Positions 1-64,000 of a stretch of DNA of 64,000 bases are shown in pieces (position 1 is the first letter of the stretch; every line of letters starts with the position of its first letter). This stretch comes from Leucobacter aridicollis (GTDB taxonomy: Bacteria > Actinomycetota > Actinomycetes > Actinomycetales > Microbacteriaceae). The DNA is taken from the NCBI RefSeq assembly GCF_024399335.1, contig NZ_CP075339.1, forward strand, positions 2,976,001-3,040,000, read 5' to 3'. The position numbers and the translations under genes are program-made. The notes beneath the pieces are model-generated. The model saw only the letters and a program-made list of their open reading frames with translations, had not been told where the DNA came from and searched no databases.

Positions 1-2007
1 GTGGACAGGCCAGAGACCGGCTGCCCGCTGCTCGTCGACGTAGTTCTGCGCCTCCTGCTGGCGCTCCTCCTCTATGCCAGTCGCGATCTCCGCGCGCAGT
101 AGGGCGTCGTCAAGGCCGAAGGCGTCCACAAGGTCGAGCGCGTGCTCGCGGATACGGCCAAGCAGCCTATCGATGTACGCAGTGACCGACTCGGCGCGCT
201 TGCCCGACATGCGTCCGTGCACGAGGTACCACGTCATGTTGCGCTCGATGACCGTGAGCCCGAACAGGTCGCGCAGCCAGGTCATCACCTGCTTCGTGCC
301 CGGATCGCTGAGCTTGTCGACTTCCTCGGTGAACGCCTCCCACTGGAGCAGTTCAGCATGGGCGCGAGCGGCCTCGATGAGCTTGTGCTGCTGGGCATTG
401 AACGCGTCTTCGCTGCGCGCGGCACGCTCAGCCTTCGGCACGTCCTTCGTTGCGTCGCGCAGCGCGCTCGCGACCTCGGCGACCATCGTCTCGACGCGGT
501 CCGTGAGCAGCTCTCGCTGCGACTCCGCGCTGCGGAAGCTCTCGACCGAGCGAGCAGTCTGCCCGAAGTCGACGATGCTCTGGCCAAGCTGACGGAGCCC
601 GAACCGGCTCACGCGGTCGCCGATCTGGCTCGCAGCAGCTCGGGCGAGCGCGGCCTTGTCGCCGCCCTTGAACTGCGCGGCGTAGTCAGTGAGCAGGCGC
701 TTGCCGACGAGCTGCAGTAGCACAGTGTTGTCGCCCTCGAACGTGACGTAAATGTCGAGGTCGGCGCGCAAACCAGTCAGACGGTTCTTGGCCATGAAGC
801 CCGCGCCGCCGCACGCCTCGCGCGCTTCCTGCAGCGTGTCGAGCGCGGCCCACGTCGAGAGCGATTTCAGCCCGGCGGCGAGGGTCTCGAGATCCTCACG
901 GTTCTCATCAGTGTCCTTCACACCAGAGAACACCTCATCGAACACGGTGAGCAGCCGCTCGTGCGCGAACGCCATCGCGTAGGTCTCAGCAAGCCGCGGA
1001 AGCAGCCGCCGCTGGTGCTGGCCGTAGTCCATGAGCACCGTCTCGCGTCCCGATGCGCCAGGGAACTGGCGGCGCTGCGTGCCATAGCGGATCGCGATGG
1101 AAAGCGCCGCCTGCATCGCGCGCACGGCCGAGCCGTCGAGCGAGACGCGGCCCTGCACAAGCGTGCCAATCATCGTGAAGAAGCGCCGACCCGGGCTCTC
1201 GATATGCGAAGAGTAGGTGCCGTCAGCAGTGACATCACCGTAGCGGTTGAGCAGGTTCTCGCGCGGAATCCTGACATTCGTGAAGTGCAGGCGGCCGTTG
1301 TCGATGCCGTTCAGGCCGCCCTTCACGCCGTCGTCTTCGCTGCCGACACCGGGCAGCAGCTTGCCGTCAGGTGTGCGGATCGGAACGAAGAACGCGTGCA
1401 CGCCGTGGTTGACGCCGCGCGTGATGAGCTGCGCGAAGACCACGGCGGCCTGACCGTGAAGCGCCGCGTTGCCGAGATAATCTTTCCACGCGCCCTTGAA
1501 AGGGGTGTGGATCTCGAACTCCTCGGATTCCGGATCGTAGGTCGCAGTCGTGCCAATGGAGGCGACATCCGAGCCGTGCCCGATCTCGGTCATCGCGAAG
1601 GCGCCGGGGAGCTTCAAACTCATCACGTCGGGCAGCCACTTCTCGTGGTGCGAGCGATTGCCGAGGTGCAGGATCGCTGAGCCAAACAGCCCCCACTGCA
1701 CGCCACCCTTGATCTGCATCGAGGGGTCCGCGAGCACGAGCTCCTGGAACGCTGCGACGTTTCCACCGTGATTATCGCCGCCGCCAAGATACTTCGGGAA
1801 GGCGCGCTGAATCGCTCCCGCCTCGACAAGCTCATGGAGCTGGCTGAGCACCCGGATCCGGTGCTCATCCATCGGCTGCCCGGGAATCGTGTGCAGGCTC
1901 GGCCGTGAGCGCACGAGCTCCCTGGCTTCGAGGCGCTCGGTCTTCCACTTTCCGAGGAGCGCGTCGCTCACCTGCTGGACGTTGATGCGAGGGGCGTTGT
2001 CGGCCAT
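1..2007 (-). CDS. Acyl-CoA oxidase, C-terminus cut by the window edge
   Basis: The reading frame stays open from an ATG at 2007 to base 1, giving 669 codons without a stop, so only the very C-terminus is missing (family length is roughly 690 residues). The product belongs to the acyl-CoA dehydrogenase/oxidase family, FAD enzymes that oxidise fatty acyl-CoA to trans-2-enoyl-CoA; oxidases pass the electrons to oxygen and make H2O2. Visible signatures are YGTQRRQF in the middle, CGGAGF and then FEGDNTVLLQ, which is the oxidase-type version of the dehydrogenase flavin region. A GGAG Shine-Dalgarno lies 6 bases before the ATG. It is transcribed away from the helicase across a 216-base gap. Oxidase is favoured over dehydrogenase by length and the EGDNTVLLQ motif; the substrate chain length cannot be read. 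Confidence 0.88.
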   Translation of the reverse strand, partial: MADNAPRINVQQVSDALLGKWKTERLEARELVRSRPSLHTIPGQPMDEHRIRVLSQLHELVEAGAIQRAFPKYLGGGDNHGGNVAAFQELVLADPSMQIKGGVQWGLFGSAILHLGNRSHHEKWLPDVMSLKLPGAFAMTEIGHGSDVASIGTTATYDPESEEFEIHTPFKGAWKDYLGNAALHGQAAVVFAQLITRGVNHGVHAFFVPIRTPDGKLLPGVGSEDDGVKGGLNGIDNGRLHFTNVRIPRENLLNRYGDVTADGTYSSHIESPGRRFFTMIGTLVQGRVSLDGSAVRAMQAALSIAIRYGTQRRQFPGASGRETVLMDYGQHQRRLLPRLAETYAMAFAHERLLTVFDEVFSGVKDTDENREDLETLAAGLKSLSTWAALDTLQEAREACGGAGFMAKNRLTGLRADLDIYVTFEGDNTVLLQLVGKRLLTDYAAQFKGGDKAALARAAASQIGDRVSRFGLRQLGQSIVDFGQTARSVESFRSAESQRELLTDRVETMVAEVASALRDATKDVPKAERAARSEDAFNAQQHKLIEAARAHAELLQWEAFTEEVDKLSDPGTKQVMTWLRDLFGLTVIERNMTWYLVHGRMSGKRAESVTAYIDRLLGRIREHALDLVDAFGLDDALLRAEIATGIEEERQQEAQNYVDEQRAAGLWPVH

Positions 2008-2223
2008 CGATATCTCCAATTCGACCTGACGGCAGAGCCAGCCGGGAGCGAACGTCCACTGAGGTCGCCCGAGGGCCCGCCTGCCCTGATTATGGAGACA
2101 GGTTATGTCGACGTCGAGAAACCATCAACCGGCTCCGGGGCAGTCAACAACGAGTCCCAACAAGCCGAAGTTTGGACTTGTGCCAAATCTACAAATCCGG
2201 AATACGTTCCCTGTGCGGTATCT
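2008..2223. other. Intergenic region upstream of the acyl-CoA oxidase gene
   Basis: This gap of 216 bases separates the stop of the helicase gene from the start of the acyl-CoA oxidase gene, both on the minus strand. It must hold the oxidase promoter if that gene is transcribed separately. I see no convincing gene, strong hairpin or recognisable operator in it. Confidence 0.5.
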
Positions 2224-3924
2224 CTACTTGCGTCCGCTCGACTTTGGCCGCTTCTTAGGCTCGTACGCCTCGAAAACAAGCGGCTCAATGCCCGCTTCGT
2301 CGAGCATCTCCCGCGTCCGCTTCTGCCATGTCCGCGGGATAAGCGTTACCACCTGGCCCCCACGGCCTGCCCTGCCAGTTCGACCGGACCTGTGCACAAA
2401 AGTCTTCGCCTCCTGCGGAGGATCGAGCTGCACGACTGCGTCCACGTCGTCGATGTGAATACCTCGGGCCGCAACATCAGTCGCGACAAGCACGCGCGCC
2501 TTGCCAGTTGAGAACTCTTTCAGGTTGATCTCCCGGCGGGCCTGGCTGAGGTTGCCGTGCAGCGATGTCGCAGACACCCCCGCGGCGAGCAGCTCTTCCG
2601 TGATGCGCTCTGCATCCGCACGGGTCCGCGAGAACAACATCACTCGCCCAGGGATCTTCGCGAACTCAAGCACCGCCGCATCCTTGTCCTCGCGCATCAC
2701 CATGTACACGCGGTGCGGCACCGTCGACACCGTTCGCGCGATCTCGTGCGCCGCGGGGTCTACGAGAAACTCGCCAACGAGCTCTTCGACGTCGCGGTCG
2801 AGTGTCGCCGAGAAGAGCAGCCGTTGGCCACCTCGTTCGGTCTGCCGCAGGGTCCACTGTGTCTCTTCGAGAAACCCGAGCTCGCAGAGATGATCTGCCT
2901 CGTCCACGATCGAGATCTGCACCTCGCGCAGGTCAAGCTTGCGCCGCTCGACGAGGTCACGGATGCGCCCCGGCGTGCCAATGACGATGTCGACGCCGCG
3001 CTCGAGGGCGTGCACCTGCGGCTCGCTCGGCGCTCCACCGACGAGCTGCGCGGTGTAGAACCCGACGGAGCGCGCGAGCGGCTGCACCGTGCGGTCGATC
3101 TGCAACGCAAGTTCACGCGTGGGGGCGAGGATCAGTGCCTTCGGCTTCCTGGTGGCGCCAGCCGATCCGCGCGAGACGCGCTCGCCACGCTTGGCCTGCT
3201 TGGGCTTCTTCGCTGCAGGCTCACCAAGCTTGCCCTCTGCTTTGAGCACGAGAAGCCGCTCGACAAGCGCTGCGCCGAATGCGATCGTCTTACCCGATCC
3301 TGTTTCGGCCCTGCCGAGCACATCGCGGCCTGCAATCGTGTCGGGAATCGTCGCAACCTGAATCGGGAACGGCGAATCGGCGCCGAGCTCGCCAAGTGTG
3401 CGCACGAGGTTCTGACCAAGGCCGAGATCTCGGAAGCTCCGGCCAGATGCGTCTTCGGCAGTCCAGACTTTCGGCGTGAAGTTTTGCAGGTTCTCTCCTG
3501 CCGGGCGTAGCCGCTTTGAGCCACGCTCGGACCCGCCGGGCCGCTGGGCGCGATCCTGCTGGGCTGCACCACGGCCGGCCTGGCCGCCCCTGCCGGCCTT
3601 GCCGCCGCTGCTGCTCTGTCCGCCGCGGGCGTCCCCGCCGCCTCTCGCGCTCTGGGCGTCCCTGCCGCCGCGGGCGTCCCCGCCGCCAGCAGAAGACCTG
3701 CGATCTGCCCTATCAATGCCCGAACCCCTGGAGGTCGGCATACCTTCTGCAGATTCAATATCTTGTGCGCCACGACGCCCACGATCCGAGCCACCCGAAC
3801 CGCCGTGAGCTTTCTTGCCACCAGCGGCCGCTGCGGCGCCACCGTACTTGCGCTTCGGAGCCCTGGAGCGGTTCGGATCGTAGTTTGCCGGGGCCTTAAA
3901 CCCTCTGCGCTTCTTCTGTGCCAT
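2224..3924 (-). CDS. DEAD-box ATP-dependent RNA helicase with RGG-rich N-terminal extension
   Basis: This 566-residue protein unwinds or remodels RNA using ATP, probably in ribosome assembly or mRNA turnover in the cytoplasm. The helicase motifs are in order: Q-motif region with FPIQ, Walker A AETGSGKT, PTRELA, TPGR, DEAD, SAT, and in the second RecA domain VATDVAARGIHI and HRSGRTGRAG. The first ~150 residues are low-complexity and rich in Arg-Gly-Gly and Ser-Gly repeats, then KRLRPAGENLQNFTPK leads into the core. RGG-rich tails usually sit at the C-terminus in such helicases. The ATG at 3924 lies only 3 bases after the stop of the RND transporter gene, so the two are probably cotranscribed. 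The family is certain; which of the DeaD/RhlE/CsdA types it matches is not. Confidence 0.93.
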   Translation of the reverse strand: MAQKKRRGFKAPANYDPNRSRAPKRKYGGAAAAAGGKKAHGGSGGSDRGRRGAQDIESAEGMPTSRGSGIDRADRRSSAGGGDARGGRDAQSARGGGDARGGQSSSGGKAGRGGQAGRGAAQQDRAQRPGGSERGSKRLRPAGENLQNFTPKVWTAEDASGRSFRDLGLGQNLVRTLGELGADSPFPIQVATIPDTIAGRDVLGRAETGSGKTIAFGAALVERLLVLKAEGKLGEPAAKKPKQAKRGERVSRGSAGATRKPKALILAPTRELALQIDRTVQPLARSVGFYTAQLVGGAPSEPQVHALERGVDIVIGTPGRIRDLVERRKLDLREVQISIVDEADHLCELGFLEETQWTLRQTERGGQRLLFSATLDRDVEELVGEFLVDPAAHEIARTVSTVPHRVYMVMREDKDAAVLEFAKIPGRVMLFSRTRADAERITEELLAAGVSATSLHGNLSQARREINLKEFSTGKARVLVATDVAARGIHIDDVDAVVQLDPPQEAKTFVHRSGRTGRAGRGGQVVTLIPRTWQKRTREMLDEAGIEPLVFEAYEPKKRPKSSGRK

Positions 3925-3927
3925 GAG

Positions 3928-6900
3928 TTAGCTATCCCGCCCGTCTGTGGTGGCCGGGCGTTCATCGTCAGTGTCGGAGCCGGACGCAGATTCGGCCTCG
4001 GGCTGCGGCGGCTCGACGGCAGCGGGCGCGGCTGGATCCGAGTGTTCCGACGCAGCCAGTGCCGCGTGGTCAGACACCGCTGAAACCGCATTGTGCTCAG
4101 GAATCCCGTGCTCAGGCACGCCCGCCGCATCCGGAAGCGCCCCGAGGTCAGCCTCGATCGCTCCCCCGTGCGCACCAGCCACAGCGAGCTTCGCGGCGCG
4201 CCTGGTTGCCCGGCGCTCACGCGATTCCTCGCGCTTGCGCTCAACGAGGTAGTAGAGCGTCGGCAGTACGACGAGCGTCAGCACTGTCGATGAGAGCAGG
4301 CCACCGATGACGACAACTGCCAGCGGCTGCGAGATGAACCCGCCCTTGCCCGTGATGCCAAGCGCCATCGGCGTCAGCGCGAGGATTGTCGCGAGTGCGG
4401 TCATGACGATCGGCCTGAGACGCTGCAGCGAACCGTGGAGCACTGCGTCGCGCAGACTGTCGCCACGGTCGCGATACTGGTTCACGAGGTCGATCAGCAC
4501 AATCGCGTTCGTCACGACAATGCCCACAAGCATCAGCACGCCGATGAGCGATGCGACGCCAAGTGGAATACCAGTCGCGATGAGCAGCAGCATCGCACCG
4601 GTCGCGGCGAATGGCACCGAGACGAGCAGCAGGAGTGGCTGTAGCAGGCTGCGGAACGTCGCAACCATCACCACGTAGACGATCAGGATCGCGGCGAGCA
4701 GCGCGATGCCGAGCTGCTGGAACGCTTCCTCCTGCTGTGACATCACGCCGCCGATGCTGGCGGACGCGCCGACGGGAAGATCAACGCTCTCGAGCGCGGC
4801 GGTGACCTGCACACCGGCGGCTCCGAGGTCGTCGCCCTTCGGAAGCGCAGACACCGTCACCATTCGAACGTTGTTCTCCGTGCGCACGGTCACGGGGCCG
4901 TCGGCGATCTCCACCGTCGCGAGCTCGTCGAGCCGCTTTTCACCGGCCCCAGTCTGAAGCTCCAGCGCTTTCACTCCTTCGACATCAGTCGGGGCTGTAC
5001 CGAGGTCGAGGTATACGTTCACTGTTGAGTCGTCGATCGTGATGCGTCCGACCTGGCTCGGCTGCATGCTCTTCGCCGCCATGCCGCCCACCGCAGCCTC
5101 ACTGAGCCCGGCCTCGGCGGCCTTCTCACGGTCAACCGAGACGCGAACGTAAGGCCGCGACATCGCGAGGTCACTCTCGACCTGCTGCAGCCCGTCCTGC
5201 TTCTTGAGGGCGGCGACGATGTCGTCGCTCGCCTCGGCGAGGGTTTCTTGGTCTTGCGCGGTCACGTTCACCTCGATCGCGCTCGACATTGACATGCCGC
5301 CGCCCGATTGACCGATCGCGAAGTCGCCAGCGTCCGAGATCTTATCGACGGCCGCGCGAATGTCGTCCTTGGCCTTCGCCTGGTCCGCGTCAGGGTCGAG
5401 CGTGAGCGAGTAGTTAATCGCTCCGTCGCCACCACCGCCGAACATCGCCATCATGCCGCCGGCCGAGCCGATCGTCACCTGGACGGTCTCGACCTCGTCG
5501 AGGGCTGAGAGTGCGTCTTCGACGCGTTCAGCCTGGGCGAGCTGCTCGTCGAGGCTCGCGCCTGGCGCCAGCGTCTGCGTGAGCCCGACCGAGTTCTGTT
5601 CGTCCTCGCTCATGAATGTCGTCTTCATGAGCGGTGTCGCGAGCACGGTGCCAGCGAGCACGAGCACCGAGAGGATCAGGGTGATGCCAGGCTTGCCGAG
5701 CGTCCACTCGATGATCGGGCGGTAGCCGCGCGCGAGCCAGTTGCCGCGGTGCTCGTTGTTCGTCGAATCAGCTGCGTCGGAGCCAGCAGCGGGGGCGGGC
5801 TTCGCCTCCGGCTTCAGGAACCAGTATGCGAGCACGGGAACGATTGTCAGCGACACGAGCAGCGACGCGGCGAGCGCAATCGTCACGGTGAATGCGAACG
5901 GCCTGAACAGCTCGCCGACCATGCCGCTGACGAAGGCCATCGGCAGGAATACGGCAACTGTCGTGATGGTCGCGGCCGTAATCGCACCAGCGACTTCGCG
6001 AACCGCGCGGAGGATCGCTGTCGCCCGATCCTCCCCTTCGACGAGGTCTCGTTTGATGTTCTCGATGACGACGATCGAGTCGTCGACGACGCGGCCAATC
6101 GAGATCGTGAGCGCGCCAAGCGTAAGCATGTTCAGCGTGTAGTCGGCGAAATTCAGTCCGACGAATGCGAGCAGCACCGAGGTGGGGATCGAGATGGCCG
6201 TCACGAGCGTCGCACGGACCGACATCAGGAAGACGAGGATCACGAGCACGGCAAACACGAGACCGAGCAGGCCCTCCGTCGTGAGCGACTCGATGGACTG
6301 CTCCACGTAGGGGGCCTGATCGAAGATCACGTTCAGCTTCACATCGCCGAGCTGCGTTGAGAGCTCGTCGAGCTTCTCCTGCACGACGTGCGAGACCTCG
6401 ACTGTGTTCGCCTGTGACATCTTCGTCACTGCAATCGTGAGCGCGGGTTCGCCGTTGATACGCGAAATGCTCGTCACTGGGTTCGCTTCAAGCTTCACGT
6501 CGGCGACGTCGCCGATGGTGACGACATCGGGTAGCTTCGGCGCGGCGACGGCTTGGTCTGCGTCGGGCGCCTCGGTCGGCGGGAGTTGTGTACCTGGCTG
6601 CGCCTGTGCCTGTGCGGCCTGTTCAGCGAGCTGCTGCTGTGCCTGCAGCGCTTGCTGGTACGCCATGAAATCTTCGGTGCTGCGTGGCACCGGGATCGAC
6701 GCGATGTCCTCAGCCGAGGTGAGCTCGGAACCGAGCTGCACGGCGAGCGTGTTCGTTTCGTCGTCGACAGTGCCGCCAGCGATGAGCACGCCGCTCTGCT
6801 GCAGCGCGTCCGTGATCCGCTGCTGGCTCATGCCAGCTTTGGCGAGCATGTCGGCGTTCGGAACGATGGTCACGCGGTCGCCGCGTGCACCCGACAGCTG

Positions 6901-7425
6901 CGCCTCTCGAACACCGTCGAGGTCGCCGATCTCCGGGACGACGACGCGCTCGATGAGCTTCGCGGTTTCTTCAGGATCCTCGCCGCTCGGGGGCGTGACA
7001 GCGATCTGAATCACGGGCAGGTCGTCGACGCTGCCGGCCACGACCTGCGTGTCCGCGGTCTCCGGAAGCATCTGCGAGATCCGGCTGACGGCGCGTTCGA
7101 CCTTCTGCTCGGTGGCGGCGATGTCCACGCCGTAGGTGAACTGCGCGAGCACTACTGACATGCCTGTGCTCGATGTGGCCGTCGTGCTCTCGAGCTTCGG
7201 TACGCCGCGCAGCGCGGTCTCGACGGGACCCGACACATCGTTATTCACAACGTCTGGCGAGGCCCCGGGGTACGTCGTGATGACGGCGATAGCGGGGAAC
7301 TCCACCGATGGCATGAGCTCCTGTTTGAGGGATGACATTCCGAGAAACCCGAAAACGGCGGCCACGATCGTCACGAGCGCAATGAGTGCCCGGTTTTTTA
7401 GGCTGAGCACTGTAAGAAACTGCAT
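3928..7425 (-). CDS. RND (AcrB/SwrC-type) efflux transporter
   Basis: This 1165-residue inner-membrane pump belongs to the hydrophobe/amphiphile efflux branch of the RND superfamily, which uses the proton gradient to export drugs, lipids or surfactants. The two-fold RND layout is visible: an N-terminal membrane helix (MQFLTVLSLKNRALIAL), a large extracytoplasmic loop, six helices containing GRVVDDSIVVIENI with the proton-relay acidic pair, then a repeat of the same plan. The first loop carries a Gln/Ala-rich insert (residues ~260-300). The last ~90 residues are a charged Ala/Glu-rich cytoplasmic tail. I start at ATG 7425 because it begins the canonical first helix; an in-frame start at 7497 would add 24 unlikely residues and overlap the divergent gene. 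No membrane-fusion partner is adjacent, as in Bacillus SwrC. Confidence 0.92.
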   Translation of the reverse strand: MQFLTVLSLKNRALIALVTIVAAVFGFLGMSSLKQELMPSVEFPAIAVITTYPGASPDVVNNDVSGPVETALRGVPKLESTTATSSTGMSVVLAQFTYGVDIAATEQKVERAVSRISQMLPETADTQVVAGSVDDLPVIQIAVTPPSGEDPEETAKLIERVVVPEIGDLDGVREAQLSGARGDRVTIVPNADMLAKAGMSQQRITDALQQSGVLIAGGTVDDETNTLAVQLGSELTSAEDIASIPVPRSTEDFMAYQQALQAQQQLAEQAAQAQAQPGTQLPPTEAPDADQAVAAPKLPDVVTIGDVADVKLEANPVTSISRINGEPALTIAVTKMSQANTVEVSHVVQEKLDELSTQLGDVKLNVIFDQAPYVEQSIESLTTEGLLGLVFAVLVILVFLMSVRATLVTAISIPTSVLLAFVGLNFADYTLNMLTLGALTISIGRVVDDSIVVIENIKRDLVEGEDRATAILRAVREVAGAITAATITTVAVFLPMAFVSGMVGELFRPFAFTVTIALAASLLVSLTIVPVLAYWFLKPEAKPAPAAGSDAADSTNNEHRGNWLARGYRPIIEWTLGKPGITLILSVLVLAGTVLATPLMKTTFMSEDEQNSVGLTQTLAPGASLDEQLAQAERVEDALSALDEVETVQVTIGSAGGMMAMFGGGGDGAINYSLTLDPDADQAKAKDDIRAAVDKISDAGDFAIGQSGGGMSMSSAIEVNVTAQDQETLAEASDDIVAALKKQDGLQQVESDLAMSRPYVRVSVDREKAAEAGLSEAAVGGMAAKSMQPSQVGRITIDDSTVNVYLDLGTAPTDVEGVKALELQTGAGEKRLDELATVEIADGPVTVRTENNVRMVTVSALPKGDDLGAAGVQVTAALESVDLPVGASASIGGVMSQQEEAFQQLGIALLAAILIVYVVMVATFRSLLQPLLLLVSVPFAATGAMLLLIATGIPLGVASLIGVLMLVGIVVTNAIVLIDLVNQYRDRGDSLRDAVLHGSLQRLRPIVMTALATILALTPMALGITGKGGFISQPLAVVVIGGLLSSTVLTLVVLPTLYYLVERKREESRERRATRRAAKLAVAGAHGGAIEADLGALPDAAGVPEHGIPEHNAVSAVSDHAALAASEHSDPAAPAAVEPPQPEAESASGSDTDDERPATTDGRDS

Positions 7426-7490
7426 GTAGGAAATTATCCCACGGCTGACTGATAGCTTCGCGGAGATACAAGAAGTCGCATAATGGAGGG

Positions 7491-8786
7491 GTGCCACTGT
7501 TGAACCGACGTACGCTCGGAGCCGTCACCCCCGCCGACTTCGACCGTTTGCACGCGCTGAGACGGATGCAGGGCATCGCTGTCGGCCTGCTGATCCTCAT
7601 GGCCGTCGTGTTCGTCTTCGCCTTTGCCTTCCAGGAGCGAATCCCCTGGCTCGGGTATGTCAGGGCCGCGAGTGAAGGCGGCATGGTTGGTGCGCTCGCG
7701 GACTGGTTCGCTGTGACGGCGCTGTTCAGACACCCGCTCGGCGTGCCTATCCCGCACACCAACCTCATCGCGAACAAAAAGGACGAGATCGGTGAGGGGC
7801 TCGGGGCGTTCATTGAGGAGAACTTCCTCGCCGACGACGTTGTGCACGACAAACTCTCCCAGATCAGCGGCGCGCGAATGGCTGGAGCCTGGCTTCGCGA
7901 AGCGGGGAACGCGAGGCGCGTGAGCGACATGGCTGCGGGCATCGGCCTCGGCGCGCTCACCGTGCTCGACGATCGCGACGTGCAGGATCTGGTTGAGTCG
8001 CTCGTGCGACGCCACATTGTTGACCCTGAATGGGGGCCGCTTCTCGGTCGGGCAACGGAGTCGTTCGTGACTGGCGGCCACCATGAGTCCCTCGTGGACC
8101 TCGCCGCGAGCCGACTCGAGTTGTGGCTCGTGCAGCACCCGCAGGCGTTTGACAAGGTCATCTCGTCACGGCTCCCCCAGTGGGTGCCGAGCATCGTCGA
8201 CAAGTTCGTCGACCAGCGGTTGCACGCCGAGGCAGTGAAGTTCCTGCAGAACGTTTCAGCGGATGCGAACCATCCTGCACGCGCAGCAATCACCAAGTTT
8301 CTGCACGATCTCTCACGAGACCTCCAAGAGCAGGAGTCGCTGCAGCAGCAACTCGAATCGTTCAAACGCGAGGTCTTTGATAGCCCGCGAATTCGAGATC
8401 TCGCGGCGAGCACGTGGCAGACAGCGCGCGCGGCGATCGTCGACATGCTCGAGGACCCCGAAAGCGAGCTGCGCAGCCGCATCACTGCCGCAGTCTGCGA
8501 TTTCGGGCGCAAGCTTGAAGAAGATGCAACGCTGCAATACAAGATCGATGTCTGGGTGATGAAGGTCGTCGAGTACCTCGTGCGAACATACAGGCACGAT
8601 CTCGCGCAGGTCGTCACTGATACGGTCCAACGCTGGGACGCAAATGAGGCGGCTGAGAAGATCGAGCTGCAGGTCGGCAAAGATCTGCAGTTCATCCGCA
8701 TCAACGGCACCGTGATCGGATCGCTCGCGGGCCTCGGTATCTTCACGATCGCGGAGCTCATCATCGCCCCTCTTGCGGGCCACTAG
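7491..8786 (+). CDS. DUF445 family membrane-anchored protein
   Basis: This protein of about 430 residues belongs to the DUF445 (YjiN-like) family of unknown function. A first helix (residues ~32-48) is followed by the family signature GGMVGALADWFAVTALFRHPLG, then a long helical, charged, coiled-coil-prone middle and a C-terminal hydrophobic helix just before the stop. Start choice is open. GTG at 7491 gives the longest product, but the GGAGGGG Shine-Dalgarno (7485-7491) is far too close to it; TTG at 7500 would have ideal 8-base spacing and lose only three residues. It is divergent from the RND transporter gene and converges with the next gene. Confidence 0.85.
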   Translation: MPLLNRRTLGAVTPADFDRLHALRRMQGIAVGLLILMAVVFVFAFAFQERIPWLGYVRAASEGGMVGALADWFAVTALFRHPLGVPIPHTNLIANKKDEIGEGLGAFIEENFLADDVVHDKLSQISGARMAGAWLREAGNARRVSDMAAGIGLGALTVLDDRDVQDLVESLVRRHIVDPEWGPLLGRATESFVTGGHHESLVDLAASRLELWLVQHPQAFDKVISSRLPQWVPSIVDKFVDQRLHAEAVKFLQNVSADANHPARAAITKFLHDLSRDLQEQESLQQQLESFKREVFDSPRIRDLAASTWQTARAAIVDMLEDPESELRSRITAAVCDFGRKLEEDATLQYKIDVWVMKVVEYLVRTYRHDLAQVVTDTVQRWDANEAAEKIELQVGKDLQFIRINGTVIGSLAGLGIFTIAELIIAPLAGH

Positions 8787-8834
8787 CCTCGCAGGAACGC
8801 CCGGAGAGGCCGCAGCGGCGCTGCGAACACCCGG

Positions 8835-9479
8835 CTACTCTGTGTAGGCGAACGGCAGGAGCATGTCCTGCACCCGCTCTTTCATCGCGGTGTGGTCGCT
8901 CCGCGTAGAAATCGCGCACCGCGACACGGTGCAGTCAAGGCCCTCTACGGTCGGCTCAGGCACAGTGAGCAACACCTCGAACGTACCCGTCGCCGCATCA
9001 TCGTAGCCCTGCGTCGCAAAGGCGCGCCACGCCCAGTCGTTGGTGATCCAGGCGCTCGAGAGCGCCTCCTTCGCGGCGGCCTCGCCCTGTTCGGCGCCCT
9101 CGGGAATTCCCCCGAGGCAGGGGCCAGGCTTCACGTCGGGCGACGGCGGAATCGCACAGAAACCGACGTATATGCCGAGTCCGGCATCGAAGCCGCTCCC
9201 TGAGACGACAATCTGGTCGCCAGGCGCAAGCCCTTCGAGGTTCGCCGGTTCCCCGTCTGTCGTTGCGACCGAAATCGCCCGGGTTTTTCCGTCGGCGCCA
9301 GTTGCGCTCGACTCTGATTCGAAGCCCGTCGGGATTGTTTGCCCCGAGCTGCCGGTGTTCGAGTGCGTGAGAATTGGCACAAGAATCGCTGCAACGACGC
9401 CAAGAATCACGAGAAACAGCGCGAGAACTGAGAACAGAACGATGCGCTTTACCGAGCGGCGAGGTGCGGGCGAAGTCAT
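8835..9479 (-). CDS. Secreted or membrane-anchored protein with HtaA-associated beta-domain
   Basis: This 214-residue protein has a basic N-terminus and one hydrophobic segment (residues ~12-36), a Ser/Thr/Gly linker, and then an extracellular domain starting near residue 85 with PGDQIVVSGSGF followed by GIYVGFC. It has four Cys (108, 121, 183, 188) that could form two disulfides. The pattern G-x-x-V-x-V-x-G-x-G-F, then G-(I/A)-Y-(I/V)-x-F, Trp and G-T-F-x-x-x-L also occurs twice in the large HtaA protein at 42103-45048. I infer a shared domain family often attached to heme-binding HtaA proteins in Actinobacteria. No heme-triad HtaA domain is present here. Function is unknown. It converges with the DUF445 gene. 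Confidence 0.75.
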   Translation of the reverse strand: MTSPAPRRSVKRIVLFSVLALFLVILGVVAAILVPILTHSNTGSSGQTIPTGFESESSATGADGKTRAISVATTDGEPANLEGLAPGDQIVVSGSGFDAGLGIYVGFCAIPPSPDVKPGPCLGGIPEGAEQGEAAAKEALSSAWITNDWAWRAFATQGYDDAATGTFEVLLTVPEPTVEGLDCTVSRCAISTRSDHTAMKERVQDMLLPFAYTE

Positions 9480-9607
9480 GACCTCATGTTAGCGCCGCTG
9501 AGCGCGCTTCCCAACGTGCTAAGATCATGCCCATACGTCCATGATTGATTGAGTACTGCCTCGCGGGAGAAATCCTGTGGGGCCCGAAATGTGTAAGGGG
9601 GTCACGC

Positions 9608-9799
9608 ATGGGGCGCGGCCGTCAGAAGGCAAAACACACTAAGGTAGCTCGGGAGCTGAAGTACTTCAGCCCAGCCACCAACTACTCGGAGCTTGAGCGC
9701 GAGCTCGCTTCGGGGCACCTCTCTGAAGAGGACCGTTGGGCTGATCTTGCCGACAAGTACAACGTAGAAGACGACGAGCCGGAAGACGACGACAAGTAG
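9608..9799 (+). CDS. DUF3073 family protein
   Basis: This 63-residue cytoplasmic protein begins MGRGRQKAKHTKVARELKYF, the hallmark of the DUF3073 family found throughout Actinobacteria. It has a basic N-terminal half, the motif ERELASG in the middle and a very acidic C-terminal tail. No biochemical role is established. ATG 9608 is chosen because the family begins exactly at MGRGRQ; a longer in-frame upstream extension exists but is not conserved-looking. It ends just before a strong bidirectional terminator shared with gpmA. Confidence 0.9.
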   Translation: MGRGRQKAKHTKVARELKYFSPATNYSELERELASGHLSEEDRWADLADKYNVEDDEPEDDDK

Positions 9800-9824
9800 T
9801 CGCTTCCGACTCCCGCAGTGCGCT

Positions 9825-9862
9825 GGTTCTGGCCGCCTCATCGTAGTGAGGCGGCCAGAACC
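9825..9862. terminator. Bidirectional terminator between DUF3073 gene and gpmA
   Basis: This is a perfect 16-bp inverted repeat (9825-9840 and 9847-9862) with a 6-base loop, followed by CTTTCG on the plus side. It lies between two convergent genes and would stop transcription from both. Confidence 0.9.
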
Positions 9863-9874
9863 TTTCGCGTGGAG

Positions 9875-10615
9875 TTACTTGCCCTGAGCCGCGACGGCTG
9901 CTGCGCCTGCCGCTGCTGCCTCGGGGTCGAGGTAGCGGCCAGCGCCGGTCGGCGTGCCGTCTTCGTTGATCTCGTAGACGAGCGGCATGCCTGTCGGAAT
10001 GTTGAGCGCCGCGATGTCCTCATCCGAGATTCCCTCGAGGTGCTTCACGAGCGCGCGGAGCGAGTTGCCGTGCGCCGTAACGAGCACTGTCTTGCCTGAG
10101 TTCAGCTCTGGGAGGATGCTGCTCTCCCAGTAGGGCACGAGACGAGTGACGACATCGGATAGGCACTCGGTGCGAGGAGCGTCACCGTCGATGCCCGCGT
10201 AGCGCGGGTCGTTTGCCTGCGACCACTCGTTCGAATCGTCGAGCACCGGCGGCGGCGTGTTGTACGAGCGACGCCACTCCATGAACTGCTCCTCGCCGTA
10301 CTTCTGGAGCGTCTCAGCTTTGTCGAGCCCCTGCAGCGCACCGTAGTGGCGCTCGTTCAGCCGCCACGAGCGCTCGACAGGGATCCACATGCGATCGGCG
10401 GCCTCAAGCGCAAGGTTCGAGGTCTGAATCGCGCGGCTCAGCAGCGAGGTGAACAGCACGTCTGGGAGCATCCCTGACTCGGCGAGTAGCTTGCCAGCGG
10501 CTGCAGCCTCACCTCGCCCGCGCTCAGTGAGTCGCACATCGACCCATCCGGTGAACAGATTCTTTTCGTTCCACTCGCTCTGGCCGTGACGGAGCAGGAT
10601 CAACGTGTTGGTCAT
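9875..10615 (-). CDS. gpmA: 2,3-bisphosphoglycerate-dependent phosphoglycerate mutase
   Basis: This 246-residue cytoplasmic glycolytic enzyme interconverts 3- and 2-phosphoglycerate through a phosphohistidine. The N-terminal [12 protein letters not shown] carries the catalytic His, followed by [14 protein letters not shown]. The acid/base region [18 protein letters not shown] and the second His in [15 protein letters not shown] are all present. Length fits the dPGM family exactly. The C-terminus is a short Ala-rich tail. It sits alone between a terminator and the folate-binding protein gene. Confidence 0.96.
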
Positions 10616-10677
10616 GTTCCCAGCTTAGCGAGGTTCCTCAGGGCAGAGTGAGCGACATCGGGATTCGTGAGGGCGGG

Positions 10678-11790
10678 CTACAGTCGCTTCAGCTTTGGGA
10701 TCGTGCGGGTAGCTCCCGCGTCGGTCGGCACAATCATCTCCTGCGCAGCAGAGATGACGCCCTCGACGGGTACCGATGGATCTGCGGCTTCGGTTCCCGC
10801 TCGCACCGCGAGGGTGACATCGCCTGGAACCGAACGCTTGAGCAATGCGAATGCAATCGCACCCCACTCGTAGTGGAGCGCAGCCCGAGTGATCCTGCCG
10901 ACTGGCCGCGCCTCGGGGCTCGCAGCTTCGCCCTCGCGAAACACGAGCGCGCCTGCAACTGGCAACTCCCCCTCCGAACCGTCGAGGTGCAGCATGACGA
11001 GACGTCTGGGCGGGTGACCAAGGTTGTGGACCTTCGCGACCGTCTCCTGGCCGCGGTAGCACCCCTTCGTGAGGTGCACGGCGCTGCGGAGCCAGTCAAA
11101 CTCGTGCGGGATCGCACGCTCGTCGACATCTGAAACGCGAGACGGGCGCCACGCTCTGATCTCGAGTGCGTCAAGGGACATGAGTCCAGCCGGTGCCACG
11201 GCACGAGACACCGCGGCGAGCCTGTCGACGGGCAACACGAACTGGATCGCACTCCAGTTCGCGCCCGCATGCTCCCCGTGCGCGTACTGGGCTCCACCCC
11301 GTGTCACCTCAGCCCAAGGGTCAACCCAGGCAACTGTTGGCTCAAAACCTTGCAGAACCTCGACGGCTGTTCCGCCTGCGAACGCGAGCACGGCTGCATA
11401 GTCGGCCGACACGTCTGCGACCTCGACTCGGAGCGCAAACCGCATTCTGTTGAGAAACGTGAAGAGCGGCTCAGCAGAACCTTCATCCACGAGCAGCCAC
11501 GTGGTCTCGCCGTCATCGACCACACGCATCGCATGCTCGATCCGGCCGTTCGGGTCAAGCAGCAGCGTCTCGGTGCTCTCGCCGGGTGCAAGGTTCAGCA
11601 GCTGTTGGCTCGTCATCGAGTTCAACCAGCTCAACCGATCGGGGCCGCTCACCGTCACGATGCCGCGATGGGATAGATCGACCAGCGCATTGCCCTCGGC
11701 GAGCGCGCGCTGTTCTTGGAGGGGAGCGCCGTAGTGAAGAGCTACGGCCTCACCTACCGCTCCTGGAAGTGAAAGGAACGGGCTCGTCAT
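10678..11790 (-). CDS. ygfZ: YgfZ/GcvT-type folate-binding protein
   Basis: This 370-residue protein belongs to the YgfZ (IbaG-independent Fe-S maturation) branch of the GcvT aminomethyltransferase family. Its signature K-G-C-Y-x-G-Q-E appears as TKGCYRGQETVAKVHNLGHPPRR; the Cys is the conserved functional residue of YgfZ. YgfZ binds tetrahydrofolate and helps maintain certain Fe-S enzymes. The N-terminal half has the GcvT fold with LSHRGIVTVSGPDRLSWLNSMTSQ. It is followed downstream only by a short gap before gpmA and preceded by a small membrane protein gene, 12 bases away, on the same strand. Confidence 0.88.
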   Translation of the reverse strand: MTSPFLSLPGAVGEAVALHYGAPLQEQRALAEGNALVDLSHRGIVTVSGPDRLSWLNSMTSQQLLNLAPGESTETLLLDPNGRIEHAMRVVDDGETTWLLVDEGSAEPLFTFLNRMRFALRVEVADVSADYAAVLAFAGGTAVEVLQGFEPTVAWVDPWAEVTRGGAQYAHGEHAGANWSAIQFVLPVDRLAAVSRAVAPAGLMSLDALEIRAWRPSRVSDVDERAIPHEFDWLRSAVHLTKGCYRGQETVAKVHNLGHPPRRLVMLHLDGSEGELPVAGALVFREGEAASPEARPVGRITRAALHYEWGAIAFALLKRSVPGDVTLAVRAGTEAADPSVPVEGVISAAQEMIVPTDAGATRTIPKLKRL

Positions 11791-11802
11791 CAGGGGACGC
11801 GC

Positions 11803-11913
11803 CTAGCGCTGGCCCTTGAAGAGGTTGTAGATAACCGTGCCGGAAACCCAAGCGATCGCGACGCCTGCGAGACCCAGCAGGCCGAGGAAGAAGAGTTCAA
11901 GAGCCAAAAGCAT
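11803..11913 (-). CDS. Small hydrophobic single-helix protein
   Basis: This 36-codon frame starts with ATG at 11913 and ends at TAG 11803-11805, just 12 bases before the ygfZ start. The product is MLLALELFFLGLLGLAGVAI followed by a second short hydrophobic stretch and the basic end LFKGQR, a typical single-pass small membrane protein. Its position directly upstream of ygfZ on the same strand suggests cotranscription. I do not recognise a family. The clean membrane-protein composition and tight spacing are the only support. Confidence 0.6.
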   Translation of the reverse strand: MLLALELFFLGLLGLAGVAIAWVSGTVIYNLFKGQR

Positions 11914-11942
11914 GGCCCCAGTCTAGCAAGTTATTGCGCGGG

Positions 11943-12230
11943 CTACGCGATGAGCGTACTCACGATGTCGATGACGGCGATTATCACCACGGACCCCGCA
12001 ATACTGAAAGACAGCCTGCTAATAAAGCCTTCGCGCTGGGCAGTGCCGAGCTGTAGCGCAAACGTCACAAGCGTCGACACCCCGACGGCGAGCGCGAGCC
12101 ACTGAAAGCGTGCCTCATCGACGAAGACCGTCACCAGCACACCGAAGACAGCTGCGACTGCCCACGCAATGATGAGTCGCGGCAGGTGCCACGACACCTG
12201 GGTCACCTGCTCGGCGTCGCTCGGAGTCAT
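11943..12230 (-). CDS. Small multi-pass membrane protein
   Basis: This 95-residue protein has a short polar N-terminus (MTPSDAEQVTQVSWHLPR) and three hydrophobic helices at about residues 19-37, 42-62 and 72-94, with no charged residues inside them. No family is recognised. ATG 12230 is preferred: the upstream in-frame start at 12386 would give a polar extension overlapping the divergent regulator gene. It lies 29 bases upstream of the next small membrane protein gene on the same strand. Confidence 0.7.
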   Translation of the reverse strand: MTPSDAEQVTQVSWHLPRLIIAWAVAAVFGVLVTVFVDEARFQWLALAVGVSTLVTFALQLGTAQREGFISRLSFSIAGSVVIIAVIDIVSTLIA

Positions 12231-12306
12231 GCCCTCATCTTCCCACACCGGTGCCCGGACTGTCCGAGATAGGATGTTTCTCAAGTCACACTCGGGGAGG
12301 TCAGTC

Positions 12307-13050
12307 ATGGAACTGCTCCTGCTCACCGCGGGCGATTCCCCATCGACCAGCGCCGTTCGCTCACGGGGCGGAAGGATCGACAGCACTCAGGGTGAGGCAG
12401 CCGGGCCACTTCCGGCGCTCGAACTTCTCGCGCACAAGGTCGCTATCGCGAGCCTCCAGGCGCCGCTTCAGGCCGCGCTCGCCTACGAGAACACCCCGCA
12501 CAGGATCAACGCGATCCTGATCGACGGCACCGGCGACCCACGCGCCGCCCGCGCGGCAGCGGTCGCGCTCAGCGGGCGAACGCGGCTGCCTCGAATCGCG
12601 GTCCTTCGCGATGCGGCGCTCGCTGCGTTGTCGCCAGAATGGGACCTCGCCGACTTCATTACGCCTGAGGCGAGTCCAGCCGAGCTCGAAGCGCGATTGA
12701 GGCTTGTTTCCGCAGCCGAGGCCACCACTGCCAATAGCAGTGGCGCGTCGGCGGTCGAGGTATCGGGCGTCGAGATCGACGAGTCCAACTTCGTCGCGAC
12801 GGTCCACGGACGCAAGCTCGACCTCACCTACAAGGAGTTCGAGCTGCTGCACTTTCTCGCGCTGCACCCGGCGCGGGTGTTCACCCGCGAGCAACTGCTC
12901 TCCGAGGTGTGGGGCACTGACTATTTCGGAGGCGCGCGTACTGTCGACGTCCACGTGCGGCGCCTCCGAGCAAAGCTCGGCGATCACGAGTCGCTTATCA
13001 GCACCGTCAGAGGAGTCGGGTATGGTTTCGCGCGAGGGCGTGGGGCCTAG
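12307..13050 (+). CDS. GlnR-like winged-helix response regulator (atypical receiver)
   Basis: This 247-residue regulator has an N-terminal receiver-like domain (residues ~1-135) lacking the usual acidic pair, with a single candidate Asp in AILIDGTGD. A C-terminal OmpR/PhoB winged helix follows: KLDLTYKEFELLHFLALHP, ARVFTREQLLSEVWG, and RTVDVHVRRLRAKLG ending in TVRGVGYGF. No partner kinase is adjacent. This matches the GlnR type of orphan regulator, which controls nitrogen genes in Actinobacteria independently of phosphorylation. The order regulator-mshD also fits Mycobacterium, where glnR precedes mshD. ATG 12307 has GGGGAGG upstream. The assignment to GlnR itself is by architecture and synteny. 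Confidence 0.8.
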   Translation: MELLLLTAGDSPSTSAVRSRGGRIDSTQGEAAGPLPALELLAHKVAIASLQAPLQAALAYENTPHRINAILIDGTGDPRAARAAAVALSGRTRLPRIAVLRDAALAALSPEWDLADFITPEASPAELEARLRLVSAAEATTANSSGASAVEVSGVEIDESNFVATVHGRKLDLTYKEFELLHFLALHPARVFTREQLLSEVWGTDYFGGARTVDVHVRRLRAKLGDHESLISTVRGVGYGFARGRGA

Positions 13051-13069
13051 AACGCGAGAGGAGCACGGC

Positions 13070-14029
13070 ATGCGGGCAAGTAGTCTCAGAGCCAGACCAG
13101 GATCGGTTGACGACGCGCAGCCGCTCCTCGACCGCGCGGAGCAGGCCGACAGAAACTCACCTGTCTCTGACCAGGCGCTGCTTTCTGCAGTTCAAGAGCA
13201 GCGCGAACTGCGTGTGTTCACGCGGGTTGGCGACGCAGAGCCCCTCGCCGTCGGCATCGTCGGGCAGGGAGAACTCGACCTTGTCGTCGATCCTCCCGTG
13301 AGGGGTAATGGAGTCGGCACCGAGGCGCTCCGCATCCTCCTCGACTCACCGGCCGCGCGCGAACCAGCGCCCGGCGGCTCAACAGGGCCGCTCGCATGGG
13401 CGCACGGTGAGAACCCGGCAGCAACGGCGTTGCTCCGCGGGGCAGGGTTCGAGCCAGTCCGCTCCCTGTATCGCATGGCGCTCGATCCTGCGCGCCTCCC
13501 TGCCGGCGAGATAGACCCGTTCGCTGTCGAACTACCCTCTGGTTTCGAACTCCGCACGTTCGATGCGACGCCCAACGCCACGGGCGACGCGCATCCAGCT
13601 GACGCGCACGCCTGGGTGCACGTGAACTCGCGTGCCTTCGCATCACACCCCGAGCAGGGCAGGGTATCCCTCGAAGACTTCGCGCTGATGCGCGCCGAAC
13701 CGTGGTTCGACCCTGAAGACCTGTTTCTCGTCGCAACTGCAGACACGAACCATACCGCCGGTTTCACCTGGGTGAAGACGCTGCGTGGCGAAGATGGCCT
13801 TGTCGAGACGGAACTCTACGTGATCGGCGTCGACCCTGACTTTGCTGGCACCGGGCTCGGCAAGGCGCTGCTCAAGGTCACGCTTGCCCGCATGGCGCAC
13901 CACACGCCCAAGCGAATCACCCTCTACGTCGACGGCGACAACACGCGCGCGGTGGGCATGTACGAGGGCGCAGGGTTCACCATTGATTCACGAAGCACAC
14001 AATGGCGCGGGCCACAGGTGTCAGAATAG
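13070..14029 (+). CDS. mshD: Mycothiol synthase (acetyl-CoA:Cys-GlcN-Ins acetyltransferase)
   Basis: This 319-residue enzyme performs the last step of mycothiol synthesis, acetylating the cysteinyl amine of Cys-GlcN-Ins. It has two tandem GNAT domains. The C-terminal one is well preserved, with LYVIGVDPDFAGTGLGKALL (acetyl-CoA loop) and LYVDGDNTRAVGMYEGAGF. The N-terminal one is shorter and more degenerate, as in known MshD. ATG 13070 is preceded by GAGAGGAG with 7-base spacing. It begins 19 bases after the GlnR-like gene and ends 4 bases before ppk, so the three are probably one operon. Confidence 0.92.
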   Translation: MRASSLRARPGSVDDAQPLLDRAEQADRNSPVSDQALLSAVQEQRELRVFTRVGDAEPLAVGIVGQGELDLVVDPPVRGNGVGTEALRILLDSPAAREPAPGGSTGPLAWAHGENPAATALLRGAGFEPVRSLYRMALDPARLPAGEIDPFAVELPSGFELRTFDATPNATGDAHPADAHAWVHVNSRAFASHPEQGRVSLEDFALMRAEPWFDPEDLFLVATADTNHTAGFTWVKTLRGEDGLVETELYVIGVDPDFAGTGLGKALLKVTLARMAHHTPKRITLYVDGDNTRAVGMYEGAGFTIDSRSTQWRGPQVSE

Positions 14030-14033
14030 AGCC

Positions 14034-16157
14034 ATGAGCGAAGAGACCCGCGAGATCCCACTCATCGATGACGGGGTGCTGCCCGCAGATCGCTACATCG
14101 ATCGCGAGCTGAGCTGGCTCGCGTTCAACCAGCGCGTGCTCGAACTCGCCGAAGACGAGACAGTGCCGCTGCTCGAACGTGCGAATTTCCTCGCGATCTT
14201 CGCGGCGAACCTCGACGAGTTCTTCATGGTGCGCGTCGCAGGCCTGAAACGCCGCATCCTCACCGGCCTCGCGGTGCCCACAAACGTCGGCACCGCACCA
14301 ACCGACGTGCTCGCCGAGATCAACCGGCGGGCGTACGAGCTGCAACGGCGGCACGCACGCTGCTTCGCCGAGCAGGTGAAGCCCCAGCTCGCTGAGGCTG
14401 GCGTCCACATCGTTGAGTGGGAGGCCCTCGACGACGCTGACCGCGAGATCCTCACCGAGTACTACGAGCAGCGCATCTACCCGGTGCTCATGCCACTCGC
14501 TGTGGACCCTGCGCACCCGTTCCCGTACATCTCAGGCCGGGCACTGAACCTGTCTATTCGGGTTCACAACCCGAATACCGACAAGGTCGAGTTCGCGCGC
14601 CTGAAGGTGCCGCAGATGATCCCCAGGTACGTTCGTGTCGATCGCCGCGAGAGCGACGACAATGTGCGCTTCATCGCGCTCGAGGAGCTCATTGCGAACC
14701 AGCTCGACGGCCTGTTCCCAGGTATGAAGGTCATCGACGACCATGTCTTCCGTGTGACACGCAACGAAGACGTCGAGATCGAGGAAGACGAGACTGAGAA
14801 CCTCATCCAGGCGCTCGAGAAGGAACTGTTGCGGCGCCGTTTTGGCCCGCCAATCCGGCTCGAGATCTCCGACGACCTCGACGACGCGACGCTTGAGCTG
14901 CTCGTGCGCGAGTTCGACATTGACGAGGAGCAGGTGTACACCCTGCCCGCCCCACTCGACCTCTCGGGGCTCTTCGCGCTGAGCGGACTGCGCCGGCCAG
15001 ACTTGAAGTTCACACCGCACATTCCGGTGACTCACCCCGCCTTCCGCACGAGTTCGACGAGCGACAAGCCCGACATGTTCGCCGCGATCGCTCGTCGCGA
15101 AGTGCTCGTGCACCACCCGTACGAGTCGTTCGCCACGAGCGTGCAAGCGTTCATCGAGCAGGCGGCGACCGACCCAGACGTGCTCGCTATCAAGCAGACG
15201 CTGTACCGCACGTCTGGCGACAGCCCGATTGTCGCCGCGCTCATCAAGGCGGCTGAGGCGGGCAAGCAGGTACTCGCGCTCGTGGAGGTGAAGGCACGCT
15301 TCGATGAAGAAGCAAACATCACGTGGGCGCGCAAGCTTGAGCAAGCAGGCGTGCACGTCGTCTACGGCATTGTCGGGCTGAAGACGCACTGCAAGCTCGT
15401 CCAGGTGATTCGTGAGGAGAGCGGCAGGCTCACCCACTACTCCCACATTGGCACTGGCAACTACAACCCGAAGACGAGCCGCATATACGAAGACTTCGGC
15501 CTGTTCACTACGTCCCCCGACATCGGGCGTGACGCGACGAAGCTGTTCAACGTGCTGTCGGGCTATGCGATTGAGACTGACTACGACAGGCTGCTCGTCG
15601 CGCCTCTGCAGCTGCGAACCGGGCTCCTCGAACGCATCGAACGCGAGGCAGAGCACGCGCGAGCTGGGCGCCCAAGCGGTATCAGGCTGAAGGCGAACTC
15701 GATGGTTGACGAGGCGATCATCGACGCGCTCTATCGTGCAAGCCAGGCCGGTGTCCCTGTCGACGTGTGGGTTCGCGGCATCTGCTCGATCCGCGCTGGT
15801 GTGCCCGGACTCTCCGAGAACATCAGAGTGCGCTCGGTGCTTGGACGCTACCTCGAGCACTCACGCATCTACTGGTTCGAAAACGGCGGCGAGCGTGACG
15901 TTTTCATTGGCAGCGCTGACCTCATGCATCGCAATCTGGATCGCCGCATCGAGGTGCTCGTGAGCATCGTCGAACGCGACCACCTCGCCCGCATCGACCG
16001 CTTCTTCGGCTTCGCGTTCAGCGACGATGTCTCGTCGTGGCGCATGCTCCCCGACGGCACCTGGCAACGTCGCGTGGTGAGCGAAGAAGGCGAGCCCCTC
16101 CCAGACCTGCAGGATCTCGTGATGATCGATCGCACCCAAGCGAGGAGAGCGCGGTAA
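14034..16157 (+). CDS. ppk: Polyphosphate kinase 1
   Basis: This 707-residue enzyme makes long-chain polyphosphate reversibly from ATP. The order of domains is right: N-terminal YIDRELSWLAFNQRVLELA, the head domain with LDEFFMVRVAGL, and the two phospholipase-D-like catalytic halves. The autophosphorylated His is H471 in SHIGTGNYN, equivalent to H435 of E. coli. DPDVLAIKQTLYRTSGDSPIV and the second-half HRNLDRRIEVL are also seen. The gene is 4 bases downstream of mshD and 4 bases upstream of the Nudix gene. With pstSCAB nearby this makes a phosphate-storage and uptake block. Confidence 0.96.
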   Translation: MSEETREIPLIDDGVLPADRYIDRELSWLAFNQRVLELAEDETVPLLERANFLAIFAANLDEFFMVRVAGLKRRILTGLAVPTNVGTAPTDVLAEINRRAYELQRRHARCFAEQVKPQLAEAGVHIVEWEALDDADREILTEYYEQRIYPVLMPLAVDPAHPFPYISGRALNLSIRVHNPNTDKVEFARLKVPQMIPRYVRVDRRESDDNVRFIALEELIANQLDGLFPGMKVIDDHVFRVTRNEDVEIEEDETENLIQALEKELLRRRFGPPIRLEISDDLDDATLELLVREFDIDEEQVYTLPAPLDLSGLFALSGLRRPDLKFTPHIPVTHPAFRTSSTSDKPDMFAAIARREVLVHHPYESFATSVQAFIEQAATDPDVLAIKQTLYRTSGDSPIVAALIKAAEAGKQVLALVEVKARFDEEANITWARKLEQAGVHVVYGIVGLKTHCKLVQVIREESGRLTHYSHIGTGNYNPKTSRIYEDFGLFTTSPDIGRDATKLFNVLSGYAIETDYDRLLVAPLQLRTGLLERIEREAEHARAGRPSGIRLKANSMVDEAIIDALYRASQAGVPVDVWVRGICSIRAGVPGLSENIRVRSVLGRYLEHSRIYWFENGGERDVFIGSADLMHRNLDRRIEVLVSIVERDHLARIDRFFGFAFSDDVSSWRMLPDGTWQRRVVSEEGEPLPDLQDLVMIDRTQARRAR

Positions 16158-16161
16158 CAGC

Positions 16162-17115
16162 GTGGCGAAACAGGTATTTGCGGCGGGCACGGTCCCGTGG
16201 CGGCGCGTGAAGAATGCTTCAGGCAAAGACGAGCTCATGGTGCTCCTCATCCACCGTCGCAAGCAGCGCGACGTGTCATTCCCAAAGGGAAAGCTCGACC
16301 CCGGTGAGAGCATGCCGCAGGCAGCTGTGCGCGAGACCCACGAAGAGACTGGGCTGCGGATCTCGCTCGGCGCGACGCTCGGCACGATCCACTACGACCT
16401 GCCTGGCGGCGGCACAAAGATTGTGCAGTATTGGGCTGCCGAGGTCACCCCAAAGACTGCTCTCGCCTCCACGTTTAAACCGAACTCTGAGGTGCAGGCG
16501 CTCGAGTGGGTTGCGGCGAGCGCCGCCCGCGACCTCCTGAGTTATCAGGCTGACCGCGAGCTGTTCGACGTGTTCACGCGTCTCGCCGCCCCCGGCCTGC
16601 TCGACACGTTCTCGGTGACCCTGCTGCGGCACGCAAAAGCGCAGGCACTCGGTGAGGAGTATCCGGCCGATCGCCTCCGACAGCTCACGCAGGGTGGCGA
16701 ACGGCAGGCGCATACACTTGCCCCGATCCTCCGCTCGTTCGCGCCGAAACGCATCTACTCGTCAACTGCGACCCGCTGCCTCGAGACAGTCGCTCCCCTC
16801 GCCGAACTCATCAAGAAGGATGTGCGTGAACAGGAATGTCTGAGCCAAGACTTCGGGGACGAGGGCGATTTGACGCTCACGCGCAGGCTCATCGGCAAGA
16901 TCGTGACGCGTGGCAAAAGTGCCGTCATCTGCAGCCATCTGCCTGTACTGCCAGACCTTGCTCGCGAGCTCGTGCTTGCGAGTGGTAGCCTTCCGGGCGA
17001 GTACGTCGAGGACGCTGCGCGGCTGCCACCTGCGGGGTTCTCCGTGTTCCACTTCTCCCGGTCCCGGCCAGGCGCCGGAATCCTCGGGGTAGAAACGTAT
17101 CCGCTGAAACACTAG
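16162..17115 (+). CDS. Nudix hydrolase fused to histidine phosphatase (MutT1-like)
   Basis: This 317-residue protein joins two domains. Residues ~1-135 are a Nudix hydrolase with the complete box from GKLDPGE to REThEETGL (Gx5Ex7REUxEExGU). Residues ~150-300 are a histidine phosphatase with the LLRHAKA start. The same architecture is found in mycobacterial MutT1, which hydrolyses oxidised nucleotides and diadenosine polyphosphates. It starts with GTG four bases after ppk. Substrate preference cannot be read; the neighbourhood suggests nucleotide or polyphosphate housekeeping. Confidence 0.9.
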   Translation: MAKQVFAAGTVPWRRVKNASGKDELMVLLIHRRKQRDVSFPKGKLDPGESMPQAAVRETHEETGLRISLGATLGTIHYDLPGGGTKIVQYWAAEVTPKTALASTFKPNSEVQALEWVAASAARDLLSYQADRELFDVFTRLAAPGLLDTFSVTLLRHAKAQALGEEYPADRLRQLTQGGERQAHTLAPILRSFAPKRIYSSTATRCLETVAPLAELIKKDVREQECLSQDFGDEGDLTLTRRLIGKIVTRGKSAVICSHLPVLPDLARELVLASGSLPGEYVEDAARLPPAGFSVFHFSRSRPGAGILGVETYPLKH

Positions 17116-17128
17116 TCAGGGGTGAACA

Positions 17129-18025
17129 ATGCGCGACGAAGCGCCATTCGGAGTCGTGGTGAATCCGCGGTCCGCGTTCGGTCGCGGCGCTCGCGTAGCT
17201 GGGCGGGTGCTGGCCGAGTTCGCCGCCGCCGGGGTTGCCGCCATCGAGATCTCTGGCAGTGACGGCGAGGACTGCCAAGCGAAGGTGCGACAGGCGTGCC
17301 GCGACGGACTCCGGGGCCTGGTGCTTGTCGGAGGGGATGGGCTCATTGGGCTCGTACTCCAGGTCGCAGAGGCCCGGGCGCTCCCGATTGGGGTGGTTCC
17401 CGCGGGCAGCGGCAACGACTTCGCCCGCCAGTTCGCGCTCGCGCACTCGCCTGAGGCCGCAGTCGCGCGGGTTCTTGCCGCAGAGGCTGCGCCCCTCGCT
17501 GTCGACCTTGGCGTAGTCGAACGCCCGGGCGCAGCCGAGCACTGGTTCGCCGGAGGGCTCTCGATCGGGCTTGACGCCGCAATCAACAGGAGAGCGAACT
17601 CGATCCGCGTGCCGCTTGGGCCGTTCAGGTACCACCTCGCGCTCATCGTCGAGATCCTCACGTTGAAGCACCGGCGATTCTCCGTGCGGATCGGCTCCTC
17701 AGCCCGCTCGTTCACCGGCGTCCTCGCGACCGTGATGAACACTCGAGCAATCGGCGGCGGCATCCCGCTCGCCCCCGGCGCCTCAGTGCACGACGGCAAG
17801 CTCGATCTCGTTGAGGTCACGTACGGCACGAAGCTTCGGCTGTTGAGCGTGCTCGGGCTGCTGGCCCGGGCACGCCACGAGCACCTCCCGGAGGTGACCA
17901 TCACGCGGGCCGAGACTGTCTCAATCGACGCGGGCGATGAGATCGCCTACTCTGACGGCGAGCTCGTGGGCACCGGCCCGTTTGAGGTGCGAGTCGCACC
18001 GGGCGCCCTACGACTCCTGGCATAA
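17129..18025 (+). CDS. Diacylglycerol/lipid kinase family protein
   Basis: This 298-residue protein belongs to the DagK/LCB5/YegS family of ATP-dependent lipid kinases. The nucleotide loop is LVGGDGLIGLVLQ near residue 68 and the second family motif is VVPAGSGNDFARQ. The fold continues with the C-terminal beta-sandwich ending GPFEVRVAPGALRLL. The residue after GGDG is Leu where Thr is usual. A GGGG sequence sits before the ATG at 17129, which lies 13 bases after the Nudix gene, so it is the last gene of that operon. The lipid substrate is not determined. Confidence 0.85.
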   Translation: MRDEAPFGVVVNPRSAFGRGARVAGRVLAEFAAAGVAAIEISGSDGEDCQAKVRQACRDGLRGLVLVGGDGLIGLVLQVAEARALPIGVVPAGSGNDFARQFALAHSPEAAVARVLAAEAAPLAVDLGVVERPGAAEHWFAGGLSIGLDAAINRRANSIRVPLGPFRYHLALIVEILTLKHRRFSVRIGSSARSFTGVLATVMNTRAIGGGIPLAPGASVHDGKLDLVEVTYGTKLRLLSVLGLLARARHEHLPEVTITRAETVSIDAGDEIAYSDGELVGTGPFEVRVAPGALRLLA

Positions 18026-18107
18026 GGGAGGCGGCCCGGCCCCTCGGCCCCTCCCCTGGCCCGGGCCCTGGGCCACCCCGCACCTGGGCCCGGGTCTGGG
18101 TCTGGGC

Positions 18108-18166
18108 CACCCCACCCCATCCCAACCCATCCCAACCCAACCCACCCCATCCCATCCCATCCCGCC
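18108..18166. repeat. CCCAN pentamer tract (G-quadruplex-prone on the minus strand)
   Basis: The plus strand is an almost pure run of CCCAT, CCCAA and CCCAC units. The minus strand therefore reads as repeated GGGAT and GGGTT with about a dozen G-triplets spaced by two bases, which satisfies G-quadruplex patterns many times over. It is non-coding and 5' of the phosphate-transport operon. Confidence 0.8.
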
Positions 18167-18239
18167 CCTCGGAGAGTTGGCAGTTGTTGTCGTTCTGAGC
18201 GCGGTGTACCGACAACAACTGCCAACTCCTCCGCCGAGG
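18167..18239. repeat. Large palindrome upstream of pstS
   Basis: A perfect 19-bp inverted repeat (GAGTTGGCAGTTGTTGTCG at 18174-18192 and its complement at 18210-18228) surrounds a 17-base loop. An outer CCTCGG/CCGAGG pair extends it with a small offset. There is no T-run on either side. It could terminate the upstream operon, form an RNA leader stem, or be a dispersed palindromic repeat. Confidence 0.75.
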
Positions 18240-18304
18240 GGCGCAGCTGTTGGCGCGCCCGACGGAGGGTGCCCTGGTTGGCGGTTTCCCCGACATCACT
18301 TCGA

Positions 18305-18326
18305 GTTCACCTCATGTTTACCTTCC
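18305..18326 (+). promoter_or_regulatory. PHO box (PhoP-type direct repeat) before pstS
   Basis: Two 11-base direct repeat units, GTTCACCTCAT and GTTTACCTTCC, match the actinobacterial PhoP consensus GTTCACC-N4. It lies about 80 bases before the pstS start, as expected for phosphate-starvation activation of pst genes. No phoP/phoR pair is in the window. Confidence 0.8.
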
Positions 18327-18407
18327 TGTCGGCCGCCGGTCACACCCGATCCTTAGCGTTGACACCGTCAGGCACTCGCCCGGCATTCAGGATCACACCA
18401 CATCAGA

Positions 18408-19526
18408 ATGGACACGACGCTCGTGAAGTTCTCATCCACGATGAAGGCAGCCGCCGTCGGCGGCGCCGCCCTGCTTATCCTCACCGGCTGCGCGGCAAAC
18501 GAAGCCGCTCCCGATACCGGCGAAGAGACAACCCCTTCGTCGCTCTCCGGCACCCTCTCGGGCGCTGGCGCATCGTCGCAGGACGCGGCGCAGCAGCAGG
18601 GCTGGATCGCCGGCTTCCAGACTGCAAACGCCGACGTCACGATCAACTACGATCCCTCGGGCTCGGGCGCTGGCCGCGAGTCGTTCCAGAAGGGCGCAGT
18701 CGCGTTCGCTGGCTCCGACCGTGCGTTTAAGGCCGAGGAAATCACGGCTGGTCCGTTTGACGCTTGCACCACGAGCGACATCGTTGAGATTCCCGCGTAC
18801 ATTTCGCCGATCGCCCTCGTGTTCAACGTCGACGGTGTCGACAACCTGAACCTCGACGCAGACACCATCGCGAAGATCTTCACGGGCGAGATCACGAAGT
18901 GGAACGACCCGGCAATCGCTTCGGCCAACGCCGACGCTACGCTGCCGGACCAGGCAATCGTGCCCGTGCACCGCTCCGACAAGTCGGGCACGACAGGCAA
19001 CTTCACCGACTACCTCGCAGCAGCCGCGCCGTCCGCGTGGACCGCTGGCTCGGTCGAGGAGTGGCCGGCAGAGATCACCGGTGGCGAGGCAGCCCAGGGC
19101 ACCTCGGGCGTCGTCGAGGCAGTCAAGGGCGGCGTGGGCACCATCGGCTACGCCGACGCTTCGAAGGCCGGCGACCTCGGCACCGTCTCTGTGAAGGTCG
19201 GCGACGAGTACGTCGCGTTCACCCCTGAGGCCGCTGCAGCTATCGTCGACGCGTCGCCGCTCGAGGAGGGTCGCACCGACCACGACCTCGCGATCGCCCT
19301 CGACCGCACAAGCACCGAGGAGGGCGTCTACCCGCTCGTTCTCGTGAGCTACCTCGTTGGCTGCGAGAAGTACGAGGACCCGGCAAACGCCGAGCTCGTG
19401 AAGTCGTACTTCGAGTACATCGTGAGCGCTGAGGGCCAGGACGTCGCGGCTGAGGCCGCCGGGTCGGCACCCATCTCGGACACGCTCCGTGAGAAGGCCA
19501 GCGCAGCGGTCGCGTCGATCAGCTAA
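18408..19526 (+). CDS. pstS: Phosphate ABC transporter substrate-binding lipoprotein
   Basis: This 372-residue lipoprotein binds inorganic phosphate outside the membrane and delivers it to PstCA. A signal peptide ends in the lipobox LILTGC with Cys near residue 28. Phosphate-binding segments are recognisable: GTLSGAGASSQ, NYDPSGSGAGRESF and SDKSGTTGNFTDYL. Several starts are possible (ATG 18408, GTG 18423, ATG 18441) and none has a strong Shine-Dalgarno; the first is listed. A PHO box lies upstream and a hairpin follows the stop, before pstC. Confidence 0.95.
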   Translation: MDTTLVKFSSTMKAAAVGGAALLILTGCAANEAAPDTGEETTPSSLSGTLSGAGASSQDAAQQQGWIAGFQTANADVTINYDPSGSGAGRESFQKGAVAFAGSDRAFKAEEITAGPFDACTTSDIVEIPAYISPIALVFNVDGVDNLNLDADTIAKIFTGEITKWNDPAIASANADATLPDQAIVPVHRSDKSGTTGNFTDYLAAAAPSAWTAGSVEEWPAEITGGEAAQGTSGVVEAVKGGVGTIGYADASKAGDLGTVSVKVGDEYVAFTPEAAAAIVDASPLEEGRTDHDLAIALDRTSTEEGVYPLVLVSYLVGCEKYEDPANAELVKSYFEYIVSAEGQDVAAEAAGSAPISDTLREKASAAVASIS

Positions 19527-19532
19527 GCCCCT

Positions 19533-19577
19533 CCTGGTGGATCCGGCGCCCGCGAGCGAAACGCCGGATCCACCAGG
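19533..19577 (+). terminator. Intercistronic stem-loop between pstS and pstC
   Basis: A perfect 16-bp inverted repeat (CCTGGTGGATCCGGCG at 19533-19548 and its complement at 19562-19577) with a 13-base loop starts a few bases after the pstS stop. No T-run follows. It could partly stop transcription or protect the 3' end of pstS mRNA, giving more binding protein than permease. Confidence 0.8.
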
Positions 19578-19626
19578 TTCCACCCGCTCTCAGCCTCACC
19601 CACTTCCACCGGAAGGCACTCCTCAA

Positions 19627-20562
19627 GTGACTGCATCCACGGCCACGCCGCGTCAAGTTCTTAGCCGCGGCGACCGAGTGTTCTCGCGCACGGCCATCGC
19701 CTCCGGCAGCATGATCCTCATCATCCTCGCCGCCGTCGCGATCTTCCTTATCGTGCAGAGCCTGCCCGCGTTCGTCGCTACGAGCGAAACCGCGTCGGTG
19801 CTCACAACAGACTTCTGGGGCTACGTCGGCCCCCTCGTGTTCGGCACCGTCTGGGCGGCCGTCCTCGCACTCATCATCGCGCTGCCGCTCTCGATCGGCA
19901 TCGCACTCTTCATCTCGCACTACGCCCCTCGGAAGCTGTCCCAGTTTCTCGGCTACCTCATCGATCTGCTCTCGGCAGTGCCGAGCGTCGTGTACGGCCT
20001 CTGGGGCATCCTGGTGCTCGCGCCGGCCGTGCGGCCCGTCTACGTCTGGCTCAACGAGCACATGGGCTGGTTCCCGCTGTTCGGCGGCACCGCGAGCGGC
20101 ACCGGGCGCACGATCCTCACCGCGGCCATCGTGCTCGCCGTGATGATCCTCCCGGTCATGACCGCGATCTCGCGCGAGGTCTTCCTGCAGGCGCCGAAGC
20201 TCAATGAGGAGGCCGCGCTCGCCCTCGGCGCGACGCGCTGGGAGATGATCCGCCTCTCGGTCCTCCCGTTTGCGAAGCCGGGTATCATCTCGGGCGCCAT
20301 GCTCGGCCTCGGCCGCGCTCTCGGCGAGACCATGGCCGTCGCGATGGTGCTCTCCGCGAGCGGCATCGTCTCCTTCAAGCTGCTCACCTCCGACAACCCG
20401 TCCACGATCGCCGCAAACATCGCGCTCACGTTCCCCGAGGCGTACGGCGAAAACGTGAACGTGCTCATCGCGACGGGCCTCATCCTGTTCATCGTCACCT
20501 TCCTCGTGAACGCGCTCGCGCGGTGGATCGTGAGCCGTCAGACCGCGAAGACCGGAGCGTAA
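19627..20562 (+). CDS. pstC: Phosphate ABC transporter permease PstC
   Basis: This 311-residue inner-membrane permease forms the phosphate channel with PstA. It has six hydrophobic segments and the cytoplasmic EAA loop [21 protein letters not shown] that contacts PstB. Downstream it has [14 protein letters not shown], typical of PstC. GTG 19627 is chosen because it starts the usual short cytoplasmic N-terminus; a longer frame opening at 19489 would overlap the pstS coding sequence and run through the hairpin. Confidence 0.94.
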
Positions 20563-20564
20563 TC

Positions 20565-21449
20565 ATGTCCCTGACTGCAGCAGCAACGGCGGCCACCAAG
20601 CGTCGCAAGCTCACCGACAGGTTCGTCACCGTCCTCGTCACGGCCGCGTTCCTCGTCGCACTGATCCCCCTCATCTCGCTCGCGATCACCGTCGTCTCGA
20701 ACGGCATCGCGCGCTTCGACCCCGAGTTCTTCTCGTCGTCGATGCGCAACGTCACCGGCGAGGGCGGCGGCGCGCTCCACGCGATGATCGGCACGCTCCT
20801 CATTACTCTCGCGGCCACCGTCATCTCGGTCCCGCTCGGGCTCATGACCTCGATCTACCTCGTCGAGTACGGCCGCGGCCGCCTCGCGAAGACAATCACC
20901 TTCCTCGTGGATGTCATGACGGGCATCCCCTCGATCGTCGCCGGCCTCTTCGCCTACGCGGCCTTCGTGCTCATCTTCGGGCCCGGCGTGCGCATGGGCA
21001 TCATCGGCGCCGTGGCGCTGTCCGTGCTCATGATCCCGGTCGTCGTCCGTTCGAGCGAAGAGATGCTCAGGCTCGTGCCCGGCGAGCTCCGCGAGGCGTC
21101 GTACGCACTGGGCGTGCCGAAGTGGCGCACGATTCTGAAGGTGGTGCTCCCCACCTCGATGGCAGGCATCATGACGGGTGTCATGCTCGCGATCGCTCGC
21201 GTCATCGGCGAGACCGCTCCCCTACTCATCACCGCGGGCTTCACGGCAAGCATGAACTACAACCTGTTCAGCGACCGGATGCAGTCGCTCCCCGTGTACG
21301 TCTACACGCAGTTCGCGAACCAGGGCAACCCGGCATCCGCGTTCATCGAGCGCGCCTGGGCCGCCGCGCTCCTCCTCATCCTCATCGTGATGGCGCTCAA
21401 CCTGTTAGCCCGCCTCATCGCTCGACGGTTCTCGGCCGTCGCACGCTGA
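20565..21449 (+). CDS. pstA: Phosphate ABC transporter permease PstA
   Basis: This 294-residue permease is the second channel subunit of the phosphate importer. Six hydrophobic helices, [13 protein letters not shown] in the periplasmic-side loop, [14 protein letters not shown], the EAA loop [20 protein letters not shown] and [17 protein letters not shown] are all PstA hallmarks. The ATG at 20565 follows the pstC stop by 2 bases with GGAG in the end of pstC, indicating translational coupling. Confidence 0.95.
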
Positions 21450-21478
21450 TCACAGACCACACCCACAGAAAGCAGCAC

Positions 21479-22258
21479 ATGTCGAAGCGCATCGAAGTTG
21501 AAGACCTCAACGTCTACTACTCGAAGTTCCTTGCAGTTGAAGACGTCTCGCTCACGATCGAGCCCCGCTCGGTCACCGCGTTCATCGGCCCCTCGGGCTG
21601 CGGCAAGTCGACCTTCCTCCGGACGCTGAACCGGATGCACGAGACGATCCCCGGCGCTCGAGTCGAGGGCAAGGTCATGCTGAACGACGAGGATCTCTAC
21701 GCGCCAGGCGTCGACCCCGTGCTCGTTCGCCGCCAGGTTGGCATGGTGTTCCAGCGGCCGAACCCGTTCCCGACGATGTCGATCCGCGACAACGTGCTCG
21801 CGGGTGTGAAGCTCAACAACAAGCGCATCTCGAAGAGCGATGCTGACGAGCTTGTCGAGAAGTCGCTGCGCGGCGCGAACCTGTGGAACGAGGTGAAGGA
21901 TCGCCTGGAGAAGCCCGGCGCGGGCCTGTCCGGCGGCCAGCAGCAGCGGCTCTGCATCGCGCGTGCGATCGCAGTCTCCCCCGAGGTGCTGCTGATGGAT
22001 GAGCCCTGCTCGGCCCTCGACCCGATCTCAACGCTCGCGATCGAGGATCTCATCGCTGAACTCAAGCAGGAGTACACGATCGTCATCGTGACTCACAACA
22101 TGCAGCAGGCGTCGCGCGTCTCGGACCGCACTGCCTTCTTCAACATCGCAGGTACCGGCAAGCCAGGCAAGCTCATCGAGTACAACGACACTGCGACGAT
22201 CTTCGGCGCCCCGTCAGTCCAGGCGACTGAGGACTACGTCTCAGGTCGCTTCGGGTAG
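21479..22258 (+). CDS. pstB: Phosphate ABC transporter ATP-binding protein
   Basis: This 259-residue ATPase powers phosphate import. It has Walker [10 protein letters not shown], the Q-loop region [20 protein letters not shown] diagnostic of PstB, the ABC signature [16 protein letters not shown], Walker [14 protein letters not shown] and the H-loop [13 protein letters not shown]. The start at ATG 21479 is 29 bases after pstA. No phoU gene follows; transcription meets a hairpin soon after the stop. Confidence 0.96.
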
Positions 22259-22306
22259 CCACGCCGGGCCTAGCGCCCGTAAGCGGTGCTGCTCGACCGC
22301 CTAATC

Positions 22307-22335
22307 GCCCGCCTGCACGCTCTGTGCGGGCGGGC
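22307..22335 (+). terminator. Terminator of the pst operon
   Basis: A 12-bp GC-rich inverted repeat with one mismatch (22307-22318 and 22324-22335) and a 5-base loop lies about 50 bases after pstB. It is followed by GTTGTGCTT, a weak T-rich tail. The assignment rests on position and stem strength. Confidence 0.7.
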
Positions 22336-22370
22336 GTTGTGCTTCCACCCGGCCGCGCGGCCATAACCCT

Positions 22371-22428
22371 GGGATCTGCAGCAGATATGCCAGCTTCGCA
22401 GCATCGGGGCATTTCTGCTGCATTTCCC
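22371..22428. repeat. Near-perfect 21-bp palindrome downstream of pst operon
   Basis: The arms 22371-22391 (GGGATCTGCAGCAGATATGCC) and 22408-22428 are inverted repeats matching at 18 of 21 positions around a 16-base loop. The arm size and non-coding setting resemble the palindrome upstream of pstS, although the sequences differ. It could be an RNA processing site or a dispersed repeat. Confidence 0.65.
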
Positions 22429-22582
22429 ATAGGCATGCACCGCGCGGCACAGTGGGCAGGCGCATACTTGCCAGTTCCAGAGCTACCCCCAGCCCCAGAA
22501 CTACCCAATGGCACAAAAAGACCGAGCCGCAGAACGCCTCTCGGCGGAAGGCCGCTCGAAGCGGCGAATTTTGGAGCCCGGG

Positions 22583-22620
22583 GAACTGCGGCCCGGCACC
22601 ACTAAGTGTACCCGCAGTTC
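22583..22620. repeat. 9-bp palindrome before the convergent gene end
   Basis: GAACTGCGG at 22583-22591 and its exact complement at 22612-22620 flank a 20-base loop, 17 bases from the stop of the next minus-strand gene. It is a possible weak terminator for that gene. Confidence 0.45.
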
Positions 22621-22636
22621 AGTGTGAGCCAACGAC

Positions 22637-23266
22637 TTAGCCGAGAGTACCGTCACGCCACCGCCTGGCGGCGCCGTCGAGCTCCCGAGCAATCGTCGAA
22701 TACCTGAGCGCGCGAGTGGTGAGTTCTGTCCCGTGCGCTTCGTCGTGAACGTCCCGGTCATCGGCGAGTTCTGCTGCGCCCGCAGCCATCACACGGGAAT
22801 ATGCCGCAGCACGGTCAAGCGTCACCCCGAGATCACCGACGAAGGCGCCGCGGAGGATCCGGTCGCACAGCTCAGAAATCGTTTCGGGCGTGGCGGGCTC
22901 GACGGCGCCGACAACGATCGGGTCAATCGTACCGATCCTTCCCGAGCCCCTCGCGAACAGGTCGGCTGTGCCTTCAGCATCCGCGACGGTAATGCGCCGA
23001 AGCAGGTACAGGCGCCAGAGCACGCCCGCGAGCGAGTGCGGGCTTTCTCGCGCCCAGAGCTCAGCAATATCGTTGATTCCATCGCCCGCGGCGACGTCAA
23101 CCACGCGGCGCACGATCTCGGGGTCTGCGACCTGCCGCACCCGGTGGAGCAAAGCCCACGAGGTCTCTTGCGCGAGCCTGTGGGCCGCTTCTGGATCGTC
23201 TGAGCCGATAATGCCGTCGAAAGCTGCTGACGGCTGCAGTATTGGTCGCTGGTGTTCTCGTGTCAT
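22637..23266 (-). CDS. Conserved actinobacterial protein of unknown function
   Basis: This 209-residue soluble protein is mostly helical and acidic. It has blocks such as ETSWALLHRVRQVADPEIVRRVV and HSLAGVLWRLYLLRRI and no membrane segment or signal peptide. I recall similar short proteins in Microbacteriaceae that databases sometimes mislabel as an RNA polymerase subunit; nothing in the sequence supports that function. It ends beside palindromic DNA and is preceded by the HdeD-like gene 13 bases upstream on the same strand, suggesting an operon. Confidence 0.7.
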   Translation of the reverse strand: MTREHQRPILQPSAAFDGIIGSDDPEAAHRLAQETSWALLHRVRQVADPEIVRRVVDVAAGDGINDIAELWARESPHSLAGVLWRLYLLRRITVADAEGTADLFARGSGRIGTIDPIVVGAVEPATPETISELCDRILRGAFVGDLGVTLDRAAAYSRVMAAGAAELADDRDVHDEAHGTELTTRALRYSTIARELDGAARRWRDGTLG

Positions 23267-23279
23267 ACGGTGAGCCAGG

Positions 23280-23831
23280 TTACGCGCTTCCGCGCCGAAG
23301 CGCGACCGCCGCCCAGATCAGCGATCCCCCAATGAGGGTTGTCACCAGGCCCGCGGCGAACGCGGCAAGCACGAGCGCAAGCGACGGCCAGATGAGGGCG
23401 GCGACGCCGAGTGCAACAAGCACGGCTGGTATTGCAATGAATGCCCAGTGGAGCGACTGCCGCATGCGGATCGCAATCGCGAGCCAGACCGTCCCGACGA
23501 ACAGCATCATCGCCGCGACGAACCCGACAAGCATGCTCACCGTCAGCTCGGGGAACGCGAGCGCGATGACTCCAAGCACGATGAAGAGAATCGCGGCGGG
23601 AGTACCAAACCCTCGGGCACGTGAGCCAACGAGCGTGGCAATGCCGTTACCGATCAGGGCCGCTCCAATCAGGAACGCGAGGATCCTGCTGGCGGCGAAG
23701 AACGGCCAGATGAGCAAGCTCAGGCCAATAAGCACTGTCACGATACCGACAGCGAGCGGCACGCCCCACGGGAAGTTGCGGGATGGTCGTCGGCCGGGCT
23801 GCGACCCTTCGGGGATAAGCTCCCAACTCAT
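23280..23831 (-). CDS. HdeD-family (DUF308) membrane protein
   Basis: This 183-residue protein has a short polar N-terminus with a basic stretch (GSQPGRRPSRN) and six hydrophobic helices in three pairs, each with the family pattern of Gly- and Trp-containing segments such as GLSLLIWPFFAASRILAFLIG. This is the HdeD/DUF308 family, named after an E. coli acid-resistance protein. The role in Actinobacteria is unproven. ATG 23831 begins the predicted cytoplasmic tail. It is divergent from the GlsB-like gene, leaving about 210 bases for two promoters. Confidence 0.82.
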   Translation of the reverse strand: MSWELIPEGSQPGRRPSRNFPWGVPLAVGIVTVLIGLSLLIWPFFAASRILAFLIGAALIGNGIATLVGSRARGFGTPAAILFIVLGVIALAFPELTVSMLVGFVAAMMLFVGTVWLAIAIRMRQSLHWAFIAIPAVLVALGVAALIWPSLALVLAAFAAGLVTTLIGGSLIWAAVALRRGSA

Positions 23832-24039
23832 GCGGTGTCCCTTCGCTTCGGTGTCGCCACTCGGTCGGCGGTCAACTCGCCAGGCGCTACCTCAACTGTA
23901 AACGCCACAAGCTGAGGAGTGGGCTGCGTGCGCTTTCGGCGCAATCCAGGTCAACCAGGGCGGCTGTGAAAATCACAGACACCCTTGACTGACATTGGGA
24001 ACGGAGAATAATTGGGAATCAAAGAGAAAGGGGAAACTC

Positions 24040-24303
24040 ATGGGATTCTTAGCTTTCATCGTGCTCGGGCTCATCGCGGGGGCAATTGCCAAGGCGATCA
24101 TGCCTGGCAAGAGTAGCGGCGGTTGGTTCGCCACACTGATACTCGGCGTTGTTGGCGCCGTTGTTGGCGGCTGGCTCGGCTCGCTCCTCTTCAACGCTCC
24201 GCTCCAGGAGTTCTGGTCATTGCAGACCTGGGCCCTCGCAATTGGCGGCGCGCTCGTCGTGTTGCTCATTTGGGGCATGATCACCGGACGCCGCAAGGAA
24301 TAG
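24040..24303 (+). CDS. GlsB/YeaQ/YmgE-family small membrane protein
   Basis: This 87-residue protein has three hydrophobic helices and the family pattern MGFLAFIVLGLIAGAIAKAI, then GGWFATLILGVVGAVVGGWLG. The family is described as stress-responsive and belongs to the transglycosylase-associated protein group; no enzymatic activity is known. AAAGGGGA precedes ATG 24040 at good spacing. A strong terminator follows. Confidence 0.88.
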   Translation: MGFLAFIVLGLIAGAIAKAIMPGKSSGGWFATLILGVVGAVVGGWLGSLLFNAPLQEFWSLQTWALAIGGALVVLLIWGMITGRRKE

Positions 24304-24316
24304 TCCACGAAACGCG

Positions 24317-24356
24317 AAAAGGCCCGGCCAGGAAAATTATCCTGACCGGGCCTTTT
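24317..24356. terminator. Terminator after the GlsB-like gene
   Basis: A 17-bp inverted repeat with one mismatch runs from AAAAGGCCCGG to CCGGGCCTTTT with a short A/T loop and ends in TTTTCTTC. The symmetric A/T ends allow it to work for the plus-strand gene and for the tRNA transcribed toward it. Confidence 0.92.
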
Positions 24357-24371
24357 CTTCAGTTTGCGTTG

Positions 24372-24443
24372 TGCCCCCAGTAGGGATCGAACCTACGACC
24401 TGCGGATTAAAAGTCCGTAGCTCTACCGCTGAGCTATAGGGGC
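24372..24443 (-). tRNA. tRNA-Lys (anticodon TTT)
   Basis: A 72-base cloverleaf is formed on the minus strand. The acceptor GCCCCTA pairs with TGGGGGC (one G-T pair), the anticodon loop is CTTTTAA, and the T-loop is GTTCGATCC. The discriminator is A and the CCA end is not encoded. Confidence 0.95.
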
Positions 24444-24480
24444 CAACTCAAGTAGCTTAGCGGATTCGCGCGGCAGAAAA

Positions 24481-25431
24481 TCACTTCACCCCATCGGCCC
24501 CGCGCACTTTTCGATACGGGTGAGTCTCGACCCTCGACGTAACTTCTGCGATCATGTCTGCCGCGGAAGCGTTCTGCCTCGCCGAATCGACGATTTTGCG
24601 CGTCGTCTTCGCTGCGGCGCTCAGGTTCATCGGGCGCCCCTCGATTCCAAACAGCAGCAGCGCCCAGTCGGGAAGCAGCGAAAGAATCCCGTCTTGGACG
24701 TTCACAGTGACCCAGGTCGCGACGGGGTTGCCGCTGAGCGACGGCTTGCGCAGGGAGCGCGAGAGCTCGGCTGCAGGCAGTGTCAGCGCCATCCAATCCT
24801 TGTTTGTCTCGATGTAGGCGTCGAGCTCAGCGCGAGTGCTCGGCAGGTAGCTCTCGTCTTCAATCTCCACGAGGCACGCTGCGACGTGCTGTTCAACGAC
24901 GAAGCGATCCTGGTCTGCGCCCGAGAGCCCTGGGCCGAATGCGTCTGCGGCACGCAGCAGCCCGTATACAAGGGTGTTGTGGGTCCATGCGAGCCATTCC
25001 TCGTTGTCGGCACGAAGGATCTGACCGGTTCGCGGGTCGGTCCATGTGCTCGCAGCGTGCAGCCTGTTCACTGACTCTGCCGCCGCTTCCGCGTGAGCTC
25101 GGTCGCCGTAGACGATCGTGTCGAGGTACCTGCCAGTCCGCTCCCCGCGCCCCTCAACGTCCGCTAGGTAGTCACTGGTTTCGGCGAAGAGGCGCATCAT
25201 CATGGGGTTGAGCGATTGCAGCAGGATCGCGGCGACGCCCCCGAGCTTTGAGGCAGGGTCTGCGAAGACCTTCCAGCTCACGCTGTCGGGCCCGAAGTAT
25301 CCATTGTCTGACCGGTCCACAATGTCGTGTACTGACCCAGGTCCGTGCGCAACGGGGCACCCGCGGGTGGGAACCTGCGAAGTGTGGTCTGTTGGCAGTG
25401 GCGTGTCGGGGAGCGTTGCGTGGTCGGTCAC
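24481..25431 (-). CDS. MpaB-family (DUF2236) oxygenase-like protein
   Basis: This 316-residue protein matches the oxygenase MpaB / DUF2236 family, which includes rubber-degrading latex clearing protein and fungal MpaB and uses heme in characterised members. Visible family elements are SVSWKVFADPASKLGGVAAILLQSLNP near the N-terminus, the charged pair R-x-x-x-Y-x-D in RTGRYLDTIVYGD, and NEEWLAWTHNTLVYG. GTG 25431 is chosen because GAGAAAG lies just before it; GTG 25461 is an alternative. It is 102 bases downstream of the large LuxR regulator on the same strand and may be its target. The substrate is unknown. Confidence 0.8.
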   Translation of the reverse strand: MTDHATLPDTPLPTDHTSQVPTRGCPVAHGPGSVHDIVDRSDNGYFGPDSVSWKVFADPASKLGGVAAILLQSLNPMMMRLFAETSDYLADVEGRGERTGRYLDTIVYGDRAHAEAAAESVNRLHAASTWTDPRTGQILRADNEEWLAWTHNTLVYGLLRAADAFGPGLSGADQDRFVVEQHVAACLVEIEDESYLPSTRAELDAYIETNKDWMALTLPAAELSRSLRKPSLSGNPVATWVTVNVQDGILSLLPDWALLLFGIEGRPMNLSAAAKTTRKIVDSARQNASAADMIAEVTSRVETHPYRKVRGADGVK

Positions 25432-25532
25432 GGGATGTCTTTCTCGGGTGTTTTTGCGCACGATTGTGTGCGCGCTTCACCACTATGGTCGAGAAGTCGA
25501 CCTGACACACCGAACTGCGTAGGCCACGCGCC

Positions 25533-27695
25533 CTAATCGCGTAGGGGCATCTCGTCGACGAGCGGAAGCAATTGCCGCCTGTCGCTTACTCCGAGCTTCG
25601 CGTATGCCCGCTGCAGGTGTCCCTCGACCGTGCGCTGGGAGAGGAAGAGTTCTTCGGCGATCAACACGTTCGTGAGCCCGGCGGCCGCGCGCACGCACAC
25701 GTCGATCTCGCGCGCAGTCAAAAGTGTCGGGTCGACTCGCACGCGGGCAAGCCGGGGAGTGTTGACGCCGGGCAACTGATCCGCGAGCTCCGCCGCCTGG
25801 GTGAGGAGCGCCTGCGCGCGCATCTTGTTTCCGTTCGCTCGTTCTATCCGAGACGCTTCCGACAGGAACTCTGCCGCGTATAGCGTGCGCCCGTCTGCGT
25901 ACTGCGAGCTCGCGATGTCCTCGATGAGCGCCCCGTCGGGAAGCCGCCGGAGTGCGTCCGCAAGCTGCCCTTCGATGTCTTCGGCAGCGACTGCGAGGGC
26001 CTCGAAGCCGTCGAGCAGGCCAAGGCGCCACGCTTCGTGCGTGAGCCGCATCGTCACGAACGGCTGGCATTCTTTGCTCGCCCGGCCAAGCAGCGTGTCG
26101 AGCTCGACGCGGGCTGCGGCCGCGCCGTCGACAAGCAGGATCGCGCCGAGCGCCAGCCGTTCGGCCTCTGGGCGCAGCATCTGCCCGCTGCGAGCGGAGC
26201 CTGCCCGGTACATGGCGAGCATCTCGCCCGCCCCCGCTACGTCCTCGAGCATCGTCGCAGATGCGGCGCCGATCGCGGCGACGAACCCTGCAATCCCGAA
26301 CGGGTCCCCGATCTCTGTGAGCGCGAGGACCTGGTGCGCGAGGTCGAGTGCTTCGACTGCACGCCCGCACTCGATGAGGGCGTGGGCGCGCGACGCGATG
26401 AAAAGCCCGTGGTCGAGGCCGAGCCTGTCCCAGTCGATTCCCACCACTCGAAAGGCATGGACGAGCTCGTGCGCGCCCTCGCAGACCAGGGCGAGGTGGA
26501 GCGAGTACAGCAGCGCGCCGCTGTCGGGGCCGCTCACCTGCTTCCAGAGGTCGCTTTCCAGCGCCGCGAAACCGCGCTCGAGTGCGGCGACGGGCTTCCC
26601 TGCGTAGCACTCGTGCGCCATAACGGCGGCGAGGAGCCCGAACCGGAGCGACGGCGAGAAGTCTTCGTTCGCCGCCCACTCCTCGAACTGGCCAGGGTCG
26701 ATCTGTTCGCCGGCGTGGGCCCGCCACAGCGCCGCGGACGCCCGAAAATACTCGGTGTCCCCCGCCTGCGGTGTCAGGAGCCGCATCCCATGACCGTAAT
26801 CGCCGGTTATCGCTTCGAGACGGCCGGCGAACAGTCTCGCCTCAGGGTCACCAGAAGCGATGAGCGGGGCAAGCAGCGCGGGAAGCTGCGTCTGATCGCC
26901 TTCGGGCACTCCTGTCGCCGCGCGTTCCCACCAATCGATGACCCGCTGCTGTGCCTCTGACGAGTCTTCGGCGACGTGTTCCCTCACGTAGACAAGGTAG
27001 CCGCGTGCGCTCACGAAGCTGCCTGCGCTCATCGCGGCGTCCGCGAGTCGAGAGAGCTCCCGTGGCACCCCGGCGACGGCGACGAGCAGGTGGGTGAGGG
27101 AGCTCGCGTTCACGAGCTGACCGAGCTGTGCCTCGAGCATCACCTTCGCGTCACCCTCGTTAATTGCGTGAAGCGTGAACTTCGCAGTTCCCGCGTGCGC
27201 GAGGAAGGCGCGAAATGCACTCGGCAGACTCGCCTCATCGCGAACCGCGATCACGAGCTGCACGGTGCCGACGCCAGCGAGCTGAGTGAGGATCGCGGCG
27301 GATGTCGGGTCGACGTACTCGGAATCATCGACAAAGACTCTGAGTGGCCGACCGGGGAATCGGTCGGCGAGCGCCTGCGACGTGCGGAGCGGGTCGGCCG
27401 CATACCCCGCGATCTCGGGCACTCGGGTCGCGAGAGGCGCGAGGTGCGAAAATGGGATTGGTGTAAGGGCTTCACTCCCGAGGACGGTGAGTGATTCGAC
27501 GCCGAACTTCCTTGAGTCTGCGGCGAAGCGCCAGAGCAACGTCGAGCGACCGAATCCCTCGTCGCTGAGCACCGCGATCGCTGAGCCGGCGCGAAGCGCA
27601 GCGAACGCTCCCGTCTCGGCATCGATTCGAGACGGCAGGGGAGGCAGTGTAGCCGGTACCTGTGAACCACCTCCCTGTGGATTCACTTGGTGCAT
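25533..27695 (-). CDS. Large LuxR-family (LAL-type) transcriptional regulator with degenerate P-loop
   Basis: This 720-residue regulator has an N-terminal STAND-like ATPase module, a long helical TPR-like middle (residues ~230-640) and a C-terminal LuxR helix-turn-helix: LTAREIDVCVRAAAGLTNVLIAEELFLS followed by RTVEGHLQRAYAKLGV. The P-loop reads SDEGFGRST, with Arg in place of the essential Lys and no first Gly; the Walker B-like strand is RVFVDDSEYVD. ATP binding may therefore be weak or lost. The start codon is ATG 27695, with no clear ribosome site; GTG 27686 is an alternative. The oxygenase gene downstream is the likeliest regulated neighbour. Confidence 0.85.
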   Translation of the reverse strand: MHQVNPQGGGSQVPATLPPLPSRIDAETGAFAALRAGSAIAVLSDEGFGRSTLLWRFAADSRKFGVESLTVLGSEALTPIPFSHLAPLATRVPEIAGYAADPLRTSQALADRFPGRPLRVFVDDSEYVDPTSAAILTQLAGVGTVQLVIAVRDEASLPSAFRAFLAHAGTAKFTLHAINEGDAKVMLEAQLGQLVNASSLTHLLVAVAGVPRELSRLADAAMSAGSFVSARGYLVYVREHVAEDSSEAQQRVIDWWERAATGVPEGDQTQLPALLAPLIASGDPEARLFAGRLEAITGDYGHGMRLLTPQAGDTEYFRASAALWRAHAGEQIDPGQFEEWAANEDFSPSLRFGLLAAVMAHECYAGKPVAALERGFAALESDLWKQVSGPDSGALLYSLHLALVCEGAHELVHAFRVVGIDWDRLGLDHGLFIASRAHALIECGRAVEALDLAHQVLALTEIGDPFGIAGFVAAIGAASATMLEDVAGAGEMLAMYRAGSARSGQMLRPEAERLALGAILLVDGAAAARVELDTLLGRASKECQPFVTMRLTHEAWRLGLLDGFEALAVAAEDIEGQLADALRRLPDGALIEDIASSQYADGRTLYAAEFLSEASRIERANGNKMRAQALLTQAAELADQLPGVNTPRLARVRVDPTLLTAREIDVCVRAAAGLTNVLIAEELFLSQRTVEGHLQRAYAKLGVSDRRQLLPLVDEMPLRD

Positions 27696-27776
27696 CTTGT
27701 CAGATTACAAGCCAAATAGAATGATTGACCCGAATCTGTAGTTCTGTGACGGGTGAAGATTCGGGGGTAGATACCC

Positions 27777-28403
27777 CTAGTGCATGAGCAGCAGCACCCC
27801 GGCGACGACAACAAACAGCGCGCCAAACACGATGTTCAGCACCCGCTGTCCTCTCACAGTCGACGCGAATCGCCCAAACGGCTTCGCTGCCGCTGCGAAG
27901 AAGAACCACATGACAAGCACATCTACCGCTACCGCCGTGGCACCCAAAATGACGTACTGCGGCAGCTGAGGCTGGTCGAGCCGCACGAACTGCGGGATGA
28001 ACGCGAGGAAAAACACGATCGCTTTCGGGTTCAGCAGGTTCACCCACAGTCCCCGCAGCAGCATTGCGCGGTTGGTCACGTGTGGCACGACAGTGACATC
28101 GCCAGCGTCCGCCTGCCTCGGCCGAGTGAGCGCCATCCGTACACCGAGATAGACAAGGTATGCGGCTCCCGCATACCTGATGCCAGCGAACAGCGCCGGT
28201 GACTTCGCGACAAACACCCCAACGCCTGCGGCCACGATGACGATGTGCACGATGAGCGCGATCACCTGCCCGACGATTCCCCAGATCGACCGCCTCCAGC
28301 CGCTCGCAAGCGCGTTCGACATTGTGTTGATCGCACCGGCCCCCGGGGTGAGGCTAATAACGAGGCACGCGGTCAGCAGTGAGAGCCAGAGGGAAAACGA
28401 CAC
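27777..28403 (-). CDS. LysE/RhtB-family amino-acid exporter
   Basis: This 208-residue membrane protein has six helices and the LysE-family signature near the start: SLTPGAGAINTMSNALASGWR. It would export amino acids or small analogues by proton exchange. The start is GTG 28403. It follows pdxS by about 40 bases on the same strand, in the place where pdxT is often found, so it may be cotranscribed with pdxS. The substrate is not readable. Confidence 0.88.
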   Translation of the reverse strand: MSFSLWLSLLTACLVISLTPGAGAINTMSNALASGWRRSIWGIVGQVIALIVHIVIVAAGVGVFVAKSPALFAGIRYAGAAYLVYLGVRMALTRPRQADAGDVTVVPHVTNRAMLLRGLWVNLLNPKAIVFFLAFIPQFVRLDQPQLPQYVILGATAVAVDVLVMWFFFAAAAKPFGRFASTVRGQRVLNIVFGALFVVVAGVLLLMH

Positions 28404-28442
28404 CCGACAAGTGTATTCTCGTCGGGGGCCGCTCCCCCGCCG

Positions 28443-29351
28443 CTACCAGCCGCGTTCAGCGAGGCGGTGAGGCGCTGGAAGGTCGCTCACGTTAATGCCG
28501 ACCATCGCCTCCCCCAGCCCGCGGGAGACCTCGGCGATGATGTCAGGATCGCGGAAGTTCTGTGTTGCCCGCACGATGGCGACTGCACGTTTTTCAGGGG
28601 CGTTCGACTTAAAGATCCCAGAGCCCACAAACACCCCGTCCGCCCCGAGCTGCATCATCATTGCCGCATCAGCCGGTGTCGCGATACCACCAGCGGTGAA
28701 GAGCGGCACCGGGAGCTTTCCTGTTGCGGCGACGTTGGCGACGAGTTCGTACGGCGCCTGCAGCTCCTTCGCCGCGACAAACAGCTCGTCGGCTCCGAGT
28801 GACACAAGCCCGCCTATTTCTGCCCGGATGGTGCGAATATGGCGCGTCGCTTCTGACACGTCACCGGTGCCAGCCTCACCCTTTGAGCGGATCATCGCCG
28901 CCCCCTCGGTGATGCGCCGCAGCGCCTCTCCGAGGTTCGTCGCTCCACACACAAACGGAACGTCGAACTCACGCTTGTTGATGTGATGGGTGTAGTCGGC
29001 GGGCGACAGCACCTCGCTCTCGTCGACGTAGTCAACTCCAAGGGCGGCGAGCACCTCGGCCTCGACGAAGTGGCCGATACGGGCCTTTGCCATCACCGGA
29101 ATTGATACGGCTGCGCGAATCCCGTCGATGAGGTCAGGATCACTCATGCGGGCGACCCCGCCCTGCGCACGGATGTCCGCGGGCACCCGCTCGAGAGCCA
29201 TCACCGCGACCGCTCCGGAGGCCTCCGCGATCTTCGCCTGCTCCGCGGTCACGACGTCCATGATGACGCCGCCGCGGAAACTGTTGGTGAGTGTTGCATG
29301 CTCGGCGTTGTGCGGTGTGAAAGTTGGCCTTGGGAGTGTCTGTTCGTTCAT
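28443..29351 (-). CDS. pdxS: Pyridoxal 5'-phosphate synthase, synthase subunit
   Basis: This 302-residue enzyme makes pyridoxal phosphate from ribose 5-phosphate, glyceraldehyde 3-phosphate and ammonia supplied by PdxT. The family sequence is nearly unmistakable: [49 protein letters not shown] with the first catalytic Lys, and [16 protein letters not shown] with the second. ATG 29351 has GAGAGGGTGG upstream; a GTG three codons earlier is less likely. No pdxT is adjacent. Confidence 0.96.
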
Positions 29352-29494
29352 GGTGTCCACCCTCTCGAGCTTTTTGGTTTATCTCAAGGCCCACTTTCAG
29401 TGTGTTGGAACGAACCACTTGCTCGAGGTGAGCGGCGATCCTGACCAGCTATGCGTTCGCCCCGATGACGCTACGGCGCCCCTAGAATCTGGGT

Positions 29495-30760
29495 ATGCGC
29501 CTCTCCCCTCACGACCTCCGCGCCAGGGCTGACGCCCGAGCGCGCGAGGTTGGCGTCCAGCTCCGGCCCAGACCCGTGTCGCCGCCGGTCCCCGCCCGCA
29601 GGACCCTCCGCTGGGCAGCCGTCGGCGCCCTCAGCGTCGCGCTATCGGCGGGCCTCATCGGGTGCGCCCCGGAACCCGCGGCGCCAGCGCCCTCGACCCC
29701 GACGACGGCCGCTCCCCCGCCTCCGCCCACTCCCGAGGAGCTCCGTGAGGCCGAAGCCGCACAGTGGGTCGCGGCGGCTTCGACGCGCGAGCTCGCGGGC
29801 AGCGTGATCATGGCCTCGATCCCGACGACAGACCCGGCCCAGCTCCGGGAGCTCATGACGAGCTCCGGTATCGGCGGCTTCATCATCATGGGAGCGAACG
29901 TTCCCGGCTCCCCCGAAGAGCTTGCCGCGCTCACTGCGGGGCTCACCGTTGACGCCACGATCCCTCCGCTCGTCGCAATCGACGAAGAAGGTGGGCTCGT
30001 CACCAGGCTTCCGTGGGACACGCTGCCAGGTGCAGACGAGCTGCGATCCGAACAGCAACAGGCGACGACCGACGCGTTCCGCGGCCGCGCGAACCTCCTT
30101 CGGTCGGCGGGCGTCAACGTCAACTTTGGCGTCGTCGCCGACGCCACCGCCGACGTTGCAAGCTTCATCTACCCCCGCTCCCTCGGCGACACCGGGAAGG
30201 ACGCCGCCACACGCGTCACCGCGGCCGTCGCCGGCGAACGAGGGCTTGTCGCTTCAACGCTCAAGCACTTCCCCGGGCACGGGGCCACTCCGGCGGACTC
30301 GCACCAGGCGATCCCTGAGACCGCGCTCACGCTCACTGAGTGGCGCGCCGACACTGCAGTTCCGTTCGCCTCCGGCATCAACGCAGGCGCAGAACTTCTC
30401 ATGTTCGGGCACCTCGCCTACACCGACGTCTCGCCGAAACCGGCGTCGCTCGCACCCGAATGGTATGCGCTCGCGCGCACCGAGCTCGGGTTCACAGGCG
30501 TCGCCGTCACCGACGATCTCGGCATGCTGCGCGCCAGTGGGATCCCCGAGTACCAGGATCCCGTAGCCACCACCGTCGCCGCCATTGCCGCCGGCGCCGA
30601 CCTCGCACTCACCGTTATCGGAATGGATGCCCCGGGCGTTGCTGCTCTCGTCGACGGTGTCACTGCTGCGGCAGACACAGGTACCCTCCCCGAGGAACGG
30701 CTCCGCGAGGCGGCAACCAGAGTGACGCAGCTGCGGCTTGAACTCGCGGCGGCTGAATAG
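29495..30760 (+). CDS. Glycoside hydrolase family 3 (NagZ-like beta-N-acetylhexosaminidase), exported
   Basis: This 421-residue enzyme is probably a peptidoglycan-recycling or cell-wall glycosidase. After ~45 polar residues comes a hydrophobic segment ending in a lipobox-like LSAGLIGC, then a Pro/Thr-rich linker and the GH3 barrel. The NagZ signature KHFPGHG with DSHQ ten residues later is present, as is the nucleophile Asp in VAVTDDLGM. The long N-terminal extension before the membrane segment is unusual; a later start would give a standard lipoprotein, but no better ribosome site is visible. It is divergent from pdxS. Confidence 0.88.
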   Translation: MRLSPHDLRARADARAREVGVQLRPRPVSPPVPARRTLRWAAVGALSVALSAGLIGCAPEPAAPAPSTPTTAAPPPPPTPEELREAEAAQWVAAASTRELAGSVIMASIPTTDPAQLRELMTSSGIGGFIIMGANVPGSPEELAALTAGLTVDATIPPLVAIDEEGGLVTRLPWDTLPGADELRSEQQQATTDAFRGRANLLRSAGVNVNFGVVADATADVASFIYPRSLGDTGKDAATRVTAAVAGERGLVASTLKHFPGHGATPADSHQAIPETALTLTEWRADTAVPFASGINAGAELLMFGHLAYTDVSPKPASLAPEWYALARTELGFTGVAVTDDLGMLRASGIPEYQDPVATTVAAIAAGADLALTVIGMDAPGVAALVDGVTAAADTGTLPEERLREAATRVTQLRLELAAAE

Positions 30761-30834
30761 TCGGCCGGGCTCGGCCCGGGCGGCACCGGCCCCAGACAGG
30801 CAAGGAACACCCGCGAAATATGCACAGTGAATTG

Positions 30835-30907
<73 letters not shown>

Positions 30908-30928
30908 GTGCGGGCATCGTGCCCGTAC
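30908..30928 (-). terminator. Short hairpin between hmuV and tRNA-Ala
   Basis: A 9-bp stem (GTGCGGGCA and TGCCCGTAC, one mismatch that can pair as G-U) with a 3-base loop lies directly before the tRNA and about 60 bases after hmuV. It may stop hmuV transcription; no T-run supports that strongly. Confidence 0.4.
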
Positions 30929-30989
30929 AGCGAACAACTTTATCAGCGCGCGACTGGGTGCGTAAAATTCGACGCGCGGCGGGCCGTGG

Positions 30990-31808
30990 CTACCCGGCGC
31001 GGTTGGGGAGCACGATCCGCTGGCCCGTCACCGGGTGGCGAATCACCTCGACAGGGGTGCGGTAGACGTCGGTCAGCACCTCAGCCTCAAGCACCTCGTC
31101 AGGCGCACCGTTCGCGACGATCTTGCCGTTTCGGAGCAGCGCGATCCTGTCGGAGTAGGCGCTCGCAAGGTTGAGGTCGTGCAACACGATGAGCACCGCA
31201 TCCCCGGCTGCGGCGCGTTCGCGCGCGAGCGTCAGCACTGCCTCCTGGTGGCCGAGGTCGAGCGCCGCAGTCGGCTCGTCGAGCATGAGCACGCCGGTGC
31301 GTCCGGCGATGACGCGTGCGAACGCCGTGCGTGCACGCTCGCCTCCCGACAGCGACGGGACCCTACGGTGCCCGAGGTGACCGATGTCAGTCGCCGAGAT
31401 CGCCTCACCGATCGCCTCATTGTCGTCATCTTCGAGCGGGGTGCGGCGCCACGGCGCTCGCCCCATCTCGACGACCTGGTGCACCGTGAACGGGAACAGC
31501 AGCTGGTTCTCCTGCAGCAGCACTGAGCGGCGGCGGGACAGGTCAACGAGAGACCATTCGTCGAGGGACTTGCCGCCGAACTCGACGCGGCCATCGTCTG
31601 GCTCAACATCACCAGAGAGCAGGCTCAGCAGGGTCGACTTGCCCGCACCGTTCGGGCCAAGAAGTGAGAGGACCTCGCCAGCGCGGAGGTCGAGCGAGAC
31701 GCTGTCGAGCAGTTTCTTGCGGCCGCGTTCGATTGTGACAGAGGCGGCGGCGCAGACGACGGTGCCGCTGTCGGCGACCGTCGGAAGTGCGATGTGGCGA
31801 GCGTTCAT
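30990..31808 (-). CDS. hmuV: Heme ABC transporter ATP-binding protein
   Basis: This 272-residue ATPase drives heme import through HmuU. It has Walker A LLGPNGAGKST, Q-loop VLLQENQLLFPFTVHQVVEMGR, signature LSGGERARTAFARV, Walker B VLMLDEPTAALD and the H-loop VLHDLNLASAYSDR. LFPFTVHQVV and the RTPVEVIRHPVTG C-terminus are HmuV-like. The ATG at 31808 overlaps the hmuU stop by one base (TAATG), so translation is coupled; a GTG at 31817 is less likely. Confidence 0.9.
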   Translation of the reverse strand: MNARHIALPTVADSGTVVCAAASVTIERGRKKLLDSVSLDLRAGEVLSLLGPNGAGKSTLLSLLSGDVEPDDGRVEFGGKSLDEWSLVDLSRRRSVLLQENQLLFPFTVHQVVEMGRAPWRRTPLEDDDNEAIGEAISATDIGHLGHRRVPSLSGGERARTAFARVIAGRTGVLMLDEPTAALDLGHQEAVLTLARERAAAGDAVLIVLHDLNLASAYSDRIALLRNGKIVANGAPDEVLEAEVLTDVYRTPVEVIRHPVTGQRIVLPNRAG

Positions 31809-32875
31809 TATCCCCACCCTCCCGAGCGCTTCCGTGTTCGTCTGAGCAGCCAGAAGAAGAACGGGCCACCGACGAGCGCCGTGAGAATGCCAATGGGGAG
31901 CTCGGCCATCGGCACGAGCGTACGCGCGGCAAGGTCGGCGAGCGTCATGAGGAGTGCGCCGGCGAGCGCGGTCGCTGTCACGAGCGGCAAATGTGCGGGG
32001 CCGAGGATCATGCGCATGAGGTGCGGGATGACGAGACCGACGAACGAGATGATGCCGGCGAACGCGACGGCTGCGCCGACGAGGAGCGAGACGACGAGGA
32101 TCATGCCGATCCGCAGCAGCTCAACGTTGACGCCGAGGTGGCGAGCGTTTCGCTCGCCGAGCGCGAGAAGGTCAAGCTTTCGCGACGAAACGTAGGCGGC
32201 GAACAGGCCGATCGCGATGATCGGTGCGACGACGAGCACCTGCGACCAGCTCATTCCTTTCAGGCTTCCGAGCTGCCAGAAAACGATCGCCTCACGCGAC
32301 TGGGTATCGCCCATGAACGTGAGCGCTGCAATCGCGGCACCGCCGATTGCGTTGACCGCGATACCTGTGAGCACAAGTGTGACGACCTCGGTGCGCCCTT
32401 CGGCCCGGCTCATCGAATAGACAATGAGCGTGGCGATGAGGCCAGTGAGGAAGGCGAGGATTGCCGTGGTCCACTGTCCAAAGACAGTGAGACCGAACAC
32501 GATCGAGATGCCGGCGCCGACCGCGGCACCAGACGAGATGCCGATGACACCGGGTTCAGCGAGCGGGTTCCCGAAGATCGCCTGCATGATGAGGCCTGAA
32601 ACCGAGAGGCCGACTCCGATGAGTACTGCCATTGCGACGCGCGGGAATCGGATCGCCCACAGTGCTTCGTCACCCGCGGGAACCGAGGGAAGCGGCAGCC
32701 AGTCGATGCCAATCCTGTGCAGGATCGAGCCGAGCACCTCCTGCGGCGGGATCGCGAGCTGACCCGTCCCGGCCGAGACGAGAACGCTCAACACGAGCAG
32801 CACTCCGAGGACGGCGAAGAGAATGGGTGCGCGACTACTCCGTCGTGTAGGCGAAGTGCGGCCTGTGTTATTCAT
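31808..32875 (-). CDS. hmuU: Heme ABC transporter permease (FecCD family)
   Basis: This 355-residue inner-membrane permease has about nine or ten helices and the FecCD family blocks: RFPRVAMAVLIGVGLSVSGLIMQ, NPLAEPGVIGISSGAAVGAG, and FAGIISFVGLVIPHLMR near the C-terminus. A permease of this family moves heme or siderophores; heme is preferred because of the adjoining HmuT-type protein and HtaA proteins. It diverges from hmuT across a 136-base gap holding a DtxR-like box, so one site could control both transcripts. Confidence 0.9.
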   Translation of the reverse strand: MNNTGRTSPTRRSSRAPILFAVLGVLLVLSVLVSAGTGQLAIPPQEVLGSILHRIGIDWLPLPSVPAGDEALWAIRFPRVAMAVLIGVGLSVSGLIMQAIFGNPLAEPGVIGISSGAAVGAGISIVFGLTVFGQWTTAILAFLTGLIATLIVYSMSRAEGRTEVVTLVLTGIAVNAIGGAAIAALTFMGDTQSREAIVFWQLGSLKGMSWSQVLVVAPIIAIGLFAAYVSSRKLDLLALGERNARHLGVNVELLRIGMILVVSLLVGAAVAFAGIISFVGLVIPHLMRMILGPAHLPLVTATALAGALLMTLADLAARTLVPMAELPIGILTALVGGPFFFWLLRRTRKRSGGWG

Positions 32876-32966
32876 GCTCGCGCGTGACGCTTTCTAGGAG
32901 ATCCGGGCGCGTTGAAGCACCGTGTACATGCGAGTCTTCGAGAGAACTCACACTTCATCATATCTT

Positions 32967-32988
32967 CGTGAGGTTAAGCTTGCTCACG
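32967..32988. promoter_or_regulatory. DtxR/IdeR-like operator between hmuU and hmuT
   Basis: The inverted repeat CGTGAG-N10-CTCACG contains AGGTTAAGCTT in its left half, close to the DtxR consensus half AGGTTAGGCTA. Located 24 bases before the hmuT start and in the divergent promoter region, it fits iron-dependent repression by DtxR or IdeR. It is not a perfect consensus match. Confidence 0.6.
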
Positions 32989-33011
32989 TCATACATACGA
33001 AAAGGGGATCG

Positions 33012-34130
33012 ATGCTCAAGGCTCGCACTTCTCGCACCCGGGCGGCAGTCGCGCTCGCACTGGGTCTCGCCCTTGCCCTGACGGGCTGCCAAACGGCCGG
33101 GCCGAACTCGTCAACTGACGAAACTGAGACAGTCGAGCTGCCGCCACTCGCGTCGCTCACCCCGCTTGAGAACCCTCTCGATTACGAGGGCCCGACGACA
33201 GCGATTGTGGGGGCACCGTCAGTCACGCCCCTTGCCGACAAGCCGAAGGCGACACTTCCGGTGACCGTGCAGTCGCACGACCGCACCGGCGACGTGCCAG
33301 TCGAGGTGACCGACACGTCTCGGGTGCTCGCCATCTCGCTCACAGGGACCCTCGCTGACATCGTCTACAACCTTGGCCTCGGTGATCAGCTCATCGGACG
33401 CGACGCGACGACAACGTTCCCCGGCTCTGAAGATCTCCCACTCGTCGTGACTGGCGGCCACGATATCGAGGCAGAGTCCGTGCTTGGCCTCGAGCCCACA
33501 GTGATCTTCACGGACCTCAGCGTCGGCGGCATCGACTTCGTGAACGTCATGCGCAACGCAGGCGTGCCCGTCGTTGTCGTCAAGCGCTCGATCGATCCCG
33601 CTTCGGCGGCCGAGGCAACTCAGCAGCTCGCTGAAGGCCTCGGCGTCTCAGCGGCAGCGACCGAGCTGAACGCCAAGGTCGCCGACGCGATCGCTGCGAA
33701 AGAGGAAGAGGTCGCCCGCCTCATTCCCGCTGACGAGGCCAACCGGCCGCGGGTCGCGTTCCTGTACGTTCGCGGTGGCGCCGGGATCTACTACCTGTTC
33801 GGTGAAGGGAGCGGGGTCGATACGCTCCTGCAATCGCTCGGCGTCATCGACGTTGCCGAAGAGGCAGGCTGGAAGGGTGAGCGCCCGATGACAGACGAGG
33901 CGCTCGTGAAGATGGACCCTGACATCATCCTCGTGATGTCGAAGGGACTCACGAGCACTGAGGGCGTGGACGGCCTGATCGAGGCTCAGCCAAGCATCGC
34001 GCTCACGACAGCAGGCAAGAAGCGCAGGATCATCGACATCAACGACTCGATGCTGTTTGCGAGCGCTGGGCGCACCCCCGACGTTATCGACGCCCTCGCC
34101 CGTGCGATATATGCGCCGGACTCGCTCTAA
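33012..34130 (+). CDS. hmuT: Heme ABC transporter substrate-binding lipoprotein
   Basis: This 372-residue lipoprotein has a signal peptide ending in LALTGC (Cys 26), followed by a Ser/Thr/Glu-rich linker and an HmuT/BtuF-type Fe-chelate binding domain. Family-typical blocks include RVLAISLTGTLADIVYNLGLGDQLIGRD and GGHDIEAESVLGLEPTVI. The DxxxY/H heme ligands cannot be fixed from sequence alone, but Y in GIYYLFGEGSG and the H in GGHDIEAE are candidates. AAAGGGGA lies before ATG 33012. The last 12 bases of the gene are part of a 69-bp direct repeat. Confidence 0.9.
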   Translation: MLKARTSRTRAAVALALGLALALTGCQTAGPNSSTDETETVELPPLASLTPLENPLDYEGPTTAIVGAPSVTPLADKPKATLPVTVQSHDRTGDVPVEVTDTSRVLAISLTGTLADIVYNLGLGDQLIGRDATTTFPGSEDLPLVVTGGHDIEAESVLGLEPTVIFTDLSVGGIDFVNVMRNAGVPVVVVKRSIDPASAAEATQQLAEGLGVSAAATELNAKVADAIAAKEEEVARLIPADEANRPRVAFLYVRGGAGIYYLFGEGSGVDTLLQSLGVIDVAEEAGWKGERPMTDEALVKMDPDIILVMSKGLTSTEGVDGLIEAQPSIALTTAGKKRRIIDINDSMLFASAGRTPDVIDALARAIYAPDSL

Positions 34131-34272
34131 CGGGCGCACCGCGCTCGGCGGTCCGGCGCTGCCGACGCCCCCGGCGGCAGCCGACGTGCGAAGCACGGAG
34201 GAAGACTCGCTCTAGCGGGCGCACCGCGCTCGGCGGTCCGGCGCTGCCGACGCCCCGGGCGGCAGCCGACGT
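34119..34272 (+). repeat. 69-bp direct repeat, first copy spanning the hmuT stop
   Basis: Copy one is 34119-34187 and copy two 34204-34272, with an 85-base period. They differ at two or so positions, including A to G in what is the hmuT stop TAA in copy one and TAG in copy two. Each copy contains a GCTGCCG/CGGCAGC hairpin, so the duplication has doubled the terminator-like stem behind hmuT. Confidence 0.85.
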
Positions 34273-34409
34273 CGTGCGGGATTGGGCGGGGTGTGGGCCG
34301 CTCCGAAGACGTTCAGGATGCACGGTGTCAAGGCACTGTATTCTTGAGCGTTGAAACTCTCGGACGCCTGTTGGCGATCGAGTTTGGGTAGGGGACCTTG
34401 GAGACACGG

Positions 34410-35009
34410 GTGACAAAGGAACACGAGGCGGCGCACGGCGCACGTTCGCGACGCACCGCGGCTTCCGACTACCCGGCCGACAGGTTTGATGAGATCCCGG
34501 TCGGCGGCCGCATTGGCGCCCACCGCGTGACGGCTCAACCACGCGTGACCTGGCACTTCGTGCTCGGCGGACTGATTGGCGCTGCCTTGCTGACGACTAT
34601 CGGCATTGTTGGTGTCACGATCGCGGGTTCGAGTGGCTCGCTGCCGCTGCCCTCTTCGCAGGGTCCGGCCGCCGCGGATACGAAAGTGAAACCTCAGCTC
34701 ACGCCTGAGGCAACTGTCGCGGTGCTCGACGGAACGACCGCCGAAGGCGACATGGCCCAGGCGCTCGCGACGATCATCACCGACGAGAAGTGGGGAACGA
34801 TTGTGCTTGCTGGCCCCGCCGCAGACACCGACAAAGAGATTTCAGCGGTCTTCTACTCAGATCCAGCGAACGAGCCCGCGGCGCTCGGGCTCGCCGAGAA
34901 GCTCGGCGGCGTTTCCACGTATCTCAACACCGAGTACGCCGAGGGCAACTCTGACCTCGTCGTGCTGATTGGCGCCGACTACGCCGGCCCCGGCAAGTCC
35001 GCGAAGTAG
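34410..35009 (+). CDS. LytR C-terminal domain membrane protein
   Basis: This 199-residue protein has a charged cytoplasmic N-terminus, one membrane helix (residues ~47-72), a Ser/Gly/Pro linker and a LytR_C-like extracellular domain beginning near VAVLDGTTAEGDMAQALATI and ending VVLIGADYAGPG. LytR_C domains occur in cell-wall enzymes and stand-alone membrane proteins of unknown role. GTG 34410 has GGAG six bases before it; TTG 34398 is an alternative. It precedes groEL on the same strand with the CIRCE elements between them. Confidence 0.8.
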   Translation: MTKEHEAAHGARSRRTAASDYPADRFDEIPVGGRIGAHRVTAQPRVTWHFVLGGLIGAALLTTIGIVGVTIAGSSGSLPLPSSQGPAAADTKVKPQLTPEATVAVLDGTTAEGDMAQALATIITDEKWGTIVLAGPAADTDKEISAVFYSDPANEPAALGLAEKLGGVSTYLNTEYAEGNSDLVVLIGADYAGPGKSAK

Positions 35010-35044
35010 TTCGTATCTCCGTTCGCTGCAGGCGAGCGCCCCTC

Positions 35045-35071
35045 CTTGCACTCTCAGCACCTGAGTGCCAA
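35045..35071 (+). promoter_or_regulatory. CIRCE-like element 1 (upstream, degenerate)
   Basis: CTTGCACTC-N9-GAGTGCCAA matches the HrcA operator TTAGCACTC-N9-GAGTGCTAA with two mismatches in the left arm and one in the right. It lies 26 bases upstream of the second, better copy and 98 bases before the groEL ATG. Confidence 0.75.
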
Positions 35072-35079
35072 AATTGGTG

Positions 35080-35106
35080 TTAGCAGTCGGATCGACTGAG
35101 TGCTAA
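35080..35106 (+). promoter_or_regulatory. CIRCE element 2 upstream of groEL
   Basis: TTAGCAGTC-N9-GAGTGCTAA matches the HrcA operator consensus with a single base change in the left arm. It predicts heat-shock control of groEL by HrcA. Confidence 0.9.
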
Positions 35107-36789
<1,683 letters not shown>

Positions 36790-36803
36790 GTCCCGCTAGG
36801 CAC

Positions 36804-36837
36804 AGGGCCGGTCACACCTTCTGGTGTGGCCGGCCCT
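36804..36837. terminator. Terminator downstream of groEL
   Basis: A 14-bp stem (GGGCCGGTCACACC with its complement, one mismatch) and a TTCT loop, ending in CCCTTCG, sits 15 bases after the groEL stop. It is between convergent genes and may also serve the HtaA gene on the other strand. Confidence 0.85.
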
Positions 36838-36902
36838 TCGTCGTTCTCCCCCTTTTGGCCCGGCAACGGCAACACGCCTGGCGCCGTGGGTGAGCCGGCG
36901 GA

Positions 36903-37751
36903 CTACTTCTCGGGCTTGCGCCCGCGCAGCAACAGCACTGTTGTTACCCCGATGCCGACGAGAGCAACGCCGCCGAGGGCAACGATCACCCATGGGATCT
37001 CGGGTCCGGCCTGACCAGCGGGATCGCCCGGCAGCACTTCTTCCTCGGGCGGTGCGGCAGTTCCTGTCGACACGGTGATGGCGCATCCGGGGAGCGTCAG
37101 CGAGACCGCGAGCGCGTCGAATGTTTCCCCTGGAGAGTAGTCGCCGTACTTGTTGTTGAAGGCCGCCGCACCAGCCTCGGTGAGATGGACGGGAGCCGCC
37201 TCAATCGAATAGCTCGAGCCGTCTCCTGTGTGCGCGCCAGCGATGTCAATATTTGCCGCGGTCACGGGTTCGAATACAAGCTCGCCGCCCTCAACGTCAG
37301 AGGCGGCCATCTCGAGCACGAGCTCTGCGGTTTTGGGGCTTGTGAATACGATCTGCGGGTTCCTGAGGTCCAACTGCATGAGTCCGCCGTGGCCCGTGAA
37401 GTGAATGCTCCCGGGGAACGTTACTGCTCCGCCCGAAAGGTCCTCGCGCACACCTCCGGTGCCGCTCGGCCAGGTGAACTGTGGGGTTTCGTAGGTCACG
37501 CCGCCCTCTGTGACCCACTCACCGCCCGCAATCGAGCCGCTGATGTAGTTACGGAAGCGCTCTTTGACGCCCCAGCGCAGCTCCGCCTCGCCCACAGCAC
37601 ACTCCCCCGCGGTAGCTGCAGTCGTATGCAGCGCGCCGCCCTCAGTGGGCCGCGCGAGGGCTGGCATGGCCGAGGCGGAGGCGAGGGCGCCTCCGAGAAG
37701 CGCGGCAGTCAGTCCGGCGGTGAGCGCGCGACATGCAGTGCGTCGGGTCAA
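36903..37751 (-). CDS. Single-domain HtaA heme-binding protein, C-terminal membrane anchor
   Basis: This 282-residue protein has a signal peptide (residues ~1-33), one HtaA domain (~55-225), a Pro/Glu-rich linker and a single C-terminal helix (~253-275) followed by RGRKPEK. No LPXTG-type motif is present. The HtaA heme triad known from Corynebacterium (Tyr-His-Tyr) is recognisable as Y69 in RFRNYI, H121 in HFTGHGG and Y205 in KYGDYSPG. Cys51 and Cys223 bracket the domain and probably form a disulfide. The start is TTG 37751, with AGGAG six bases upstream. It is the last gene of the four HtaA genes on this strand. Confidence 0.9.
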   Translation of the reverse strand: MTRRTACRALTAGLTAALLGGALASASAMPALARPTEGGALHTTAATAGECAVGEAELRWGVKERFRNYISGSIAGGEWVTEGGVTYETPQFTWPSGTGGVREDLSGGAVTFPGSIHFTGHGGLMQLDLRNPQIVFTSPKTAELVLEMAASDVEGGELVFEPVTAANIDIAGAHTGDGSSYSIEAAPVHLTEAGAAAFNNKYGDYSPGETFDALAVSLTLPGCAITVSTGTAAPPEEEVLPGDPAGQAGPEIPWVIVALGGVALVGIGVTTVLLLRGRKPEK

Positions 37752-37824
37752 GAGGTGCTCCTAGTGTTGCGGGCCGCGAGCGCAGCCTGAAACGAGAGTA
37801 GCAGCAGCCTCCTGCATACTTTCA

Positions 37825-37861
37825 GGGGCGGGGCGTAGCCCCCACGACTACACCCCGCCCC
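37825..37861. terminator. Terminator between the two single-domain HtaA genes
   Basis: A 14-bp GC-rich stem with one mismatch (37825-37838 and 37848-37861) and a 9-base loop lies 16 bases past the stop of the 37878-38777 gene. It would separate that transcript from the last HtaA gene, or set a lower read-through level. Confidence 0.8.
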
Positions 37862-37877
37862 TTGCCTCCGGAGACCG

Positions 37878-38777
37878 CTACTCGGGGTCGCCGCCTGGCT
37901 GCGCCTCGGCCGATCCTTCGCCGCCTTCCTGAGGCTTCTTCTTTCGCCCGCCGATGAGCATTCCCGTCGTGAGCGCAATCACAACAAGCGCTGCGCCGCC
38001 GACGATGATCGGAAGCCATGGAATGCGGGCCTCAGCCGTAACTGGAGTCGCTTCCTCGGCAGGCTGCGCGGGCGTAGGCTCCGCAGTCGGCTCTGTGGCG
38101 GTTGTGGCGGTCGCCTCGCACCCGGTGGTCTCAAGGCTGAGCGTCACGGGGTCGAGTTCGGCTCCGGCCTCGTAGAAGCCGGCGAAGGCGGCGGCGCCAG
38201 AGTTTGTGAGGGATGCCTGCATTGCGCTGATCTCGAGCTTCTCGCCTTGCAGTGCGACTGCTGCCGGTGCGACGAGCTCGCCAACCCACTCTTGAGCCGT
38301 GTCGACGGTGACCTTGCCCTCCATATCTGTGCTCTTCGCGTCGAGCATGAGCGCAGCGTTCCCATCACCCTCGAACTCGATCGTCGGGTTCGCGAGGGTG
38401 AGGTCGAGAACTCCGTCGTGCCCGGTGAAGTGCACCGATCCTGCGAACGACACCTCACCGACGCCTGTCGCAGGGTCGAGCTCGCCGGCCCCACCCGTCC
38501 AGGTGAACTCGGGCGTCTCGTAGGTCACACCGTCGCCTGGCTCCCAGGAGCCGTTCGCGATCGAGCCGCTGATGTATGAGCGAAAGCTCGCTTTGACTCC
38601 CCACTTCAGCGTGCCACCGGTGATCTCGCAGCTGCCGGTGCCCGCTGGGGCGGCAGTTGACTGCGCAATGCTCGAGGGTGCCAGCGCCTGTGCGGCCGCA
38701 GGTGCGACGAGCATGGCTGCGACGACTGCCGCGCCCGAAACGGCCGCGCTAAGTCGAGAGGCTGCGCGTGATTTCAC
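37878..38777 (-). CDS. Single-domain HtaA heme-binding protein, C-terminal membrane anchor (second copy)
   Basis: This 299-residue protein has the same plan as its neighbour: signal peptide (~1-32), one HtaA domain (~54-222), a Thr/Pro/Glu-rich linker, a hydrophobic helix (~254-277) and a basic then acidic tail. The triad is Y68 (SFRSYI), H120 (HFTGHDG) and Y202 (GFYEAG); Cys50 and Cys220 flank the domain. GTG 38777 has AAGGAG seven bases before it; a start at 38825 would add an Arg-rich stretch that does not look like a signal peptide. It is 66 bases downstream of the large three-domain HtaA gene. Confidence 0.9.
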   Translation of the reverse strand: MKSRAASRLSAAVSGAAVVAAMLVAPAAAQALAPSSIAQSTAAPAGTGSCEITGGTLKWGVKASFRSYISGSIANGSWEPGDGVTYETPEFTWTGGAGELDPATGVGEVSFAGSVHFTGHDGVLDLTLANPTIEFEGDGNAALMLDAKSTDMEGKVTVDTAQEWVGELVAPAAVALQGEKLEISAMQASLTNSGAAAFAGFYEAGAELDPVTLSLETTGCEATATTATEPTAEPTPAQPAEEATPVTAEARIPWLPIIVGGAALVVIALTTGMLIGGRKKKPQEGGEGSAEAQPGGDPE

Positions 38778-38843
38778 TGTGATTCTCCTTCGTCGGCGAC
38801 CGCGATCCCGCAAGCCGCGCCACATCGTTTGAAGCCGTAGGGG

Positions 38844-41800
38844 CTATCGGTTGGCTGCCCGCTGTCGGACGGCGAGGGTCGTGGTGCAGCCGGCGATTGC
38901 GACGAGCGAGAGCGCGACGACCCACCACTCCCAGAGAGCCATTCCGGATCCGCCGGCGCCGAGCACAGGTCCCGCGCCCGTCGCCGCGGCGAGCGGCTGG
39001 GTGGTGACCTCCACAAGTTCTTCAGCCGACTTCTTCGCTTTCGCGTCCTTCGGGAGGATCGTGATCTTCGCTCCCACATCAGTGCTTCCCTGCAGCGTGA
39101 GCACGTGTGCGCCCGGCTGAATGTCGTCGGGAAGCTTGCCAGTCCAGTGCACGACGCCAAACTTGTCTGCAGTCGCCTCCTCGTCAAGCACGATCGGATC
39201 CGAGTAGAGCACCACGAGCACTCCCTCGTCTTCAGGGTCAAACCCTGCGGCCTGGATCTCGATGCGTGCGCCGGGAACGAGCTTGTCCTTGTCGGTGACA
39301 ATCGTCAGGCCCTCGGTCGTGGGAGGCGTCGCTGCCGCGACACGCTTTTCCTTGGCGTCCTTACCTGCGACTGTCGAGCCGTAACTCACCTTGCTCGCCG
39401 CACCGACGGTGAAGGAGAGCGCGTCAAAAGCGATCGACTGGCTCGCGGACAAACCCATCAAACTTCCAACCACGGGAACATTTGACCAGGTGACCTCACC
39501 GCCAGACCCGACGGTCTTCGTGGCCCTGGACAGGTCGAGCTGCACAGAGCTGGGCCCGTACGAGCCCGAGTACCCTGTGGTCAGAGTGGCTGTTGCGGGC
39601 CCTGTTACAGTGATCGTCGGGTTGATGACGCTGAACATTGTCGTCCCATAGCCCTTGAAGGAGACCGACCCGGTGTAGTTCACCGTCCCTGTGTGGTTTT
39701 TCGCGTTCCAGGTACTCCCCGCCTGCGGGAAGAGGTACCCCGAGCCGACACCGCTGGTTGCTATCTCGCCGCCAGCACAGTGTTTGCCCGCTGTTGGGCA
39801 GGCGGCAGTATTTGACCTTGCCGTCGTGTAGCCGGCGAACTGCGACGAGATACCCCACTTCAAGGAGCCTGCACCCGGTGCAGCTGGCGGAGCGGTTGGC
39901 TTTGGAGTCACCGGCTTTGCTGCTGAGTCAATTGTCAGTTTGACGGAGTTCGAGTTTGAGTGGGAGTAGTTCTCACTGTCGGCAGGTTCAAACAGCGCCT
40001 GCGCTGTGTAGACGCCCTCCGGCAATTTGGTAGTAGCAAGCTTTGCGACACCGTTCGAAACGCTGACCGGCGAGCCAAGCTTGGTCGTGCCGTAGCTAAA
40101 CGTCACCTTCCCGTCGATCCGCGGATTCACGGTTGCGGTGAACGTAACAGTTGCACCAACCTTCGCAGAGGCAGGGGTTGCCGAGAGCGTGACACTCGTT
40201 GGCTGCCTGTCAATAACAGTGAAGTCCCCTGGCAGCGAGAAGTTCAGCGGATCGAGCTCTGAGCCCTTCTCGTAAAAGCCCCCGAACGCAATCTCGCCCT
40301 CCGCGGTGAGACGAGCGCCCACGTTCGACCAGGAGAGCAGCCCGGAGTCGGTGTCAAGCTTCGGTACGCTCAACGACAGCTGCGCCATCGGGGTGTCGCG
40401 CAGAGTGAACTTCTTGCCGACGCTCTCCATCCCCTCAAAGGTGTAGCCATCGACATCCATGTGGAGCCGGCCGCTAGTGGGGGAAAGGATCTCGATACGC
40501 GGGTTCGTAAACTTCAGATCGAGAGCGTAGACGGTCTTCCCACCTACAGTCATTGGGTGCGACTGGAAATGTACACCGTTGCCTGAGCCGAATCCGACAT
40601 TCGCCCGGGTTCCATCGTCTGCCGCAGTTCCGGTACCACCCGACCACAAATATGCACCCTTGGATTGCGGCTGCTTGGTCGTGCCAAGGAGCTGAGCACG
40701 TCCCTTGAACGCCGTGAAGTCGTAGATGTACTTGCGGAATGATTCGCGAACGCCCCACTCAAGTGTCGCATTCTCGATCTTGCTCGTTCCCCCAGACGCC
40801 GCAGTGACGCGCACCGAGTGCGCGGTCGACTCGGACGGGGCAAAAGCCTTCGGGTCCGCCGGAACGAAACGAGCCGTAATTGTGTGGGTTCCTGACTTGA
40901 GTTCAGCAGTCTGCAGCGTCGAACGGCCCTTTTGCGCTTCGACCGGCGCACCAAGTGGCTTGCCGTCCACCAAGAACTGGATTGAGCCCGAGGCGTTCTC
41001 GGGGCTGACATCCGCAATAAATGTCGCGGGCTTTCCGGCGGAAACGAGTGTCGTACTCGCCTCGTTCATTTTGACGCCGGTCTGCACGACCTCGGGGTTC
41101 TCACCGCCTGGGTTCTCACCGCCTGGGTTCTCACCGCCTGGGTTCTCACCGCCTGGGTTCTCACCACCTGGGTTCTCACCACCTGGATTCTCACCGCCGG
41201 TGTTCGGGCCCGCCTCAACGGGAAGTGTGAAGGTTACCGGATCCAGAGCCTCGCCCGGGGCGTAGAACGCCCCGCCACCGAAGGCCACAGATCCTTCCTC
41301 GGTCAGCACAGCCGAGGCATCCGTCCACGTCAATGTGGAACCGTCGACCGTTGGCTGTGGAAGCGTGAGTGACGCAATTGGAGCGTCAATCAACGAGAAC
41401 GGCTCTCCGAGTTCAGTCGTGCTCTTAAACTCGAAGCCTTGTACGTCCATGCGCACCTCGCCCGTTGTGGGCGAGGTGACAACCACGCGCGGATTGGTAA
41501 ATTCGGCGTCGAGCACGGCGACGCTCTGACCGTCAATCTGCATCGAGTGCCCGCGGAATTGAACACCGTTGCCCACGCCGAAGCTGACGTTGGCTTCAGA
41601 GCCATCGACGGCGCTCTCCCCCGACCCTTCACCCCAGTGATAGCTGCCCGAGGCCGTCGGGGCCGTTGACCCGAGCATCACGATGCTGCCCTGGGCGATT
41701 GGACCGCCAATGTACTTTCGAAACGACTCTTTAATGCCCCAGTCGAGTGATGCCCCGGCTACCGCACCTCGAGGCGCTGCCGCCTGAGCTGCATCAGCTA

Positions 41801-41921
41801 CGACAGCGCTCAGGGAAGCCCCAAGAGCGAGCGCGATCGCAAGCGCGCCGCCCAGCACACGGCGTACGCGATCCCGGGCGGTGGCACGGCCAGATAGTGT
41901 TTCGGTGTGGTGGGTAGACAC
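38844..41921 (-). CDS. Large three-domain HtaA surface protein with Ig-like domains
   Basis: This 1025-residue protein is exported and anchored by a C-terminal helix. Order: signal peptide (~1-49); HtaA domain 1 (~57-237, triad Y70, H125, Y220); seven GGENP repeats (242-276); Ig-like domain (~280-373); HtaA domain 2 (~383-565, triad Y398, H455, Y550); Ig-like domain (~575-665); HtaA-like domain 3 (~685-840); a C-terminal beta domain (~868-957) with GARIEIQAAGFDPEDEG; and a helix (~996-1016) without a sortase motif. Domain 3 has Y698 but Tyr758 replaces the His, the last Tyr is missing, and it has two Cys (708, 715). GTG 41921 has GGAGGG at 7-base spacing. Confidence 0.9.
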   Translation of the reverse strand: MSTHHTETLSGRATARDRVRRVLGGALAIALALGASLSAVVADAAQAAAPRGAVAGASLDWGIKESFRKYIGGPIAQGSIVMLGSTAPTASGSYHWGEGSGESAVDGSEANVSFGVGNGVQFRGHSMQIDGQSVAVLDAEFTNPRVVVTSPTTGEVRMDVQGFEFKSTTELGEPFSLIDAPIASLTLPQPTVDGSTLTWTDASAVLTEEGSVAFGGGAFYAPGEALDPVTFTLPVEAGPNTGGENPGGENPGGENPGGENPGGENPGGENPGGENPEVVQTGVKMNEASTTLVSAGKPATFIADVSPENASGSIQFLVDGKPLGAPVEAQKGRSTLQTAELKSGTHTITARFVPADPKAFAPSESTAHSVRVTAASGGTSKIENATLEWGVRESFRKYIYDFTAFKGRAQLLGTTKQPQSKGAYLWSGGTGTAADDGTRANVGFGSGNGVHFQSHPMTVGGKTVYALDLKFTNPRIEILSPTSGRLHMDVDGYTFEGMESVGKKFTLRDTPMAQLSLSVPKLDTDSGLLSWSNVGARLTAEGEIAFGGFYEKGSELDPLNFSLPGDFTVIDRQPTSVTLSATPASAKVGATVTFTATVNPRIDGKVTFSYGTTKLGSPVSVSNGVAKLATTKLPEGVYTAQALFEPADSENYSHSNSNSVKLTIDSAAKPVTPKPTAPPAAPGAGSLKWGISSQFAGYTTARSNTAACPTAGKHCAGGEIATSGVGSGYLFPQAGSTWNAKNHTGTVNYTGSVSFKGYGTTMFSVINPTITVTGPATATLTTGYSGSYGPSSVQLDLSRATKTVGSGGEVTWSNVPVVGSLMGLSASQSIAFDALSFTVGAASKVSYGSTVAGKDAKEKRVAAATPPTTEGLTIVTDKDKLVPGARIEIQAAGFDPEDEGVLVVLYSDPIVLDEEATADKFGVVHWTGKLPDDIQPGAHVLTLQGSTDVGAKITILPKDAKAKKSAEELVEVTTQPLAAATGAGPVLGAGGSGMALWEWWVVALSLVAIAGCTTTLAVRQRAANR
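41094..41198 (-). repeat. Seven 15-bp tandem repeats encoding GGENP
   Basis: Seven in-frame units of 15 bases encode Gly-Gly-Glu-Asn-Pro within the 1025-residue HtaA protein, just after HtaA domain 1. Units differ by one or two bases at most. The high identity makes copy number likely to vary by replication slippage, changing linker length by five residues per unit without shifting the frame. Confidence 0.95.
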
Positions 41922-42035
41922 GCTAAATCCCTCCGGAAGCGCGAGCCATGGACCTCGAAGTGTCCGAGCCGCAATGCGCCCGATGCAGTGGTGGATAGAA
42001 GACTGTTTGGGTCGGGCGGCTGTTCCCGAACCGAA

Positions 42036-42082
42036 GGCGTGTGGCCCCTCCCGTCGATATCCGACGGGGTGGACCACACGCC
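42036..42082. terminator. Terminator between the two large HtaA genes
   Basis: A two-part stem is formed by GGCGTGTGG/CCACACGCC (42036-42044, 42074-42082) and the inner CCCGTCG/CGACGGG. It lies 20 bases after the stop of the upstream HtaA gene and about 115 bases before the next start. Confidence 0.85.
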
Positions 42083-42102
42083 TGCAGAGCCAACGAGAGA
42101 CG

Positions 42103-45048
42103 CTACTCTGCGGTTTCGCCCTGGCGTCGACGGAGAACAATGACTCCAGCGCCGAGCAGCAGGAGCGCGCCAGCTGCGACGAACGCTGCGGTTGCCGGAG
42201 CAGAGCCACTGTTTGCAAGAGCCTTGCCCGTGTCTCCACCGGTCGCGCCCTTGCCTGGGTCAGTTCCAGGAGTGGTCGTGCCGGTATTGCCGCCCTCTGT
42301 CTCGCCACCCGTGACACTCTTTGCGACAACCTCAAAGGCGTTCTCAAAAGCGAACACTCGACCAGACTCATTGTCGGTTACGACGATGTCATGCGTTCCG
42401 ACTTCGAAGTCGGCGGGCACGGTCCAGGTCGCCGTCACAAAGCCGTCAGCGTCCGTGGCGATGGGCTCCGGGAGCTCGACGACGTCCGAATGGATCTCGA
42501 TCTTGAACTCGGTATCGGTCACAAACGGACCGATCTTGAGCTCGAGAGCCTCGCCAGGATTGATCTTCGCCTTGCCACTCGGTGCGCCGTTGATCAGCGC
42601 CACCGGCTGCGCGGCGAGCGTGATGCTCACTGGCTCGGAGGTTGAGGCGGCGAACACGTCCGTGTTGCTCGGCACAAACTTCGCCGTCACGGCGTTCGAG
42701 CCTGCGCCCAGTGCTGTGGTCTTGAGCGTTGCCTTACCCGCAGCTGCTTCTACCGCATCTCCGAGTACGACGCCGTTGTTCAGGAACTGCACGGCACCGG
42801 GGACCTCAGTCGGCACGGTGGCAGTGAATTCAATGGAATCACCTGCGTAAAGGGCACCGGCGGACGCCTCAACCTCAACAGTGGTCTCGTGCGCCGGAGC
42901 AAACTCAACCGCAGTCTTCGTCTCGAACGGAGCGTACTTCACGCCACCACCCGCGTACGTGTACACGCCATACGTGCCATCGGCAAGCGCCTTCGCGCTG
43001 TCCTTGCTCAGCTTCAGCGTCGTCTCAAACGAACCGTCAGCCTTCAACTCAACGCCACCCATCGCAGCGATAGTCGGCAGCTCAGCAGCCTGCACAGCCC
43101 ACTTCGTGTCGAACGTCTTACGTGCCGACGACGGAGCGTTTGTTGACGGAGCCCACTGATCAGCGAACGAACCGAACACCACGTAAACGCCGCTGAACTT
43201 CCCAGCGAACGGCGGGTACTGCCCGTTCGTCACTGGAGCCTTCGGCAAGAACCCCGTACCGGTCACGGTCACGGTCTCGCCAGCCGGATCAATCCCGGAA
43301 GTCTTGGCAACAGTCACCTTCGGAGTCGGACGCTCAGTCACAGCAACAGACACCGCAGCAGACGTCGACGCGTTGTACGCATCAGTGTTCGCGGGAGTGA
43401 ACTCAGCAGTCACATCGTTCGCGCCGACCTCAACAAGATCGTTCGTCTTCAGCACAGCCGAATCGTTCTGCACCTCGACGGGCTCACCAATCGCCTTGCC
43501 GTTGCTCTTGAACTGCACCGAACCAGCAACGCCCTTCGAAACCGCAGCAGTCAGCGTGACCTGGTCACCCGACACCAGCGACGCAGCGGACGCTTCAACC
43601 TCAACAGTGGTGTCCTGGGCTGGGACGGCAAATGTGATCTCGGTGTACGACTCGAACGGAGCGTACTTCACGCCACCACCAGCGTAGGTGTAGATGCCGT
43701 AGCGGCCGCCCTCTAGCTCCTTCGCCTCATCCTTTGTCAGCTTCAGGGTCGTCGAGAACGTTCCGTCAGCTTTCAGTTCGATACCGCCGCGGGCTGCGCC
43801 GCCAATCGTTGCGACGTCGGCTGCGTGCACTCCCCACTTGGTGTCAAGCGCCACGCGTGCGCTCGCAGGGGCATCCTTCGAGGGCTCCCAGTTCTCAGCG
43901 AACGAGCCGAATACGATGTAGGCGCCTGCGAACTTGCCAGCGAGCGGCTGACGAGTGCCGTTGGTCGCGGGAGCATCGGGGAGGAACCCTGTACCCGTTA
44001 CGGTTACTGTCTCGCCATCCGGGTCGATCCCGGTTGCCTTTGAAACAGACACTGTAATCGGGTCGCGCTTTACCTTGACGTCGACGGTGACCTCTGCGGA
44101 GGCCGAGCCTGTAAATGCATCAGCGTCGGTCGGCACAAAGTTCGCCGTGATCTTCGCCGACCCGACGGGGAGGGTCTTGACGTCGAGCGAAGCAACGCCG
44201 TTGGTTACAGCAACAGGGGCTCCGAGCTGCGAACCGTTCGCCGCAAACGCCACGGTTCCTGCGGCGGCCACAGGAGCGACAGTCGCGGTGAGCTTTACGC
44301 TGTCCCCTTCGGTAACCGAGGATGCCGAAGCGGTGAGTGAGGTCGTGGTCTCCTCGGCTGGGACCTTCACGGTCACCGGCAGCGAGAACGTGACGGGGTC
44401 GAGCGCATCGCCAGCTTTGTAGAACGCGCCTCCGCCGAATGCGATCGCGCCATCAGCCGTGAGCTTCGCCGGGGCGTTCGTCCAGGTGCGCACGTCGCCT
44501 GCGACAGTCGGGGCGGGCAGTTCCAACGTCGCGATCGCCGCATCGCTCAGGCTGTATGGAGCACCGATCTCCGTGGTGCTCTTGAACTCGTAGCCTTCGA
44601 CGTCCATGCGGAGCTCAGCAGTGGTCGCTGAAGTGACGACAATGTGCGGCGCGGAGAATGCCGCGTCGAGGACGTACCGGTCCTCTCCCTCGACCTTCAG
44701 ACTGTGCCCCTGGAAGTGAACACCGTCTCCGGCTGCGAAGGCCACGTCTGCCGCGCTTCCGTCGGCGGCAGCCGTTCCTGAACCACCAGCCCAGCTAAAC
44801 GTGCCGGAGCCGGTCTTCTGGGCGCCGCCGAGCATCGTGACCTGCCCCTTGGCGATCACGCTGGCAATGTAGTTGCGGAACGACTCCTTGACTCCCCATT
44901 CGAGGGTGGCGCCGGATACGGTGCCCTCTCCTGCTGCGGGGGCCGCGGTGGCCACCGTCGGGGCAAGAGCGAGGCCACTTGCGACGAGCAGTGCCGAGGT
45001 CAACGTCGCGATGAGCGACTTACCCTTTCGGCGCTCAGTGACTTTCAT
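42103..45048 (-). CDS. HtaA protein with two tandem modules, Ig-like domains and a LANSG sortase signal
   Basis: This ~981-residue protein has a signal peptide (~1-36), one HtaA domain (~47-225) with triad Y60, H115, Y210, then an Ig-like domain (~234-325). Next come module A (~340-475), Ig-like (~480-572), module B (~585-718) and Ig-like (~721-812). A last beta domain (~820-910) and a Gly/Thr-rich linker lead to LANSG near residue 945, a hydrophobic helix and RRRQGETAE. LAxTG-like signals are substrates of actinobacterial class E sortases. ATG 45048 has AAGGAG nine bases upstream. It is the first of the four HtaA genes. Confidence 0.88.
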   Translation of the reverse strand: MKVTERRKGKSLIATLTSALLVASGLALAPTVATAAPAAGEGTVSGATLEWGVKESFRNYIASVIAKGQVTMLGGAQKTGSGTFSWAGGSGTAAADGSAADVAFAAGDGVHFQGHSLKVEGEDRYVLDAAFSAPHIVVTSATTAELRMDVEGYEFKSTTEIGAPYSLSDAAIATLELPAPTVAGDVRTWTNAPAKLTADGAIAFGGGAFYKAGDALDPVTFSLPVTVKVPAEETTTSLTASASSVTEGDSVKLTATVAPVAAAGTVAFAANGSQLGAPVAVTNGVASLDVKTLPVGSAKITANFVPTDADAFTGSASAEVTVDVKVKRDPITVSVSKATGIDPDGETVTVTGTGFLPDAPATNGTRQPLAGKFAGAYIVFGSFAENWEPSKDAPASARVALDTKWGVHAADVATIGGAARGGIELKADGTFSTTLKLTKDEAKELEGGRYGIYTYAGGGVKYAPFESYTEITFAVPAQDTTVEVEASAASLVSGDQVTLTAAVSKGVAGSVQFKSNGKAIGEPVEVQNDSAVLKTNDLVEVGANDVTAEFTPANTDAYNASTSAAVSVAVTERPTPKVTVAKTSGIDPAGETVTVTGTGFLPKAPVTNGQYPPFAGKFSGVYVVFGSFADQWAPSTNAPSSARKTFDTKWAVQAAELPTIAAMGGVELKADGSFETTLKLSKDSAKALADGTYGVYTYAGGGVKYAPFETKTAVEFAPAHETTVEVEASAGALYAGDSIEFTATVPTEVPGAVQFLNNGVVLGDAVEAAAGKATLKTTALGAGSNAVTAKFVPSNTDVFAASTSEPVSITLAAQPVALINGAPSGKAKINPGEALELKIGPFVTDTEFKIEIHSDVVELPEPIATDADGFVTATWTVPADFEVGTHDIVVTDNESGRVFAFENAFEVVAKSVTGGETEGGNTGTTTPGTDPGKGATGGDTGKALANSGSAPATAAFVAAGALLLLGAGVIVLRRRQGETAE
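42895..44031 (-). repeat. Internal duplication of a ~135-residue module plus Ig-like domain
   Basis: Two long similar segments (about 43625-44031 and 42895-43296, period near 730 bases) encode modules A and B of the HtaA protein, each followed by an Ig-like domain. Both share GETVTVTGTGFLP, KYAPFE and YTYAGGGVKYAPFE. Nucleotide similarity is very high around the last motif (near 42922 and 43651), so the duplication looks recent or is kept alike by gene conversion. Confidence 0.85.
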
Positions 45049-45268
45049 GCGTAAGCACTCCTTGTTCAGAACCTGGGCACGGCAAAACGCCGACGCCTGA
45101 TACATCGGATCGAACTAAGGATGCCCTAAGCTCAATCTCCGGTGAATAGTCTGACGAATATCGTCTGATGATGCAAGCTGCAGATCAGACCTGAGCGAGT
45201 TTTCGTGCAAATTGCGCACAGTTCACGACGCGTATGCTTGAACCACACGAAGATCCTCGGAGGTCACC
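45049..45268. other. Divergent intergenic region between HtaA gene and msrB
   Basis: This 220-base gap must hold promoters for both genes. A small palindrome GACGA-ATA-TCGTC at 45153-45165 could be an operator. A TTAGG-like sequence near 45120 does not fit the spacing of a DtxR box. Confidence 0.45.
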
Positions 45269-45691
45269 ATGACTGCCATTGGCGAAGGCAACTACCCGTT
45301 CCAGCTCAGCGAGAGCGAGTGGCGCGAGCGCCTCACTCCCGACGAGTACGCGATCCTGCGCGAAGCAGCTACCGAGCGGGCCGGCACCGGCGAACTCCTC
45401 GGACAGTGGGGCGACGGACTCTACTCGTGCCGCGCGTGCGGCGCCGAACTCTTCCAGAGCGGCACCAAGTTTGAGTCGCACTGTGGGTGGCCGAGCTTTT
45501 ACGAAAGCATCAACCCCGACGCCGTCGAGCTCCTCGAAGACACCTCGCTCGGGCAGGTTCGCACAGAGGTGCGCTGCGCCAACTGCGGGTCGCACCTCGG
45601 CCACGTGTTCCCCGACGGGTTCGGCACCCCGACAGGCAATCGGTTCTGCATGAACTCGCTTGCCCTCGGATTCGACGGCCCAGCAGCCTAG
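45269..45691 (+). CDS. msrB: Peptide-methionine (R)-S-oxide reductase
   Basis: This 140-residue cytoplasmic repair enzyme reduces methionine R-sulfoxide in proteins. Two zinc-binding CxxC pairs are present (C54/C57 and C103/C106), HCGWPSF holds the candidate resolving Cys 72, and the catalytic Cys 127 lies in NRFCMNSLAL. GGAGG precedes ATG 45269. It shares its stop region with the convergent DMT transporter gene (overlap of 4 bases). It lies beside the heme-protein cluster, where oxidative damage repair would be useful. Confidence 0.95.
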   Translation: MTAIGEGNYPFQLSESEWRERLTPDEYAILREAATERAGTGELLGQWGDGLYSCRACGAELFQSGTKFESHCGWPSFYESINPDAVELLEDTSLGQVRTEVRCANCGSHLGHVFPDGFGTPTGNRFCMNSLALGFDGPAA

Positions 45692-46629
45692 TTTCGGCCG
45701 AGCGGCTTGCTCGGCAACGCCGCGACGATCACCGCGACGAATGCGATCGCGGTTCCGAGCACTAGGGCTGGGGTGAGGCCTCCCGCAAGCGGGAAACCGA
45801 TCTCAAACAGCATCGCAGCGATGAGCTGACCCGCCACGTTTGACATGCTCAAAAGCAGCACTCCTGCCCTGCGAACGAGCATCGCCGCGACTGCGATGAA
45901 GATCACGCCGACGACGCCGCCGCAATACATCCAGAACTCCGACGGCCACCTCGTGGGCCAGCCGTTAACGAGCACGGACACGAGCGCCACGGTTCCGAGC
46001 ACTGCCGTACCGACAACGAAGTTCATGAACGTCGCAGTCACTGCGCTCTCTGCCGCAGCCCTGACGAGCCCGTTCACCATTGACTGGGCAGCCATGCCTG
46101 CACCGACAATCACAGGGACGAGCACGAGCAGCACGAGCCCTCCGTCGAGGCTCGCGGCGACCGTCACAATGACGGCGACGATCGCGAGCGTGGTACCGAT
46201 GAGGCGCGTGGGCGTCGCGTTGATCCGACCGCCAGGCCCGAGCCCCAACCTGTCCATGAGCAGCCCGCCAGAGACCTGCCCGGCCACGATGCCCACGGTG
46301 AAGAGCGCAACGCCTGTGAGCGGCGCTATGAGGCCCTGCATCAGCACAAACGCTGCGCCACCAATGCCGCCAAGAAGCGCCCACACCGGAAGCCTGCCTG
46401 CAGATACCTCGTCACGCATCTTTCCAAGTCCCTCGCGGCCTCGCCGCGAGAAGATCAGCACGACCCCGATGAGCACGAGGCCGCCTCCGAAGGAGATCGC
46501 GGCCGCAAGGTAGCCGCTGCCGATCTCCTGGGCGAATCCGCCGTTGATCCTCGACTGCAGGGCGACGAGCATGCCTGCAAGGCCGGAGCCAAGAAGGGCT
46601 GCTGCGAGCTGATACTTGGAACGAGCCAT
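45688..46629 (-). CDS. DMT-superfamily transporter (YdcZ/DUF606-like)
   Basis: This 313-residue membrane protein has ten hydrophobic helices in two repeats, each starting with a segment such as MLVALQSRINGGFAQEIGSGYLAAAISFGGG and MAAQSMVNGLVRAAAESAVTATFMNFVVG. This two-fold DUF606 pattern belongs to the drug/metabolite transporter superfamily. The substrate is unknown. ATG 46629 starts the canonical first helix; an upstream in-frame start at 46719 adds 30 polar residues. The 3' end overlaps the msrB stop. Confidence 0.85.
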   Translation of the reverse strand: MARSKYQLAAALLGSGLAGMLVALQSRINGGFAQEIGSGYLAAAISFGGGLVLIGVVLIFSRRGREGLGKMRDEVSAGRLPVWALLGGIGGAAFVLMQGLIAPLTGVALFTVGIVAGQVSGGLLMDRLGLGPGGRINATPTRLIGTTLAIVAVIVTVAASLDGGLVLLVLVPVIVGAGMAAQSMVNGLVRAAAESAVTATFMNFVVGTAVLGTVALVSVLVNGWPTRWPSEFWMYCGGVVGVIFIAVAAMLVRRAGVLLLSMSNVAGQLIAAMLFEIGFPLAGGLTPALVLGTAIAFVAVIVAALPSKPLGRN

Positions 46630-46726
46630 TTTCCCAAGTCTACTCCCGCCGTACGCATGCGACGCCCGGCCCACACATAGGCCGCCAAACGCAGAATGGC
46701 CCCGCCGAAGCGGAGCCATTCATCTG

Positions 46727-46799
46727 AGCCCCCTATCGGACTCGAACCGATCACCTGCAGTTTACAAGGCTGCTGCTCTACCAGATGAGCTAAGGAGGC
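46727..46799 (-). tRNA. tRNA-Thr (anticodon TGT)
   Basis: This 73-base cloverleaf on the minus strand has acceptor GCCTCCT paired with AGGGGGC (one T-G), the anticodon loop CTTGTAA and T-loop GTTCGAGTC. The last pair of the anticodon stem (C31, A39) is mismatched. The discriminator is T and CCA is not encoded. Confidence 0.92.
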
Positions 46800-46846
46800 G
46801 TCTGGGGCGGCTACTGCCGCCCCTACCGATCATAGTCGGAATTTTG

Positions 46847-47800
46847 TTAGTCCGTTGCCACCTCGGCGGCACCGGCCTGCTCAATCTCACCCTTGATCTT
46901 CAACATGAAGGTCTCGAGCGAACCGTCGCGGCCCTCGCTCCACTGCTGCCCGTTCACGAGCACGAGCGGGGTCGACACGAGGCGCTGCGGCTTACCCTCA
47001 GGCTGGAGCTCGGTTGCACTCTGCGGCTGCAGCAGGCGCTGCCCCTCGGCGAGGCCCCAGATTCCCTCGCTTGCGGCGGTGTAATTCTCACTGAAGAACC
47101 CTCCGAATGGGCGCTCCTGGATGCAGCGCTGCAGCTCCTGGGTCGGCTCCGCACCGGCCGCTTCAGCCTGCTTCAGCAGTTCCTTGTCGTCGAGACCAGG
47201 GGTGCCCTCGGAGGGCTGAACCTCGGGGCTGAGGAGACGCTTGTGCAGCTCAAATGCAACATCTGGCTGCTGCTCAACAACGCAGCCAAATGCGTTCGCC
47301 GCGCGTGTCGAGTACTTCGTTCCAAGCGACTGTCCGTCGAGGAAGTTGATCGGGTACACCGCGAGATTCGCGTCGCCAGAGCCGACGTAGTTCTCGAGCA
47401 TGACGCCGTTCTGCGCCTCGAAGTTGCCACACGCGGGGCACATGTAGTCGACATAGACGGTCACGTCGAGCGGCAGCTCGTCACGGTTGGTCTCTGGTGC
47501 GACGCGTTCTGCCTTCGGGTCCGAGAGCGCCGCAGACGGTACAACCTTCAGATCCTTAGTGAACACGGCCGCACCAGAAGCCATGTTCTTCGGGCCGGGT
47601 CCTGCGGGCTTCAGCGACTGCGTGAGCACGAGACCGACAATCGCGAGGATCGCGATAACGCCGAGCACGACGCCTCCCTGAACGTACAGGCGACGGCGCT
47701 TCTCGCGCTTCTTCTCGGCCTCGCGAGCGATCCGGGCCTGCTCGCGGGCCTGCGTGCGACGCTCGTTCTTCGATAGTCGCGACGTTGTGTCATTCGACAT
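46847..47800 (-). CDS. DsbA-family thioredoxin-fold membrane protein
   Basis: This 317-residue protein has a charged cytoplasmic N-terminus, one membrane helix (~42-62) and an extracytoplasmic thioredoxin-like domain with the redox motif CPAC in YVDYMCPACGNFE. A helical insertion and the cis-Pro loop STPLVLVNG follow. Such proteins oxidise or isomerise disulfides in exported proteins, here plausibly including the Cys-bracketed HtaA domains; that link is my inference. It starts ATG 47800 with GGAGGAAA upstream and lies next to secA on the same strand. Confidence 0.9.
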   Translation of the reverse strand: MSNDTTSRLSKNERRTQAREQARIAREAEKKREKRRRLYVQGGVVLGVIAILAIVGLVLTQSLKPAGPGPKNMASGAAVFTKDLKVVPSAALSDPKAERVAPETNRDELPLDVTVYVDYMCPACGNFEAQNGVMLENYVGSGDANLAVYPINFLDGQSLGTKYSTRAANAFGCVVEQQPDVAFELHKRLLSPEVQPSEGTPGLDDKELLKQAEAAGAEPTQELQRCIQERPFGGFFSENYTAASEGIWGLAEGQRLLQPQSATELQPEGKPQRLVSTPLVLVNGQQWSEGRDGSLETFMLKIKGEIEQAGAAEVATD

Positions 47801-47868
47801 GGGTGTATTTCCTCCAGAGAAGCATCGAAAATCGATGCGTGGTCACAGTGAGCGCGGGTACGCGGCCG

Positions 47869-50628
<2,760 letters not shown>

Positions 50629-50750
50629 GTTGTGTCTCCTGTACGGTAGTGCGCGATGAGCTGCTGGGCAGGGCATCGTCGTTGCCCAATTGTGACAACT
50701 CCTCAGCTTAGCAACGGCTGTGTGCATTGCGCTGGGAATTCCTCCCTTCA

Positions 50751-50765
50751 TTTGAATGATTCAAA
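50751..50765. promoter_or_regulatory. Fur/PerR-like operator upstream of the Fur-family gene
   Basis: TTTGAAT-G-ATTCAAA is a perfect 15-bp AT-rich palindrome 20 bases before the regulator ATG, in otherwise GC-rich DNA. Its shape fits peroxide-sensing Fur-family operators, suggesting autoregulation and control of the downstream catalase. Confidence 0.8.
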
Positions 50766-50785
50766 ATAAGGGCTACACTGGAAAC

Positions 50786-51220
50786 ATGCCCGCAACCGCC
50801 CCCGCCACCGAATCGGCGGCACGACTGAACGCCGTTGGCCTGCGCTCAACCGCGCCGCGTCGAGCCGTTCTTGAGGCGCTGCAGCCGGGCGGTCATCTTG
50901 ACGCGAGCGAACTCTACGACCGCCTGAAGGACGATCTGCCAGGGACATCCTTGCAAGCCATTTACGGCGTTCTCACGGCCCTCGTTGAGGCAAACCTTGT
51001 GCGGCGCGTCACGCCAGCAGGCGGTTCCGCTAGGTACGAAGCACGAGTTGGCGATAACCATCACCACCTTCTTTGCCGGTCGTGCGGACGCCTTGAAGAC
51101 GTCCCATGCGCAGTTGGCGCGGCTCCGTGCCTGACCCCTTCAGAAGACCATGGCTTCCAGATCGAAGCGGCCGAGGTCACCTTTCACGGCCTGTGTTCCG
51201 ACTGTGTGCCCGTGGACTAG
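50786..51220 (+). CDS. Fur-family transcriptional regulator (FurA/PerR/CatR type)
   Basis: This 144-residue repressor has an N-terminal winged helix (GLRSTAPRRAVLEALQPGGHLDASELYDRL and SLQAIYGVLTALVEANLVRRV) and a C-terminal dimerisation domain with HHHLLCRSCG and a last CSDC pair for structural zinc. The HHH cluster supplies regulatory metal ligands. Directly upstream of a catalase gene, it most likely senses peroxide, as FurA and CatR do. ATG 50786 is chosen by the family N-terminus. Confidence 0.9.
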   Translation: MPATAPATESAARLNAVGLRSTAPRRAVLEALQPGGHLDASELYDRLKDDLPGTSLQAIYGVLTALVEANLVRRVTPAGGSARYEARVGDNHHHLLCRSCGRLEDVPCAVGAAPCLTPSEDHGFQIEAAEVTFHGLCSDCVPVD

Positions 51221-51281
51221 CACCTAGCTGTTCACCACATCCAGACTTCCATCCGACTCAACCCCCACGAAATGAGGCATC

Positions 51282-52742
51282 ATGGCTGAGAACAAAACCC
51301 TGACGACCCAGACGGGTACCCCCGTCGCAGACAACGAGCACTCGCTCACCGTTGGGCCCGACGGCCCCACGGTACTGCACGATCACTACCTCCTCGAGAA
51401 GCTCGCATCGTTCAACCGTGAGCGCGTGCCTGAGCGCAACCCGCACGCAAAGGGCGGCGGCGCGTTCGGCGAGTTCGTCGTGACCGAGGACGTCTCGAAG
51501 TACACTCGCGCTGCAGTGTTCCAGCCCGGCGCCAAGGCAGAGACGCTCATCCGTTTCTCCTCCGTCGCTGGTGAGCAGGGCTCCCCTGACACCTGGCGCG
51601 ACGTACGTGGCTTCTCGCTGCGTTTCTACACGCCCGAGGGCAACCTCGACATCGTCGGCAACAACACGCCGACGTTCTTCATCCGCGACGGCATCAAGTT
51701 CCCCGACTTCATCCACTCGCAGAAGCGCCTCGGCGCGTCTGGCCTGCGCGACGCAGACATGCAGTGGGACTTCTGGACGCTGTCGCCCGAGTCGGCTCAC
51801 CAGGTCACCTACCTCATGGGTGACCGCGGCCTCTCGAAGAGCTGGCGCCACCTCAACGGCTACGGCTCACACACCTACCAGTGGATCAACGCCGAGGGCG
51901 AGCGCTTCTGGGTGAAGTATCACTTCATCTCCCAGCAGGGCGTCGAGCGCCTCTCGCCCGAAGAGGCAGAGAAGCTCGCAGGGTCGGATGCCGACTACTA
52001 CCGCCGCGACCTGTTTGAGTCCATCGAACGAGGCGAGTTCCCGTCGTGGGACGTCTACGTGCAGGTCATGCCCTATGAAGAGGCAAAGACCTACCGTTTC
52101 AACCCGTTCGACCTCACGAAGGTGTGGCCAAAGGCTGACTACCCGCGCATCAAGGTCGGAACGTTCACACTGAACCGCAACCCTGAGAACTTCTTCGCTC
52201 AGATCGAGCAGGCCGCGTTCACGCCCGGTAACCAGGTTCCCGGCACAGGCATCTCGCCCGACAAGATGCTGATGGCTCGTGTCTTCTCGTACGCAGACGC
52301 CCACCGCCACCGCATCGGTGCAAACTTCAACCAGCTGCCTGTCAACCAGCCGCATGCCGGAGAGGTGAACAACTACCAGCACGAGGGCAGCATGCGCTAC
52401 CACTTCAACAGCGCAGAGCACCGCACCTACTCGCCGAACTCGTACGGCCAGGCTGGCGGCCCGGTTGCCGATCCGGTTGCAGGTGTCGAGGCGAGCTGGG
52501 AGGCCGACGGCAGCCTCGTTCGCTCGGCTCACACGCTGCGCGCTGACGACGACGATTTCGGCCAGGCAGGCACGCTCTACCGCGACGTCTACTCGGCAGA
52601 AGAGAAGGCACGCTTCCACGAGGTGCTCGGCGGCCAGGCACAGGCAATTACCGTTGATCGCATCCGCGAGGCGTTCTTCCAGTACTGGACAAACGTCGAC
52701 GCAGAGCTCGGCGCGATCCTGCGCGCGAACTACGCAGCCTAA
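51282..52742 (+). CDS. katA: Catalase (small-subunit, clade 3)
   Basis: This 486-residue heme enzyme decomposes H2O2. The catalytic His is H55 in [14 protein letters not shown], the Asn is in [14 protein letters not shown], and the heme-ligand Tyr is in [14 protein letters not shown]. The length matches small-subunit catalases. Asn-Pro precedes the catalytic His where Val-Val is common. It is 61 bases downstream of the Fur-family gene and ends at a strong terminator. The acyl-CoA oxidase in this window would be a source of H2O2, though far away. Confidence 0.95.
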
Positions 52743-52750
52743 CCACGTCT

Positions 52751-52791
52751 GAGGGGCCGGGGCCAGCCGCAGTGGCTGGCCCCGGCCCCTC
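52751..52791 (+). terminator. Terminator of katA
   Basis: A perfect 18-bp inverted repeat (52751-52768, 52774-52791) with a 5-base loop starts 8 bases after the katA stop and is followed by GCGTTTTCT. Confidence 0.95.
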
Positions 52792-52825
52792 GCGTTTTCT
52801 AAACTCGGTCTGAAATGATTGGCAC

Positions 52826-53599
52826 GTGCAGCATCCAATCGTCCCAGAGAGCGTGACTCACACGAGCGTCCTCGTCGTGCTGCCAACGTTCAATGAGCGG
52901 GACTCGCTTCGCGGAGTCGTTGCGACAGTGCTCGACGCCGTGCCCGGCGCCAACGTGCTCATTATTGACGACAACAGCCCTGACGGTACCGGCGAGATCG
53001 CAGACGACATCGCACACGTAGAGCCTCGTGTGACCGTGATGCACCGCGATGGCAAGCGTGGCCTTGGTACCGCGTATATTGCCGGGTTTCGCCTCGCAAT
53101 CGACCTCGGCTACGACTATGTCGTCGAGATGGATTCCGACGGCTCACACCAACCTGGCGAGCTCCCGGCGCTTCTCGACGCCGCAGCCGCGGGGGCCGGC
53201 CTCGCAATCGGCACCAGGTGGATGCCCGGCGGCAAGATCGTGAACTGGCCGCGCCACCGCCGACTGCTGTCGCGCGGAGGGACCGCGTTCGCCCGCCTTG
53301 CGCTGCGGTCGCGGCTGCGGGACCTCACGAGCGGTTACCGCGTGCTCTCACACGAGTGCATTGAGCGGCTCGGACTGGAGACCATCGACTCCGAGGGCTA
53401 CGCCTTCCAGGTCGAGACCGCGTGGCGCATCGAGCAGCTCGGCATTCCCGTCGCTGAGGTTCCCATCACCTTCGTGGAACGCACCACAGGCCGGTCGAAG
53501 ATGTCGACGCGAATCATGTGGGAGGCGTTCTCAAACGTCACTCGCTGGGGTATCGAGACCCGCCGAGCGCGCTCGGGCAAGCCTGCCTTCCAGCACTAG
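52826..53599 (+). CDS. Polyprenol-phosphate mannosyltransferase-like glycosyltransferase (GT2)
   Basis: This 257-residue enzyme resembles DPM1/Ppm1 catalytic domains, which move mannose from GDP-mannose to polyprenyl phosphate. LVVLPTFNERDSLRGVV, LIIDDNSPDGTGEIAD, GLGTAYIAGFRLAI and VVEMDSDGSHQPGELP (metal-binding DxD-like) are all present, as is TSGYRVL. There is no membrane region. The start is GTG 52826 with a weak ribosome site; GTG 53 bases in from the terminator at 52853 is possible. It would feed cell-wall mannosylation. Confidence 0.9.
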   Translation: MQHPIVPESVTHTSVLVVLPTFNERDSLRGVVATVLDAVPGANVLIIDDNSPDGTGEIADDIAHVEPRVTVMHRDGKRGLGTAYIAGFRLAIDLGYDYVVEMDSDGSHQPGELPALLDAAAAGAGLAIGTRWMPGGKIVNWPRHRRLLSRGGTAFARLALRSRLRDLTSGYRVLSHECIERLGLETIDSEGYAFQVETAWRIEQLGIPVAEVPITFVERTTGRSKMSTRIMWEAFSNVTRWGIETRRARSGKPAFQH

Positions 53600-53722
53600 G
53601 TCAAGCGCCCGCAGAGGCACGCCCTTCGCATGCAATCGACACTAGAACTGCAGAAATCCTCGGAAATCGACATTGAGACTGTAGATCCCAGGCTGTGTGG
53701 ATGTGGCGACCGGCGCAAACGC

Positions 53723-53752
53723 GGCGGCCGCCCCCGAATGGGGACGGCCGCC
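53723..53752. terminator. Terminator between the glycosyltransferase gene and hpf
   Basis: GGCGGCCG pairs with CGGCCGCC and CCCC with GGGG around a GAAT loop, with one internal mismatch. It lies between convergent genes and can serve both. Confidence 0.8.
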
Positions 53753-53769
53753 TAGTAGCTCCTGCTGAA

Positions 53770-53817
53770 TAGCTGTCTGCGTGACTAGCTGTCGGGGTGC
53801 CTAGCTGTCTGCGAGCG
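53770..53817. repeat. Three 16-bp tandem repeats at the end of hpf
   Basis: TAGCTGTC begins three consecutive 16-base units at 53770, 53786 and 53802. The third contains the hpf stop and last codons. The units are 12-14 identical bases of 16. They look like slippage copies of the hpf 3' end. Confidence 0.7.
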
Positions 53818-54427
53818 ACAGCACGCCGTAGTTCCAACCCTTGCGGCGGTAGACAACGCTCGGCTTGTCAGTCTCGGCATCGATGAAGAGGAAGAAGTCG
53901 TGGCCGACAAGCTCCATCTGATCGACTGCATCTTCAACCGGAAGTCGCTCCGCCGGGAATTCCTTCGAGCGGATAACGACAGGCGAGTACGCCTCTTCGG
54001 CCTCAGCCACGACGGGTACCGAACCTGTCGCGACAGCGTCAATGATCTCGGCTGAAGCGGGCTGCAGGTCGACCACAGCAAAGTCATTCGCTGCCGCGTC
54101 GCCGAGCGAAGTCCGACCCCGGCCGCGGCGGTCCTGCGCACGATCCTTCGAGCGGCGGATGCGCTCGAGCACGCGACCGTAGGCGATGTCATAAGCGGCG
54201 TACTTGTCTGGCCCCACTGACTCGGCTCGAATCACCGGGCCCGGGCCGATCAGCGTAATCTCAACCCGGTCACCATGCTTTGGGCTCTTGTCACTGAGGC
54301 GCGATACACGTACCTCGAAGGCCTGTGCCTTCGGGAGCAACCCTGCTACCTTCTCGGTTTTTGACTCAACGTACTGTTCAAAGCGATCAGTAATCTCGAC
54401 ATTTCGTCCGTGGATGCTGACGTCCAT
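53801..54427 (-). CDS. hpf: Long-form ribosome hibernation promoting factor
   Basis: This 208-residue protein pairs 70S ribosomes into inactive dimers in stationary phase. The N-terminal HPF domain (~1-105) starts MDVSIHGRNVEITDRFEQYVESK; after a charged linker the C-terminal dimerisation domain reads VVIRSKEFPAERLPVEDAVDQMELVGHDFFLFIDAET. ATG 54427 begins the family sequence directly. It is downstream of comF, as in other Actinobacteria. Confidence 0.94.
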   Translation of the reverse strand: MDVSIHGRNVEITDRFEQYVESKTEKVAGLLPKAQAFEVRVSRLSDKSPKHGDRVEITLIGPGPVIRAESVGPDKYAAYDIAYGRVLERIRRSKDRAQDRRGRGRTSLGDAAANDFAVVDLQPASAEIIDAVATGSVPVVAEAEEAYSPVVIRSKEFPAERLPVEDAVDQMELVGHDFFLFIDAETDKPSVVYRRKGWNYGVLSLADS

Positions 54428-54492
54428 GACGACCTCCCAGGTGACTCAGGCGGGTGGGCCGGTGTGGCGCACCACTACGCCTTTCTCGAACA

Positions 54493-55347
54493 TTACCCCC
54501 TTTCGCCTGTGAGGTTCCACTCTGTTTTTTGTGGCGCGTCGCGACGCTCCGCCGAGCAGAGTGTCACAGCGCCGACGACAGGGACGCCTTCGGCTTCGAA
54601 CACGGCGATCGCCGCCCGAAGCGTCGCGCCGGTCGTGGCAATGTCGTCAACAAGAATCACGCCCCGCCCGTTGAGTCTTCGCTCCGCATCGCGGCGAACC
54701 CTGATGAGCCTTGCATTTCGCTCTCGCGCAGCAGAGTCGAGCCCAACCTGCCCGACGCGGCCACGTCTCGGCACTAACAAGCGAAGGCGTTCACCTGGCA
54801 GCCGCCCCGACAGCAGCCCGGCACGCAGCATCACGTCGACGTGCCTGTACCCTCGTTCACGCTCGCGTCGCTTTCGAGACGGGAGGGGAACCCAGACTGG
54901 TGCCCGCGGGAGTGCGTCGCCAGCGCCGCGATCCAGCGCACGCTGCCTGTGGTGTTCTGCGGCGAGCGCGGCGCGAAGCGGCACAGCCAATCGGGGTCCC
55001 AGCATTGGCCCGAAACTGTATGCGCCGCGATGCTTATAGGCGAGCAGAACCGCCCGGAGAATCCCTTCATACGCTCCAGCGGCGAAGCCTGGCACCCCGA
55101 GTGCTGGGATCGCATGAACTTCGTCAGGTGGGGCGTCTGCTACCTCCACGGCACATGTAGAACAGAGCTCTCGATCCTGCCTGCCGCATCCGACGCACAA
55201 ACTCGGCCAGACAAGCGCGAGGAGGTCGAGCCCAAGCTCTCGCAGCCACTCCAGGGCTCCCGTCAAGCGCGAGCCCCTGGCAGGAGCAATGTTCTGGGCC
55301 TCAGTTTCGGCCGGAGCCCCACGGGCGGCAACTTCTCGTTTCGGCAT
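54493..55347 (-). CDS. ComF-family phosphoribosyltransferase-like protein
   Basis: This 284-residue protein has an N-terminal four-Cys zinc motif (LCVGCGRQDRELCSTC) and a C-terminal phosphoribosyltransferase fold with the PRPP motif VILVDDIATTGATLRAAI. ComF proteins support DNA uptake in competent bacteria, while the role in Actinobacteria is unknown. ATG 55347 is listed, but it has no good ribosome site; TTG 55428 follows an AGGAGG that is too close. The gene is 19 to 100 bases downstream of lpqB. Confidence 0.85.
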   Translation of the reverse strand: MPKREVAARGAPAETEAQNIAPARGSRLTGALEWLRELGLDLLALVWPSLCVGCGRQDRELCSTCAVEVADAPPDEVHAIPALGVPGFAAGAYEGILRAVLLAYKHRGAYSFGPMLGPRLAVPLRAALAAEHHRQRALDRGAGDALPRAPVWVPLPSRKRRERERGYRHVDVMLRAGLLSGRLPGERLRLLVPRRGRVGQVGLDSAARERNARLIRVRRDAERRLNGRGVILVDDIATTGATLRAAIAVFEAEGVPVVGAVTLCSAERRDAPQKTEWNLTGERG

Positions 55348-55446
55348 GAGCCAAGTTTCGTCTGGCAAGTGGTTGCGAGGCGGGCTCCCCGTCAGATTGT
55401 GGACAACCTCGGCCGCCGCCTGCCCCAACTCCTCCTGTGGAGCGAA

Positions 55447-57132
55447 CTAGCCGCGCTTTGCGATCACTTCAACGTCGGCTGCGACGCGTTGCCAGCCGCT
55501 CGCTCCCTGGGGCGCAAACAGTTCCCCATTCTGGGTGAGCACTCTAATCTGGGCCCTGTTGCCGCCACCGAAGATTTCCTCCGCCTCGGGCACTGATCCC
55601 TGTTCGCTTGGAAAAGTTCCCGGCCCACCGACTGTGACCTTCCCTGCGCTCCCCTGCAAGGTGACTGCCACGAACCGGTTCTGATCGATCCAGTCGAAGT
55701 CGAGCGCCTCGCCACTCGCCCACAGCTCGATGTCTGCCTTCGGAGTGACCGCCGTCGGCATTCCGCCATCGGTTTCCCTGAGGATCCCGCCGACAAGCAC
55801 GTAGCTCTTGCCACCGTCGTCAACGAGCGCGCCGATCATGCTGCCACCCGGCGCGATACCCACAGCCCGCACGTCGAGCCCTTCGAGCCAGGGAATGACG
55901 ATGTCGTGTTGCTCCCCCGAGGCGTTCGCGACGTGCATCTTTGTTGGCGCTGATGCTGAGAGCGACCAGGTCCACAGGTCGTCGTCGACGTTTGGCGCCA
56001 GCGCGTCCTTCCGGCTGTCGACGACAGCTGTGAACCCTTGCGAGACGATGTGTACTCCCGCCTTGGTGCGCACGGCAGCGACGGTCTTGGAACGCGAGAG
56101 CGCAATCGCGTCGCCAGCGAGCTCTTCAACGACCGGGCTAATCCCGATCACTGGCTCGATCCCTGACGCCGTAAAGACGCCAAATTTTCCGTTCTGCACG
56201 CCCGCGAGCTTGGCTCCCACCTGCGACGGAGTCATGGGCGCGACTGCCTGCGGCTTTCCCTTGACCGGTGTCCCGTCGATGAGCAGCTCGACCCGGTTCA
56301 CGCCCGAGACGCTCTGCAAGCTGGTCTGGAGTTGGAGCAGCATCTCTTCTTGCGCCTTGGGGTTATTCAATCCCTCGCCCTTGATATCGACCCGCGCAAG
56401 CCCGTCTTCGACGGTGACCGCATTCTTGGTGAGTGAGGTCCCTTCGGGGAAGCCTGAGCGAGCGACAAGCTCAAACCGTTCACTCGGGCCAGCGAGCAAC
56501 GCGTTCACGATCTCCGTCGAGAGCGCAGCCCGCGACAGGAACCATCTGGTGTCGGGCACCAGCCGGTCGCCGGCACCAAGGAAGTTCACTTGGTGTTGCG
56601 ACCAGATCGCGTCGAAGGTCGCGCGGTCAAGGATGACGCCAGCGGGGGCAGACGAAATCCTCCATTCATCGCCGACACGTGTGAACTCGAATCGGAGCTC
56701 GGTGCTCTCGCCGGCTTCAGTCAGCAGCAGCCGGCCCTCAGGGTCGACTTCGGCGACGACAGAGAGCATCAGCATGCCTGCCGCGTCGCCGTCTTGTCTG
56801 AACGGACGCGACCCCTCCCAGACGAGCACACCGAAGTATGGATCCCACTGATCGGCGTACTCGGGTGTGAGGTACTCGCGTGCGACAGAGTAGTCGTCAA
56901 TCGGTGAGCGTGCCGCTGTGATGAACCCGCGAACCAGCTCCTCGGGTGTCGCGCCGGCCGACGGCCCAAACGCGCTGAACTGGAGGGCCTGCTCAGCTTG
57001 ATTGATGTCAGTGAGTCCCGGCTGCACCGCACCGGAGCCTGGGATCGCAGCGCACGCGCTGAGCGTCAGGGTTGCGACGAGGGCGAATCCGAGGCCGGCA
57101 CGCGACATGCGTCTGATCCTGCGCTTGGTCAT
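55447..57132 (-). CDS. lpqB: Lipoprotein LpqB (GerMN domain)
   Basis: This 561-residue lipoprotein works with the MtrAB two-component system in cell-wall and division control. A signal peptide ends in LTLSAC, followed by a GerMN-like domain (~195-300) with NALLAGPSERFELVARSGFPEG and a beta-propeller-like C-terminal half. The ATG at 57132 overlaps the mtrB stop by four bases (ATGA), so translation is coupled. GGAGGG sits before it. Confidence 0.93.
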   Translation of the reverse strand: MTKRRIRRMSRAGLGFALVATLTLSACAAIPGSGAVQPGLTDINQAEQALQFSAFGPSAGATPEELVRGFITAARSPIDDYSVAREYLTPEYADQWDPYFGVLVWEGSRPFRQDGDAAGMLMLSVVAEVDPEGRLLLTEAGESTELRFEFTRVGDEWRISSAPAGVILDRATFDAIWSQHQVNFLGAGDRLVPDTRWFLSRAALSTEIVNALLAGPSERFELVARSGFPEGTSLTKNAVTVEDGLARVDIKGEGLNNPKAQEEMLLQLQTSLQSVSGVNRVELLIDGTPVKGKPQAVAPMTPSQVGAKLAGVQNGKFGVFTASGIEPVIGISPVVEELAGDAIALSRSKTVAAVRTKAGVHIVSQGFTAVVDSRKDALAPNVDDDLWTWSLSASAPTKMHVANASGEQHDIVIPWLEGLDVRAVGIAPGGSMIGALVDDGGKSYVLVGGILRETDGGMPTAVTPKADIELWASGEALDFDWIDQNRFVAVTLQGSAGKVTVGGPGTFPSEQGSVPEAEEIFGGGNRAQIRVLTQNGELFAPQGASGWQRVAADVEVIAKRG

Positions 57133-58841
57133 GAGCGGCCCTCCTTTGGCGTCTTGATGCTCCGACGGAATGGGCGTTTCAACCAACCACCTGTTGTCTC
57201 ACGCACGTCTGCTCCGCCCGCGACGTCCTCGGGGATGAGCGGTATCGGCGACACAAAGTCTGTCACGTCGTCACCGCGCGGCAGGGTGAGCCGGAAGCTC
57301 GTTCCAACGCCCTTCGCCGACCACACTTCTAGGAATCCGCCGTGGACCGCGGCGTCCTCTCGAGCAATCGCGAGGCCGAGTCCGGTCCCGCCGAGCGTGC
57401 GCTTGCGTGAGGGATCAGCGCGCCAAAACCTGTCAAAGACGTGGTCGACGTCGTCAGCGTCCATGCCCACTCCCCAGTCGCGCACCGCAACGGCAATTGC
57501 GTGGGCGTTCGAGTCGACTGTAACGACGATTGGCCGATCCTCACCGTGCTCGATCGCGTTGCCGACGAGGTTCGACACGATACGTCTGATGCGCCTCGCG
57601 TCGACGTCAACGGGCGTGTAGCCGCCGAGCGGCCGTACCTCGATCAGGCTCGATGAGAGCGGCCTGAGCGACGTCACGACCTCGTCGACAAGGTGGACGA
57701 GGTTCGTGGGCTCAGTCTCAAGCGTCACCCGCCCGGCGTCGTAGCGCGAGATCTCGAGCAGGTCGGTGAGGAGCGACTCGAACCGTCCAACCTGCGTGCT
57801 CAGCACTTCGACGGCACGCTGTTGGCCCGGCGCTAGGGAGTTCTGCTGCCCGCTGAGTACCTCGCTCGCGAGCCGGATAGTAGTGAGCGGCGTGCGCAAC
57901 TCGTGCGACACGTCAGACACGAAACGCTGCTGCATCTCTGAGAGGTCGTCGAGCTCTTGAATGCGGGCTTGGAGCGTGTCGGCCATGTCGTTGAATCCCT
58001 CAGACAACACATCAAAATGCTCGTCGTGCTGCAGTGGCATGCGCGCATCCGCTTCACCTGCTGCGAGCCGCCGGCTCGTGTCTGCTGCCACGCGAATCGG
58101 GCGGAAGACAATCCGAGAAATCACCCAAACGAGCAGTCCGATGAACAGCATCATCCCTACCGCCGTGACAAACAGCGTGCGCTGAACGAACGAGAGCGTT
58201 TCCGCTGTCGCCGAGAGCTCGTATCCGATAAACAGGTCGAACACCCCGGCGCCCGCCGGGAACTTCAGGGACGAGCCAACGACTATGCCAGGTGCGTCTT
58301 TCGCCTCGCCGTCGCGAAACGTCACTGCCTGCCAATACTGGGGTTCCTCAGCAACAAGCACAGCCTCCGCGAGTTCCTCGCTCACTGCCTGACCGAGCGC
58401 CGATGGGGTACTCGCCACCGGGGATAGCTCGGGAAATGGCGCCTGGTTTTCTTGGCGCCTGATGTAGATCATCTGGCTCGACGACGTGTCCTGCACCGTT
58501 CGAAGCACAGAGGTTTGCAGTGACTGCAGGCCGCCCCTGTCGGCGGGATCGAACGAGTCGATCATGCGCTGCGCCTGCACCGTTGCGCGCGCTGAGTCCT
58601 GCAACGATTGTTCGAGGCGCGACGAGAACAGGTCGTTGCTCACGCTCGTGAGCAGGAACACACCGGCGATCGCGATCATCGCGCCAGTCACGAGACCCGT
58701 GATCGTCATCGTGCGGAGCATGAGCGACCGGCCCCACCGTGCGCGGAAGGGCCCGAGCACGGGTTGAGTCGCCTTGATCCACCGCAGCCTCAGGCGACGC
58801 CAAGTCCGCTGCATTCGACCGCGCGACCTTGGCTCAGTCAT
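57129..58841 (-). CDS. mtrB: Sensor histidine kinase MtrB
   Basis: This 570-residue membrane kinase phosphorylates MtrA. It has two membrane helices (~45-66 and ~223-245) around an extracytoplasmic sensor, a HAMP domain (RPIRVAADTSRRLAAGEADARMPL), the phosphorylated H313 in FVSDVSHELRTPLTT, and the ATPase boxes NLVGNAIEH, DWGVGMD and GTGLGLAI. It starts 8 bases after mtrA. Confidence 0.95.
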   Translation of the reverse strand: MTEPRSRGRMQRTWRRLRLRWIKATQPVLGPFRARWGRSLMLRTMTITGLVTGAMIAIAGVFLLTSVSNDLFSSRLEQSLQDSARATVQAQRMIDSFDPADRGGLQSLQTSVLRTVQDTSSSQMIYIRRQENQAPFPELSPVASTPSALGQAVSEELAEAVLVAEEPQYWQAVTFRDGEAKDAPGIVVGSSLKFPAGAGVFDLFIGYELSATAETLSFVQRTLFVTAVGMMLFIGLLVWVISRIVFRPIRVAADTSRRLAAGEADARMPLQHDEHFDVLSEGFNDMADTLQARIQELDDLSEMQQRFVSDVSHELRTPLTTIRLASEVLSGQQNSLAPGQQRAVEVLSTQVGRFESLLTDLLEISRYDAGRVTLETEPTNLVHLVDEVVTSLRPLSSSLIEVRPLGGYTPVDVDARRIRRIVSNLVGNAIEHGEDRPIVVTVDSNAHAIAVAVRDWGVGMDADDVDHVFDRFWRADPSRKRTLGGTGLGLAIAREDAAVHGGFLEVWSAKGVGTSFRLTLPRGDDVTDFVSPIPLIPEDVAGGADVRETTGGWLKRPFRRSIKTPKEGRS

Positions 58842-58849
58842 GCGAGCGA

Positions 58850-59533
58850 CTATTCTGCGCGGGCACCAGCACGGTACCCAACCCCGCGCACGGTCGTCAC
58901 GATCGCCGGGCGATCAGGATCGATCTCGATTTTCGCGCGCAGCCGCTGGACGTGAACATTCACGAGACGAGTATCGGCCTTGTACTGGTAGCCCCACACC
59001 TTCTCGAGCAGTACCTCACGAGTGAACACCTGCTGAGGCTTCCGCGCGAGAATCGCGAGGAGATCGAACTCGAGCGGTGTGAGGGCGATAACCTCGTCGC
59101 CGCGCTTCACCTCGTGGCCGGCGACGTCGATGTGCAGGTCGCCGATCATGAGGGTTTCGTTCGTATCTTCCTGCGGTTCGCGGAGGCGAGCGCGGATCCG
59201 AGCGATGAGCTCTGCAGGGTTGAACGGCTTGACGACATAGTCGTCTGCACCGACCTCGAGCCCGCGCACGACGTCGCGGGTGTCGGTGCGGGCCGTAAGC
59301 ATGATGATGGGCACCCCGGATTCTGCACGAATCTGTTCGCAGACACCGATCCCATCGAGTCCTGGCAGCATCACATCGAGGAGTACAAGATCAGGGCGCG
59401 TCGCACGGAACTGCTCAACGGCTTCGAACCCGTCGTAGGCATGCTCGACAAGGAATCCTTCTCCTTGCAGCACCATGCTCAGCATCTCAGCGAGTGCTCT
59501 GTCATCATCCACTACGAGGATTCGTGCGCTCAT
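58850..59533 (-). CDS. mtrA: DNA-binding response regulator MtrA
   Basis: This 227-residue OmpR-type regulator controls cell-division and wall genes. The receiver has the acidic VVDDDR, the phosphorylation site D53 in LLDVMLPGLDG and the Lys in VVKPFNPAEL. The winged helix ends VWGYQYKADTRLVNVHVQRLRAKIE and TVRGVGYRAG. The start at ATG 59533 begins the standard sequence MSARILVVDDD; longer in-frame starts are unlikely. mtrA-mtrB-lpqB is one operon. Confidence 0.96.
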   Translation of the reverse strand: MSARILVVDDDRALAEMLSMVLQGEGFLVEHAYDGFEAVEQFRATRPDLVLLDVMLPGLDGIGVCEQIRAESGVPIIMLTARTDTRDVVRGLEVGADDYVVKPFNPAELIARIRARLREPQEDTNETLMIGDLHIDVAGHEVKRGDEVIALTPLEFDLLAILARKPQQVFTREVLLEKVWGYQYKADTRLVNVHVQRLRAKIEIDPDRPAIVTTVRGVGYRAGARAE

Positions 59534-59597
59534 GAGCCTATTATGACCGGTCGGCCTGGTAATCGTGCAACCAGCCCCCTCGGAAGGGGTGGAAAGC

Positions 59598-60026
59598 CTA
59601 GAAGTGGTCAAACCTGCCGGGTAGCAGTTCCCAAGGTTCACGTCCCAGGTACTCACACACAGCACGGTACACACAGTGCTCAATGAAGTAGCGACGGTGC
59701 TCGTCGTCATCAACGTGCAGCCCCTTGCTGCGTTGAATCGGCATTCGATAGAGCATGATGCTTGCTGCGTCTCGGTCGATCGAGTAAAGCATCGGCATTG
59801 AGCTCTCGCCTGCGGCAGCAGGCACGGTTTGGAAGCCGATCTGCACGCCGTGGAGTTCCTCGGGGAACGCTCGCTGCAAGAACTCGACCGCGCCGCGAGC
59901 GTCAGACTCGAACTTCTTCACCCTGCTCTGCGGATTCGCGAGCGCTGGTCCAGTGATTGACGAGCGGATCGGGCGACGCCCATGCCGTGTCTGGCGCCCG
60001 TGCGTACGCGGGGTCCTGGAAGTCAT
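59598..60026 (-). CDS. Zincin-like (DUF1025-type) protein lacking the HExxH motif
   Basis: This 142-residue protein resembles the small metallopeptidase-family proteins found near mtrA and glycosyltransferase genes in Actinobacteria. It has a basic N-terminus (MTSRTPRTHGRQTRHGRR), ASIMLYRMPIQRSKGLHVDDDEHR in the middle and ends EYLGREPWELLPGRFDHF. The zinc motif HExxH expected in active family members is replaced by IEHCV in YFIEHCVYRAV, so it is probably not a peptidase. Assignment is by recalled similarity and synteny. Confidence 0.7.
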   Translation of the reverse strand: MTSRTPRTHGRQTRHGRRPIRSSITGPALANPQSRVKKFESDARGAVEFLQRAFPEELHGVQIGFQTVPAAAGESSMPMLYSIDRDAASIMLYRMPIQRSKGLHVDDDEHRRYFIEHCVYRAVCEYLGREPWELLPGRFDHF

Positions 60027-60048
60027 ACCGTCCAGTCTACGGCCACCG

Positions 60049-61440
60049 CTAGCGCGTGTAGACCGTCAGCTGGCCCGTGTGCTCGGCGCGCGGCATGATT
60101 GGGTATCCGGCGATCGAGCCGCTCCCGACCATGCGAACTCCCGCGTGTACGGGCTCGGTGCTCGTGAGTGTGCGGCTGCCTGCCCCTGGCACGACAACGG
60201 CGGCTCCCGGCGCGACAGTGACCTGCTGCTCTTTGCCGCCTGCGACGGTGACCTCGGCGGGTACATCACCGGGGTTTGCGACGATGAGTTCGCCTCCTGG
60301 CGTCACCGGGGCTGCAGTTGGCGTATTCGCCGGAATCGTCGGGGCCGGCGCGAACCACTGGAAGTCGTGAGTCTCACCCGAGTTCGCGGCACCCTCGGCT
60401 CCCGCGAAGACAGGCACATCGGCGTCTACAACAATTGCGGTTGCGTCGTGCGGCCACGACTCAATCGCAAGCGCCCCCACGACGCGGGGTTCAAGCTCGA
60501 TGACGCCGAGCTGCGTGCGAACACCCTTGGCGTCGATTGCTGAGACCGTACCGCTGCCTGCGACATCTCCTGGGGTGATCGCGTGCACGAGTACCGGGAA
60601 GCGGTCAGCTGGCCCAGTGTCAGTTGGTACCTCTTCGTGGTCGTGCGAGTCTTCGTTCGCGACTCCTGGAATGACGAGTAGCTGCTCGGGGCGAAGCTGC
60701 CGAGTGACTACGGAGGTTCCGACAGGGACGATGCCGTCCACTCGTGCGACCCCGAGGCTTGCCGAGACAGGTGCCCCCGTGCTTGTCACTCGCACTGCGA
60801 GGCGCTCTCGGTTGGGCGCATACCCGTTGAGCGAAACGATCTGTTCGGAGTTCGGGGCGACGATCACTCCCGAGGTTTGCACTGCGTCGATCTCGCCGTT
60901 CTCGTCAAACACGGTGATCTGCACGGTTGCGGGAACCTCGCTCGCGTTGCCTAGGCTGAGCGTCGTCGAGAGTCCGAGCGTGCTTGCTCCGCCGACGAGC
61001 CACTGCTCGTTGACGGGTTCGACGCACGCACTCGCGGTTGCGCCGCGGAGTGATGCTGAGGCGAGTTTCTGGCTTTGGGCGGCAGCAAGCGAGGCCTGCG
61101 CGGCGCCGGTGAGCACTCGAGCTCCACTCGCGGCTGCGCCCTCCCCTCCCCCGAGCGTGCCGAGTTCACCGTCTCCGCTCACGACCACAGTTGCCTCGCC
61201 TACCGGCACGGCGACGTCGGGGCGAGAAGGATCAGCGCCGAGCTCTGCGAATGCGCCAGCACACACAATACTGCGCTCGCCTGTCTGTGTCGTGCTCACC
61301 GTGACTGCGTGCGGGGCGCGCTCGACGCTCGGAAGCTGAACCGTTCCGAGGAGTAACACCCCGGCTGCGGCAGCTCCGGTGATGATGAGCCCTGTGAGCG
61401 CACGGGCGCCGCCGCGAACAAACCTCTCGCTTGTGCTCAT
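60049..61440 (-). CDS. DUF5719 family membrane-anchored protein
   Basis: This 463-residue protein has a membrane helix near its N-terminus (ALTGLIITGAAAAGVLLLG), then an extracytoplasmic beta-rich region of repeated ~70-residue units with similar phrasing (EVPATVQITVFDENGEI, DVPAEVTVAGGKEQQ). It matches the DUF5719 family, which always sits beside the large glycosyltransferase in Actinobacteria. The ATG is directly adjacent to the stop of the glycosyltransferase gene, so they are coupled. Its role may be to support a cell-wall glycan enzyme. Confidence 0.85.
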   Translation of the reverse strand: MSTSERFVRGGARALTGLIITGAAAAGVLLLGTVQLPSVERAPHAVTVSTTQTGERSIVCAGAFAELGADPSRPDVAVPVGEATVVVSGDGELGTLGGGEGAAASGARVLTGAAQASLAAAQSQKLASASLRGATASACVEPVNEQWLVGGASTLGLSTTLSLGNASEVPATVQITVFDENGEIDAVQTSGVIVAPNSEQIVSLNGYAPNRERLAVRVTSTGAPVSASLGVARVDGIVPVGTSVVTRQLRPEQLLVIPGVANEDSHDHEEVPTDTGPADRFPVLVHAITPGDVAGSGTVSAIDAKGVRTQLGVIELEPRVVGALAIESWPHDATAIVVDADVPVFAGAEGAANSGETHDFQWFAPAPTIPANTPTAAPVTPGGELIVANPGDVPAEVTVAGGKEQQVTVAPGAAVVVPGAGSRTLTSTEPVHAGVRMVGSGSIAGYPIMPRAEHTGQLTVYTR

Positions 61441-64000
61441 CTACTTGCCCTCCCCGAGCTGCTCGTCTGCGTCTCGCGATTCTGCGTCTGTCGCTTCCTC
61501 GACGCCCGCATTCGGCGCGTCGACCGCTGCGGCCTGCGACGTCACGGCGAGGTGGGAATCCCCGTCAGGATCGGTCGAGCGCGCATCTTCCGCTGATCCA
61601 GCCGGTTCGGTGTCCCCCGCAGGATCAGCCGGGTCGATGTCCGTCGCTGGATCAGCCGGGTCGATGTCTTCGTCAGCTTCAGCTAGGACCTCGGCCGGTG
61701 ACTCGTCGTCGGATTCTGCACCATCGCCAGCGTCGGAGAAGCCCTCAGCAGCCTCGGGCACCTCAGGTTCGGCAGGCCCCTGAGGTGCGTCAGGCCTCTC
61801 AACCGCCTCAGCCGCCTCGGACACGTCAGGTACCTCGGACACCTCAGACGCGGCAGGCGCGGCAGGCGCGGCAGATGCCTGCGGCTCGTCGCCCATATCC
61901 ACGGCGGGGGCAGCCGTCTCAGTGACCTCGGCCCCGGCAACCGCGGGAACAGCCCCTTCCGCGACAGCGGAAGGTAGGGCTGCGCCTGCACCGGCGGTCA
62001 CAGCGGCAGCGGCGCGGCGCTCTGCTCGCTTACTCGCGCGCTTGCGCACCCGCTTCGGACGCTTGCGTCGCTCAGGGCGCTCAACAACCTCGCCCGTGGG
62101 CAGCGCGAGCAGCAGCATTGCGAACAGCAGGACAAGCTGCGCGGTCCAGACAGTCTGCCCGCCGAACGAAGTCCCGACGAGCGCGGCAGACTCGTCCCCC
62201 TCAGCTTCATGGCCTGTTGCGGCATCTGAGACGCGCCAGAGGAGTCCCTGCTCGGTCGTACCGACGCTCGCGAGTTCGGGGTGCTGGTCGAGCGTGCGCT
62301 GGAGCTCGGTCTCCGCGCTCGGCTCATTCCCTGACCGCAGCAGCACGTAGGTGATGCGCTCGGCGTTCAGCGCGTCGGCGACGCTGCCGCCACCGATGCT
62401 CGCGAGCGAGCCGACGAGTTCGGCGAGTTGCTTGTCGTCGTCGGTCGGGTCAGAGAGGCGCGCGGAGGTGCGGAAATCGTCAAGCTCGATACCCTCGCCT
62501 GTCACAATTTCGGCGCGCATGGCTCCCTCACCTGACGCACTGAGTACGAGTGTGCGGGTGTTTGGGTTTTGTTCTCCAGCGACCTGGACGAGCGCGGGCA
62601 TCCGAGACTCCCCTGGGCCCATCGGCACGTTGCCTGTGACAAGGCGCACCGCGATCGGCCCTGCAGCAACGACCGCTGCGACGAGCGCGACTGCGACGAC
62701 CGCAGGCGCAGCACGTCGCGCCGTTTCGGCGCCGAGAGCTGCGAGCCCGAGTACGGCGAGCCAGTAGAGCACGAGGCCAGAACCCGTCCAGACCGCAATC
62801 GGGGTGTCACCCGACGTGGTGGGCATGAGCTGGGTTGATCCGACCGCCGCGACTATTCCGAGCCCACCGAACAGGGCATGCAGCAGCGTTGCAGCTACCT
62901 TGCCGGTGTAGAGGCCGAGCAGGGCCAGGAGTGCGATCGGAAGCATCAGCACGCCGACGAGGAGTGTCGCGGGTAGGTTACCGAGCCCGGCTGTCTCGAA
63001 GATGCGTCCCCAGCCGTCGAGGGCGAACTCTGGGAACCCGAGCAGCAGGTGCCAGGTCGTACCCGGTGTGTACGGCAGTGGGATCCCTGGGTCAGCGAGA
63101 AGGTCGAACGGTCGCCCGCCGAACACTGTCGCGATGATCTTCGGGCCGAAGAGCACGAGTGGAGCGATGGCGATCGACAGCACGCGCAGCGCGCCGCGCA
63201 GACTGGAGAATACGCCGACGACGAGGAAAACGAGCGCGACCGGGATGAGCACGGGGGCGCTCGCGAGGGCAACCGCAGCGAGCAGCGACGCAGTGCCAGC
63301 CCAGCTCCAGGACTCGCGACAGCGGGTGGCGGCGAGAAGCAACCACGGCATTACGACGGCCAGGATCAGCGTGGTGATTCGGCCCGAGGCGATCGAACCG
63401 AGCAGCACGGGGCTCAGAGCGAACCCGATGGCGACAACTGCCCGCGCCGCCCCCGACTCTGCAATCTGCGCCGCCCAGATCCAGGCGCCGAGCGCCGAGA
63501 GCGGAATTGCGATGATGAGCAGGATGACGAGCGCGTGCGAGGGGTTCCAGAACGTGACAGACCCGAGCACTGCGAGCACCCAGGCGAACGGGTCGGCGGG
63601 AACGCCGTCGAGTGTGCGGGTGTGATGCCAGAGCTCGCCGATAGGGCTGAGCGGCGCAAGGCCACCCCCGAACAGGCTCGTTTGGGCGATTGCCCACCAG
63701 GTAAGCGCGATCGCAGCCACCGCAGTAACCACGAGCACGGCGAGGCCGCCCGTCGAGACAAACCCGAGCTCTCGTGGAACACGCCCCTGGGCGGCAAGTA
63801 TCGCCTCGCGGTCGATCATTCGCGCGGTGCGCACCGTCTTTCTGTCGGTGCGCAGTGGGCGCACCGCTGCCCAGCCGACGCGTGACGCCCGCTTCACTCG
63901 TTTGCGTGACGCGAGAAGCGCTTTCGGGCGGAAGAAGACTGTCAGCGCGGCGACGAACTCGCCGATCATGTTTCCTGGTTGCTCGCGAATCAGCGCCCAG
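61441..64000 (-). CDS. Large membrane glycosyltransferase (GT2 type), N-terminus beyond the window
   Basis: The frame stays open through the right edge: before an internal Met at 63969 it reads WALIREQPGN with no stop, so the true start lies outside. The visible 853 codons hold a basic juxtamembrane stretch, about 12-14 membrane helices and then a ~180-residue Ala/Pro/Glu/Asp-rich tail. This is the membrane half of the actinobacterial protein whose N-terminal GT2 domain makes cell-wall glycan; that catalytic half is not in the window. The tail contains repeats such as DIDPADPA. Naming rests on the layout and the DUF5719 neighbour. Confidence 0.75.
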   Translation of the reverse strand, partial: WALIREQPGNMIGEFVAALTVFFRPKALLASRKRVKRASRVGWAAVRPLRTDRKTVRTARMIDREAILAAQGRVPRELGFVSTGGLAVLVVTAVAAIALTWWAIAQTSLFGGGLAPLSPIGELWHHTRTLDGVPADPFAWVLAVLGSVTFWNPSHALVILLIIAIPLSALGAWIWAAQIAESGAARAVVAIGFALSPVLLGSIASGRITTLILAVVMPWLLLAATRCRESWSWAGTASLLAAVALASAPVLIPVALVFLVVGVFSSLRGALRVLSIAIAPLVLFGPKIIATVFGGRPFDLLADPGIPLPYTPGTTWHLLLGFPEFALDGWGRIFETAGLGNLPATLLVGVLMLPIALLALLGLYTGKVAATLLHALFGGLGIVAAVGSTQLMPTTSGDTPIAVWTGSGLVLYWLAVLGLAALGAETARRAAPAVVAVALVAAVVAAGPIAVRLVTGNVPMGPGESRMPALVQVAGEQNPNTRTLVLSASGEGAMRAEIVTGEGIELDDFRTSARLSDPTDDDKQLAELVGSLASIGGGSVADALNAERITYVLLRSGNEPSAETELQRTLDQHPELASVGTTEQGLLWRVSDAATGHEAEGDESAALVGTSFGGQTVWTAQLVLLFAMLLLALPTGEVVERPERRKRPKRVRKRASKRAERRAAAAVTAGAGAALPSAVAEGAVPAVAGAEVTETAAPAVDMGDEPQASAAPAAPAASEVSEVPDVSEAAEAVERPDAPQGPAEPEVPEAAEGFSDAGDGAESDDESPAEVLAEADEDIDPADPATDIDPADPAGDTEPAGSAEDARSTDPDGDSHLAVTSQAAAVDAPNAGVEEATDAESRDADEQLGEGK

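Follow-up and report, generated by a model that had tools for sequence, protein, structure and literature searches.

The hmu-hta-cht systems of Corynebacterium diphtheriae and C. glutamicum comprise HtaA, HtaB, ChtA, HmuTUV and HmuO, and their CR domains carry an axial Tyr, a helper His (Tyr in ChtA) and a propionate Tyr. In the text of PMC12494546 available to us, the C. diphtheriae CR proteins are described as having one CR domain (two in HtaA) and a C-terminal helix; the CR domains take up hemin after its release from hemoglobin and showed no hemoglobin binding by NMR, and hemoglobin binding by other segments of the full-length proteins was left open by the authors. The same text compares NEAT domains with CR domains, and describes a site with a Tyr helper and a Cys pair for ChtA that is also expected for ChtC of pathogenic corynebacteria (PMC12494546). 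Within the genus Leucobacter, the available part of another report describes a strain that has hmuTUV and is said to lack htaABC, as well as a heme-dependent Leucobacter (PMC6868719).

Here we analyzed a window of 64,000 nt from Leucobacter aridicollis (NZ_CP075339.1, 2,976,001-3,040,000; GCF_024399335.1); all coordinates below are window positions. The window carries a locus that is like the corynebacterial systems in its CR domains, helix anchors and HmuTUV, and in having its heme oxygenase elsewhere in the genome. We propose, with a probability of about 0.6, that this locus is a heme-iron uptake system in which two domains of the surface protein H1, X1 and X2, form a dedicated outer-surface module for capture or ligand binding and are not inert spacers.

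Results

The original prediction had described divergent hmuUV and hmuT followed by four HtaA genes with six HtaA domains, and both coordinates and gene content were confirmed (Table 1). The starts of H2, H3 and hmuT are chosen codons behind a plausible ribosome site (GTG for H2 and H3, ATG behind AAAGGGG for hmuT). The locus had also been called split, and lytR_C and groEL do lie between hmuT and the hta genes, but this arrangement is specific to the lineage: of 27 loci that contain all of hta, hmuT and groEL, 23 have hta next to hmu and 4 have groEL between the two. The gene order msrB-hta-hmu-lytR_C-groEL is recurrent in Leucobacter and in some other genera. Participation of groEL and lytR_C in heme uptake was dropped, since nothing points to such a role. 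A single operon of H1-H4 was also dropped, because strong hairpins follow H1 and H3; in a pattern scan, terminator-like sites were no commoner than in shuffled sequences, and the hairpin after H1 was absent from the resulting terminator list.

Table 1 Features of the heme-uptake locus, in window positions.
Feature	Position	Strand	Evidence or remark
hmuV, heme ABC transporter ATPase	30990..31817	-	NF010068, 300 bits vs cut-off 261
hmuU, FecCD-type permease	31808..32875	-	PF01032 E 1.8e-90
DtxR/IdeR-like box, divergent hmuU/hmuT promoter	32969..32987	.	Matrix from 38 sites of relatives' loci
hmuT, heme-binding lipoprotein	33012..34130	+	phmmer to 5az3 E 3.7e-46; LTGC lipobox by reading
LytR_C-domain protein	34398..35009	+	PF13399; neighbour, nothing pointing to heme role
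groEL	35170..36789	+	Recognised by ORF reading; synteny marker; separates hmu from hta in this lineage
H4, one HtaA domain (37068-37601), C-terminal helix	36903..37751	-	PF04213 122 bits; best solved relative 6jsa
H3, one HtaA domain (38103-38630), C-terminal helix	37878..38777	-	PF04213 161 bits; 6jsa and 8smu E 1.2e-33
H2, three HtaA and two Big_3_5 domains, C-terminal helix	38844..41921	-	Pfam domains; linker with 15-nt (GGENP) repeats
H2 domain a, canonical Tyr-His-Tyr	41202..41768	-	Residue alignment
H2 domain b, canonical Tyr-His-Tyr	40212..40784	-	Residue alignment
D3, ChtA-like HtaA domain of H2	39342..39881	-	Axial Tyr, Tyr helper, Cys pair with HC; model pLDDT 89.3; Foldseek
Strong hairpin after H1, possible transcription end	42035..42083	-	Arms 86% complementary; fold z -6.2
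H1: HtaA - Big - X1 - Big - X2 - Big - C domain - sorting signal	42103..45048	-	Domain scan and sequence
H1 HtaA domain, canonical Tyr-His-Tyr	44359..44925	-	Best solved relative 6js9 E 1.4e-21
X1, putative neocarzinostatin-fold domain of H1	43612..44073	-	Same family as X2, 64% identical
X2, putative neocarzinostatin-fold domain of H1	42886..43341	-	Same family as X1
C-terminal LANSG sorting signal of H1 (LANSG at 42205-42219)	42106..42219	-	Sequence
Weak DtxR/IdeR-like box upstream of H1	45116..45134	.	Second-best window position for matrix

The importer combines a heme-type ATPase, a permease and a binding protein with His/Tyr ligands, as expected for HmuTUV. The closest solved chain to HmuT in the phmmer search was 5az3, which we take to be C. 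glutamicum HmuT, and the GGH and Y-x-R stretches of the two align. A heme oxygenase is encoded outside the locus. The genome also encodes HemB, so a need for heme could not be put down to loss of this step, and heme uptake as a replacement for missing heme synthesis was dropped on the basis of the HemB step alone.

PF04213 domains were found once in H1, H3 and H4 and three times in H2 (46-163 bits each, cut-off 24), and no further match was present anywhere in the 3.6-Mb genome outside H1-H4. Alignments bear out the Tyr-His-Tyr triad claimed for five of the domains, and hemin is held by the same residues in solved relatives. The nearest solved domain to that of H1 is the N-terminal domain of HtaA (6js9), and to those of H3 and H4 its C-terminal domain (6jsa). 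In D3 the axial Tyr is kept and the helper is a Tyr; a Cys pair is present, and the triad His and an aligned propionate Tyr are missing. With D3 alone, phmmer reached 6jsa at E 0.77, and both Pfam and the predicted model were needed to place it; the first Foldseek match of the model was ChtA (9o0k, E 1.1e-5). Judged from its residues and predicted structure, D3 is a ChtA-like HtaA variant and not just a domain without the triad, which would give Leucobacter a counterpart of the ChtA-type site of corynebacteria. The first reading of the sequence had counted the triad in five domains and missed the likeness of the sixth to ChtA.

As had been predicted, H1 has a sortase-type end (LANSG, then a hydrophobic helix and RRR), and the C-termini of H2-H4 are hydrophobic stretches that lack a sortase motif. 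The H1 tail scores 15.8 bits for Pfam Gram_pos_anchor (cut-off 20) and 17.4 for NCBIfam LAVTG (cut-off 27), LANSG being a T-to-S variant, and a class E sortase gene is present in the genome. At the same position in eight H1 relatives, LANSG, LAASG or LANTG occurs in six and LEKTG in L027, and L026 has no such sorting motif at its end. Three kinds of anchoring had been proposed; the HtaA proteins show two, with a third only if the lipobox of HmuT is counted. The size and the anchoring mix are not unusual within the genus, where HtaA proteins with several domains and a mixture of anchors are usual. The supposed Ig-like spacers include five Big_3_5 domains, but two stretches of ~150 aa in H1, X1 and X2, are neocarzinostatin-like by predicted structure, which the first reading had missed. 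Precomputed annotation lists PF25850 in H1 relatives.

The neocarzinostatin fold is known chiefly as an antibiotic carrier. When the predicted model of X was compared with solved entries, the first seven stood apart from the eighth, and six of the seven were named neocarzinostatin or macromomycin, including neocarzinostatin mutants bound to testosterone hemisuccinate; the model thus falls with the neocarzinostatin fold. PF00960 matched more X domains than any other Pfam family (25 of 73 at E<=0.1, best 2e-6), and the X of one relative exceeded the curated cut-off (34.4 vs 25 bits). Several results count against our reading of X: neocarzinostatin was not among the best 50 Foldseek matches, where an antibody ranked first, X2 of the window matched PF00960 at E 0.014 and 15.8 bits, below the cut-off of 25, and PF00960 had no match at E 0.001 in a search of the L. 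aridicollis genome. Profile searches of solved-structure sequences with X and X-like alignments gave nothing useful.

Fourteen columns, including W63, R74, W81 and E140, are invariant across the 73 X domains, but no His, Met or Cys is invariant in this alignment, which again counts against our reading. Two Pfam alignments suggest that, compared with the neocarzinostatin family (PF00960; neocarzinostatin, macromomycin), X has ~38 extra residues in X 41-92, and this stretch holds 8 of the 14 invariant columns. In P0001, P0003, P0004, P0005, L026 and L027, X2 is 79, 97, 97, 68, 69 and 67% identical, compared with 68, 82, 84, 62, 55 and 55% for HtaA, and across these six near H1 relatives the conservation of X2 exceeds that of HtaA and of all the Big domains. 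In the more distant L024 and L025, X1/X2 are 35-42% identical, compared with 47-52% for HtaA, 50-56% for Big1 and 45-48% for Big2. In the three nearest relatives, Big2 (68, 95 and 93%) is as conserved as X1 (68, 90 and 92%).

X domains were frequently found at heme loci. Counting HtaA matches of at least 25 bits, the 78 loci found through X had HtaA in the X ORF in 48 cases, HtaA elsewhere in 6, hmuT/hmuU without HtaA in 14 and neither in 10; with weaker matches allowed (down to ~10 bits) the counts were 53, 7, 12 and 6, and these admit, for example, L067 (12-13 bits, no Pfam HtaA). X-SLH proteins without HtaA occur at the hta locus of L030, L033, L035 and L060, and in L148 hmuTUV is followed by an X ORF without HtaA. 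In a phylum sample excluding L. aridicollis itself (n=295), X was present in at least 7 genomes, HtaA in 13 and both in 5 (Fisher p 1.4e-6); at most 12 X candidates were scored per genome and the X counts may be low. Since the X profile was built from heme loci, the association describes this X subfamily. In all seven X genomes of the sample, X either shares an ORF with an HtaA domain or lies next to hmuTUV, with G379 resting on one weak HtaA-like match (21 bits, own profile; no PF04213 match and no hmu nearby). The general PF00960 model gave 18 matches in the phylum, of which only two (G252, G358) lie beside an HtaA match. X occurs in 44 of 199 family genomes and in 0 to 5 copies per locus; its presence in 19 of 27 Leucobacter loci means that it is not universal, which counts against our reading. 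A literature search by title, abstract start and term counts, with subscription journals outside its coverage, found no paper linking neocarzinostatin domains to heme uptake.

With the 38-site matrix, the site in the hmuU/hmuT promoter was the best of 63,982 window positions (score 11.9; 7 mismatches to the DtxR consensus), and that upstream of H1 scored 9.1. The strict form of the consensus gave no site within 3 mismatches in the window. With a consensus-only matrix, the H1 site came first (12.1) and the hmuU/hmuT site shared a score of 8.5 with two further places. When the columns of the matrix were shuffled (five versions), the top scores, 9.8-14.2, fell elsewhere. The true matrix reached maxima of 6.8-11.3 on eight other stretches of the genome (89 kb, surrounding heme-oxygenase, dtxR-type and sortase genes), a range that the hmuU/hmuT site exceeds and the H1 site does not. 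These motif scores are suggestive of iron regulation of the locus.

Discussion

Domains, residues and gene order give good support to heme uptake through HtaA-type proteins and HmuTUV, and a heme oxygenase is also present in the genome. A layered heme relay is plausible by analogy with C. diphtheriae, where, according to the available text, HtaA, ChtA and ChtC lie exposed at the surface, in contrast to the buried HtaB and ChtB (PMC12494546). H1, which the class E sortase would join to the wall, would reach furthest out, and its CR domain would take up hemin. From there the hemin would pass to H2, held in the membrane with D3 as its membrane-proximal domain, and to H3 and H4, on to HmuT and through HmuUV, after which heme oxygenase would free the iron. 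X1 and X2 are proposed to bind hemin, another tetrapyrrole or a hemoprotein.

The nearest competitor to this proposal, which we consider less probable yet still a serious one, is that the X domains are rigid stalk units of neocarzinostatin/Ig type that, together with Big_3_5, lift the H1 CR domain above the wall, leaving the relay unchanged. The neocarzinostatin fold is an Ig-like sandwich, X alternates with Big_3_5 domains in H1, and its copy number varies as in stalk repeats; its lower conservation than the CR domain, Big1 and Big2 in L024/L025 and the equal conservation of Big2 and X1 in the three nearest relatives fit such a role too. Stalk units would hardly be expected to retain 14 invariant columns, to exceed HtaA and every Big domain in conservation, as X2 does in the six near relatives, to occur on SLH proteins without HtaA at heme loci, or to track heme loci.

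X might instead bind a non-heme target, for example a polymer of the wall or a hydrophobic metabolite, its link to hta/hmu reflecting only that both are envelope genes. Neocarzinostatins bind a non-heme chromophore, the matched entries include the testosterone hemisuccinate-bound mutants, and PF00960 proteins occur away from heme genes too. Actinoplanes CwpG, a predicted sortase substrate with a neocarzinostatin-like domain, is presented without heme in the available text (PMC13251363). We regard a non-heme ligand as improbable given that X accompanies HtaA or hmuTUV in all seven X genomes of the phylum sample, with G379 a weak case. An importer for siderophore or cobalamin, with the hta genes as mere neighbours, is very unlikely: the best NCBIfam models of HmuU are BtuC, each under its own cut-off, whereas HmuV exceeds the curated heme cut-off, the best solved relative of HmuT is 5az3, presumably C. 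glutamicum HmuT, and hta adjoins hmu in most of the loci compared.

Under the capture reading, X is a conserved, separately anchored candidate for surface heme-source capture in Leucobacter-like actinobacteria, and X modules, which recur next to heme importers of related bacteria, may belong to the heme-capture machinery there without having been recognised as such. A bolder version, which we hold only tentatively and think rather doubtful, is that X constitutes a separate class of surface domain that captures tetrapyrroles or hemoproteins by means of a neocarzinostatin fold, an actinobacterial receptor-module counterpart acting beside CR domains and, in some lineages, together with a helix-anchored sister protein whose gene directly follows hmuV. 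If true, CR and NEAT would be joined by a third fold in Gram-positive surface heme capture, and the neocarzinostatin fold would gain a role in nutrient uptake.

The NEAT-domain (Isd) relay of Bacillota, in which anchored hemoproteins pass hemin to an ABC importer, is alike in outline, but the Leucobacter locus uses CR domains, with no NEAT among its Pfam matches at E<=0.1. Actinoplanes CwpG (IPR002186) resembles H1 in carrying a neocarzinostatin-like domain on a predicted wall-anchored protein and differs in that no HtaA domain or heme link is stated, the word heme being absent from the available text (PMC13251363). X differs from the neocarzinostatin family in forming part of anchored surface proteins encoded at heme loci. 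Unlike the corynebacterial set, the Leucobacter locus encodes proteins of up to 1025 aa with three CR domains, Big_3_5 and putative neocarzinostatin-fold modules, and a sortase-type tail.

Layout of the heme-uptake locus

Within the window, which belongs to a 3.6-Mb genome in one contig, hmuV and hmuU are on the minus strand and are followed by hmuT, lytR_C and groEL on the plus strand, the HtaA-family genes H4, H3, H2 and H1 on the minus strand and msrB on the plus strand. HmuV exceeded the cut-off of a curated heme-ATPase model in the NCBIfam scan, and HmuT aligned with the solved chain 5az3 (E 3.7e-46) across the GGH and Y-x-R stretches. PMC4926363 names His141, Tyr240 and Arg242 as heme-site residues of C. 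glutamicum HmuT. Nothing points to a role of groEL in heme uptake.

HtaA was found in 81 of the 149 genomes searched (own genome counted), with 1 to 8 matches in 52 of the 53 other same-genus genomes and no match in the remaining one, G039. The order msrB-hta-hmu-lytR_C-groEL was found repeatedly across Leucobacter and also in some other genera. Among 41 annotated loci, 27 contained hta, hmuT and groEL (the other 14 were incomplete); hta adjoined hmu, with groEL outside, in 23 of these complete loci, and groEL lay between them in four (the window, L026, L027 and L057). All four show the hmu-lytR_C-groEL block in inverted orientation with respect to hta, so the hmu/hta split is a rearrangement within one lineage.

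Features of the locus and of related stretches
Feature	Stretch	Coordinates
Window	G000:C1	2976001-3040000
Direct repeat, 69 nt, 97% identical, at the hmuT end and behind	window	34119-34187, 34204-34272
Tandem 15-nt repeats encoding GGENP linkers of H2	window	41065-41220
Predicted DtxR site, hmuU/hmuT promoter	window	32969
Predicted DtxR site, upstream of H1	window	45116
X1, X2	H1 (residues)	~345-495, ~593-740
H2-like gene broken across two reading frames, C-domain end in a separate ORF	L034	9587-12504
Neocarzinostatin-like protein, group A3	L093	5470-6735
Protein with N-terminal ~270 aa (RWGIN/DWAVN...) resembling a divergent HtaA domain, by reading	L093	8954-11029
Same	L131	9071-10813
Same	L086	8498-10948
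Heme oxygenase gene and convergent apparent histidine kinase/response regulator pair	L141	94-2907
Pilus-like cluster, by reading	L157 (G000:C1:355001-372000)	1206-9785

Association of domain X with heme loci

H1 carries two copies of a 150-residue domain, X, with a predicted neocarzinostatin fold, which Pfam and NCBIfam scans left unnamed in H1. Pfam family PF25850 matches H1 and relatives (P0001-P0005, P0019, P0020 and P0023). A survey based on a 16-copy alignment, for which a single peptide pattern preselected candidates in the named genome collection, yielded 147 confirmed stretches, of which the best 80 were used, giving 78 loci. At an HtaA threshold of at least 25 bits with our own profiles, a heme-locus gene accompanied X in 68 of the 78: HtaA was in the same ORF in 48 and elsewhere in the locus in 6, hmuT or hmuU occurred without HtaA in 14, and 10 had neither. 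When weaker HtaA matches were allowed, the four classes held 53, 7, 12 and 6 loci; X was within ~1.2 kb of the stretch end in five of these last six, L118 being the exception. In some loci lacking an HtaA call, a protein reads as HtaA-like at its N-terminus; of the two scanned, that of L093 scored 18.7 bits with Pfam HtaA (cut-off 24), and that of L131 had no Pfam HtaA match.

Across 295 genomes sampled from the phylum, our own excluded, X was present in 7, HtaA in 13 and both in 5 (Fisher p 1.4e-6, ignoring relatedness of the genomes and assuming that the X and HtaA searches drew the same genomes). X was beside hmuTUV or in one ORF with HtaA in all seven X genomes, the HtaA link of G379 being a single 21-bit HtaA-like match. 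The general neocarzinostatin model PF00960 was far less heme-linked: its 18 matches, spread over 11 of 296 genomes, included 2 beside HtaA.

Domain X as spacer or functional module

The 73 aligned X sequences share 14 invariant columns, and in six near H1 relatives the conservation of X2 exceeds that of the CR domain and of every Big domain. This does not hold for X1, whose conservation equals that of Big2 in the three nearest relatives, and in L024 and L025 both X domains fall below HtaA, Big1 and Big2. SLH-anchored X proteins without HtaA occur at the hta/hmu locus in L030, L033 and L035 (195-216 bits) and, as a weak match of 36 bits, in L060. The invariant columns, the X2 conservation, these X-SLH proteins and the co-occurrence with HtaA in the phylum together argue that X is probably not a spacer.

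Pfam aligned residues 9-40 of X2 with positions 1-31 of PF00960 and residues 93-124 of the L052 copy with positions 46-78, which indicates an insertion of ~38 residues in X 41-92, a segment holding 8 of the 14 invariant columns. X contains conserved Tyr, and invariant His, Met or Cys were absent from the 73-sequence alignment. Putative hemoprotein capture by X is as likely as putative hemin binding.

Anchoring modules

We compared 27 Leucobacter loci (the window and 26 chosen among HtaA matches), with features called by our own profiles or patterns. An H2-type C domain on an HtaA protein was found in 26, at least one X domain in 19, a protein with a sortase-like tail in 10 and an SLH-type tail in 7, with Pfam support in all five of these scanned. 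SLH-anchored proteins were observed among the hta genes of L023 (854 aa), L028, L030, L033, L034, L035 and L060, the calls in L028 and L034 being by pattern only. Several of them occupy the position of the sortase-anchored H1, so the anchoring module appears to have been exchanged. The genome has six sortase matches, of which four were classified, one as class E (L010) and three as class C; the pilus-like cluster in L157, by reading, contains LPxTG-type surface proteins and two sortase genes.

A3 proteins, also in L131, L103, L097 and further loci, combine a neocarzinostatin-like domain with a C-terminal helix, and their genes follow hmuV in Nocardioides, Cellulomonas, Bifidobacteriaceae and other taxa. 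The invariant His of their GAHGV motif could be a heme ligand.

Regulation

The loci of 40 relatives (771 kb in total, genic and promoter sequence alike) contained 38 sites with at most five mismatches from the consensus, and all of these went into a DtxR-type matrix. Its two highest scores among 63,982 window positions were at the hmuU/hmuT promoter (11.9) and upstream of H1 (9.1). Since five column-shuffled matrices peaked at 9.8-14.2 in other places and the true matrix at 6.8-11.3 in eight other stretches of the genome, we regard the predicted promoter site as fair and the H1 site as weak. The DtxR-family domain PF02742 has two matches in the genome. Hairpins following H1 (z -6.2) and H3 (z -4.1) suggest three transcription units, H1, H2-H3 and H4.

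Proposed route and comparison with known systems

The analysis establishes the gene content, the residues, the conservation and the association of X with heme loci, and the folds come from models. Hemin would pass from the cell surface to HmuT, with D3, the ChtA-like third CR domain, acting last within H2; class E sortase L010 would provide the wall linkage, X would have a ligand, and iron may control the locus. The heme oxygenase gene, single in the genome and with an apparent extra N-terminal domain, is convergent with an apparent histidine kinase/response regulator pair (by reading), which recalls the heme-responsive HrrSA/ChrSA systems. The locus is a variant of the known CR-domain system, and its part worth testing is the X module.
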